Shown: positions 1-36,424 of the stretch, in pieces
Layout of the letters: every line of letters begins with the position of its first letter
Position numbering within the stretch: position 1 is the first letter of the stretch
DNA from: Neglectibacter sp. X58
GTDB lineage: Bacteria; Bacillota; Clostridia; Oscillospirales; Acutalibacteraceae
Assembly: GCF_009936035.1 (NCBI RefSeq)
Contig: NZ_QWEO01000029.1
Span: 1 to 36,424 of the forward strand
Length of the DNA: 36,424 nucleotides
Direction: 5' to 3'
Position numbers and translations under genes: made by a program
Notes under the pieces: generated by a model
Database searches by the model: none
What the model saw: only the letters and a program-made list of their open reading frames with translations
Told to the model about the DNA's origin: nothing

Positions 1-20
1 TAATTCTGTTGTTCTCTCAT
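1..20 (-). CDS. 5' end of a leftward gene that leaves the window
   Basis: Only six codons are visible (M-R-E-Q-Q-N). A start codon at 20-18 is preceded by a very good ribosome binding site, AAGGAGG, at about 28-34 on the minus strand, and by a strong promoter at 79-107. The product cannot be identified from six residues. It is included because promoter, leader and ribosome binding site together make a real start very likely. Confidence 0.6.
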
Positions 21-78
21 AAAACTGCCTCCTTATCAGTCCGAGAAACAACAGGGTTTATGCTCGTCTGTCATCTAC

Positions 79-103
79 ACTATACCACATTAAAGCATTA
101 AAG

Positions 104-107
<4 letters not shown>
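79..107 (-). promoter_or_regulatory. Sigma-A promoter with extended -10
   Basis: On the minus strand TTGACT (107-102) is followed by exactly 17 bases and then TATAGT (84-79), with TGG just before the -10 (TGn extension). It would start transcription near position 72 and serve the gene starting at position 20. It overlaps the 3' end of the broken relaxase reading frame, which suggests that the end of that frame is no longer selected as protein. Confidence 0.7.
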
Positions 108-1405
<1,298 letters not shown>

Positions 1406-1412
1406 TAAGCAG

Positions 1413-1440
1413 TGTCCGATAAATCACACTTGTCCGGACA
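1413..1440. repeat. 28-bp dyad 2, TGTCCG-N16-CGGACA
   Basis: Arms TGTCCG (1413-1418) and CGGACA (1435-1440) with a 16-base centre, the same geometry as dyad 1. The right half is itself the 10-bp palindrome TGTCCGGACA (1431-1440). It sits 25 bp upstream of the next start codon, so a bound protein could block transcription. Confidence 0.65.
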
Positions 1441-1465
1441 AAATTGCTAGGGGAGGGCGCGGTTT

Positions 1466-2029
1466 ATGCAGATACAAGATGTTCTGTTTGATGGGAACCC
1501 TTCCTTGCAGCCGGATGAAATGAAGGCCTGGTTAAGTGATTTAGCACAGGAAATCGTTTCGTTTATTGTGGAAAGCGACGCCGAACACAGCCACGAATTG
1601 CTGAGCGGGTTTGTAGGCGACTTATTTATGTCCGCCACCAAGCAGTCCATCAAAGAGGACAGGCGCAAAAAGCAGGCCGAGGGTATCGCGAAGGCCAAAG
1701 CTGAAGGCGTAGCCTTTGGCCGCAAACGGAACCCTTTGCCGGACAATTTCGAGGAAGCCCGGCTGCTTTGGCGCAATCACGAATTGAAATTAAAAGACGC
1801 GGCAAAGCATTGCGGCATGGCAGAAACCTCTTTTTATGATGCGGTTCGCCGCATGGAAGAGCCTGTCAAGGTGAACAGCCGCAAGCCTTTGCCGGAGAAT
1901 TTTGAAGAAGCCCGGCTGCTGTGGCGCAGCCACAAACTGAAGATGAAGGATGCCGCTGAGCGCTGCGGGATGGCCCCGTCTACATTTTATGGTGCGGTTC
2001 AGCGGGTGGAAAGTGCCAATAACGATTGA
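1466..2029 (+). CDS. Resolvase-derived DNA-binding protein without catalytic domain
   Basis: 187 residues; ribosome binding site GGGAGG at 1451-1456. Residues ~50-86 resemble a resolvase E helix and linker (SIKEDRRKKQAEGIAKAKAE, then GVAFGR). Two tandem copies of the resolvase helix-turn-helix follow (about 91-130 and 142-180), each of the form LP(D/E)NFEEARLLWR ... KDAA..CGMA..(S/T)FY.AV.R. The first 50 residues are not the resolvase catalytic fold: there is no Y-x-R-x-S motif and no SRxxR motif. I infer a protein that binds resolvase-type sites, perhaps the dyads at 1300 and 1413, rather than a recombinase. It is 27 bp from csrA and probably co-transcribed with it. It could instead be a decaying resolvase, but an intact frame with a duplicated HTH argues for selection. 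Confidence 0.65.
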   Translation: MQIQDVLFDGNPSLQPDEMKAWLSDLAQEIVSFIVESDAEHSHELLSGFVGDLFMSATKQSIKEDRRKKQAEGIAKAKAEGVAFGRKRNPLPDNFEEARLLWRNHELKLKDAAKHCGMAETSFYDAVRRMEEPVKVNSRKPLPENFEEARLLWRSHKLKMKDAAERCGMAPSTFYGAVQRVESANND

Positions 2030-2056
2030 AACTATAACAACGGGAGGGAACCCGGT

Positions 2057-2233
2057 ATGCTGACTTTGAGGATCAAAGCAGGTGAATGTATTACCATCGG
2101 CGACAACATTTCTGTTCATGTATACCGCTGGCGGGGCGGCTCTGTAGAACTGGCTGTGAATGCACCCAAGGAAGTGGCGGTGCGGCGGAAGTGGGCAGAG
2201 GAAGCGCCGGAAATTTCATTGCGTGAAAAATAA
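2057..2233 (+). CDS. csrA: CsrA carbon storage/flagellin translation regulator
   Basis: 58 residues, starting MLTLRIKAGECITIGD and containing the hallmark VNAPKEVAVRR. CsrA is a dimeric RNA-binding protein that binds GGA motifs in hairpin loops and over Shine-Dalgarno sequences; in Firmicutes it represses flagellin (hag) translation and is antagonised by FliW. Leu4 and the Arg43/44 pair of the RNA-binding face are present. The ribosome binding site GGGAGG lies at 2042-2047. The protein is shorter than Bacillus CsrA (about 74 residues) and lacks most of the C-terminal extension that contacts FliW. No fliW is present in this window. The flagellin gene starts 144 bp downstream. Confidence 0.9.
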   Translation: MLTLRIKAGECITIGDNISVHVYRWRGGSVELAVNAPKEVAVRRKWAEEAPEISLREK

Positions 2234-2283
2234 TTTTGGTTTCTGCCAGTCCTAGGCTGGTTGAAATATACAGTGCTGAATAA

Positions 2284-2371
2284 GCAAACTTGGCCAGTTT
2301 GCCTAAACGGCGCACAAACCCGGCGAAGGACGCCGGAAGGTAAAAAACGCTAAATATAATTTTGAAGGAGA
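2284..2371 (+). promoter_or_regulatory. Flagellin mRNA leader with predicted CsrA sites
   Basis: Two hairpins precede the flagellin. The first has a 7-bp stem GCAAACT/AGTTTGC (2284-2302). The second, at 2320-2336, has a perfect 6-bp stem CCGGCG/CGCCGG closing the five-base loop AAGGA, a textbook GGA-in-loop CsrA site. A second GGA lies in the Shine-Dalgarno AAGGAG (about 2363-2369), 38 nt downstream. The hag leader of Bacillus has the same two-site design, one upstream hairpin and one covering the ribosome binding site. Confidence 0.7.
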
Positions 2372-2377
2372 AAAATT

Positions 2378-4066
2378 ATGCGTATTCAACACAACATCCT
2401 GGCGATGAACGCTTATCGCAACTACAACACCAACACCTCCGCTTTGGCGAAGAACCTGGAAAAGCTGTCCTCTGGCTACAAGATTAACCGCGCTGGCGAC
2501 GACGCTGCTGGTCTGGCTATTTCTGAGAAGATGCGCGCCCAGATCACTGGCTTGAACGCTGCCCAGAAGAACGTAAAGGACGGCATTTCTCTGGTGAAGA
2601 CCGCTGAAGGCGCTATGCAGGAAATCCAGGACATGCTCAACCGCATGAAGTATCTGGCCACCCAGTCCGCTAACGGCACTTATCAGGACGAGGTTGACCG
2701 TGAGAACCTGCAGGCAGAAGTTGATAAGCTCAGCACAGAAATTGACCGTATCGCCGATTCCGCCAACTTCAACGGCATCAAGCTGTTGGACGGCTCCATG
2801 GAAGCTGGCGCAGCCGGCAAGCGCGCCACTATTGATCCGAAGGCTACTGTAAACCAGGTGGAAACCAGCACGGTTGCTTCTAGCGTGGATCCTACCTTTA
2901 GGATTTCTCTGGACGGCCTGCGCGTTGTGGCTTCCGCTTCCGGCACTGTTACCCTGAACTTTAAGATTGGAAACGCAAGCTTTACTGCACAGGCCACAAG
3001 AGTTAGGAAGGGCGAGATCCTGAAGGGAACTAACTTCAGCTTTGTTGCAGCTTCCGGTACAATTTCTGGGAAGATAACTATTGCAATATCTGCTTCTGGC
3101 GTTGTTACCTATACAGGAAGCACAGCCTCTACAGCCTTTAGCGCGGCAACAGGCGCAGCTTTGACACAGATTTTGAATTCTGACTTTACCTTTACAGTAA
3201 CTGCAAGCGGAGGCGCGCTTTCCACTGTTACAGGGGCCAACAGCGTCTATAACGGCAAGGCAGAAGCTATTACCACCGGTAAAGTGAAGAACCCCGGCCA
3301 GGTGGCCCAGGCTGAGTTTGCGCTGACTGAGGATATGCTGCAGGACGGCGCTCAGATTAAAATCGGCAAGGAAACCTATACGGTAAGTTATAAGGCTTCC
3401 ACTTCCAACAGCACTACTTTGGGCCTGAAGGACTTTGTGAAGGATGGCAAGCTTGACTTTGCCAACAATAAGAACGCCATTGCCGACGCCCTGACCAAGG
3501 CTGCCTCGAACAATGCTATGTTCAAGGTTTCTCATAATAGCGACGGCACCATCCGGGTTACCCAGACTGAATCTCACCATGCAGGGGCCGAGGCTGCTGG
3601 CGAAACCATGTACACAGCAGATGACGTGAAGAAGTGGATCAGCGTGTCCGGCGCTGCTGGCCGTTCTGGCGCCCTGCAGCTCCAGATTGGTGACACTGCA
3701 GATACCTACAACCAGATGATGGTTAACATTAAGGATATGCATGTGTCTTCTCTGGGCATCAACGGCTTGAACATCAGCGATGCACAGAACGCTGCCAAGG
3801 CTATCGACAAGGTTATGAACGCCATCAACACTGTGTCCTCTGTCCGCGGCGAACTGGGCGCAACCCAGAACCGTCTGGAGCACACCGCTAACAACCTGAG
3901 CGTCATGGCTGAGAACATTCAGGACGCTGAGTCCACCATCCGCGACACAGACGTTGCCGAAGAGATGATGGCTTACACCAAGAACAACATCCTCATCCAG
4001 TCCGCACAGGCTATGCTGGCTCAGGCCAATGCTGTGCCTCAGGGTGTGTTACAGCTCTTAGGCTAA
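2378..4066 (+). CDS. hag: Flagellin
   Basis: 562 residues. The N-terminal D0/D1 region (about 1-150) has the classic MRIQHNILAMNAYR, LEKLSSGYKINRAGDDAAGL and NFNGIKLLDGS. The C-terminal D1/D0 region (about 455-562) has VSSVRGELGATQNRL, the TIRDTDVAEEM stretch and the end VLQLLG. The middle (about 160-450) is an Ala/Ser/Thr/Gly-rich variable domain, the surface part where O-glycans are usually attached. It is the filament subunit, exported by the flagellar type III apparatus. It follows csrA and precedes a long co-oriented glycan locus, so it is probably that locus's acceptor. Translation is probably CsrA-controlled through the leader. Confidence 0.97.
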   Translation: MRIQHNILAMNAYRNYNTNTSALAKNLEKLSSGYKINRAGDDAAGLAISEKMRAQITGLNAAQKNVKDGISLVKTAEGAMQEIQDMLNRMKYLATQSANGTYQDEVDRENLQAEVDKLSTEIDRIADSANFNGIKLLDGSMEAGAAGKRATIDPKATVNQVETSTVASSVDPTFRISLDGLRVVASASGTVTLNFKIGNASFTAQATRVRKGEILKGTNFSFVAASGTISGKITIAISASGVVTYTGSTASTAFSAATGAALTQILNSDFTFTVTASGGALSTVTGANSVYNGKAEAITTGKVKNPGQVAQAEFALTEDMLQDGAQIKIGKETYTVSYKASTSNSTTLGLKDFVKDGKLDFANNKNAIADALTKAASNNAMFKVSHNSDGTIRVTQTESHHAGAEAAGETMYTADDVKKWISVSGAAGRSGALQLQIGDTADTYNQMMVNIKDMHVSSLGINGLNISDAQNAAKAIDKVMNAINTVSSVRGELGATQNRLEHTANNLSVMAENIQDAESTIRDTDVAEEMMAYTKNNILIQSAQAMLAQANAVPQGVLQLLG

Positions 4067-4103
4067 TAGTAGCTGTTAGCTGTAGTGGAGCCGCCTGAGT
4101 TTC

Positions 4104-4184
4104 CCGTAAAAAATCGGTAGATTTTTTACGGAGAGGAGCGGCCGGCCGGAAAGCGGAGCAGTGCTGGGCATAGCCCAGCACTGC
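4104..4184. repeat. Two perfect palindromes, MITE/REP-like insert
   Basis: A 12-bp stem CCGTAAAAAATC/GATTTTTTACGG with loop GGTA (4104-4131) is followed by a 12-bp stem GCAGTGCTGGGC/GCCCAGCACTGC with loop ATA (4158-4184). They lie between the real flagellin 3' end and a second relic of a flagellin 3' end, so they were probably inserted or retained during recombination. The A/T stem could also act as a terminator in either direction. Confidence 0.6.
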
Positions 4185-4210
4185 GAGCCGCAAGGCCGTA
4201 CCGCGACGAA

Positions 4211-4235
4211 GGGTGTGCTGCAGCTCCTCGGCTAA
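4211..4235 (+). pseudogene. Relic of a second flagellin C-terminus
   Basis: These 25 bases encode G-V-L-Q-L-L-G-stop, identical in protein to the flagellin end at 4042-4066. The two copies differ at four bases, all synonymous third or first-of-Leu changes. The upstream sequence is not flagellin, so only the last codons of another flagellin copy remain. Confidence 0.7.
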
Positions 4236-4294
4236 TTTCGTTAGCTAAAAAGCAGGAAAATGTTGTTCTAAAAGTAAATCCCACGCACAAGGAG

Positions 4295-4325
4295 AGGGGG
4301 CAGGCATGTGCCTGTCCCCTTTTTG
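4295..4325 (+). terminator. Rho-independent terminator of the flagellin transcript
   Basis: AGGGGGCAGGCA (4295-4306) pairs with TGCCTGTCCCCT (4309-4320), including one G-U pair, and is followed by TTTTGT. A GTG at 4308 lies inside this hairpin and is therefore not a credible start for the next gene. Confidence 0.85.
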
Positions 4326-4352
4326 TCGGGGATCCTGAAAGGGTATCGAAGG

Positions 4353-6347
4353 ATGAAAGCGATTGAGATAGCGCAGAGACTGGCGCAGTTAAACGAGATT
4401 GACAAGGCGGTAAAGGCATATAAGATTGCCCTCACGGAGGAGCCGGATCCTACCACGCAAATGGAGGCGGCGGCTTATATCCTGCAGTTTGGAAAGGGCG
4501 AAGACTACAAGATTTCCTATACGTTTTTCAGGGATTTATATAACCGGGGCGTTTTCCAGGAAAACATCCTGGAGATTATGGGCGAGGCCTTCTTCGAGCC
4601 AAACCTGCGGCTGATGAAGTCCAGGTATGACAGGAACTGCAAGTATTTATCCAAGTATCCCTATATTTTCCGCAGCGATTTTCCTAAATTTGAGGACTTG
4701 CCCCTGCGGTTTTACCCCTATGATGATAACAGCTATACGCCTTTTGACATGGAGGCACAACGCTTTGGGGAATATGTCAATTTCCGGGATACCGTTATCA
4801 AGCATAATTTTTTTCATGATTTAGAAAATCCCATCCTCGCAGAGGATGTTACTTCCCAATATGAATTGGAATATCTCAGGGACAACGTGCGCAAAAGCGA
4901 GGACGTGGCCCGGGAAAACCATATATATTTGTACTATAATAGCTGGCCGCTTTTCTGCTCGTATCTTACCTGTTTGAATCTAAAGCCCCTGCTGGACAGC
5001 CGGAAATTTGTGTTCCTGTTCGAAGATGAGCGGTGCAAGTATCCCATAGACTTCAAAGAAGAATTTGGCGTTGACTACAGCCAGTGTACTGTGCAGCCAG
5101 TGCGTGTAGGGGAGGTTACAAAGCTTGTCTGGCACACCCAGCTTTCCACCCACAACGGCGGCGACTTTTTCAACGAAGTTTTCGACTCCCACCCCAATCT
5201 GCTGTGCCTGCCCTCTATGATGATGTATAGCGTGGAGGAGAGCATTAAGAAGAGCAGGGAGGCTTTCGAGCGGGTTTCCAGCCTGAAACAAGCTTTAGAA
5301 TGCATTGAAGGCTGGCCACCGCAGACCATAGAGGAACTGTACCGGATGCGGGACAGGACGGACAAGGACATCCTGGTGGCAATCTTCCTCAACAACGAGA
5401 TGGCGACGGCAGGGCTGGACAGGGAGTCCAGAATTGTACCCGCCGTGTTTTTCCAGCCCCACTTCCACAACATTGTGTATTCGCTGAAGGTGGATGAGAA
5501 AAACCGGGCTGTTTTAAATGCGGCGAACTATGAACTGGTGAAAAAATCCCCTATATTCCAGGGCTTTAAATACATAAAAACCTTTACACCCATGCGCCGG
5601 TTTACCACCAGCCATGGGGCTACAGTGCGGTTTATGTATGCCTCTGCGTTGGCAAGCAACAAGGAGGGCAAGGAAACGAAGAGCGTGGTAAGCGATGCGA
5701 TTTCCGAACGCGTTTTGAACCGCAGTTTTATGATTGACCCAGAGGACAGGCTGTACCATGACAGTGTTTTGGTGAGGCTGGAAGATGGGAAGCTGAATCC
5801 CAAGGCCACCTTCTCCGCCTTATCTGCTTTTTTGGATCTGCCATACACAGAGAGTATGACATATTGCTCAGAAAACGGAAAAGCAAGGGACTATGGAGGC
5901 GGGCTTACGGACGGGTTTGATCCAGCACCCATTTACAGAACCTACGATGAATACGTCAATGACAGCGAGCGGCAGTTTATCGAATACTTCTTGCGGGACG
6001 CCTATGAATATTATGGGTATTCCTTCCAGTACTATGATGATTCAGCGGTTGACCAGAAAAAAACGGAAGAATGGATTTCCGGTTTTGATACCATGAACCA
6101 CTATATCATCGAAACCTGGAAGGAGGTATTCGGTACCATAAAACTAGCAGTAGACGGAGAGGAAAAAGATGCCCAGCGCCAACAGATGCTGGAGAGCTTT
6201 TTGGATGATATGTATAAGAACCGCGTGAGAATTGTGAAGATTCTCATGCGCGGGTTGAATTTCATAAATGAAAACGGCCAGCCGCTGCGGATGATGCCGA
6301 AGCTGGAGCTGAATCCTGCCCTGCTGGAGCAGTCTGTATACCATTGA
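4353..6347 (+). CDS. Sulfotransferase-like protein with TPR-like N-terminus
   Basis: 664 residues from ATG 4353, with GAAAGGG at 4337-4343 as ribosome binding site. Residues 1-50 look like a TPR-type helical pair (AQRLAQLNEIDKAVKAYKIA). Residues ~258-290 contain a Gly-Gly followed by FFNEVFDSHPNLL, resembling the GT.FL...L..HP region of sulfotransferases. Residues ~469-497 (VLVRLEDGKLNPKATFSAL, then AFLDLP) resemble their second cofactor-binding region. The assignment rests on these two patches only and is tentative. An APS-kinase-like gene lies 1.1 kb downstream and could make the sulfate donor PAPS, which supports the call. As the first gene after flagellin it probably modifies the flagellin glycan. 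It is cytoplasmic, with no signal peptide. Confidence 0.55.
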   Translation: MKAIEIAQRLAQLNEIDKAVKAYKIALTEEPDPTTQMEAAAYILQFGKGEDYKISYTFFRDLYNRGVFQENILEIMGEAFFEPNLRLMKSRYDRNCKYLSKYPYIFRSDFPKFEDLPLRFYPYDDNSYTPFDMEAQRFGEYVNFRDTVIKHNFFHDLENPILAEDVTSQYELEYLRDNVRKSEDVARENHIYLYYNSWPLFCSYLTCLNLKPLLDSRKFVFLFEDERCKYPIDFKEEFGVDYSQCTVQPVRVGEVTKLVWHTQLSTHNGGDFFNEVFDSHPNLLCLPSMMMYSVEESIKKSREAFERVSSLKQALECIEGWPPQTIEELYRMRDRTDKDILVAIFLNNEMATAGLDRESRIVPAVFFQPHFHNIVYSLKVDEKNRAVLNAANYELVKKSPIFQGFKYIKTFTPMRRFTTSHGATVRFMYASALASNKEGKETKSVVSDAISERVLNRSFMIDPEDRLYHDSVLVRLEDGKLNPKATFSALSAFLDLPYTESMTYCSENGKARDYGGGLTDGFDPAPIYRTYDEYVNDSERQFIEYFLRDAYEYYGYSFQYYDDSAVDQKKTEEWISGFDTMNHYIIETWKEVFGTIKLAVDGEEKDAQRQQMLESFLDDMYKNRVRIVKILMRGLNFINENGQPLRMMPKLELNPALLEQSVYH

Positions 6348-6394
6348 AGGCTTGTACATTATGAAAGAAATGCGGAAACCTGAGGAGAAAAAAC

Positions 6395-7462
6395 ATGCAA
6401 TCTACACTGGAGAACTATCAGAAAGTTTATGAAATGCTGGAGGATGACCAGTCAAAATTCATCTATCTGAATCGGCTGAGTTATTTAATTTCTGATAATT
6501 ATAATTATATAAAAGAAATCATACCTGAACAGATGTATTCTTCCAAAACGGGGAGAAGTTCTATTTTTATAGCAGAGATATTGCGTCATATCCCTTCTGA
6601 TGCGGAAATTATTTTATATGGTACAGGGCAGCATTCCAAACAGGTTTTTTCCCAATGGGATAAAGATAAACGTATTATAGGGTTTTGCAGTAATAATAAA
6701 GAAAAGCAGGAAACGGGATATTTAGGATATTCTGTTATGAGTCCTGAAGAGCTGATAGCCCAAAATAAATTTTTTGTAATTGTAACGCCTATCAAGGCTG
6801 AGCCCCAAACAGAAATTTTAGATTTTTTAGAGAGAGCACAATACCCAAAAGAGAAAATTTTTTGTGTTGCAAAGGAAGCAGAAAGTGAAGATGCGTACTT
6901 TCCGCAGGATATAGTGCAGCTTCAAGATGAAGTTTTTATTGACGCTGGCTGTTACAGGTTGGAAACATCCCTCGAACTAAAAAAGCGCTGCTTAAACGTA
7001 GAAAAGATATATGCCTTTGAACCCGATCCAGAAAATTATAAATGCTGTTTGGAAAGGAAAGAACAAGCCTGTTTGCGGGAAGCAGAAATTTTTCCATTTG
7101 GAACATGGAGTTTTAGAGACACATTATATTTTGATGCAAAAGGGAGTAGTTCATGTATCGTTGACTCCGAAACTTCTTTATCTGTTAATGTTGTGTCCAT
7201 TGACGAAATAGTTTATTCTGAAGAATCTCCCAAAGTTACCTTTATCAAAATGGATATTGAGGGCGCGGAGCTGGAATCTCTGAAAGGCGCTCAAAAGGTC
7301 ATCCAGCGGGACAAGCCCAAGCTGGCAATCTGTATTTATCACAAGCCGGAAGATATGGTGGAAATACCCTTATATATCAAAGAATTAGTTCCGGAATATA
7401 AACTGTATATAAGGCATCATTCTAATTTTATCTTTGGAACGGTGTTGTATGCGATACCCTGA
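6395..7462 (+). CDS. FkbM-family methyltransferase with N-terminal Rossmann-like domain
   Basis: 355 residues. Residues ~70-165 form a nucleotide-binding-like domain (EIILYGTGQHSKQVFSQW ... IIGFCSNN), often fused to glycan-modifying enzymes. The FkbM SAM-dependent methyltransferase part begins near residue 180 (FIDAGCYRLETSLEL), with YAFEPDPENY and the characteristic FIKMDIEGAELESLKGA. It probably O-methylates a sugar of the flagellar glycan. The ribosome binding site GAGGAG lies 9 bp upstream. The first two thirds are visibly more AT-rich than the neighbours, suggesting separate acquisition. Confidence 0.85.
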   Translation: MQSTLENYQKVYEMLEDDQSKFIYLNRLSYLISDNYNYIKEIIPEQMYSSKTGRSSIFIAEILRHIPSDAEIILYGTGQHSKQVFSQWDKDKRIIGFCSNNKEKQETGYLGYSVMSPEELIAQNKFFVIVTPIKAEPQTEILDFLERAQYPKEKIFCVAKEAESEDAYFPQDIVQLQDEVFIDAGCYRLETSLELKKRCLNVEKIYAFEPDPENYKCCLERKEQACLREAEIFPFGTWSFRDTLYFDAKGSSSCIVDSETSLSVNVVSIDEIVYSEESPKVTFIKMDIEGAELESLKGAQKVIQRDKPKLAICIYHKPEDMVEIPLYIKELVPEYKLYIRHHSNFIFGTVLYAIP

Positions 7463-7486
7463 AAACAGAAGAAGGGACACTATTTT

Positions 7487-8017
7487 ATGAAAACACAAAA
7501 GGGAACAGTTTACTTCTTCACAGGCTTAGCAGGAGCAGGCAAAACCACCCTTGGCGGGCTATTCTACAAGCGGCAAAAGGCCCAAAGAAATGATATTGTG
7601 CTGCTGGACGGCGATCAGCTCCGGCGGCTGTCTTTTCACAAGAAAAGTGGCTATACCACAGAAGAGCGCCTGCGGGGTTCCTATTACAATTTTGAAATGT
7701 GCCATATGCTGGCGGAGCAAGGTGTGGATGTGGTGCTTTGCAGCATTTCCATGTATCATGCGGCCCGCTCCTGGGCAAAGAACCATATAGAGAATTATAA
7801 AGAAATTTATGTTAAGGCGGCTTGGGAAACCCTCTGCCAGCGGGATCAGAAAGGGCTTTACAGCTCCGGCGTTAAGAATGTTGTAGGGGTAGACATCCTC
7901 TGCGAAGAACCGGAGCATCCGGATATAATAGTTGAAAATGACGGCAGGGAGACGCCGGATCAGATTGTGGACAGGCTGGAGGCATTTTTCGGCTTGTCTC
8001 ATGGGGAAAACAAATGA
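7487..8017 (+). CDS. Adenylylsulfate (APS) kinase-like protein
   Basis: 176 residues. The P-loop GLAGAGKTT lies at 13-21, followed by LLDGDQLRR, as in CysC APS kinases that turn APS plus ATP into PAPS. It overlaps the next gene by four bases (ATGA), so translation is coupled to a cytidylyltransferase. Two readings are possible. It may supply PAPS for the sulfotransferase-like gene at 4353, although no ATP sulfurylase is visible. Alternatively, CysC homologues beside cytidylyltransferases can phosphorylate a CDP-linked intermediate, as in the Campylobacter phosphoramidate pathway. The family is secure; the substrate is not. Confidence 0.8.
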   Translation: MKTQKGTVYFFTGLAGAGKTTLGGLFYKRQKAQRNDIVLLDGDQLRRLSFHKKSGYTTEERLRGSYYNFEMCHMLAEQGVDVVLCSISMYHAARSWAKNHIENYKEIYVKAAWETLCQRDQKGLYSSGVKNVVGVDILCEEPEHPDIIVENDGRETPDQIVDRLEAFFGLSHGENK

Positions 8018-9360
8018 CAAAGGTTATTACGTACGGAACATTTGACCTGCTCCATTATGGGCATGTCAACCTGCTAAAGCGCGCAAAGGCTTTAGGAGAT
8101 TACCTCATTGTGGGAGTTACCAGCGAAAACTACGATCGGTATCGCGGCAAGCTGAATGTGCAGCAATCCCTTGCAGAGCGTATGCAAAACGTCCTTAACA
8201 CAGGGCTGGCTGACGAGATTGTGGTAGAAGAATATGAGGGGCAGAAGATAGACGATATCACGCGGCTCCATGCGGACATTTTTGCTATTGGGTCTGACTG
8301 GGTAGGGCGGTTTGACTATTTGAAAGAATACTGCCAGGTGGTGTACCTGGAGCGAACCCGGGGCATTTCCAGCACAGAGCTGCGGGACAGGCAGCATCCC
8401 CAAATCCAATTGGGCGTGGTGGGCAGCGGGAGAATTGCGAACCGCTTTATTCCGGAGTCGAAATTTGTAAGCGGCGTTACGGTGGAAGGAGTTTACAATC
8501 CCCGCAGCGCTTCTGCGGAAGCCTTTTCCCAAAGGCACGAACTGGCTTTTTATAGTGACGATTATGACAAGTTCTTAAAGCAGGTTACGGCGGTCTACAT
8601 TGCCTCCCCCCATGAAACGCATTATGGTTATGCAAAACGCGCCCTGCAGGCGGGAAAGCATGTGCTGTGCGAAAAGCCTATGGTGTTCACGAAAAATGAG
8701 GCGGAGAAGCTTTTTGAGATTGCCCGCGAGAACAACATGATTTTAATGGAGGCTATTAAGACGGCATACTGCCCGGGCTTCCGGCGGCTGGTAAGCTGCG
8801 CGAAAAGCGGTAAGATCGGGCGCATCGTCAGTGTTGACGCGGCATTTACAAAGCTGGTTCCGCCCCATGTGCGGGAGATGCAGGACAGCGAGTCAGGGGG
8901 CAGCGTCACAGAACTGGCGACGTATCCTTTGCTGGCAATTTTGCAGCTTTTGGGATCCAACTATAAACATGCGCAGTTTTACTCCTTGTTAGATCAGAAA
9001 ACAGGGGTGGATGTGTTTACACAGATGCATCTGCAATACCCGGAGGCCCTGGCCACCGCAAAGGTGGGCTTGGGGGTAAAAAGCGAGGGGAGCTTGGTGA
9101 TTGCGGGCACCCGGGGATACATTTATGTCCCAGCCCCCTGGTGGAAAACCGAGTATTTTGAACTGCGGTTTGAAAACCTTAACGAAGCGGAAAAGAATTT
9201 TTACAAATTCTCGGAGGAAGGGCTGCGGTACGAGCTGACAGAGTTTTTAACCCGCATAACGGAAGGCCGCATGGATGAGGGCGCCTGCAAATTGTCGGTA
9301 GATATCGCGGGGATCATGGAGGAATACCGGCAGGGCCATGTGGTAAAAATCGGGCCGTAA
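8014..9360 (+). CDS. Fusion: TagD-like cytidylyltransferase + Gfo/Idh/MocA oxidoreductase
   Basis: 448 residues. Residues 1-130 are a glycerol-3-phosphate-cytidylyltransferase-type domain: TYGTFDLLHYGH with the nucleotide-binding HYGH at 14-17, and ERTRGISSTELR as the R-x-x-x-IS-(S/T)-T motif. From about 133 the second domain begins with LGVVGSGRIANRF (NAD(P)-binding) and continues with VLCEKPM and the Gfo/Idh/MocA C-terminal sheet (GGSVTELATYPLLAI). Such a fusion would oxidise or reduce a polyol or sugar phosphate and activate it as a CDP derivative. It overlaps the APS-kinase-like gene by four bases and is followed by LicD, the type of enzyme that uses CDP donors. Confidence 0.88.
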   Translation: MTKVITYGTFDLLHYGHVNLLKRAKALGDYLIVGVTSENYDRYRGKLNVQQSLAERMQNVLNTGLADEIVVEEYEGQKIDDITRLHADIFAIGSDWVGRFDYLKEYCQVVYLERTRGISSTELRDRQHPQIQLGVVGSGRIANRFIPESKFVSGVTVEGVYNPRSASAEAFSQRHELAFYSDDYDKFLKQVTAVYIASPHETHYGYAKRALQAGKHVLCEKPMVFTKNEAEKLFEIARENNMILMEAIKTAYCPGFRRLVSCAKSGKIGRIVSVDAAFTKLVPPHVREMQDSESGGSVTELATYPLLAILQLLGSNYKHAQFYSLLDQKTGVDVFTQMHLQYPEALATAKVGLGVKSEGSLVIAGTRGYIYVPAPWWKTEYFELRFENLNEAEKNFYKFSEEGLRYELTEFLTRITEGRMDEGACKLSVDIAGIMEEYRQGHVVKIGP

Positions 9361-9370
9361 TGGTAAAGGG

Positions 9371-10294
9371 GTGTTGGGCTTGCTGCCAATCAAAATAGAA
9401 CTGCCGGACGGTTTTTTAGAGGAAGAGGTTCGGTGCGGATACACAGTTAGCGCTGAGATGAAAAAACTGTGGGCAGTGGAATTAGACTTGCTTGTAGAGT
9501 TTGACCGCGTGTGCAAAAAGCATGGCCTGACATATTTTGCCGATGGCGGGACGCTACTTGGCACGATCCGGCACAAGGGATTCATTCCTTGGGATGATGA
9601 TGTTGACCTGGTTATGACCCGGTCGGAATATGAAAAGCTTGTTAAAATTGCTGATAAGGAATTTCAGCATCCTTATTTTTTTCAAACGACAGAGTCGGAT
9701 CCAGGGCTTGTTATGGGCGGCAGTCGGCTGCGGAATTCTGATACAACGCTTATCAGCGATTTTGACAATAGGCGGCCTTATGAAAATAAAGGGATTTTTA
9801 TTGACCTGTATGTTCTGGACAATGTCCCGGATGATGGCAGGAAGATCTCCGCAATCAGGAAAACCCTCAAAGTTTACTGGCGGATTTTGCGTTATGCAGC
9901 CTATTACGAGTCTTATTTTCATTCTGGCAGGAAAATGGCTTTTAAAGAGAAGCTGTTGGGCAAGTTCTCCCTGGGGTTAAAGCATCTTTGGGGCATGAAG
10001 GGGCTTTGTAGAAGATATGAAAGCTATTGTACCCAATGGAACAGTACAGATACAGATCTGATTGCCAGCTTGAAAAGCAACAGGGGCTATGTCCTTCTCC
10101 GCAAGGAGTGGTATAGCGAAACGCGCCCAGCCGCGTTTGAAGGGATAGAAATCCCCATCCCGAACGGCTATAAGGAATTCCTTACAGAAATGTATGGGGA
10201 TGACTATATGGTGATGAAACGGCAGCCCTCCACACACCGCCCTCTCAAATTTAATGCAGAGGTGCCGTATCGGGAATATAAAAAGGAAACTTGA
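9371..10294 (+). CDS. LicD-family phosphotransferase
   Basis: 307 residues from GTG 9371. A TTG at 9380 is better spaced from AAAGGGG (9365-9371) and may be the true start. LicD enzymes transfer phosphocholine or a similar phospho-group from a CDP donor to a glycan. The family core is clear: YFADGGTLLGTIRHKGFIPW immediately followed by DDDVDL (about 75-80), the metal-binding acidic cluster. No membrane segment is seen. It lies between two cytidylyltransferase fusions, so the donor is probably the CDP compound made by one of them. Confidence 0.9.
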   Translation: MLGLLPIKIELPDGFLEEEVRCGYTVSAEMKKLWAVELDLLVEFDRVCKKHGLTYFADGGTLLGTIRHKGFIPWDDDVDLVMTRSEYEKLVKIADKEFQHPYFFQTTESDPGLVMGGSRLRNSDTTLISDFDNRRPYENKGIFIDLYVLDNVPDDGRKISAIRKTLKVYWRILRYAAYYESYFHSGRKMAFKEKLLGKFSLGLKHLWGMKGLCRRYESYCTQWNSTDTDLIASLKSNRGYVLLRKEWYSETRPAAFEGIEIPIPNGYKEFLTEMYGDDYMVMKRQPSTHRPLKFNAEVPYREYKKET

Positions 10295-10306
10295 GGTGAT
10301 GCGGCT

Positions 10307-11917
10307 ATGAATATTGCCCTGGTGCTTTCAGGCGGCGTAGGGCGCCGCTTTGGGTCGGATATCCCGAAGCAATACTGCAAGTTAAGAGGGAAGCCTGTCA
10401 TTGAATATGTGCTGGATGTTTGCAGGCTGTCGAAAGTGACAGATAAAATTATCATTGTGGCCAATGGGGAGTATGTGGAAAAACTGCGCCAAAAGTATGA
10501 GGTTGAAACGGTGGAAGGCGGAAATGAGCGTAACCGCTCTATCAAAAGCGGCTTTGATTATATATCCGCCCACTATGACTGCGACAAGGTCATAATTCTG
10601 GACGCAGTCCAGCCTATTGTCACAGAGGAGCAGATCTCCCGCTATTTTGAGATCCTGGATGAATATGACCATGTGGTGACCTGCCGGAAAATCACCTCCA
10701 GTTTAGGCAGGTACGACGGCACGCAGGCTTTGCGCGATGAATTTTTCCATACAAACGCCCCGGAGGGGTTTCGGTTCAAGGTGATTGCGCCCGTGTTTGA
10801 CGGCGGCCATCCTTCAGGGGCGGCAGAGCACCAATTGCCGCCAGGGGCAACCAGCTTCCGGTGCTTTGACTATCCATACAACATGAAGCTGACATATCCT
10901 CTGGACATGGATGTGGCGGATGTCCTTCTTGACGAGTTCATCCTCAAACCAAAACAGGAACGGGTTTTAAAAAAAGCCAAATCCTGGCTAAGTTCTGTAG
11001 ACCAGGCAGCCGCTCAACAGTGGTTCGGTGCTGTGCCGGGATATTTTGACAAGCTGCGGGAGCGGTGGGGTATTTCTTCCTATACCATAAACCCCCAGAG
11101 CTTTACCGGCATTGTATATGAATGCTGTTCAGAGGCGTTTGGCAATGTAATTGTAAAGTTCGACGCACCGTTCCTGGGGCGGTACATTGGGGAACGGTAT
11201 TATTACCAGGCTGCCGGACCGGCTTTTATGGCAGAGCTGCTGGATTATGATGATGCTTTTTGCGCGCTGCTGATTCGGCAGGTCTATCCAGGCCTTCAAG
11301 TGAAATTTGACCACAGGAATGCAAAGCTTAGGGATTTTTTCAATAAGGTTGCAGACGGCTTTCTTGCAATCAATCCTGGGGATCACCCGGAACTGCCCAC
11401 CGTTATGGGCATCTTTGAGAGCAATGCAGGTTTAGCCGCAGGACATTCCTTCCAGCGGGAGTTCCGGCAAAAAATGGAAGCGGTTTGCAGGGTGCTGTGG
11501 GACAAGTATTTCCGAGATTCCCCCAAAGTATTGCTGCATAAGGATTTGCAGCGGCGGAATATCCTGGATGCAGGCGGTTCGTATCGCGCGATTGATGCCC
11601 AAGGCGTAATCGGGCCTTATGAGTTTGAGTTTACCCGCACCCATGTGACAGACGGCATGGATGAAAAGCCGGATAGCTTGGAGGGGTTTATCCAGCGTTT
11701 CCGTTTCTTTAAGCCATATGGCGAACCGGAAAGGTTAAATGCCGCCTTGTTTATTGATTGGATATGCGTTTTAAACGAATGGGTAAATGCGGCTGATGAT
11801 GGATATGAAACAGTTGCCTGGACAGTAGATGCGATTAAACGCATGTTTTATCCGAATGGGGAGTGGCAGAAGGAGGAATTGCCGATGCCTAATTTGATTG
11901 ATGACAAACGGATATAA
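10307..11917 (+). CDS. Fusion: IspD-like cytidylyltransferase + APH/choline-kinase-like domain
   Basis: 536 residues. Residues 1-225 are an IspD/TarI-type nucleotidyltransferase (LSGGVGRRFGSDIPKQY, later VETVEGGNERNRSIKSG and VIILDAVQPIV). Residues ~250-536 resemble aminoglycoside/hydroxyalcohol phosphotransferases: the catalytic LLHKDLQRRNIL near residue 410, then AIDAQGVIGPYEFEF with the metal-binding Asp. The fusion places a kinase and a CTP-dependent activating enzyme on one chain, the same logic as LicA plus LicC but from different families. It probably phosphorylates an alcohol and converts it to a CDP derivative for LicD. The natural substrate cannot be read from sequence. Confidence 0.85.
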   Translation: MNIALVLSGGVGRRFGSDIPKQYCKLRGKPVIEYVLDVCRLSKVTDKIIIVANGEYVEKLRQKYEVETVEGGNERNRSIKSGFDYISAHYDCDKVIILDAVQPIVTEEQISRYFEILDEYDHVVTCRKITSSLGRYDGTQALRDEFFHTNAPEGFRFKVIAPVFDGGHPSGAAEHQLPPGATSFRCFDYPYNMKLTYPLDMDVADVLLDEFILKPKQERVLKKAKSWLSSVDQAAAQQWFGAVPGYFDKLRERWGISSYTINPQSFTGIVYECCSEAFGNVIVKFDAPFLGRYIGERYYYQAAGPAFMAELLDYDDAFCALLIRQVYPGLQVKFDHRNAKLRDFFNKVADGFLAINPGDHPELPTVMGIFESNAGLAAGHSFQREFRQKMEAVCRVLWDKYFRDSPKVLLHKDLQRRNILDAGGSYRAIDAQGVIGPYEFEFTRTHVTDGMDEKPDSLEGFIQRFRFFKPYGEPERLNAALFIDWICVLNEWVNAADDGYETVAWTVDAIKRMFYPNGEWQKEELPMPNLIDDKRI

Positions 11918-12026
11918 AATCATATAAATTTTATATATAGTGGAGTATGTAACTTCCGATGGATAATTTCCATAGTCATGTCTGTTAAAACCATTGATAT
12001 TAAAAACAAAGGAAGAAAAATTAAAA

Positions 12027-12956
12027 ATGAGAATACAGTACCTTGAGTGTGGGTTGGCGTCTCAAATGCGCCAATATGTATTTGCACGATATGCAGAAAG
12101 AAAACATCCTGGAGAGCGTTGGTTTTTCGATGACTCAGATGCTTTTGTCCGAAACGGACATAATGGATATGAACTAGAGCGAATATTTGGAATAAAGGCG
12201 CGTATGTTAAGCGACTGCTTTAATAAACAAACATGGGAGCACATCATAGTGAGGCGGCGGAATGCTTTGTTACAGCAAAAGAAAGCCGGAATTCCTTTTC
12301 AAAATAGAACTGGCATCATTTTGCCCCAGATTCTCTTGGAAAAAGGCGTTCCAATTACTTTGGTGAGAAGTTCAAAAGCGTTAGGCAACGAATTCTGGTT
12401 TGATGGAGATATAATTTATACATCGGGTTTTGACCCTGAAATTCTTGAATTGCCATATCGCAATATATATTATTATACGTATCCAGCAAAAAGAACATGG
12501 TTTGAAGAATTTAGAGAAGAAAATCTTTTAGAATTTACTTTTCCCAGACTTTTGGATGAAACGAACCAGAGATTTGCAGATATGCTTAATACGAGTTATT
12601 CTGTGGGTATCCATGTAAGAAGAGGCGATTTTCTGCTGCCAGAAATAAACCGCGCGGTTCCTAATGAGAACTATAAAATAGCCTGCCAACAGGTAATGGA
12701 GGAACATCCCAGCGCCCACTTCTTTATCTTCTCAGACGATTTGGAATGGTGCCGTGCCAACGAAAAAGAACTGGGCTTTGACCTGTCACAGAGCACGACA
12801 TACGTTGCTGGCAACACGGGCAAAAACAGCTACATAGACATGCAACTCCTCAGCATGTGCAAAGGGATGATTCGTAATGCGCGAAGCGCCTTTTCACAGG
12901 TGGCAGGATGGCTGAATCCCAATCTGGAATTTGAAATAAAACTGAAAAAAGAGTGA
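12027..12956 (+). CDS. GT11 alpha-1,2-fucosyltransferase family glycosyltransferase
   Basis: 309 residues from ATG 12027 (AAAGGA at 12008-12013). The start MRIQYLECGLASQMRQYVFA corresponds to the G.L.NQM..Y glycosyltransferase N-terminus of this family. VGIHVRRGDFL is the H-x-R-R-x-D motif that binds the GDP-fucose diphosphate, and SAHFFIFSDDLEWC and SYIDMQLLSMCKG are further family motifs. GDP-L-fucose would come from Gmd and Fcl encoded downstream. It follows a 109-bp AT-rich gap without a clear promoter. The first two thirds are AT-rich compared with Gmd. Confidence 0.88.
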   Translation: MRIQYLECGLASQMRQYVFARYAERKHPGERWFFDDSDAFVRNGHNGYELERIFGIKARMLSDCFNKQTWEHIIVRRRNALLQQKKAGIPFQNRTGIILPQILLEKGVPITLVRSSKALGNEFWFDGDIIYTSGFDPEILELPYRNIYYYTYPAKRTWFEEFREENLLEFTFPRLLDETNQRFADMLNTSYSVGIHVRRGDFLLPEINRAVPNENYKIACQQVMEEHPSAHFFIFSDDLEWCRANEKELGFDLSQSTTYVAGNTGKNSYIDMQLLSMCKGMIRNARSAFSQVAGWLNPNLEFEIKLKKE

Positions 12957-12962
12957 GTAGTT

Positions 12963-13011
12963 ATTACATGGAGGTACCTCCATGTAATCCCTTCTAAAGG
13001 AAGGGATTACA
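12963..13011. repeat. 26-bp perfect palindrome overlapping a second hairpin
   Basis: Positions 12963-12988 form a perfect 26-bp palindrome (half ATTACATGGAGGT). Its right arm is shared with a 12-bp stem TGTAATCCCTTC/GAAGGGATTACA (12983-13011, loop TAAAG). The two structures are mutually exclusive in RNA. No T-run follows. It sits just upstream of gmd, between two glycan genes. Confidence 0.7.
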
Positions 13012-13053
13012 AATCAATGCTGCTATAAGGAAACAACACAGAGGTGCATAGCA

Positions 13054-14106
13054 ATGAAAACCGCACTGATAACTGGCATCACGGGCCAGGACGGCTCTTA
13101 CTTAGCAGAGTTTCTGCTGGAAAAAGGGTATAAAGTACACGGCGTTGTCCGGCGCTCGTCTGTAGCGAATACTGCCCGTATCAACCTCCTAATTGCAAAA
13201 AACGCCATAACCCTGCACGACGGTGATTTGACCGATTCTTCCTCCCTCATCCGCATTATCCATGAGGTACAACCTGACGAAATCTACAACCTAGCGGCCC
13301 AGAGCCATGTGCAGGTTTCTTTTGACGTACCGGAATATTCGGGCGACGTAGATGCCTTGGGCGTTCTGCGGATCCTGGAGGCGGTGCGGATTTTGGGCCT
13401 CACAAACAAAACGCGGGTTTACCAAGCTTCCACGTCAGAGCTTTACGGCAAGGTGGAGGAAGTGCCCCAAAAAGAGACAACCCCGTTTCACCCCTATAGC
13501 CCTTACGCTGTAGCGAAGCAGTATGGCTTCTGGATGGTCAAGGAATACCGGGAAGCTTACGGCATGTTCGCGGTAAACGGTATCCTTTTTAATCATGAAT
13601 CAGAGCGCCGGGGGGAGAACTTTGTCACCCGGAAAATTACCTTGGCGGCTGGTCGGATTGCCGAGGGCTTGCAGGACTGTCTGGAGCTTGGAAATTTGGA
13701 TTCCCTGCGGGACTGGGGCTATGCAAAGGATTATGTGGAATGCATGTGGCTGATGATGCAGCAGGACAAGCCGGAGGATTTTGTTATTGCAACTGGCATA
13801 CAGCATACGGTGCGGGATTTCACAGAGAAAGCCTTTGCCGCCAACGGGATTACCATCCGCTGGGAGGGCGCTGGCCTTGACGAAAAAGGCTATGACGCCG
13901 GTTCAGGGAAGCTGCTGGTGAAAGTCAACCCGGCCTGGTTCAGGCCTACAGATGTGGACAACCTGCTGGGAGATCCCACCAAAGCAAAGACTGTTTTGGG
14001 CTGGGATCCGCAAAAGACCAGCTATGAAGAGTTGGTACGGATTATGGCGGAGTACGACCGGGAGCTGGCAAAACAGGAAAAAAGGGGGCGGCTTTGTGCT
14101 GGGTAA
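13054..14106 (+). CDS. gmd: GDP-mannose 4,6-dehydratase
   Basis: 350 residues, the usual size. The Rossmann motif [20 protein letters not shown] opens the protein. [18 protein letters not shown], the catalytic STSELYGK and [11 protein letters not shown] (Tyr-x3-Lys) follow, then [17 protein letters not shown] and the substrate-binding [11 protein letters not shown]. It converts GDP-D-mannose to GDP-4-keto-6-deoxy-D-mannose, the branch point to GDP-fucose (Fcl, encoded at 18171) and, by inference, to a 3,6-dideoxy sugar through the next gene. The ribosome binding site is GAGGTG, 9 bp upstream. It overlaps the next gene by 11 bp. Confidence 0.96.
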
Positions 14107-15295
14107 AATTGGCGTGGGATACGCTTCTGTGACGGAAATTGAGAAAAAATATGTGCTGGACACCTTGGATAACCAGCGGCTTTCCCAAGGAAAATATGTG
14201 GCTGCTTTCGAGAAAAAGTTTGCCCATATGCACGGTCACAAGTACGGCATCATGTGCAACAGCGGCACAGGGGCCCTCCATCTGGCGCTGGAGACACTGC
14301 GGGAGGTAGACGGCTGGACAGATGAAACCGAAGTGCTGGTGCCTGCCATCACCTTTATTGCCACCAGTAACGCCGTGATGCATGCGGGGATGAAGCCTGT
14401 TTTTGTGGACGTTGACCCCGTTATATATAATATGAATCCCGATGAAATCGAAAAGCATATTACGCCCCGGACTAAGTGCATTATGCCAGTCCACTGTTTT
14501 GGCATGCCCTGTGATATGAAGCGCATTGTGGCGATTGCCCGAAAGCATAACTTGCGCATTGTGGAGGATTGCGCGGAAGCCCATTTTGCCAAGGTGGATG
14601 GGCAGACGGTGGGCAGCTTTTCCGACATTATGGCTTGCAGCACCTATGTGGCCCATACCATTACCACTGGCGTGGGCGGGGTCATGTGCACCAGCGATAG
14701 CGGATTGATGGAGATCATGCGGAGCCTGGTGGCCCACGGGCGGGCCTGCACCTGCGAGAGGTGCCTTGCCAGCGATGGCGATACGGTATGCCCTAAGCGT
14801 ATGCAGACAGAGATAGACCGGCGGTTTATGTTTGTGCGGCTGGGATACAGCTACCGGGTGGGAGAGATAGAAGGCGCGCTGGGGCTTGGTCAGTTGGAGC
14901 GTGTGGATGAAATCATGGGGGCGCGCCGCCGGAACGCGCAGTTTTTGATAGAAGGACTGGCGCCTTTTGAGGATAGAATCCAACTGCCGCGGCATCCGGA
15001 CAATGTGGAGCACACCTATATGATGTTTCCCATCCTGCCCCGTAAGGGGAGCGGCATTAACCGGGATGATTTTGTGCGGTATCTGGAGAAGCACAATATT
15101 GAAACCCGGCCTATGCTTTGTCTGTTGAACCAGCCTGTCTATAAGGAGATTTTTGGGGATATGGAGAAGGATTATCCTGTGGCACAGTATATAAACCAAA
15201 ATGGGTTTTATATCGGGTGCCATCACGGGCTGTCTGAAGATGAGCTGGGGTATGAGATTCAGGTGATAAAAGAATACCTGGAAACAATTCAATGA
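14096..15295 (+). CDS. DegT-fold sugar 3-dehydrase, His-for-Lys, E1/RfbH/ColD-like
   Basis: 399 residues from GTG 14096 (AAGGGGG about 9 bp upstream). The fold is that of DegT/DnrJ/EryC1 aminotransferases ([34 protein letters not shown] with PLP-binding Asp158). The position of the PLP-binding lysine holds His187 ([15 protein letters not shown]), so it cannot be an ordinary aminotransferase. His at this site defines the 3-dehydrases E1/RfbH/SpnQ and ColD. A cluster C218-x-C220-x2-C223-x8-C232 followed by PKRM resembles the [2Fe-2S] Cys cluster of E1/RfbH, which ColD lacks. The expected reaction is removal of the C3 hydroxyl from an NDP-4-keto-6-deoxyhexose; beside gmd the substrate is probably GDP-linked. 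Confidence 0.82.
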
Positions 15296-15325
15296 GCGGA
15301 CGAAAAATCGTGGGAGTTAAGGATT

Positions 15326-16252
15326 ATGCTTTCAGTGCGGGATGCTTTTTTCAATCAAATTTTTTCGCAAGTCAGCCAAGGGGAAGATATTGTTATCATC
15401 ACGTCAGACTTGGGTGCACCAAGTTTAGATGATTTCCGGAAATATTACCCAGAGAGATATATCAGTGTAGGAATTGCAGAGCAAAGCTTGATCTCCGTTG
15501 CAACGGGTTTATCTCTTTCAGGGAAAAAAGTGGTTGCCTACGGTTTGAATCCGTTTCCCATCACACGGGCATACGATCAAATCCGTTCGCTGCTGGCAGA
15601 ACTAAATGTTCCAATAACCCTTTGCGGCCTCAATGCAGGCTTGTGTTCTGCTGAGGCAGGTTATACCCATATGCCCATTGAAGATATGGGCATGATGCGA
15701 ATGCTGTCAAATGTGCGGATGTTCAACCCCTCGGATACGTGTATAGCAGAAAAACTGGCAAAGGAAGTACCAACGTGTACTTATCCCCGATATATCCGTT
15801 TTGATAAGGGCGTCACTGAAACCTTTTATAACGAGGAAAATATTAATTTGCACACAGGCTTCACTACATATGGCCAGCCGGGGAACCTGTGTGTCGTAAC
15901 CTTTGGATGTTTTATTTCTCCTATACGGAAAACAATCAGCCAACATTTTGGGATGGAAAATAAAGTTCAACTTATTGACCTGTTTGGTTTACCAGTAGAT
16001 GTAGAGCAATTAGTAAAGTGTCTGCAATCCGCAAGAAAGGTTTTGACAATTGAAGAGAATGTCCTTGCAGGCGGAATCGGTTCTTACATACTCGAATTAT
16101 TATCAGATTACGGGATGTCAAAACCTGTAAAGCGGTTAGGCCTCCAATTAAAAAATGGGTATTATAATGCTTTCACCAATAGAGAGTATATCAGAAAGAG
16201 CCAAGGTTTTACAGAATCTGACATAGAAAAAGTTATTCTGGAAATGGCCTGA
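15326..16252 (+). CDS. Transketolase-like C-terminal half (pyrimidine-binding subunit)
   Basis: 308 residues. ITSDLGAPSLDDF, YISVGIAEQSLISVATGLSL (with the Glu that activates TPP) and YTHMPIEDMGMMR are the pyrimidine-binding domain. VLTIEENVLAGGIGSYILELL is the transketolase C-terminal domain. The complementary N-terminal half is the next gene, so together they form a split, two-gene TPP enzyme in reversed order. Household transketolase is usually one ~650-residue chain. Its place after the sugar dehydrase suggests transfer of a two-carbon ketol unit onto a keto-sugar. AT-rich relative to gmd. Confidence 0.88.
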   Translation: MLSVRDAFFNQIFSQVSQGEDIVIITSDLGAPSLDDFRKYYPERYISVGIAEQSLISVATGLSLSGKKVVAYGLNPFPITRAYDQIRSLLAELNVPITLCGLNAGLCSAEAGYTHMPIEDMGMMRMLSNVRMFNPSDTCIAEKLAKEVPTCTYPRYIRFDKGVTETFYNEENINLHTGFTTYGQPGNLCVVTFGCFISPIRKTISQHFGMENKVQLIDLFGLPVDVEQLVKCLQSARKVLTIEENVLAGGIGSYILELLSDYGMSKPVKRLGLQLKNGYYNAFTNREYIRKSQGFTESDIEKVILEMA

Positions 16253-16285
16253 GATTTAAGTAATTAAGGTTAATGAGGAAACCAA

Positions 16286-17104
16286 ATGATGAAGTATGGT
16301 GTAACAAAGCTTAAGCAAAAGGCGTATCAATACCGAAAACGTTTTTTGGATATCTTTACAGAGGTGGGGTATGGGCACTTGACCTCTGCTTTTTCCTGGA
16401 CTGAAATTGCTACTGTGCTCTACCATGAAATTATGCAGTTCCCTCCCTATTGGGATGAGGCAGGGGATTTTGATAAGATGGTAATCAGCAAGGGGCATAG
16501 TGTCGGAATGCTGTTCCCCATCTTTGAAGATTTAGGGTATTTCACAGAGAAGGAATTGATGGAGACGATTCGGGTTGGAGGCTCTAATCAAAAGCTCCGC
16601 AAACTATATTATCCGGGCTTTGACTTTTATGGTGGTTCTTTGGGGATAGGATTGGGTGTCGCAGCGGGATTAGCAAAAGGCGCTAAGCTGCAAAAAGCAG
16701 CATGGAAGGTATACTGCCTTGTCGGCGATGCGGAATGCTATGAAGGTTCTATCTGGGAGGCCATGAACTTTGCAGGCCATCAACAGTTAGACAATCTGAT
16801 TGTAATAGTAGATAGGAATTTTCTAGGATGCTCAGACTTTACAGAACACATGTTGAAGCTGGAGCCTTTCAAGGAAAAATGGCTTAGCTGTAACTGGGAT
16901 GTCTGCGAAATTGATGGGCACGATGTCAGACAGGTCTATGAGGCGCTTTCAGAGGCAGGAAAACCTGGACACAGCAAGCCACAGTGCATAATTGCCCATA
17001 CAAAGAAAGGCAAAGGGTTAGAATATCTGGTAGACAGGCCACTTATGCATGGGTATATTCCGAAAGGGGAGGAGGTTAAGCGGGCGTATGAATCCCTACA
17101 GTAG
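16286..17104 (+). CDS. Transketolase-like N-terminal half (TPP diphosphate-binding subunit)
   Basis: 272 residues. GYGHLTSAFSWTEIATVLY matches the transketolase G-H-x-x-x-x-x-S region. ISKGHSVGMLFPIFEDLGYF follows, then GGSLGIGLGVAAGLA and the TPP/Mg motif GDAECYEGSIWEAM continuing to VIVDRNF (GDG-x~25-NN class). DGHDVRQVYEAL and IIAHTKKGKG complete the domain. Partner of the preceding gene. The 3' end overlaps the start of the next gene by 17 bp, indicating one operon. Confidence 0.9.
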   Translation: MMKYGVTKLKQKAYQYRKRFLDIFTEVGYGHLTSAFSWTEIATVLYHEIMQFPPYWDEAGDFDKMVISKGHSVGMLFPIFEDLGYFTEKELMETIRVGGSNQKLRKLYYPGFDFYGGSLGIGLGVAAGLAKGAKLQKAAWKVYCLVGDAECYEGSIWEAMNFAGHQQLDNLIVIVDRNFLGCSDFTEHMLKLEPFKEKWLSCNWDVCEIDGHDVRQVYEALSEAGKPGHSKPQCIIAHTKKGKGLEYLVDRPLMHGYIPKGEEVKRAYESLQ

Positions 17105-18146
17105 AAGGGCTGAAACAGTAAAAGCGGATTCTCTACTGCTTTTAAAAGAATTTCAGAACATACTGGAATCCCTTCGTGGCGCAAAAATTTTGATAACGGG
17201 TTCTACCGGTATGATAGGTTCATATCTGGGATGGCTCCTGCTATATTTATCAGATAAGCTGGACTTACATGTGTTTTTACATGGCAGGAATACAGAAAAA
17301 TTGAAGTTGTATTATCAGGATTTTTGGGAAAGCGGCAGGTGCCATATTGTAACCTTCGATTTAGCACAGAAGCATCCTAGGGGTGTATTATGCGATTATA
17401 TTATCCACACGGCCAGTTTGGCTAACAATTACGCTTTCAAAATGTACCCAACAAAAGTTATGGAACCTAATATCCTGGGGACCTGGATGCTATTGGACTA
17501 CTGCAAAGAATCTGGTGCAAAGCTTTTGCTATGCTCATCCAGTGCAATATATGGGGAAACGGAAAGAACCCAGAGTGTTTTATCAGAATCCGCTTATGGG
17601 ATTGTCGATCCGCTGTCTAGCCGTGCATGTTATACGGAAAGCAAACGCTGCGCCGAGCAGATGTGTGCGGCTTTTACAAGAGAATATGCTGTAAAGACAA
17701 ATATTGTACGGATATCTCACACATATGGCCCCACTTTTGATATAGAAAATGACGGGAGGGTTCTTCCTCGCTCCATAAAGAAAATTCTATCCAGCCAGGA
17801 TATAGAGTTGTATGATGACCCGGATGCTATAGTACAGTACACATATGTGGGGGATATCTGCTCTGCTATTTTAGATGTGATGATCCAAGGGGTTTCTGGT
17901 GAAGCATATAACGTTTGTGGGGATGAGATGCTGCCTTTGCCACAGATTATAGAGTATATGCTTGATGGGACTCCAGAAAGCTTATCCAAGCTGGTGCTGG
18001 TTCCAATAGATGAGCGCTATGCCTTCAAAAAAGGCAGTGGAGTCAATATAAAAAAGCTTGATAATGGGAAACTGAAGGCTTTAGGATGGAAGAGCTTGTT
18101 TAGCGGAAAAATAGGGTTTCGGAGAACAATACAGAGTTACATTTAG
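17088..18146 (+). CDS. NAD-dependent epimerase/dehydratase/reductase (extended SDR)
   Basis: 352 residues from ATG 17088 (GGAGGAGG about 13 bp upstream; the earlier in-frame ATG at 17049 lacks a ribosome binding site). ILITGSTGMIGSYLG is the NAD(P)-binding glycine motif. IIHTASLANN, LLCSSSAIYGE and CYTESKRCAEQ (Tyr-x3-Lys) are the SDR active site. YVGDICSAILD and YNVCGDEMLPL are typical of the UDP-glucose 4-epimerase/4-reductase family. In this setting it may reduce or epimerise the product of the dehydrase/transketolase branch. AT-rich like the transketolase pair. Confidence 0.85.
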   Translation: MNPYSRRAETVKADSLLLLKEFQNILESLRGAKILITGSTGMIGSYLGWLLLYLSDKLDLHVFLHGRNTEKLKLYYQDFWESGRCHIVTFDLAQKHPRGVLCDYIIHTASLANNYAFKMYPTKVMEPNILGTWMLLDYCKESGAKLLLCSSSAIYGETERTQSVLSESAYGIVDPLSSRACYTESKRCAEQMCAAFTREYAVKTNIVRISHTYGPTFDIENDGRVLPRSIKKILSSQDIELYDDPDAIVQYTYVGDICSAILDVMIQGVSGEAYNVCGDEMLPLPQIIEYMLDGTPESLSKLVLVPIDERYAFKKGSGVNIKKLDNGKLKALGWKSLFSGKIGFRRTIQSYI

Positions 18147-18170
18147 GGATAAAGGCAGGGAAACGATTTG

Positions 18171-19112
18171 ATGGACAAAAAATCCAGGGTATATATAGCC
18201 GGCCACACGGGTATGGTAGGCTCTGCCATTGTGCGTGCGTTAAAGCGGCAAGGATATGGAAATATCATCACTTGTACACACAAGGAGTTGGATTTGCGCT
18301 GCCAGGCTGATGTACAGCGCTTTTTTGCTACGGAAAGGCCGGAATACGTTTTTGCCGCTGCCGCACGGGTCGGAGGAATCAAGGCAAACAGCGAAGCGCC
18401 GGCAGATTTTTTCTATGACAACATGCAGATTGCAGACAACTTGATTATGGAGGCGCATCAGTATGGTGTAAAGAAATTCCTGTTTTTGGGCAGCACTTGT
18501 ATGTATCCCCGGGACTGCGCACAGCCCATGAAGGAACAGGCGCTTTTAACGGGTCTGCCAGAGTATACCAACGAGGGCTATGCCCTGGCGAAGGCCTGCG
18601 GCAGCCGCCTGTGTGCCTACATACGCAGACAGTATGGGGACGATTTTATCAGTTCTATCCCAGCTAATGCCTACGGCCCTGGAGACTCATTTGATAAAGA
18701 GCAGGCACATGTAATCCCCGCTCTGATCCGACGGTTTCACGAGGCCAAAGTGCAGGGCATACCGAATGTGGTTTGTTGGGGAGACGGAAGCCCATTGCGG
18801 GAATTCCTGTATGTTGATGATTTGGCAGATTCCTGTATTTATCTGATGAACCATTACAGTGGCGAAGCCCCTGTCAACATTGGGACAGGGAAGGAGATCA
18901 GCATTCGGGATTTGACCGAATTGACAGCAAAAGTTATAGGGTATACCGGCACAATTTCCTGGGATACTACAAGGCCTAACGGCGCACCCCGGCGGCTACT
19001 GGACATTTCCAAAACCGCCGCCCTGGGCTGGACATATAAAACCGAGTTGGAAGAGGGGATCCGCCTGACTTATGAGGATTTTCTTCACAATCCTGTGCGG
19101 GCTGAAAGGTAA
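18171..19112 (+). CDS. fcl: GDP-L-fucose synthase
   Basis: 313 residues. AGHTGMVGSAIVRALKRQGY, the Ser/Cys active site GSTCMYPRD, YALAKACGSRL (Tyr-x3-Lys) and HVIPALIRRFHEAK are all diagnostic of the 3,5-epimerase/4-reductase that turns GDP-4-keto-6-deoxymannose into GDP-L-fucose with NADPH. WGDGSPLREFLYVDDLAD and the end GWTYKTELEEG(I) also fit. It provides the donor for the GT11 enzyme at 12027. A TTG three bases upstream of the ATG is also possible. GC-richer than the preceding three genes. Confidence 0.95.
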   Translation: MDKKSRVYIAGHTGMVGSAIVRALKRQGYGNIITCTHKELDLRCQADVQRFFATERPEYVFAAAARVGGIKANSEAPADFFYDNMQIADNLIMEAHQYGVKKFLFLGSTCMYPRDCAQPMKEQALLTGLPEYTNEGYALAKACGSRLCAYIRRQYGDDFISSIPANAYGPGDSFDKEQAHVIPALIRRFHEAKVQGIPNVVCWGDGSPLREFLYVDDLADSCIYLMNHYSGEAPVNIGTGKEISIRDLTELTAKVIGYTGTISWDTTRPNGAPRRLLDISKTAALGWTYKTELEEGIRLTYEDFLHNPVRAER

Positions 19113-19117
19113 AATAT

Positions 19118-20425
19118 ATGAATGTTATTCTGTTGTCCGGCGGTTCAGGTAAGCGGCTGTGGCCCTTGTCTAACGAAGTGCGCTCCAAGCAGTTTATCAA
19201 GCTTTTTAAAACACAAGACGGCAGGCAGGAGTCCATGGTGCAGCGGGTATACAGGCAAATCCGCCAGGCTGATCCGGATGCAAAAATCATCATCGCCACA
19301 TCAAAAGCCCAAGTGTCGGCCATCCGCAATCAGTTGGAGAAAAATGTATCCATTTCTGTGGAACCCCGCCGGCGGGATACGTTTCCTGCTATTGCGCTGG
19401 CCTGCGCATACCTGTATGATGTCCAGGGCGTATCGCCAGAAGAGCCTGTGGTGGTGTGTCCGGTGGATCCCTATGTGGACGGCTCATACTTTCATTCGTT
19501 GAAAAGGCTGAGTGAACTTGCTATAACCGGAGACGCAAATCTGGTTTTGATGGGCATGCAGCCCACCTATCCCAGCGAAAAATATGGGTATATTCTGCCG
19601 GAAGGCGCTGCGGAGGTCAGCAAGGTGCTGGCTTTTAAAGAAAAGCCAGATGTTGCAACCGCGCAGGATTATATAGAAAAGGGTGGCCTGTGGAATGGCG
19701 GCGTGTTCGCCTTCAGGCTGCAATATGTCCTGGATAAGGCCCATGAATCGGTAAATTTCACAGACTATCAGGATTTGTACACAAAGTATCAGCAGCTTCC
19801 TAGGATCAGCTTTGATTATGCTGTCGTGGAACAGGAGCCGGACATCCAGGTTTTGCGGTTTGCAGGCGAGTGGAAAGATATTGGCACCTGGAATACCATT
19901 ACAGAGGCCATGGATGGACACAGCCTGGGAGAAGCAGTGTTGCACGAAAGCTGTGAAAATGTACATATCCTCAACGAATTGAATGTGCCTGTCCTGGCAT
20001 TGGGCCTGCATGATGTGATTATTTCTGCCAGTCCCCAAGGGATTTTGGTTTCCGATAAAGGGCAGTCCAGCCACATAAAGCCGCTGGTAGACAGCCTGGA
20101 ACAGCAGGTAATGTATGCGGAAAAGTCCTGGGGAAGCTACCAGGTTCTGGACGTGGAGGACAGCAGCCTGACTATCAAAGTGACGCTGAAGCCAGGGCAC
20201 AGCATGAATTACCACAGCCACCAGTTCCGGGACGAGGCGTGGGTGGTAATTGCCGGTGAAGGCCGAGTGATCCTGGACGGCAAAGAGAAGCTTGTGCAGG
20301 CTGGCGACATTGTTTCCATGAAAGCCAGGTGCCCCCATACTGTTCTAGCTTTATCCGAACTGAAAATGGTTGAGGTGCAGTTTGGAAAGGAGATCAGTGG
20401 GGAGGATAAGACTGTTTTAAATTGA
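19118..20425 (+). CDS. manC: Mannose-1-phosphate guanylyltransferase with cupin tail
   Basis: 435 residues. LLSGGSGKRLWPLSNE is the nucleotidyltransferase signature. VSVEPRRRDTFPAIA, VCPVDPYVDG, KVLAFKEKPD and GLWNGGVFAFRL are the catalytic core. The C-terminal ~110 residues are a cupin (MNYHSHQFRDEAWVV ... LVQAGDIVSM) as in bifunctional ManC/XanB proteins, but it is shorter than a full PMI domain. It makes GDP-mannose for Gmd. It starts 5 bp after fcl, so the two are co-translated. Confidence 0.93.
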   Translation: MNVILLSGGSGKRLWPLSNEVRSKQFIKLFKTQDGRQESMVQRVYRQIRQADPDAKIIIATSKAQVSAIRNQLEKNVSISVEPRRRDTFPAIALACAYLYDVQGVSPEEPVVVCPVDPYVDGSYFHSLKRLSELAITGDANLVLMGMQPTYPSEKYGYILPEGAAEVSKVLAFKEKPDVATAQDYIEKGGLWNGGVFAFRLQYVLDKAHESVNFTDYQDLYTKYQQLPRISFDYAVVEQEPDIQVLRFAGEWKDIGTWNTITEAMDGHSLGEAVLHESCENVHILNELNVPVLALGLHDVIISASPQGILVSDKGQSSHIKPLVDSLEQQVMYAEKSWGSYQVLDVEDSSLTIKVTLKPGHSMNYHSHQFRDEAWVVIAGEGRVILDGKEKLVQAGDIVSMKARCPHTVLALSELKMVEVQFGKEISGEDKTVLN

Positions 20426-20460
20426 ATGGTATATATGCATATGTTCTGGGGGATTGTTAA

Positions 20461-21582
20461 ATGAAAAGAATTATCTTGTATGGATGTGGTACAGCAAGTG
20501 TTGAGATGCGCCGGAATGTTGAGTTTTTTATGGATAAAAGCTATGAAATCATTGGCTGTATTGATGGAAAATATAATTATGATGCTTTAGATAACAAACC
20601 TTTTTTTGAATTTGAAGAATTACAAAATATTGACTTTGATTTTATATTATTATGCTCAAAAAAGGAATCAACTTTAGCAAGTATGCTTAAAAGAATCCAG
20701 GAAAGCAGCATAGATGCAAAGAAGGTTCTAACTCCACTTCTTTTTATGGAAAAAAGTAAGGAAAGAGCACATATAGATTTAATTAATATCGTAAATAATT
20801 ATTATTCAAGAGAGCCAAATTTAATTTTTGGAATGTCGTATTCTTATACTGACTTGATATTAAAAGGCTTAAAAATTCCATTTTTTAGGTGCTGCTGTCC
20901 TGGCATGGATTTATACTATAGTTTAGAAGTATACAAATATATGCATAATTGCAAAAAGATTAGTAAGAAAATAGATATAGTGTGGCTTATGTTTGCTTAT
21001 GATCATTTCCACTATGATATGTCTCGTTCGCTTACTCAATACAAATCAGGAAATATTTTTTCTTTATGGCGCCTGGATGACTGGCATAATGCAGAGTTCT
21101 GTGCTGATGCGTGGGAATATATTGAAAATTATCGTTTGTTTGGTAAACGTATAACTGAGTTTTACCACTTTGGGCAATTTGACCATCAAAATAAAAGCCA
21201 GCACTATTCTATACCGGATGGTGAAAGTGTTCTGCCATCTATATGGTTTCGGAAACATGAAGAAACTGTTGTAGAAAATATAGACATATTCAAAAAGTTT
21301 ATTAATCTGATAAGGGAAGATGGAGCAAACCCTGTTGTGATAATTCCTCCTTATTACTTACATGGGATAGATAAACAGTCAAAAGAAGCCTTTGAGGAAA
21401 AACGCAAGGAGTTTTATCAGATACTAAATGACATAGAAGCGGAAACCGGAAGAATTTCACTTTTTGACTACTCGGACTTATTTGAACATCGGAAAGAATG
21501 TTTTACGGATTTGATACATCTGAATTCACTGGGGGCAAAACTTTTCACAGAAATAATAAATAGAGAAGTTATATTAAGATGA
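20461..21582 (+). CDS. SGNH-hydrolase-like protein with N-terminal Rossmann-like domain
   Basis: 373 residues, not confidently recognised. Residues 1-95 (RIILYGCGTASVEMRRNVEFF, then IGCIDGK) resemble the nucleotide-binding-like domain also seen in the FkbM protein at 6395. Later LIFGMSYSYTDLIL offers a Ser nucleophile block, VVIIPPYYLHG a strand with a possible oxyanion block, and FTDLIHLNSLGAKLF a D-x-x-H dyad, together an SGNH esterase/acyltransferase pattern like that of DltD-type enzymes. It may add or remove acyl groups on the flagellar glycan. It is much more AT-rich than manC, a sign of separate transfer, and is the last gene of the locus. Confidence 0.55.
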   Translation: MKRIILYGCGTASVEMRRNVEFFMDKSYEIIGCIDGKYNYDALDNKPFFEFEELQNIDFDFILLCSKKESTLASMLKRIQESSIDAKKVLTPLLFMEKSKERAHIDLINIVNNYYSREPNLIFGMSYSYTDLILKGLKIPFFRCCCPGMDLYYSLEVYKYMHNCKKISKKIDIVWLMFAYDHFHYDMSRSLTQYKSGNIFSLWRLDDWHNAEFCADAWEYIENYRLFGKRITEFYHFGQFDHQNKSQHYSIPDGESVLPSIWFRKHEETVVENIDIFKKFINLIREDGANPVVIIPPYYLHGIDKQSKEAFEEKRKEFYQILNDIEAETGRISLFDYSDLFEHRKECFTDLIHLNSLGAKLFTEIINREVILR

Positions 21583-21638
21583 CATCATGATGATACCTGA
21601 TTGTCATCAGTTAAAACAAAGTTAACGTTATTTTTTTG
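21578..21638 (+). terminator. Weak terminator region after the glycan locus
   Basis: GATGACA (21578-21584) pairs with TGTCATC (21602-21608), extended inward by TCA/TGA with a bulge. The palindrome TAACGTTA followed by seven T's lies at about 21624-21638. Neither hairpin is strong alone, but together they end the long co-oriented run. Confidence 0.45.
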
Positions 21639-21696
21639 AGTGCGTTGATATACTTAGAAGGCGAGGGCAGGCGCCCCTGCCAATACGAATAGAATT

Positions 21697-21942
21697 GTGA
21701 AGGATGGCTTTTGGGATTGGGATGATGTGGATAGGATGGAGTATATGTTGCAGATGATTTTGGAGGCTGTCAATTTGTACCGATTGACTCGCGCTGACAG
21801 CCTCTCAGTTTTTGTGCCACCTTTTGACCCGGAACCAGAAAAACCTGGTGAACTGATAGAACCAAACCTCTGGGCTTTAGCGGAAAAGCTGAGTAAAAAA
21901 ATTTCAAAAATCCCTTGCAATTTTCTTTTCCCTGTGCTATAA
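21697..21942 (+). CDS. Possible small acidic protein, or gene remnant
   Basis: An open frame of 81 codons from GTG, with sense codons continuing upstream to 21658. Its composition (DGFWDWDDVDRMEYMLQMI, later PPFDPEPEKPGELIEPNLWAL) looks more like protein than noise. There is no convincing ribosome binding site, a terminator-like hairpin lies inside it, and its last codons overlap the tRNA promoter. I cannot name it. It is more likely the 3' remnant of a lost gene than an expressed one. Confidence 0.25.
   Translation: MKDGFWDWDDVDRMEYMLQMILEAVNLYRLTRADSLSVFVPPFDPEPEKPGELIEPNLWALAEKLSKKISKIPCNFLFPVL
21763..21813 (+). terminator. Hairpin with T-run
   Basis: GAGGCTGTCA (21763-21772) and TGACAGCCTC (21795-21804) form a perfect 10-bp stem with a 22-base loop, followed by TCAGTTTTTG. 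It could end transcripts before the tRNA promoter. The long loop makes it less certain. Confidence 0.4.
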
Positions 21943-21943
21943 T
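21915..21943 (+). promoter_or_regulatory. Promoter of the initiator tRNA
   Basis: TTGCAA (21915-21920), 17 bases, TATAAT (21938-21943), with TGC giving an extended -10. Transcription would begin near 21950, about 30 bases before the mature tRNA 5' end. Confidence 0.8.
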
Positions 21944-21980
21944 AATTAAGCACTCAAAAAGAGACAAGGAAATTATATTT

Positions 21981-22057
<77 letters not shown>

Positions 22058-22060
22058 CAT

Positions 22061-22097
22061 ATATAGCCCAGAACCAAGCGTTCTGGGCTATATTTTG
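22061..22097 (+). terminator. Terminator right after tRNA-fMet
   Basis: A 14-bp perfect stem ATATAGCCCAGAAC/GTTCTGGGCTATAT with loop CAAGC, followed by TTTG. It is supplied by the element and replaces the original tRNA terminator, which now lies beyond attR at 34846-34873. Confidence 0.8.
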
Positions 22098-22122
22098 TGT
22101 TTCTAGCGGCTCTGCATATGAG

Positions 22123-22144
22123 ATTTGACCCCAATTTGACCCCA
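22123..22144 (+). repeat. Tandem 11-bp repeat near attL, probable integrase arm site
   Basis: Two head-to-tail copies of ATTTGACCCCA lie 66 bp inside attL. A matching tandem pair occurs near attR (34627-34647), with 20 bases identical between the two ends, in the same orientation. Paired direct repeats near both ends are typical arm-type sites bound by the N-terminal domain of tyrosine integrases. Confidence 0.7.
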
Positions 22145-22178
22145 ACGTTGTCAACTCATTTCCAACAGGGGATATACT

Positions 22179-23600
22179 TTAGACAGGAATTTGCAGCAGA
22201 AGCTGGCCTGCATCCAGCATGATTTGATTGGCTGGCGTAGGTTCGGGAGGGCAAATGCTGACTAAAAGCTCTTCTTGCAGATGCTCCTTCATATACTGCA
22301 AGCCTTGGTAGAGGTCTGGACCAGAGAAATTGACTTCTGGAAAGTTGGGAGCGGAAAAGCCGTATTCGCCGTTTACCAATGGGGTAGCAATGACAGGATA
22401 AGAAATTTCCTGCTGGGGTACTTGTCCCATGTCGAACAGTTCACCCATCAGAGCCATGCTCTCTACCTTGTGGTTGTTAAGCACATGGGTGTAGGTATCC
22501 ATGGTGAAAGACACAGAAGCGTGGCCTAGGATAACCGAAAGCGTTTTGGCATCCATACCTTGTTCCATGGCACGAGATGCGAACGTATGTCTGAGTGCAT
22601 GAAAAGTAAAATGCCGCAATCCAGCTATACTCAGCATCTGGTTGTACTGGTCTTTGAAGGTGCGTGGCTCCATGTACCCACCCAGTGGGTTTGTCACAAT
22701 GAAGCCGCTGTTTTGATAAAGCTCCCCTGCCGCTTGCTGGTCGCTTTGCTGCACAGCTTTCCAGTTTAACAAATCCTGCATCACAGCAGGGAGCAGAGGA
22801 ATAGAGCGTATCGAGTTCTGCGACTTCGGCGCTTGTATGACGATTTCCGTCTTGCTCTCACCAGGAGCAAGCGGACGTTCTTTTTTCGTCAAACGGTTCA
22901 ACGTGCGGCGAATGTGCATCAATCCAGACTGCACATCTATATCCTCCCAGCGCAGCCCCAGTAGCTCTCCCATGCGAACCCCGGTAAAGAGCACCAGCCG
23001 CACAAACACCCCGTAGCGGTGCTGATAGGTAGCTTTCAGGAGGCTTGCCTGCTCATCCCTTGTGAGTATCTCGATTTGCGGCTTGCTGCCTTGAGGCAGG
23101 TTGATAGCCGAAGCAGGATTGCTGGGAATGTACCCTTCTGATACAGCATAAGACAGCGCTTTGTGCAGGAACAGGTTCATGTTCACAAGGGTTTTGGGAG
23201 CAAGACCTTCTGTTTCTGCCTTGTAATTGTAAAACTGCTGTAGCAGGCGAGGCGTTAAGTCTTTCAGCCTTACAGACCCCAGGGTAGGCTTATAATGGAT
23301 ACGGATATACCCCTCATAGCTGACATAGGTTGACTGCTTGAGGGAGTTTTTCATGTAGACCTCCAAGCACATATCCAGCCATTCCTCCAGGGTAATGTTG
23401 CTGAAATTCCGAGGAGCTGTCTCGCAGAGATAAGACATTTCGTGCAGCAGTTTGACCGCTTCTGCTCTTGTAGGCGCGTACCGTGAAACCCGTTTGGGCT
23501 TCCCAGTAGCAAAATCTAAGCCGATGGTTACGCGGGCTTCCCAGCGGCCATCGGCTCTTTGGCGTATGCTTCCTTCGTTGTTAGCTCTTATCTTTGACAT
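22179..23600 (-). CDS. int: Tyrosine integrase with HicB-like C-terminal domain
   Basis: 473 residues from ATG 23600 (GGAAAGG 10 bp upstream; an earlier in-frame start at 23651 is less likely). The arm-binding N-terminus is EGSIRQRADGRWEARVTIG, then a SAM-like core-binding domain. Catalytic residues are visible in TGVRMGELLGLRWEDID (Arg), HALRHTFAS (His-x-x-Arg), LGHAS (His) and DTYTHV (Tyr nucleophile). Residues ~397-473 form an extra domain: YPVIATPLVNGEYGFSAPNF, then an amphipathic helix and PPEPTPANQI, matching the HicB-type antitoxin fold. The gene faces attL, as expected for an integrase. The role of the extra domain is unknown; it might control integrase stability or DNA binding. Confidence 0.92.
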   Translation of the reverse strand: MSKIRANNEGSIRQRADGRWEARVTIGLDFATGKPKRVSRYAPTRAEAVKLLHEMSYLCETAPRNFSNITLEEWLDMCLEVYMKNSLKQSTYVSYEGYIRIHYKPTLGSVRLKDLTPRLLQQFYNYKAETEGLAPKTLVNMNLFLHKALSYAVSEGYIPSNPASAINLPQGSKPQIEILTRDEQASLLKATYQHRYGVFVRLVLFTGVRMGELLGLRWEDIDVQSGLMHIRRTLNRLTKKERPLAPGESKTEIVIQAPKSQNSIRSIPLLPAVMQDLLNWKAVQQSDQQAAGELYQNSGFIVTNPLGGYMEPRTFKDQYNQMLSIAGLRHFTFHALRHTFASRAMEQGMDAKTLSVILGHASVSFTMDTYTHVLNNHKVESMALMGELFDMGQVPQQEISYPVIATPLVNGEYGFSAPNFPEVNFSGPDLYQGLQYMKEHLQEELLVSICPPEPTPANQIMLDAGQLLLQIPV

Positions 23601-23740
23601 GATACTCAAACCTTTCCTATGTAGTAGTAAGAACCGTGCTTGCTGTCTCATAGTGATAATATGTAATTGACAGTAGCGGGTTGAGCGGTTCTTTACTTTA
23701 TAGGTTCGAATGAGTTTATCTTTTTACAATCAAAGTCCCA

Positions 23741-23778
23741 AAAGGAAAGAGGCTGTCGATGGCGACAACCTCTTTTTT
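23741..23778 (-). terminator. Hairpin terminator between helicase and integrase
   Basis: AAGAGG-C-TGTCG (23747-23758) pairs with CGACA-A-CCTCTT (23763-23774), loop ATGG, one mismatch. Read leftward it is followed by TTCCTTTT; read rightward by TTTTTT. It can end the helicase transcript before the integrase. Confidence 0.65.
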
Positions 23779-23787
23779 GCAGTCGTT

Positions 23788-25758
23788 TTAACTGATTTTT
23801 TCTACATACCAACACGTTTCTCGCACACCCTTTGAGACTGTACGCGATTTGGAGGAAACTTCAAAGGGGAGGCAGAGAGCTGTTAATGCTTTATTCAGTA
23901 GCTTTTTCCCAGGTGCTCTTTTTGGTTTACCGAATCTGTCACCGTATCGTTTTAGGCTTGCAGGCAGCTCAGGAAGGGATAAAAGGAGGGTGAAGCATTC
24001 ATAAGCGAATTCGTCTTGCGCATCTTTCCTTATCCAGATTCTTTCTTTCGAGGAAGCACCTGCTGTATAATACCTATTGAAAAAATCAGCTATAGCCTTT
24101 TGAGCCTTTCCATAATGCAGCCATCTGTGTTCATCGTACTCTTTGCCGAGCCAAGAAAGCTGCCGCTTTAGGTAAAAATAAGGGTCGGAGGAGTTGTCAT
24201 GGAACTCATTTAAAGCTTCTATGTATCCAGATAGGTCAAATAAGGTTGATAAGAAAGCGGTTTTGCTAATTTGATAGTCATGCATGAATGTCTTTTTAGG
24301 CCTATATGTTCCAGTCCAATAAGGATAAATCAATCTTTTTCCCGCATCTGAGTGAAAAACATTTTCGGCCAGGTCCAATTCTACCTTTGATAAGGTGTAC
24401 TTAGCCTTTAAATCCCATGTGTCTGTTAACTCGCCAGTAAAATCTTCAACCAACCCCAAACGGCAAAGGTTTTTCATTTGCCTTTCTAGCTGATGGCGGA
24501 TACCATGTATGCGGCGCTCTGTTTCCAGCATAATGTACAAATTTACCTGTTCATCTTTGTCCAATCGCTTTCGACCGAGCATCTGTAGGAAATTCACCTT
24601 ATTGCTGTGTGCGATTACGATGTGTTTGACAGCGGGGTCATGGATGCTTACCCCGCAGTCCATGATGGATGTGGAGATGAGAACACGGCAGCCAAATTTC
24701 TGCTTTTCAACTACATTTTTGAATTCCTTTTTTGGTCTGCCTGTTTTTCCTATCGTGTCTCTGCTGAGGAAAGCAGAATCTATTTCCCGCTCCTCCATAT
24801 ATGCGTCCAGTTTATACCCTGCGTTTTCATCGTCTGTAAAAACCAGCCACTTTTCATCAGCAGGATGAGCCTGGATTTCTTTTGATATTTCCTTCATTTC
24901 ACGATAATAAAACACGTTTAGTTGTTTATAACAGCTCTGTATTGCGGGGGCAGGAAGTGTTTTATAAGCGTTTTTACCCTGGTTAATGTGGTATTTTACG
25001 GCATCAAATGTTTCGGGAAAAATTTTAATCTCTTGGCATTTTTTATTAATATACTGTGTAGTATAGTTTTCAACTAGCTTAACACAACTTCTGCTCTCCG
25101 AGCCTTGATGTGTAATATCTGCGTAAAGTTTTAAACCTGTTTTGTCATCTGTTAATTCTTTCCGCTTTTCTGCCTGTTTTCTATATTGCGATAAGATGAG
25201 TTTAAAATGATATTGATAATTAAATGATTTTAGATTTAGCTTGCTGAAAGCCAGAAACCACTCCAAAGGCTCTGGTGTAGCGCTCATAAAAACATTTATC
25301 TCTTTTGTAGGTATTTTTTCCATCCAGTAATTCGTACCGGGGTTGAATTGAGCGTCATTTAGAAAATAATGGGCTTCGTCGTAGACATAGTACATGATAT
25401 CTTCTTCGAACAAGTGAAACTGTTCCTTTTCTTTATTGATGTTTGGAAACTGATAATTTTTCTCACAATGCTGATACGTAATGATGTGGATGGCTCGAAG
25501 CTGTTCGGCTGTGAGTTCTTCTGTCTCCCCGAAAAATTCTGAAAGCTTTCTGCGAGAATCGACTATGACCTGTTCATTCAGAATTTTGCGGTTGCAGAGA
25601 TAAAGGATATGTTTACCTGCTCTTATTGCGCGAGGGAGAAGCGCTGAGAGAATAAAAGTGGTCTTTCCGCTGCCAGTGGGGGAGTTTATAACGACAGTAT
25701 CCCCCGGTTTCCAGGAATCAACTTCTTCTTTGCTTATGGCTTCTGTAAGGTACTGCAT
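23788..25758 (-). CDS. Superfamily 2 DEAH-type helicase
   Basis: 656 residues from ATG 25758 (GAGG 11 bp upstream; a TTG at 25764 is an alternative). Walker A SPTGSGKTT (28-36), motif Ia (ILYLCNRKIL), DEAH (129-132), motif III MSATPE, motif V-like VLISTSIMDCGVSIHDP and motif VI QMLGRKR are all present, so an active ATPase is expected. The C-terminal ~200 residues are not recognised. In an integrative element it could unwind DNA for replication or transfer, or be an accessory defence gene. There is no nuclease motif that I can see. Confidence 0.85.
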   Translation of the reverse strand: MQYLTEAISKEEVDSWKPGDTVVINSPTGSGKTTFILSALLPRAIRAGKHILYLCNRKILNEQVIVDSRRKLSEFFGETEELTAEQLRAIHIITYQHCEKNYQFPNINKEKEQFHLFEEDIMYYVYDEAHYFLNDAQFNPGTNYWMEKIPTKEINVFMSATPEPLEWFLAFSKLNLKSFNYQYHFKLILSQYRKQAEKRKELTDDKTGLKLYADITHQGSESRSCVKLVENYTTQYINKKCQEIKIFPETFDAVKYHINQGKNAYKTLPAPAIQSCYKQLNVFYYREMKEISKEIQAHPADEKWLVFTDDENAGYKLDAYMEEREIDSAFLSRDTIGKTGRPKKEFKNVVEKQKFGCRVLISTSIMDCGVSIHDPAVKHIVIAHSNKVNFLQMLGRKRLDKDEQVNLYIMLETERRIHGIRHQLERQMKNLCRLGLVEDFTGELTDTWDLKAKYTLSKVELDLAENVFHSDAGKRLIYPYWTGTYRPKKTFMHDYQISKTAFLSTLFDLSGYIEALNEFHDNSSDPYFYLKRQLSWLGKEYDEHRWLHYGKAQKAIADFFNRYYTAGASSKERIWIRKDAQDEFAYECFTLLLSLPELPASLKRYGDRFGKPKRAPGKKLLNKALTALCLPFEVSSKSRTVSKGVRETCWYVEKIS

Positions 25759-25780
25759 AGACAATCAAACCTCAAAATTG

Positions 25781-25832
25781 CAAAAATTTTGTCGTTTTCT
25801 TATATAATAACATACAAAATTTTGAAATGCAA
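25781..25832 (-). promoter_or_regulatory. Helicase promoter with palindromic operator-like sites
   Basis: On the minus strand TTGCAT (25832-25827), 17 bases, TATTAT (25809-25804). The perfect palindrome CAAAATTTTG (25815-25824) fills the spacer, and a near-copy CAAAAATTTTG (25781-25791) lies just downstream of the start. The arrangement suggests repression by a dimeric regulator, unidentified. Confidence 0.5.
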
Positions 25833-25983
25833 GTGATGAGTGAGATTTTGAATAAGGGACAACAGACGTTTGATGAAAGAGGATGGTTCTATCGGAGTAA
25901 GCCTTGTTGTTAGCGGATAAGTCGCAATCTTAAAAACGATGGTAAAGTTTTAAAACGAACATAACATCTCAGTAGGGACCTGG

Positions 25984-26046
25984 CAGGGATGTTAATATTC
26001 GCAAAGAGTTGAGAATATTTCTTCCCTGGCTTTGGGGGTTGGGGGG
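25984..26046 (+). other. Composite hairpin and G-runs upstream of the relaxase (oriT candidate)
   Basis: The 419-bp gap 25765-26183 has no gene. It contains CAGGGA (25984-25989) and AATATTC (25994-26000) paired with GAATATT (26013-26019) and TCCCTG (26023-26028), followed by two G-runs (26034-26038 and 26041-26046). An AT-rich leader then runs to the relaxase start. A two-step hairpin next to a relaxase gene is where an oriT normally lies, but no nic sequence is recognised. The rest of the gap shows nothing further. Confidence 0.4.
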
Positions 26047-26183
26047 TATTTAATTATCCTATTCAAGTTAAATTAAAAGACTATATTCAATAGCTATTGA
26101 TTTTATACGCACTATACTTATATGTAATTTTATATTTATATATATACTATAGAGTAAAAATAAATTTAAAGGAGGCATACAAA

Positions 26184-26684
26184 ATGCCAGTTATGAAAGT
26201 TGCAAACAAAAAAGGAACTCATCAGAACGAGAATGCAAGAAGTTTACTGTACGATTACATCATGCAGCCAAACAAAATCCCACACCAGCTTGTGGGAAGA
26301 GAAAGCGTGGGAGCTAATGTTGTTGAGGAAATGAACCAGACAGCACAGCAGTTTAACAAGGATAGCCGAATTCGGGTTCGACATTTTATGGTATCTTACA
26401 CACCTTTTGACACCACTGACCCAACAGTAGTTGACGCTATAGCGCGAGAGGTTGCAGCTTACTTAGGCCAAAGGTATCAAGTAGTTTATGCTGTACACGA
26501 GGATACAAAGAACCTGCATTTCCACATCATGTTTAACGCTGTCAGCTATGTAGATGGCTATAAGTACCATGGTGACAAAGCGGAGCACTTTCAACTGCTG
26601 AACGCTATCAACGCCGCTAACCACCGATACGGCATCTATAGTATAAAGTACGTCTCAACTTTGTCTGACGAAGATATCCAGTGA
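26184..26684 (+). CDS. Compact relaxase/mobilization nuclease domain
   Basis: 166 residues from ATG 26184, with an ideal AAAGGAGG upstream. It belongs to the relaxase/mobilization nuclease family (Pfam PF03432 type): motif I around LLYDYIMQPNKIP with the Tyr candidate, and motif III NLHFHIMFNAVSYVDGYKY with the H-x-H-x3-N metal-binding pattern. Most members are 300-500 residues with a helicase, primase or oligomerization tail; here the chain ends soon after the nuclease domain at a normal stop followed by a terminator. It would nick the element's oriT for mobilization. The separate SF2 helicase may compensate for the missing tail. Confidence 0.82.
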   Translation: MPVMKVANKKGTHQNENARSLLYDYIMQPNKIPHQLVGRESVGANVVEEMNQTAQQFNKDSRIRVRHFMVSYTPFDTTDPTVVDAIAREVAAYLGQRYQVVYAVHEDTKNLHFHIMFNAVSYVDGYKYHGDKAEHFQLLNAINAANHRYGIYSIKYVSTLSDEDIQ

Positions 26685-26687
26685 GAG

Positions 26688-26720
26688 AACCCCCGATGGC
26701 CTAAAACCATCGGGGGTTTG
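26688..26720. terminator. Bidirectional terminator between relaxase and excisionase
   Basis: AACCCCCGATGG (26688-26699) pairs perfectly with CCATCGGGGGTT (26707-26718), loop CCTAAAA. It separates two convergent genes. Confidence 0.8.
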
Positions 26721-26723
26721 CTG

Positions 26724-26912
26724 TTAATGCAGGTGGTTCTGCCACTGGCTGATGTAGTGGATAACTGCATCCTTCGGTATTTTCCAATTCTTACCGATAC
26801 GGAATGCGGGTATCTCGCCTTGTTTCAGCAGCTCATAAGCGGAACCGCGTCCTACATTCAGAATCTCCCGAAGCTCTTGCACGGTTAATAAGGCATCATA
26901 TTCTTCTAACAT
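26724..26912 (-). CDS. xis: Excisionase-type HTH DNA-binding protein
   Basis: 62 residues, a MerR/HTH_17-type domain: LLTVQELREILNVGRGSAYE, then LLKQGEIPAFRIGKNWKIPK. This is the typical form of small recombination directionality factors in Gram-positive integrative elements. GGAGA lies 11 bp upstream. Its partner is presumably the integrase at 22179. It could instead be a plain transcription regulator. Confidence 0.75.
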   Translation of the reverse strand: MLEEYDALLTVQELREILNVGRGSAYELLKQGEIPAFRIGKNWKIPKDAVIHYISQWQNHLH

Positions 26913-26967
26913 AGCTGCTCAGTCTCCTTTTGTCTTTTTTTATTATTCTGTTCGTTTGTTTATTATG

Positions 26968-26997
26968 AAAAAATGCAGATAGAAAAGCTGCTTTTTT
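26968..26997 (+). terminator. Short hairpin with T6 in the divergent region
   Basis: AAAAAAT-GCAG (26968-26978) can pair with CTGC-TTTTTT (26988-26997), loop ATAGAAAAG. It lies in the leader of the gene starting at 27063 and may attenuate it; it may simply be AT-rich noise. Confidence 0.3.
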
Positions 26998-27062
26998 CGA
27001 GATGTAAAAAGATAATATGAACTAACATAAAAATAAGAATTATAGGAAAGGAGGTGCGAATC

Positions 27063-27362
27063 GTGAAAGAACATCGAAATGAGATAATCCGTATGCGCGA
27101 AAGCACAGCAGACCGCAACAAGGATTATTGGTCAAAAGAAGAGCGAGAGCAGCTTGCAGATATGTTCAAGCTCGGGGATGGTATTTCGGAGATGGCTTTG
27201 CATTTCGGCAGAAGTGAAATGGCTATTTTTAACCAGCTAAACTCTATGCGGCTTTTTAAGCAAGGCCGAGGCCATTATGCCAAGAAACCCAAGTGCAAGT
27301 GTCCTAAATGTGCTTTCTTTGGGAACTGCAAAGACAGCAGTTGCGAGCAGTATGACAGCTAA
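27063..27362 (+). CDS. Small SANT/Myb-like HTH protein with Cys-rich tail
   Basis: 99 residues from GTG 27063 (GGAGG at 27050-27054, 8-bp spacing; the GTG at 27054 overlaps that site). YWSKEEREQLADMFKLGDGI followed by SEMALHFGRSEMAIFNQLN resembles SANT/Myb-type DNA-binding helices found in phage and element regulators. The end CKCPKCAFFGNCKDSSC has five cysteines that could bind zinc. Function unknown; a DNA-binding regulator is the simplest reading. Confidence 0.65.
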   Translation: MKEHRNEIIRMRESTADRNKDYWSKEEREQLADMFKLGDGISEMALHFGRSEMAIFNQLNSMRLFKQGRGHYAKKPKCKCPKCAFFGNCKDSSCEQYDS

Positions 27363-27390
27363 AAAAGAAAGGGGTTGGGGTTCCAACCCC
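27361..27390 (-). terminator. Terminator of the resolvase gene
   Basis: GGGGTTGG (27371-27378) and CCAACCCC (27383-27390) form an 8-bp stem. Read on the minus strand it is followed by TTTCTTTTTT. It ends the leftward resolvase transcript, and the rightward gene ends at the same place. Confidence 0.75.
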
Positions 27391-27403
27391 CTTCACTCTT
27401 GGG

Positions 27404-27952
27404 TTATAACGCTTTTACCTTCCTGTAGAATGTGCTGGGTTTCATGCCTAACCTGCTCATAGCTTCTTTGGCAGTAAACCTCCCTTCTCGCCACTGACAC
27501 ACAACCTTGTCAAAATCTGGATGCACGATAGGCTTTCGGCCTTTGTAGATGCCAGCAGCCTTTGCTACTGCTATCCCTTCTTTTTGGCGCTGTAGGATGT
27601 ATTCGCGCTCCAATTCGGCAACCGCTCCAAATACAGTAAGCATAAACTTACCTGTTGGTGTGCTGGTGTCGATAGCTTCTTTCTTGGAGACAAACTCTAC
27701 GTGTTTTGCGGTGAGCTGTTCTACCAAGTCAAGCAAATCACGGGTATTCCTGGCAAAACGGCTGATGGATTCAACTATCACCATATCACCCTCACGCACA
27801 AAGTGCATCATACGCTGTAGCTCTGGTCTGTCTGTATTCTTGCCGCTCATGCGGTCGATGTAGACTTGCTCCACTTGCAGCTCTTGCATGAGCACTTCTT
27901 GGCGTGCTGTGTTTTGGTCTGTGGTGCTGATGCGGATGTAGCCGACTTTCAA
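27404..27952 (-). CDS. Serine resolvase/invertase
   Basis: 182 residues from TTG 27952 (GAGGAG 8 bp upstream), the standard size of Tn3-type resolvases. VGYIRISTTDQNTARQ carries the catalytic Ser9. VIVESISRFARNTRDLLDLV carries the SRxxR residues. AVAELEREYILQRQKEGIAV is the E helix, and FTAKEAMSRLGMKPSTFYRK the C-terminal HTH. It probably resolves dimers or co-integrates of the excised element at the res-like repeats just upstream. All catalytic residues are present, unlike the two resolvase relatives at 926 and 1466. Confidence 0.92.
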   Translation of the reverse strand: MKVGYIRISTTDQNTARQEVLMQELQVEQVYIDRMSGKNTDRPELQRMMHFVREGDMVIVESISRFARNTRDLLDLVEQLTAKHVEFVSKKEAIDTSTPTGKFMLTVFGAVAELEREYILQRQKEGIAVAKAAGIYKGRKPIVHPDFDKVVCQWREGRFTAKEAMSRLGMKPSTFYRKVKAL

Positions 27953-27970
27953 AGGTATCTCTCCTCTCTT

Positions 27971-28071
27971 TCCCAATAGGGTCTCTACGGAAATTGGCAT
28001 ATGCCAAAAGCCGGAAATCAACCCTACTGGGATATGATTTTGATATGCTGTTAGAGTGTACCCTATTGGCA
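27971..28071. repeat. res-like site upstream of the resolvase
   Basis: Three copies of ACCCTATTGGGA occur: inverted at 27971-27982 (exact), direct at 28021-28032 (one mismatch) and direct at 28060-28071 (last two bases differ in part). The 14-bp palindrome TTGGCATATGCCAA (27994-28007) lies between the first two. Multiple half-sites of one motif immediately upstream of a resolvase gene are what a recombination site looks like. Confidence 0.6.
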
Positions 28072-28076
28072 CAAGC

Positions 28077-28112
28077 AAGAAGCCTGACCTCATGAACAAG
28101 GCCAGGCTTCTT
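28077..28112. repeat. 10-bp stem hairpin
   Basis: AAGAAGCCTG (28077-28086) and CAGGCTTCTT (28103-28112), 16-base loop. A T-rich stretch follows only on the plus strand (TGTTTTCT), yet the adjacent genes are on the minus strand. It may be a terminator of an antisense RNA or a processing hairpin for the small-peptide transcript. Confidence 0.5.
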
Positions 28113-28118
28113 TGTTTT

Positions 28119-28244
28119 CTACTTCTTCCTGTTCCGCAGAGGATTCCTCACACCTCTGCTTACAAGGTAGACAGAAGCAGCCAAAATAGCACCTTCTGCA
28201 AAGCTGGCCAGGGCTGTACCTAAAGCTGCAAAACTGATAACCAT
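28119..28244 (-). CDS. 41-residue membrane peptide
   Basis: MVISFAALGTALASFAEGAI continues into LAASVYLV and then a basic tail (SRGVRNPLRNRKK). It has one hydrophobic segment of ~25 residues and a strongly positive C-terminus, the general form of small toxins or holin-like peptides. A ribosome binding site AAGGGGG lies 9 bp upstream. It starts 4 bp after the stop of another tiny membrane peptide, so the two are probably co-translated. No family recognised. Confidence 0.55.
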   Translation of the reverse strand: MVISFAALGTALASFAEGAILAASVYLVSRGVRNPLRNRKK

Positions 28245-28248
28245 ACCC

Positions 28249-28338
28249 TTACACCCCCTTCCTTGCTTCGCTATTGGATTCCTCCATTATACAGAGGATA
28301 GCAAGCGTGATAACGAATCCCATCATTGTCCATTCCAT
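28249..28338 (-). CDS. 29-residue membrane peptide
   Basis: MEWTMMGFVITLAILCIMEE followed by SNSEARKGV: a short hydrophobic helix and a polar tail. GAAAGG lies about 10 bp upstream of the ATG. It is the first of a two-peptide unit with the 41-residue peptide. The size and composition recall type I toxins, but no family match can be claimed and it could be a chance frame. Confidence 0.45.
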   Translation of the reverse strand: MEWTMMGFVITLAILCIMEESNSEARKGV

Positions 28339-28392
28339 TTTGCATCAACCTTTCTTTTTCAATTATGTAAACTGTTATAAGGCAAGTTTAAC

Positions 28393-29307
28393 CTACATTT
28401 CGTTGCAGTAGAGCATTTCCGCTACTTCATCCAGAGTGAACCCACTTCCTAAAGCGCTGTCTACAAATCTAGGGGAGTAGCCAAAAGCGGCAGCTACAGA
28501 CTTTAATTCGTCTGTATAGCTTTGGTTCACTCTTGTTGAGCAATATAAGCTTTCGTAAGAATAGGCTATGGGATAGCTCCACCAGCTTTCCTTCATCTCA
28601 AATCGACTCCTTGCAATCTGCCCTCGTGCGTTGATTCGCAGTATCTCTCCATCTGCAACCACTATTTTCTCGGATTTCCCCAGCTTCAAGGGAATCCTGC
28701 AAAGAGCGCTACTTAAAATGCTTTCTGTTGATGCGTATAGATATACCATACTTTGAGGGAACCAGCAGAGGCAAATCGGGTTGTCACCCTTCACCAGATA
28801 CCAGTTGTTGTGCTCATCCAGGAGGGTAAAAGTAAAAGAACCCTCGACTTTCTCTGCCATAGACTTTAGGCTGGAAAAGTTGAGGGCTTTTTGCTTTTCT
28901 AAAAGCTGCACAGAAATATAGCTGTCTGTCTCGATTTTAGTCTTTGGCAAAGCCTCTGATTTGCGCAGCGCTTTATCATTGCGCAGTACCCCATTGTGAG
29001 CAAGCGCAAAACGCACACCAGCCTGACCCCAAAAAGGATGGTTGTTGTAATTCCGCTTTTCGCTTCCTTGCGTTGTCATGCGTGTATGTCCCATTATGAT
29101 ATTAGCATCCGAAGGTAAGCGCATCCGCAACTTGTGAGCAGGAACAGGACGCTTATAAATATGAAGCTCACCAGCGGAGTTGTAGGCAATGCCTGTAGCG
29201 TCTGTGCCTCTGATTTCGCATTCAGTACCGAGGATAGACAGCATTTTTGATTTTTGTTTAGGAGAAAAATCACTTCCGCAATCCAGCAGTCCAAATAAGC
29301 AGCACAT
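28393..29307 (-). CDS. Class II glutamine amidotransferase (Ntn hydrolase)
   Basis: 304 residues. MCCLFGLLD places the nucleophile Cys2 at the processed N-terminus. RGTDATGIAYN, GHTRMTTQGS, FALAHNGVLRN and ETDSYISVQLL are the glutaminase motifs of the GFAT/PurF N-domain. It lacks a sugar isomerase or PRTase domain, so it supplies ammonia to a partner. Its start codon overlaps the stop of the amidoligase by one base (TGATG), strong evidence for coupled translation and a shared reaction. Confidence 0.9.
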   Translation of the reverse strand: MCCLFGLLDCGSDFSPKQKSKMLSILGTECEIRGTDATGIAYNSAGELHIYKRPVPAHKLRMRLPSDANIIMGHTRMTTQGSEKRNYNNHPFWGQAGVRFALAHNGVLRNDKALRKSEALPKTKIETDSYISVQLLEKQKALNFSSLKSMAEKVEGSFTFTLLDEHNNWYLVKGDNPICLCWFPQSMVYLYASTESILSSALCRIPLKLGKSEKIVVADGEILRINARGQIARSRFEMKESWWSYPIAYSYESLYCSTRVNQSYTDELKSVAAAFGYSPRFVDSALGSGFTLDEVAEMLYCNEM

Positions 29308-30419
29308 CAGATTTCACCCCCTTCTGCCACAGGCTCATTGACGTATAAGCGTCTTTCCTTGAGATACTGCACCAACTCTGGTTCCTGGATTCCAGCGACA
29401 AAGGTTGTCCAGGCCAAAGGGGTAAGCTCTTCATCTGACAGATTGATAGCCACGTCACAAATCTTGTCTACAAGCTGCAACGTGGCTATGAGAGTGTTGT
29501 ATTTGAGAGTTCCACGGAAAATGCGAAACTCTATGGTTTTGTAGTTGGAGAGATTGACGCAGGCATAACGACCATTATTATAGCCTTTTTTCGCGTGGTC
29601 AAGTATGTCTTGCGGTTGGTCTTTGTAGCCGTAGCGTCTGGCCCATTGCTCAAGCTGATGAGGCGTTCTGCGGCTGAATTTCAATAGCTCATCCCAAAAT
29701 TTCTCCACGATGTAGAGCACTCTGGCAATGCAGGCTTCTTGTTCAGCCACAGTGTCACCGAAAGCGGAGCGGTTGACGTGGACATGGAGCCCACAGGTGC
29801 TTGTCTTATGAGAGCGGTAGCCTAAGTTGACAGCTTCCTGTAATAGCGCTTTCCAAGGCATAGCCTGCTGGTGATAGTCCAAAGTCATGGGATGCGTGAC
29901 GATTTCAAAGCCATCATTCAAGCTGCCATCGTGTTTGCAGTAAGCAAGCTCTTCTCCTTGATTGGCTCTGCGCAGGATTTGACAGGCATTTTTGCCGATT
30001 TCACCTGCTTCGTCCATTTCAAGCTCCACTCCGAAGTAGCGGTTGCCATTGCCGAAGAAGATGGGGGAGGGTTTGTAGCTGTATTCGTGGATATCGCTGT
30101 CGCGCTGCATCTGGTTAAAGCAGCACCAACAGTAGGGGTACTCCTGGCAATCGTCCTCATCTTCATAATAGGCGGCGCTGGGGGATACGTGGCAGCCACA
30201 GCTTGTGCAGGTGGTGTAGAGGGATTCCCGGCAGGATGGACAGAGCGAGATGCCAGCATCTCCCGCATTTTCGTCTGCCCATATCCGCTGCCCACAGTGC
30301 TCACACAGCACTGTAGAGTTTTCAAGGCAGGTTGGGCAGAGCAAAGCATCCCCAAAGCTTGTAAGCTGGGTTTGTGGGAAAGGCTGGTGGCAGACGGTAC
30401 AAATAGCAGCTTCATTCAT
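29307..30419 (-). CDS. Amidoligase with N-terminal zinc ribbons
   Basis: 370 residues. Residues 1-110 hold repeated CxxC pairs (CTVCHQ, LCPTC, CEHCG, LCPSC, CTSCGC, CWCC), probably zinc ribbons. From about 125 the amidoligase domain (PF12224 type, COOH-NH2 ligase related to glutamine synthetase) shows YFGVELEMDEAG, HDGSLNDGFEIVTHP, TCGLHVHVNRSAFG and TIEFRIFRGTL, the Glu/His/Arg residues for ATP-Mg and substrate. Such enzymes form amide or isopeptide bonds and are often paired with a glutamine amidotransferase, as here. GGAGG lies 7 bp upstream. The target is unknown; zinc ribbons suggest binding of a protein or nucleic acid. Confidence 0.88.
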   Translation of the reverse strand: MNEAAICTVCHQPFPQTQLTSFGDALLCPTCLENSTVLCEHCGQRIWADENAGDAGISLCPSCRESLYTTCTSCGCHVSPSAAYYEDEDDCQEYPYCWCCFNQMQRDSDIHEYSYKPSPIFFGNGNRYFGVELEMDEAGEIGKNACQILRRANQGEELAYCKHDGSLNDGFEIVTHPMTLDYHQQAMPWKALLQEAVNLGYRSHKTSTCGLHVHVNRSAFGDTVAEQEACIARVLYIVEKFWDELLKFSRRTPHQLEQWARRYGYKDQPQDILDHAKKGYNNGRYACVNLSNYKTIEFRIFRGTLKYNTLIATLQLVDKICDVAINLSDEELTPLAWTTFVAGIQEPELVQYLKERRLYVNEPVAEGGEI

Positions 30420-30443
30420 GTTATTACCTCCATAGAGTAAATT

Positions 30444-30468
30444 AGCGCAGAGTTTATGGCTCTGCGCT
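30444..30468 (-). terminator. Hairpin between repressor and amidoligase genes
   Basis: AGCGCAGAG/CTCTGCGCT, a perfect 9-bp stem with a 7-base loop. Read leftward it is followed by AATTTACT, a poor T-run. It may partly terminate the repressor transcript or act as a leader hairpin for the amidoligase operon. Confidence 0.5.
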
Positions 30469-30530
30469 TTCTCATAGAGATAATATACAGTTGAAATCGT
30501 GCATATTTACGAGATTAGCCTATCTACTCT

Positions 30531-30863
30531 TTAAGCATCCTCATCTTGTCTATCCGTATACTTGCTTTTTAGAAATGATATATAATCGTACAAGCTTCGT
30601 TTAGCGCTTTCCGGGAAGTTAATAGGCAGTCGTATGACAGGATGCTTGCCATTATAAGGGTTAGGGTCGTCTGTAAGGCCCAGCAGGTAGTCAACCGACA
30701 CGCCAAAAAACTTAGCCATCTCGATTTTGATAGCGTCTGGCGGTTCGCTCTTGTCGCGTTCATAGGAGGAAATGGAGTGTTTGTTGATTTTCAGTATCGC
30801 GGCTAACTCGTCCTGCGTCAGCCCAAAGTCCTTGCGTAAGTCGTATAGGCGCTCTCCAATCAT
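30531..30863 (-). CDS. XRE-family repressor
   Basis: 110 residues. The HTH is GERLYDLRKDFGLTQDELAA, then ILKINKHSISSYERDKSEPP, followed by the common FFGVSVDYLLGLTDDPN and a short C-terminal segment. It has no peptidase domain, so it is not a self-cleaving CI type. It faces a consensus promoter with two operator-like repeats and probably represses both the rightward operon and itself. GAGG lies 7 bp before the ATG. Confidence 0.9.
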   Translation of the reverse strand: MIGERLYDLRKDFGLTQDELAAILKINKHSISSYERDKSEPPDAIKIEMAKFFGVSVDYLLGLTDDPNPYNGKHPVIRLPINFPESAKRSLYDYISFLKSKYTDRQDEDA

Positions 30864-30892
30864 AAGGAAACCTCACCAGTTGTTTTCACTTG

Positions 30893-30989
30893 ATTATAGC
30901 GCCAAATTCGATTTTTATTGGAAATATTGACAAAATAAACTTGGTGAGGTATAATATAGAGCGAAAATCGATTTCTGTGGAAATATCGA
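30893..30989. promoter_or_regulatory. Divergent promoters with two operators
   Basis: Rightward: TTGACA (30927-30932), 17 bases, TATAAT (30950-30955), a full consensus. Leftward: TATAAT on the minus strand at 30898-30893 with a poor -35. Two related imperfect dyads flank the rightward promoter: 30908-30930 and 30968-30989, both beginning TCGATTT and ending GGAAATAT(T/C)GA. The first overlaps the rightward -35 and the leftward -35 region; the second covers the rightward start site. CCTCACCA (30871-30878) and TGGTGAGG (30942-30949) form another inverted pair. Confidence 0.8.
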
Positions 30990-31106
30990 GAAACCTCAGA
31001 AAAAACGCTCGACTTCACTCGTCTAGTATACTATGTGTACGCTCCATAGTGTGCGCAGGACATAGCAACTAAAGACGAAATCTAAACTCGGATGGGAGAG
31101 TAACAT

Positions 31107-31553
31107 ATGGTTGATTGTTTTAGAATTCATCTTTCAGATGGTAGCGAAGGTTATAATTATCATGATGCAGTCTTAATGATTCAAGGGAATGAAATTCTGT
31201 TCGCTGTTGACGGTGACAGCTTTTCCGGTATTAAAATCCCATGGAGTCAGGACTGGGAGGAAGGTTTTAGTGGTGTAGGAAATGTTGCTCGGTACAAGTT
31301 CAATGATAAATATCAGTATTATACTGGCTCAGGATGGAGTGACGAACCTCCTGAAGTCGATTTGGTTTTCCCTCCTTATGATAAGCGAGTAGTGATTGGA
31401 TTGCGTTGCTTTAACGCGAAACGATTTGATGATTTAAAAGGCTTAGTTCCTGACGAAGATTTACCAACCTATTCATTCTGGAAGGGTTTAAGGTTCCCCC
31501 CAAAATATACTAGCATTCAGGATTGGGTTCGAAAAGTGTTACTTCATCTGTGA
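31107..31553 (+). CDS. Uncharacterised 148-residue protein
   Basis: First gene of the repressor-controlled operon; GGGAGAG lies 7 bp upstream. It opens MVDCFRIHLSDGSEGYNYHD and is rich in aromatic residues and Asp/Gly, predicted beta-rich, with no signal peptide or membrane segment. I do not recognise a family. It is clearly expressed-looking (operon head, good ribosome binding site). It could be a regulator, immunity or sensor component of the operon. Confidence 0.7.
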   Translation: MVDCFRIHLSDGSEGYNYHDAVLMIQGNEILFAVDGDSFSGIKIPWSQDWEEGFSGVGNVARYKFNDKYQYYTGSGWSDEPPEVDLVFPPYDKRVVIGLRCFNAKRFDDLKGLVPDEDLPTYSFWKGLRFPPKYTSIQDWVRKVLLHL

Positions 31554-31635
31554 TATTACACCGTGGATAGGATATACCATCTAGTTTCCCCTGGCGGGGA
31601 AGGTATAAAATAATTTGCTGTGTGGAGGTGTACCC

Positions 31636-32475
31636 ATGCTTTACAAAAAGCCCAAAAATGACGCGATGGAAATCCATGAACGTGCAGTCAAAAAATACAA
31701 TGCTGAGTATGAAAAGATGCAAGGATGTGGAGTCTTTCTATACCAAAAGCGGCGGGAATGCGTCCGTTTGATAGAGGAAATAGAAGCTTTTGTATCTGGC
31801 ATTGCCAACAGCCCAAAGGAATTTGAGAAGAACCTTTTGGATATTCAAGCAGAAAAAGAGAAGTTCCATAGTACAGAAGAATACGGGGCAGAGGCTCTTT
31901 CAAGTTCTGTCAAATCAGGCGTAGGCGTTGCTACAGGACTTGCTGCGGGTACTGCTGTTGCCAGTTTGGCTCCTTCTGCTGCCATGTGGGTAGCCACAAC
32001 TTTTGGTACAGCTTCCACAGGTACAGCTATATCTGCCCTTCATGGCGCTGTGGCAACAAAAGCGGCCCTGGCTTGGTTAGGTGGTGGAGCCTTGAGTGCA
32101 GGCGGTGCTGGCATAGCTGGGGGTCAGGCTTTATTGGCTTTAGCCGGGCCTGTGGGCTGGGGGATTGCTGGTGCCTCCGCAGCATTAGCCGTTTTCTCCA
32201 AAGGAAAGAAAAATAAGAAAATTGCTGACGAGGCCATTGCAGAAGCGAGAGAAGTAACGATAGCTGGTGCCAATTTGCGTGAGACTACTGCAAAAATTCA
32301 GAGCATTATCGATAAGACATCCTTACTTCTTAGCAAATTGGAGGATTCTTTCAACGAATGCAAACGGTTAAAAGGTTCAGATTATCTCTCCCTGGCTGAC
32401 TCAGACCAAAAGAGGCTGGGGATTTTGGTCAACAACACTTTCTCTTTAGCAGAGCTTCTTAACGAGACTGTTTAA
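31636..32475 (+). CDS. Gly/Ala-rich membrane-associated protein flanked by helical regions
   Basis: 279 residues from ATG 31636 (TGGAGGTG 7 bp upstream; an in-frame start at 31615 lacks a site). Residues 1-85 are charged and helical. Residues ~95-190 are strongly hydrophobic and glycine-rich (VGVATGLAAGTAVASLAPSA ... AALAWLGGGALSAGG ... LALAGPVGWGIAGASAAL), able to insert in or oligomerise at a membrane. Residues ~195-279 return to a coiled-coil-like helix. No enzyme motif is present. The layout resembles pore-forming or membrane-remodelling effectors, but the function is unknown. Confidence 0.72.
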   Translation: MLYKKPKNDAMEIHERAVKKYNAEYEKMQGCGVFLYQKRRECVRLIEEIEAFVSGIANSPKEFEKNLLDIQAEKEKFHSTEEYGAEALSSSVKSGVGVATGLAAGTAVASLAPSAAMWVATTFGTASTGTAISALHGAVATKAALAWLGGGALSAGGAGIAGGQALLALAGPVGWGIAGASAALAVFSKGKKNKKIADEAIAEAREVTIAGANLRETTAKIQSIIDKTSLLLSKLEDSFNECKRLKGSDYLSLADSDQKRLGILVNNTFSLAELLNETV

Positions 32476-32487
32476 GGAGGCGGCTTT

Positions 32488-33930
32488 ATGGAGGCAACAC
32501 AGGTCATAAAAACGTCCCAAGAGCAAGCAATAGCCTCCTGGATTCATCAGTTAAACCAAATACGACTGGATGAATTAGTGCGGAAACTGTTTGCTCAAGA
32601 TATCAATTTGAAGGAGGCGCTGCAAGAGCTTCAAAAATTAAAAGATTTTATTGGCGATCCTTCAAAGATATTAGGAAGCCCGCTCACTAAGCATGGGGAA
32701 ATTGCGGAACATTTCCAGGTCAATATCTCTAATGCCAGAAGGTTGATATTAGGACTTTTCCCAGAGTACACTTTTGAGGGCGTGGGGAGGACAGCCCCGG
32801 AGGATTACCTTTTTCAAGGCAGGCCAGTACAGTCTAAATTTTACGTTGGTGATTTAGGAAATAGGTCTTTTGATGCGGTAAAAGAACATTTAAAAACTTA
32901 CCCAGGTTTTATAAAGACGGATAACGGGTTCTACCAAATCCCCAAAGACCAATACGAGAAAATCATCTCTATCCTAAATAAACCATCTTCTGCGCTGAGC
33001 CGTAGCGAAAACACTTTAGTTAAATCCATACGCCAATGGGAGAGGGATGAGCAGATAAGCTTCACCCGAGTAGTCAAACCATCTGTTGCTAATTATCAAG
33101 ATGTGCAGCAGGGGAAAGCTGTCGCAAGTATTAAGGGTGAAGAGGATAATATCCGACAAATTGACCAACAGCGCCGCAATGAAGCATATGAAGCTAGTAA
33201 ACCTACTATAAAGCAAGGTGTTCAAGCTACGGCAGTTTCCGCCGCTGTGGAAGGGGGCATGAGCTTTTGCCTTGGTGTAGCTAAAAAGCTTAAGGAAGGG
33301 AAGAAAGTTTCTGAGTTTACAGCGGAGGATTGGAAAGAAGTTGGATTAGATACCGCCAAGGGTACAGCAACAGGCGGTATCCGTGGTGCAGCTATCTACG
33401 GCATGACAAACTTTACGGCTACGCCTGCGGCAGTAGCCAGCGCTTTTGTCACAGCCGTTTTGGGGGTTTCTTCTCAGGCGAGACAATTACAGTTGGGAAA
33501 TATTTCAGAAGAAGAATTTCTGGATAATTCTCAGGTGTTGTGCTTAGATGTGTCTGTGAGTGCGGTTTCTTCCTTGCTGGGACAGGTGTTTATTCCGGTT
33601 CCCGTGTTGGGAGCCGTTATCGGCAATGTAGTAGGCACCATGCTGTATGGTATTACAAAGGATTACTTCTCTCAGCGGGAGCAAGCCTTATCCCAGAGCT
33701 ATATGCAAGGGATAGAGCAACTGAATAAGGAATTGGATGAACATTACCAAATGCTTATCGCACAGTTGAAAAAAGAGTTTGCAAAGTTTGTCTCCATTAC
33801 AGAGTTGGCCTTTGACGAAGATGTAAATTTAGCTTTTGATGGTTCTGTGGCCCTGGCAGACTACATAGGGGTACAGAGCGGCAAAGTATTAAGAAATAAA
33901 GCGGATATTGACAGTTTCTTTTTAGCATGA
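32488..33930 (+). CDS. 480-residue protein with hydrophobic Gly-rich C-terminal half
   Basis: It begins 12 bp after the previous stop, with AAGGAGG. Residues ~60-160 form a soluble domain (LTKHGEIAEHFQVNISNARR, EGVGRTAPEDY, VQSKFYVGDLGNRSFDAVKE, YQIPKDQYEKI) that seems conserved but that I cannot name. Residues ~240-395 are hydrophobic and glycine/alanine-rich (TAKGTATGGIRGAAIYGMTN, VFIPVPVLGAVIGNVVGTML) and look membrane-active. The tail is helical. It ends by overlapping an upstream ATG of the next gene (ATGA). The call is descriptive only. Confidence 0.7.
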   Translation: MEATQVIKTSQEQAIASWIHQLNQIRLDELVRKLFAQDINLKEALQELQKLKDFIGDPSKILGSPLTKHGEIAEHFQVNISNARRLILGLFPEYTFEGVGRTAPEDYLFQGRPVQSKFYVGDLGNRSFDAVKEHLKTYPGFIKTDNGFYQIPKDQYEKIISILNKPSSALSRSENTLVKSIRQWERDEQISFTRVVKPSVANYQDVQQGKAVASIKGEEDNIRQIDQQRRNEAYEASKPTIKQGVQATAVSAAVEGGMSFCLGVAKKLKEGKKVSEFTAEDWKEVGLDTAKGTATGGIRGAAIYGMTNFTATPAAVASAFVTAVLGVSSQARQLQLGNISEEEFLDNSQVLCLDVSVSAVSSLLGQVFIPVPVLGAVIGNVVGTMLYGITKDYFSQREQALSQSYMQGIEQLNKELDEHYQMLIAQLKKEFAKFVSITELAFDEDVNLAFDGSVALADYIGVQSGKVLRNKADIDSFFLA

Positions 33931-33944
33931 AAGGGGAAATCCAT

Positions 33945-34469
33945 ATGGAAGAAAACAACAAACGAGATTATGAGGATTCTTTTATTGACGATTTGCAGGC
34001 GTATGAGTACAATGAAATGGTTGAAAAAGCCAATAATGTAGTGCTTGGTTTTGCTGCGGGTACAGGTGCAACAGGTGTTATACCAATTCCCTTTGCAGAT
34101 GCCCCCATGATGATTGCAGAGCAAGTGGCAATGATGGCTGCAATCAATGGTGTATTTCATATTGACATAAGTAAGGATGCTCTTAAATCGCTCGCAGTTG
34201 CAGCAATAGGTGTTGGAGGTGCCACAGTATTAGGGAAAACGGTAGCGGCGAATTTGTTTAAGCTTATCCCTGGAGCTGGCTCTGTTGTTGGCGGGGTTAT
34301 CTCTGCTGGAACAGCAGGTGTTATTACTCTAGCTTTAGGCAAAGCCTATATTGAAGTGTGCAAAGCAATTAAAATGGGTAAATTGAGGCAAAACGAGTTG
34401 ACTTCAAAAGCTGGAAAAGATATGTTGAAGGAAGCATTTAAGGCGCAAATGAAGAAGAAAAAAGAATAG
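33945..34469 (+). CDS. DUF697-family protein
   Basis: 174 residues from ATG 33945 (AAAGGGG 8 bp upstream; ATG 33927 overlaps the previous stop and is possible). FAAGTGATGVIPIPFADAPM, IAEQVAMMAAINGVF, GVGGATVLGKTVAANLFKLI and PGAGSVVGGVISAGTAG are the DUF697 signature, a hydrophobic helical domain usually found C-terminal to Era/YcjX-like GTPases. Here it stands alone without a GTPase. It is the last gene of the operon, and its basic end KAQMKKKKE could anchor to membrane lipids. Confidence 0.85.
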   Translation: MEENNKRDYEDSFIDDLQAYEYNEMVEKANNVVLGFAAGTGATGVIPIPFADAPMMIAEQVAMMAAINGVFHIDISKDALKSLAVAAIGVGGATVLGKTVAANLFKLIPGAGSVVGGVISAGTAGVITLALGKAYIEVCKAIKMGKLRQNELTSKAGKDMLKEAFKAQMKKKKE

Positions 34470-34501
34470 TTGCCTGGGACGTTTAGTTCTTCAAGAACAG
34501 G

Positions 34502-34731
34502 TAGAAATCGGTTGGTTCTGGAAGATTTTTGGTCTTATTAGGGATAGCTGCTTTTTGGACTTGCTATAATGAATAAGGCTTGTATAAATATGAAAAGTAG
34601 GTTTCAACAGGAAATGTATAAAAAATGTTGACCCCAATTTGACCCCAGCCTCAACCATCGTGGGCAGGGGAGTGTGGGCAAATTGTGTATAACAGTGAAA
34701 TAATATACTGCGTTTCCTTAGAAATCGGTTG
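34502..34731 (+). repeat. 13-bp direct repeat near attR
   Basis: TAGAAATCGGTTG occurs at 34502-34514 and 34719-34731, bracketing the tandem GACCCC repeats in the 302-bp gene-free end of the element. It may be a further recombinase or excisionase site. Otherwise this gap shows only AT-rich sequence and the small inverted repeat GTTCTT-C-AAGAAC (about 34486-34498). Confidence 0.45.
34628..34647 (+). repeat. Tandem GACCCC repeat near attR, probable integrase arm site
   Basis: TTGACCCCAATTTGACCCCA here is identical to 22125-22144 near attL, in the same orientation, 125 bp inside attR. The two pairs give the element a matching binding platform at each end. Confidence 0.7.
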
Positions 34732-34771
34732 ATTTAGCGTATTTATTTACAGTTAAATTTACAATTAGCCC

Positions 34772-34816
<45 letters not shown>

Positions 34817-34845
34817 TCCTGTGGATATAAAAAAGATATTCGCTC

Positions 34846-34873
34846 AAAAAACCGCGCTGTGGCGCGGTTTTTT
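34846..34873 (+). terminator. Terminator, probably the original tRNA-fMet terminator
   Basis: CCGCGC/GCGCGG with loop TGTG, preceded by A6 and followed by T6. It lies 30 bp after attR. Before insertion it would have ended the tRNA transcript. Confidence 0.85.
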
Positions 34874-34977
34874 GATGCCTAAAAGCCTGGATTTGAAAAG
34901 TCAAAAACGTAGATGAAAAAATGGCGTTTTGGCTTTCCGGCAGGAACCGAACCCTCACACAGCAGAATAAAGCAGAA

Positions 34978-35014
34978 CGAGAGGGCCAGTGGATAGCATC
35001 TGCTGGCCCTCTCG
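34978..35014. repeat. 12-bp stem hairpin
   Basis: CGAGAGGGCCAG/CTGGCCCTCTCG with a 13-base loop, no T-run. It lies just before a true terminator in the gap 34874-35098, which holds no gene. Confidence 0.55.
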
Positions 35015-35028
35015 CCACAGAAATACAT

Positions 35029-35075
35029 AGCCGGTCGCTGGAGAAACCTCTCCAAAACAAGCGACCGGCTTTTTT
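35029..35075 (+). terminator. Strong rho-independent terminator
   Basis: AGCCGGTCGCT (35029-35039) pairs perfectly with AGCGACCGGCT (35060-35070), followed by TTTTT. It insulates the following conjugative-element genes. Confidence 0.8.
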
Positions 35076-35098
35076 CATTTCTGAAAGGAGGCTCTAAA

Positions 35099-35829
35099 AT
35101 GATAACCTTGAAAATCTGGCACGGCCCTATGCGGACTGAGCTCACCCTCCCCCTACCCGATGGCAAGCTCGAAACAGAGCTTGTCAACGCTTTCCACGCT
35201 ACACCCCCAAGGTTCGTGGCCGATGAGGTCACTCCGCAGGCGTTGTCCGTACTGAACGGGAAAGAAATCGACCTGGACGAACTGAACTTTCTCGCCAAGC
35301 GCATGGAAGCGTTTATCCCATACGAGGCAGAGCAGTTCCTGCCGGGCCGGTCAAGCTGACATTCTACTGCCCTCTCGTGGGCCAGCTGGATGACGGCGAG
35401 TGCGACGAGTATATCGACGTGGGCAGCGGCTTTCTGACGGCGTACCAAGACCAGATTGAGCAGGGCATCGCCGACGAGCAAGGCCCTGAGATGGGCGATA
35501 TGGCTCAGTACCTGGACAGGAATGCTGGTGTAGCTGCCAAGCTCATGTCCGCCGTGTGGACGGTAGAAGAAATGGATGGCAGGCTCCTGGGCCGTATCGA
35601 CTGCCACCTCAAAGAGCCGCTTACGCCGGACGAGATGGCCGATTTGCGGGAAGAAATCCTTGGGCAATGTTCAGATGGGCTTGGGGAAGGTTTTGAGCAG
35701 CGGCCCATCGAAACGGATGAGGGTGATCTCTACGTTTCCTACTGGAACAGCAGTGATGATTATTTTCTCTGTACCGAAGATGAGCTGGAAGAACATCTGG
35801 AACCCCATCAAGGGATGGGCGGTATTTAA
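35099..35829 (+). pseudogene. ArdA-like conjugative-element protein with internal deletion
   Basis: The first part (35099-35359, GGAGG 8 bp upstream) reads MITLKIWHGPMRTELTLPLP ... LDELNFLAKRMEAFIPYEAE, the N-terminus of a large antirestriction-like (ArdA-type) protein common on clostridial conjugative elements. It then stops at PGRSS. In another frame, open through the junction (VKLTFYCPLVGQLDDGEC from about 35350), the sequence continues to LEEHLEPHQGMGGI at 35829. The two pieces are in different frames and the usual middle is missing, so an internal deletion fused them near 35335-35352. The downstream piece could still be made from GTG 35377 as a 150-residue protein. Confidence 0.65.
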
Positions 35830-35846
35830 GAAATGGAGGTATCACA

Positions 35847-36143
35847 ATGAACGAATGGGATAAACTGCACAGGATGGCTGAGCGCTACAAGGCTGAGTAC
35901 CCCAGCGGCACAAGGATCATGCTGCTGAGTATGGGCGAGGATATGCACCGTGTTGAGGACAACACCCGAGGTACGGTGCTTACCGTGGACGACATCGGTA
36001 CCCTGCATTGCAAGTTCGACAATGGCCGGTCGCTGGGGCTTATCCCCAACGAGGACTCTTTCCGCAAGCTGACGGAAGAAGAACTGGCAGAGGAACAGGA
36101 GCCGGACATGGACGAAGATGAAGATTTCGGTATGAAAATGTAG
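35847..36143 (+). CDS. DUF4314-family conjugative-element protein
   Basis: 98 residues; ATGGAGG lies about 8 bp upstream. EYPSGTRIMLLSMGEDMHRV, then RGTVLTVDDIGTLHCKFDNG and RSLGLIPNEDSFRKL match the small SH3-like DUF4314 proteins carried by clostridial conjugative elements. An acidic tail follows. Function unknown. It is 17 bp from the preceding gene and probably in one operon with it and the methyltransferase. Confidence 0.85.
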   Translation: MNEWDKLHRMAERYKAEYPSGTRIMLLSMGEDMHRVEDNTRGTVLTVDDIGTLHCKFDNGRSLGLIPNEDSFRKLTEEELAEEQEPDMDEDEDFGMKM

Positions 36144-36177
36144 GAGGTGCTTCAATTTCGGGTAGGTCGGATGGCAG

Positions 36178-36424
36178 ATGGCTATCCGATTTTTTGATAT
36201 GTTCGCGGGAATCGGCGGCTTTCGTTCTGGCCTGGAGGCTGTAGGCGGGTTTGAATGCGTCGGTCACTGCGAAATAGACAGGTATGCAAATCAGGCATAT
36301 AACGCTATGTACGATACGGAAGGAGAAGTGTTCTTTGCAGATGCCAAAACCATCGACCCCAATGCGCTGCCGGATATCGACCTTATTTGCGGAGGCTTTC
36401 CTTGCCAATCTTTTTCAATTGCTG
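36178..36424 (+). CDS. DNA (cytosine-5) methyltransferase, N-terminal part
   Basis: 82 codons are visible before the window ends. MAIRFFDMFAGIGGFRSGLE is motif I (SAM binding). GHCEIDRYANQAYN is motif II. DLICGGFPCQSFS is motif IV with the catalytic Cys in PCQ. The ATG at 36178 is preferred because the earlier ATG at 36171 is out of frame. Such solitary methyltransferases on conjugative elements usually protect against restriction. The target recognition domain lies outside the window. Confidence 0.92.
   Translation, partial: MAIRFFDMFAGIGGFRSGLEAVGGFECVGHCEIDRYANQAYNAMYDTEGEVFFADAKTIDPNALPDIDLICGGFPCQSFSIA

Follow-up and report, generated by a model that had tools for sequence, protein, structure and literature searches.

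GDP-L-colitose is made by a pathway of Gmd, ColD, ColC and ManC, in which the 3-dehydratase ColD acts on GDP-4-keto-6-deoxymannose and has no Fe–S cluster, as described in the available text of the source (PMC8987622). The Fe–S 3-dehydratases E1/RfbH and SpnQ, which act on CDP-linked (E1) and dTDP-linked (SpnQ) sugars, have a His at the PLP-lysine position, together with a Cys loop. In the portions of the yersiniose literature available, YerE is a single ThDP-dependent flavoprotein decarboxylase that uses pyruvate to add two carbons to a CDP-linked 3,6-dideoxy-4-keto sugar, after which the ketone is reduced. AviB1/AviB2 of avilamycin biosynthesis is a two-subunit ThDP enzyme of the α-keto acid dehydrogenase type that forms a C4 acetyl branch (PMC4753412, available text). 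For the Streptomyces antibiotic sugars of miharamycin and amipurimycin, a split-gene transketolase is the proposed catalyst for attaching a hydroxyacetyl unit to a keto sugar, and the available sections of a 2025 review give such two-carbon additions to a ketone by transketolases as proposals, with no in vitro demonstration (PMC12247030); in the open-access papers searched, transketolase sugar branching appears solely as a proposal for antibiotic sugars.

Here we describe a 36,424-nucleotide stretch of Neglectibacter sp. X58 (contig NZ_QWEO01000029.1; hereafter the window), which contains the gene classes of the colitose pathway, with a His-type 3-dehydratase in a GDP context, and adds to them a four-Cys loop absent in ColD, a split transketolase and an SDR. 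Judged from sequence, the operon could well make GDP-linked 3,6-dideoxyhexoses, including a 4-C-branched one, for a surface, probably flagellar, glycan. Whereas the miharamycin and amipurimycin genes serve antibiotic sugars, those of the window form a GDP-sugar operon beside a flagellin gene, and from this position flagellin is the probable carrier of the glycan. Seven genes, gmd, the dehydrase gene, tktC, tktN, the SDR gene, fcl and manC, lie in a single tight operon (Table 1), with successive intergenic gaps of −11, 30, 33, −17, 21 and 5 bases, an arrangement that supports a joint pathway. Starting at a GTG codon (14096), the dehydrase gene shares its first 11 bases with gmd and extends to 15295; the likely start codon of the SDR gene is the ATG at 17088, and the SDR query used in searches began at 17091, one codon short of it. 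The original prediction placed the dehydrase between gmd and a two-gene transketolase, with an SDR following, which the coordinates and domain matches bear out; its five-gene neighbourhood was right as far as it was seen and overlooked fcl and manC in the same operon. Promoter and terminator scans gave signal no higher than in shuffled sequence, a phage search (12 records in all) gave no match of at least 60% identity, and a scan of genome contigs yielded one locus.

Table 1. Features of the window, with the matches on which each assignment rests
Feature	Coordinates	Strand	Basis
Flagellin	2378..4066	+	Pfam Flagellin_N 146 bits, Flagellin_C 92.7 bits
GT11-family glycosyltransferase	11994..12956	+	Pfam Glyco_transf_11 58.8 bits, cut-off 23.9
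gmd, GDP-mannose 4,6-dehydratase	13054..14106	+	NCBIfam TIGR01472 527.1 bits, cut-off 415
Predicted His-type four-Cys nucleotide-sugar 3-dehydrase	14096..15295	+	Residues; His-type clade; GDP-perosamine synthase relative
tktC, pyrimidine-binding and C-terminal half of split transketolase	15326..16252	+	PF02779 73.3 bits, PF02780 32.4 bits
tktN, ThDP-binding half of split transketolase	16286..17104	+	Pfam PF00456 96.4 bits
SDR, proposed branch-ketone reductase	17088..18146	+	Pfam Epimerase 134.1 bits; YxxxK present in alignment
fcl, GDP-fucose/GDP-colitose synthase-like epimerase-reductase	18168..19112	+	NCBIfam NF047922 428.6 bits, below the GDP-fucose synthase equivalog cut-off of 500
manC-like GDP-mannose pyrophosphorylase	19118..20425	+	TIGR01479 209.6 bits, below cut-off 372.95; Pfam NTP_transferase and MannoseP_isomer

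Alignments place a His at residue 187 of the dehydrase, as in E1 (3bcx), at the position of the catalytic Lys of GDP-perosamine synthase (3bn1), confirming the earlier claim that this DegT-fold protein has exchanged its PLP lysine. The four Cys residues that had been named (C218, C220, C223 and C232) are all present, along with others including Cys159; the four align to the position of the RfbH Cys, with a C-x-C-x2-C-x8-C spacing unlike that of the RfbH loop. Four aligned window-type homologues, among them L050 at 36% identity, all carry His187 and the four loop Cys, in favour of our reading, as does the L094 dehydrase; the loop has a pLDDT below 50 in the structure model, which counts against that reading. 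The His-type proteins form one clade (SH-aLRT 98), and the window type branches apart from RfbH/E1, differing from E1 and SpnQ in its Cys spacing although the loop occupies the same alignment place. The NCBIfam RfbH equivalog is not reached (NF011936, 258.6 bits; cut-off 423). The best solved relative by both sequence and fold is GDP-perosamine synthase, a GDP-4-keto-sugar enzyme, in favour of our reading, and the neighbours are gmd and manC, with RfbH-type CDP-glucose genes not beside it. The Cys loop sets the protein apart from ColD, and His187 from GDP-perosamine synthase. Its assignment as an aminotransferase is ruled out by His187; the Lys-type proteins L068, L077, L078 and L079, all four of that type in our phylum sample, fall outside the His group in the tree. 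The His for Lys exchange and the Cys loop support the predicted role of a C3-deoxygenating dehydrase. The accompanying suggestion, that GDP-mannose 4,6-dehydratase is an unusual partner for such a 3-dehydratase, is an overstatement if the GDP pairing is taken alone, given the GDP substrate of ColD in the available text (PMC8987622); the unusual feature is the GDP context combined with a four-Cys loop, because ColD lacks an Fe–S cluster. The operon encodes no plant-type ferredoxin reductase, which counts against a redox role, and the genome's one Fer2 match sits on another contig.

The best Pfam and NCBIfam families of TktC and TktN are transketolases, in contrast to the acetolactate-synthase-like flavoprotein YerE, and the nearest PDB chains are 6yaj, a split transketolase, for TktC and 6yak for TktN. 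Like AviB1/AviB2, the pair is a two-subunit ThDP enzyme, but of the transketolase type. The ThDP and metal residues are retained (the activating Glu of GIAEQ, GDxE...N and the catalytic His residues); the GDG motif reads GDA in the window and L003 transketolases. The equivalents of His103 (yeast) and of His416, Asp424 and Arg474 (human), which we take to be substrate-site residues, the three human ones binding sugar phosphate, are all replaced (His416 by Asn, Asp424 by Ala and Arg474 by Lys), with an Arg near the TktC start retained; this favours an altered substrate, and the housekeeping pair L049 retains all four. Loss of His416 and Asp424 is not diagnostic, because pairs outside nucleotide-sugar sets share it, for example L052 beside an FGGY kinase. 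The window pair was rejected as the genome's pentose transketolase, since a second split pair with the usual substrate residues is encoded at G000:C95; with the residue losses, this makes a role confined to pentose metabolism, which the original prediction had named among its refuting cases, unlikely. In the transketolase tree, the window and L003 pairs lie on a long branch apart from the RfbH-linked pairs, which counts against our reading, and the candidate grouping of these transketolases as one clade was not seen.

The gene set, for which a wider search had been suggested, recurs elsewhere. In L003 and L094 the colitose-like genes stand with the two halves of the transketolase and an additional SDR resembling a reductase, though arranged differently from the window, in support of a shared pathway. 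L036 has gmd-dehydrase-fcl-manC and a GT11-like gene without a transketolase, so the dehydrase and the transketolase need not share a pathway, and two modules are separable: the colitose-like set, and the transketolase halves with the SDR. GT11-like proteins are also found in L003 and L094. Every window-type dehydrase seen adjoins GDP genes, in favour of a GDP substrate: gmd and manC in the window, L003, L036 and L094, and a GDP-transferase-like gene in L050, where an E1-alpha/beta pair also adjoins the dehydrase. In an order-level sample of 394 genomes (the same for both counts, as judged from equal size and shared rows), the dehydrase occurs in three (E ≤ 1e-90) and the window-type tktN in two of these three (E ≤ 1e-65), a co-occurrence that supports linkage with the window left out (Fisher p = 0.005). 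The SDR role is looser, because the window SDR and its L003 counterpart share only 32% identity and a non-homologous protein takes its place in L094, both counting against our reading. This L094 protein is an Fcl copy without the Cys/His pair; if these residues have the roles we assume, only reduction is left to it, as our reading would have it. Parallel CDP-sugar sets, with rfbG, rfbH, both transketolase halves and an SDR, are found in L072 and L084, again in its favour.

The proposed pathway would begin with ManC and Gmd, which by family assignment very probably supply GDP-mannose and GDP-4-keto-6-deoxymannose. Deoxygenation at C3 by the His187 protein would probably follow, by way of a PMP adduct and with a putative Cys-loop cluster as electron relay, to give GDP-4-keto-3,6-dideoxymannose. 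It is reasonably likely that Fcl turns this into GDP-L-colitose, passed on by GT11; the window protein retains one Cys and one His, presumably the epimerase acid/base pair. TktN and TktC would share one ThDP active site and, we are inclined to think, move a two-carbon ketol, possibly acetyl, onto the C4 ketone. Reduction of the new branch ketone by the SDR, to a GDP-linked 4-C-branched 3,6-dideoxyhexose, is an evenly balanced proposition. Two-carbon transfer onto the 4-keto sugar followed by SDR reduction is our best reading, with even prospects, and its donor, acceptor and product are what we infer; the logic is that described for YerE in the available text, with a split transketolase and a GDP context in place of the flavoprotein and CDP sugar.

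Several other readings bear on this one. The operon may simply make GDP-L-colitose through gmd, the dehydrase gene, fcl and manC, with the transketolase and SDR mere neighbours serving another part of the glycan or central metabolism; L036 and the ColD/ColC precedent fit this, but we regard it as improbable, as three genomes have a transketolase pair together with an extra SDR within or next to the set, in differing orders, and the window genome encodes a further split transketolase whose substrate residues are the usual ones. Quite unlikely, too, is that the transketolase acts ahead of C3 deoxygenation, or in its place, with GDP-4-keto-6-deoxymannose as acceptor, to give a branched 6-deoxyhexose, the dehydrase feeding a colitose branch only. 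The Paenibacillus locus L092, where rfbF, rfbG, a methyltransferase gene, an SDR::tktN fusion and tktC occur with no RfbH among 14 listed features, would agree with such an acceptor, but the transketolase halves adjoin RfbH in L072, L084 and L086, and the window-type transketolase group has two other members, each next to the dehydrase; the L092 fusion beside rfbFG also counts for our best reading, as a further parallel CDP set.

Pyruvate could instead be the donor, as it is for YerE and AviB1/AviB2; the acetyl unit so transferred would give a yersiniose-like hydroxyethyl rather than a dihydroxyethyl branch. The window, L003 and L094 pairs have all lost the His103-loop residue, which we assume reads the C1 hydroxyl of the donor, and pyruvate is the substrate of both AviB1/AviB2 and YerE in the available text; we nevertheless give this reading little weight, the closest families being transketolases and not α-keto acid dehydrogenases. 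Doubtful, though a little less so, is a dehydrase that works as ColD does, with a glutamate and hydrolysis, the Cys loop being a structural metal site. The GDP substrate class, the operon without a reductase, the loop spacing and the missing Cys159 of L050 all suit it, whereas the loop lies at the RfbH Cys position and the ColD-like L082 has no Cys there.

If two-carbon transfer and SDR reduction hold, they would bring new branched-sugar chemistry to the surface glycans of bacteria, along with a dehydrase of GDP type distinct from both ColD and E1. Tentatively, split transketolases may be an unrecognized nucleotide-sugar branching class, acting with an SDR in GDP or CDP 3,6-dideoxyhexose pathways across phyla; the window-type dehydrase may in turn represent C3-deoxygenases of a third kind, combining GDP substrates with a four-Cys redox loop. 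The window, L003 and L094 and the CDP-type L072, L084 and L092 are compact enzyme sets whose first genes likely make the acceptor, so the branching question is directly testable. The dehydrase profile had matches (E ≤ 1e-70) in 14 of the 398 genomes that make up the phylum sample, and the 13 fetched besides the window comprised nine His-type and four Lys-type proteins; nine of 34 plasmid records with RfbH were opened (L080 and L084–L091). Among the opened loci, 15 of 18 RfbH-type loci have no transketolase, which counts against a general association; several of the opened stretches stop at contig ends. Transketolase halves occur at the other three (one of nine in the phylum sample, L072; two of nine in the plasmid records, L084 and L086) and at none of the four Lys-type loci, which counts for it. 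The L084 adjacency had been noticed from positions before the locus was opened. A binomial value of 4e-5 for transketolase beside RfbH serves as a guide only, as it assumes random placement and two copies per genome of the window genome's size. Decay is possible in L086, where the tktN half is short and a second pair nearby looks broken.

The operon gmd, dehydrase, tktC, tktN, SDR, fcl and manC, in which tktN and tktC encode the ThDP-binding half and the pyrimidine-binding plus C-terminal half of a split transketolase, lies on one of the 185 contigs of a 3.36-Mb genome, with intergenic gaps of −11, 30, 33, −17, 21 and 5 bases from gmd to manC. Flagellin is followed by a 679-residue protein that matches no Pfam family at E ≤ 1e-5 and no NCBIfam family at E ≤ 1e-20. 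Next come glycan-type genes (FkbM methyltransferase, APS-kinase-like, cytidylyltransferase/GFO fusion, LicD, IspD-like fusion and GT11 transferase), and the operon lies 3′ of these. Judging from position, the glycan-type genes and the operon may decorate flagellin. The setting has precedent, because a 2026 paper (PMC13317340), in whose main text the word 'transketolase' is absent, predicts 3,6-dideoxyhexoses for the flagellar glycan islands that certain Clostridium species carry. The region borders on mobile elements, with MobA/MobL at 104–910 and, at 21981–23651, tRNA-Met and then a minus-strand integrase of phage type.

Features of the window and of two related loci
Locus	Position	Feature
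Window	2378-4066	Flagellin
Window	4308-6347	679-residue protein directly 3′ of flagellin
Window	8014-9360	Cytidylyltransferase joined to GFO/IDH/MocA oxidoreductase (fused gene)
Window	10307-11917	IspD-like nucleotidyltransferase with C-terminal extension (fused gene)
L094	1664-2602	Second Fcl-like protein, Cys and His lost, beside transketolase halves
L092	6924-8831	SDR joined to ThDP half (tktN), one 635-residue Paenibacillus plasmid protein

As originally noted, the dehydrase has His187 in place of the PLP lysine and a cysteine cluster, which comprises four residues in one loop (C-x-C-x2-C-x8-C). An alignment revealed that all five residues are invariant among the window protein and its relatives at loci L003, L036 and L050, and they are also present in the L094 dehydrase. 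In RfbH-type proteins the corresponding loop reads C-x-C-x7-C and is slightly longer in one of them, and a His-type protein adjoining gmd on an archaeal plasmid (L082) lacks the Cys loop. In a 28-row tree (quick method, SH-aLRT values, without bootstrap), all 21 His-type rows group together (98), as do the four clostridial window-type rows (100) and the 15 RfbH rows (100), which L082 adjoins (99); L050 has no firm place. The nearest solved protein in sequence and fold is GDP-perosamine synthase, followed by E1, with ColD lower. The structural model (mean pLDDT 83.6) is uninformative on the Cys loop, since residues 218–238 and 240–251 fall below 50. According to PMC8987622, ColD uses GDP-4-keto-6-deoxymannose and has no Fe–S cluster, whereas E1 and SpnQ contain a [2Fe-2S] cluster; relative to the enzymes that this review names, a Cys loop in a GDP context is thus a new pairing.

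Across 394 genomes of the host's order, the dehydrase occurs in three (window, G612 and G1054) and window-type tktN in two (window and G1054); with the window excluded, the association has a Fisher p = 0.005 (393 genomes), on very small numbers. G612 carries gmd (86% identity), dehydrase (76%), fcl (62%) and manC (62%) together, and no transketolase gene was found in this 19.9-kb locus (L036). The 9.2-kb G1054 contig (L094) has the order GT11, gmd (67%), dehydrase (74%), fcl (56%), tktN (42%), tktC (32%), a second fcl-like gene (45%) and manC (45%). L003, a mouse-gut-type metagenome contig from an uncultured Eubacteriales bacterium (G082 in the family search), encodes gmd (84%), dehydrase (83%), fcl (62%), manC (67%), one gene read by eye as mannose-6-phosphate isomerase, tktC (62%), tktN (69%), SDR (32%) and a GT11-like protein (27%). 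The same parts in differing gene orders suggest a shared task. The five gene classes from gmd to the SDR are all present in L003, L094 has an Fcl-like copy in place of the SDR, and L036 is without the transketolase.

TGxxGxxG and YxxxK are both kept in the window SDR, from which the dehydratase letters are missing. The Fcl-like copy that replaces it in L094 has Tyr and Thr at the Cys and His positions of Fcl, which we take to be the epimerase pair; both residues are kept in fcl of the window, L003, L036 and L050 and in the first copy of L094.

The transketolase halves of the window, L003 and L094 retain the GIAEQ glutamate, the GDxE...N metal motif (GDA in the window and L003) and three tktN histidines. 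All three have lost the GHP loop histidine (yeast His103), with human His416 replaced by Asn or Gly, Asp424 by Ala or Ser/Tyr-region letters, and Arg474 by Lys; the usual letters are present in the other split pair of the host, the housekeeping one (L049). The RfbH-linked pairs L072, L084 and L092 lack His416 and Asp424 and keep the loop histidine, as do pairs without a known sugar-nucleotide link, such as L052 beside an FGGY kinase, so these two losses alone prove little. A tree that left out L094 places the window and L003 pairs on a long branch, separate from both the housekeeping and the RfbH-linked pairs. The lost phosphate-site letters argue for a donor other than the usual ketose phosphate, such as hydroxypyruvate or pyruvate.

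Parallel sets with CDP-sugar genes exist elsewhere. Transketolase halves also occur at 3 of 18 opened RfbH-type loci, versus 0 of 4 Lys-type loci. L072, from the same phylum, has in a row SDR, tktN, tktC, CDP-glucose 4,6-dehydratase (TIGR02622, 507 bits against a cut-off of 278) and an RfbH-type dehydrase. Plasmid pHY1 of Methylovirgula sp. HY1 (L084) has rfbF, rfbG, an NAD(P)-dependent oxidoreductase, rfbH and both halves, and Paenibacillus cellulosilyticus (L092) has rfbF, rfbG, a methyltransferase, the SDR::tktN protein and tktC. No other observation points as strongly to consecutive action of the SDR and a transketolase half as this fusion, whose SDR portion shares 38% identity with the L084 oxidoreductase. 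In Desulfobaculum (L086), rfbH is accompanied by short tktN and tktC halves; its plasmid carries two short-looking, perhaps decayed, transketolase pairs near rfbH (10253–16400).

The operon is real, coherent and recurrent, and it departs in a new way from known pathways for dideoxysugars and sugar branching; for its central reaction we hypothesize C2 transfer by the split transketolase. Gene order, residues and recurrence are observed directly; we infer a route, and its product, in which the dehydrase would remove the sugar's C3 oxygen, TktN/TktC would transfer a C2 unit onto a keto sugar and the SDR would then carry out a reduction. The acceptor may be a 3-deoxy or a 3-hydroxy 4-keto sugar; as context for the latter, RfbH is absent from the listed features of L092. 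According to PMC12247030, miharamycin and amipurimycin branching by split-gene transketolases is a proposal, with none characterised in vitro; PMC4753412 describes acetyl branching by YerE and AviB1/AviB2 and a reductase that takes the following step. No report of a GDP version of transketolase branching was found in the open-access literature searched.

On Solidesulfovibrio plasmid pDMC1 (L050, 7906–14890), a window-type dehydrase (37%) and an Fcl-like gene lie with an E1-alpha/E1-beta pair and with genes resembling those of a heptose kinase and a GDP-transferase; the product is possibly a branched GDP-heptose made by another type of ThDP enzyme. The Haladaptatus plasmid (L082, 7992–11122) carries gmd, a reductase and its loopless His-type dehydrase; together these resemble a colitose-type set, here in an archaeon.
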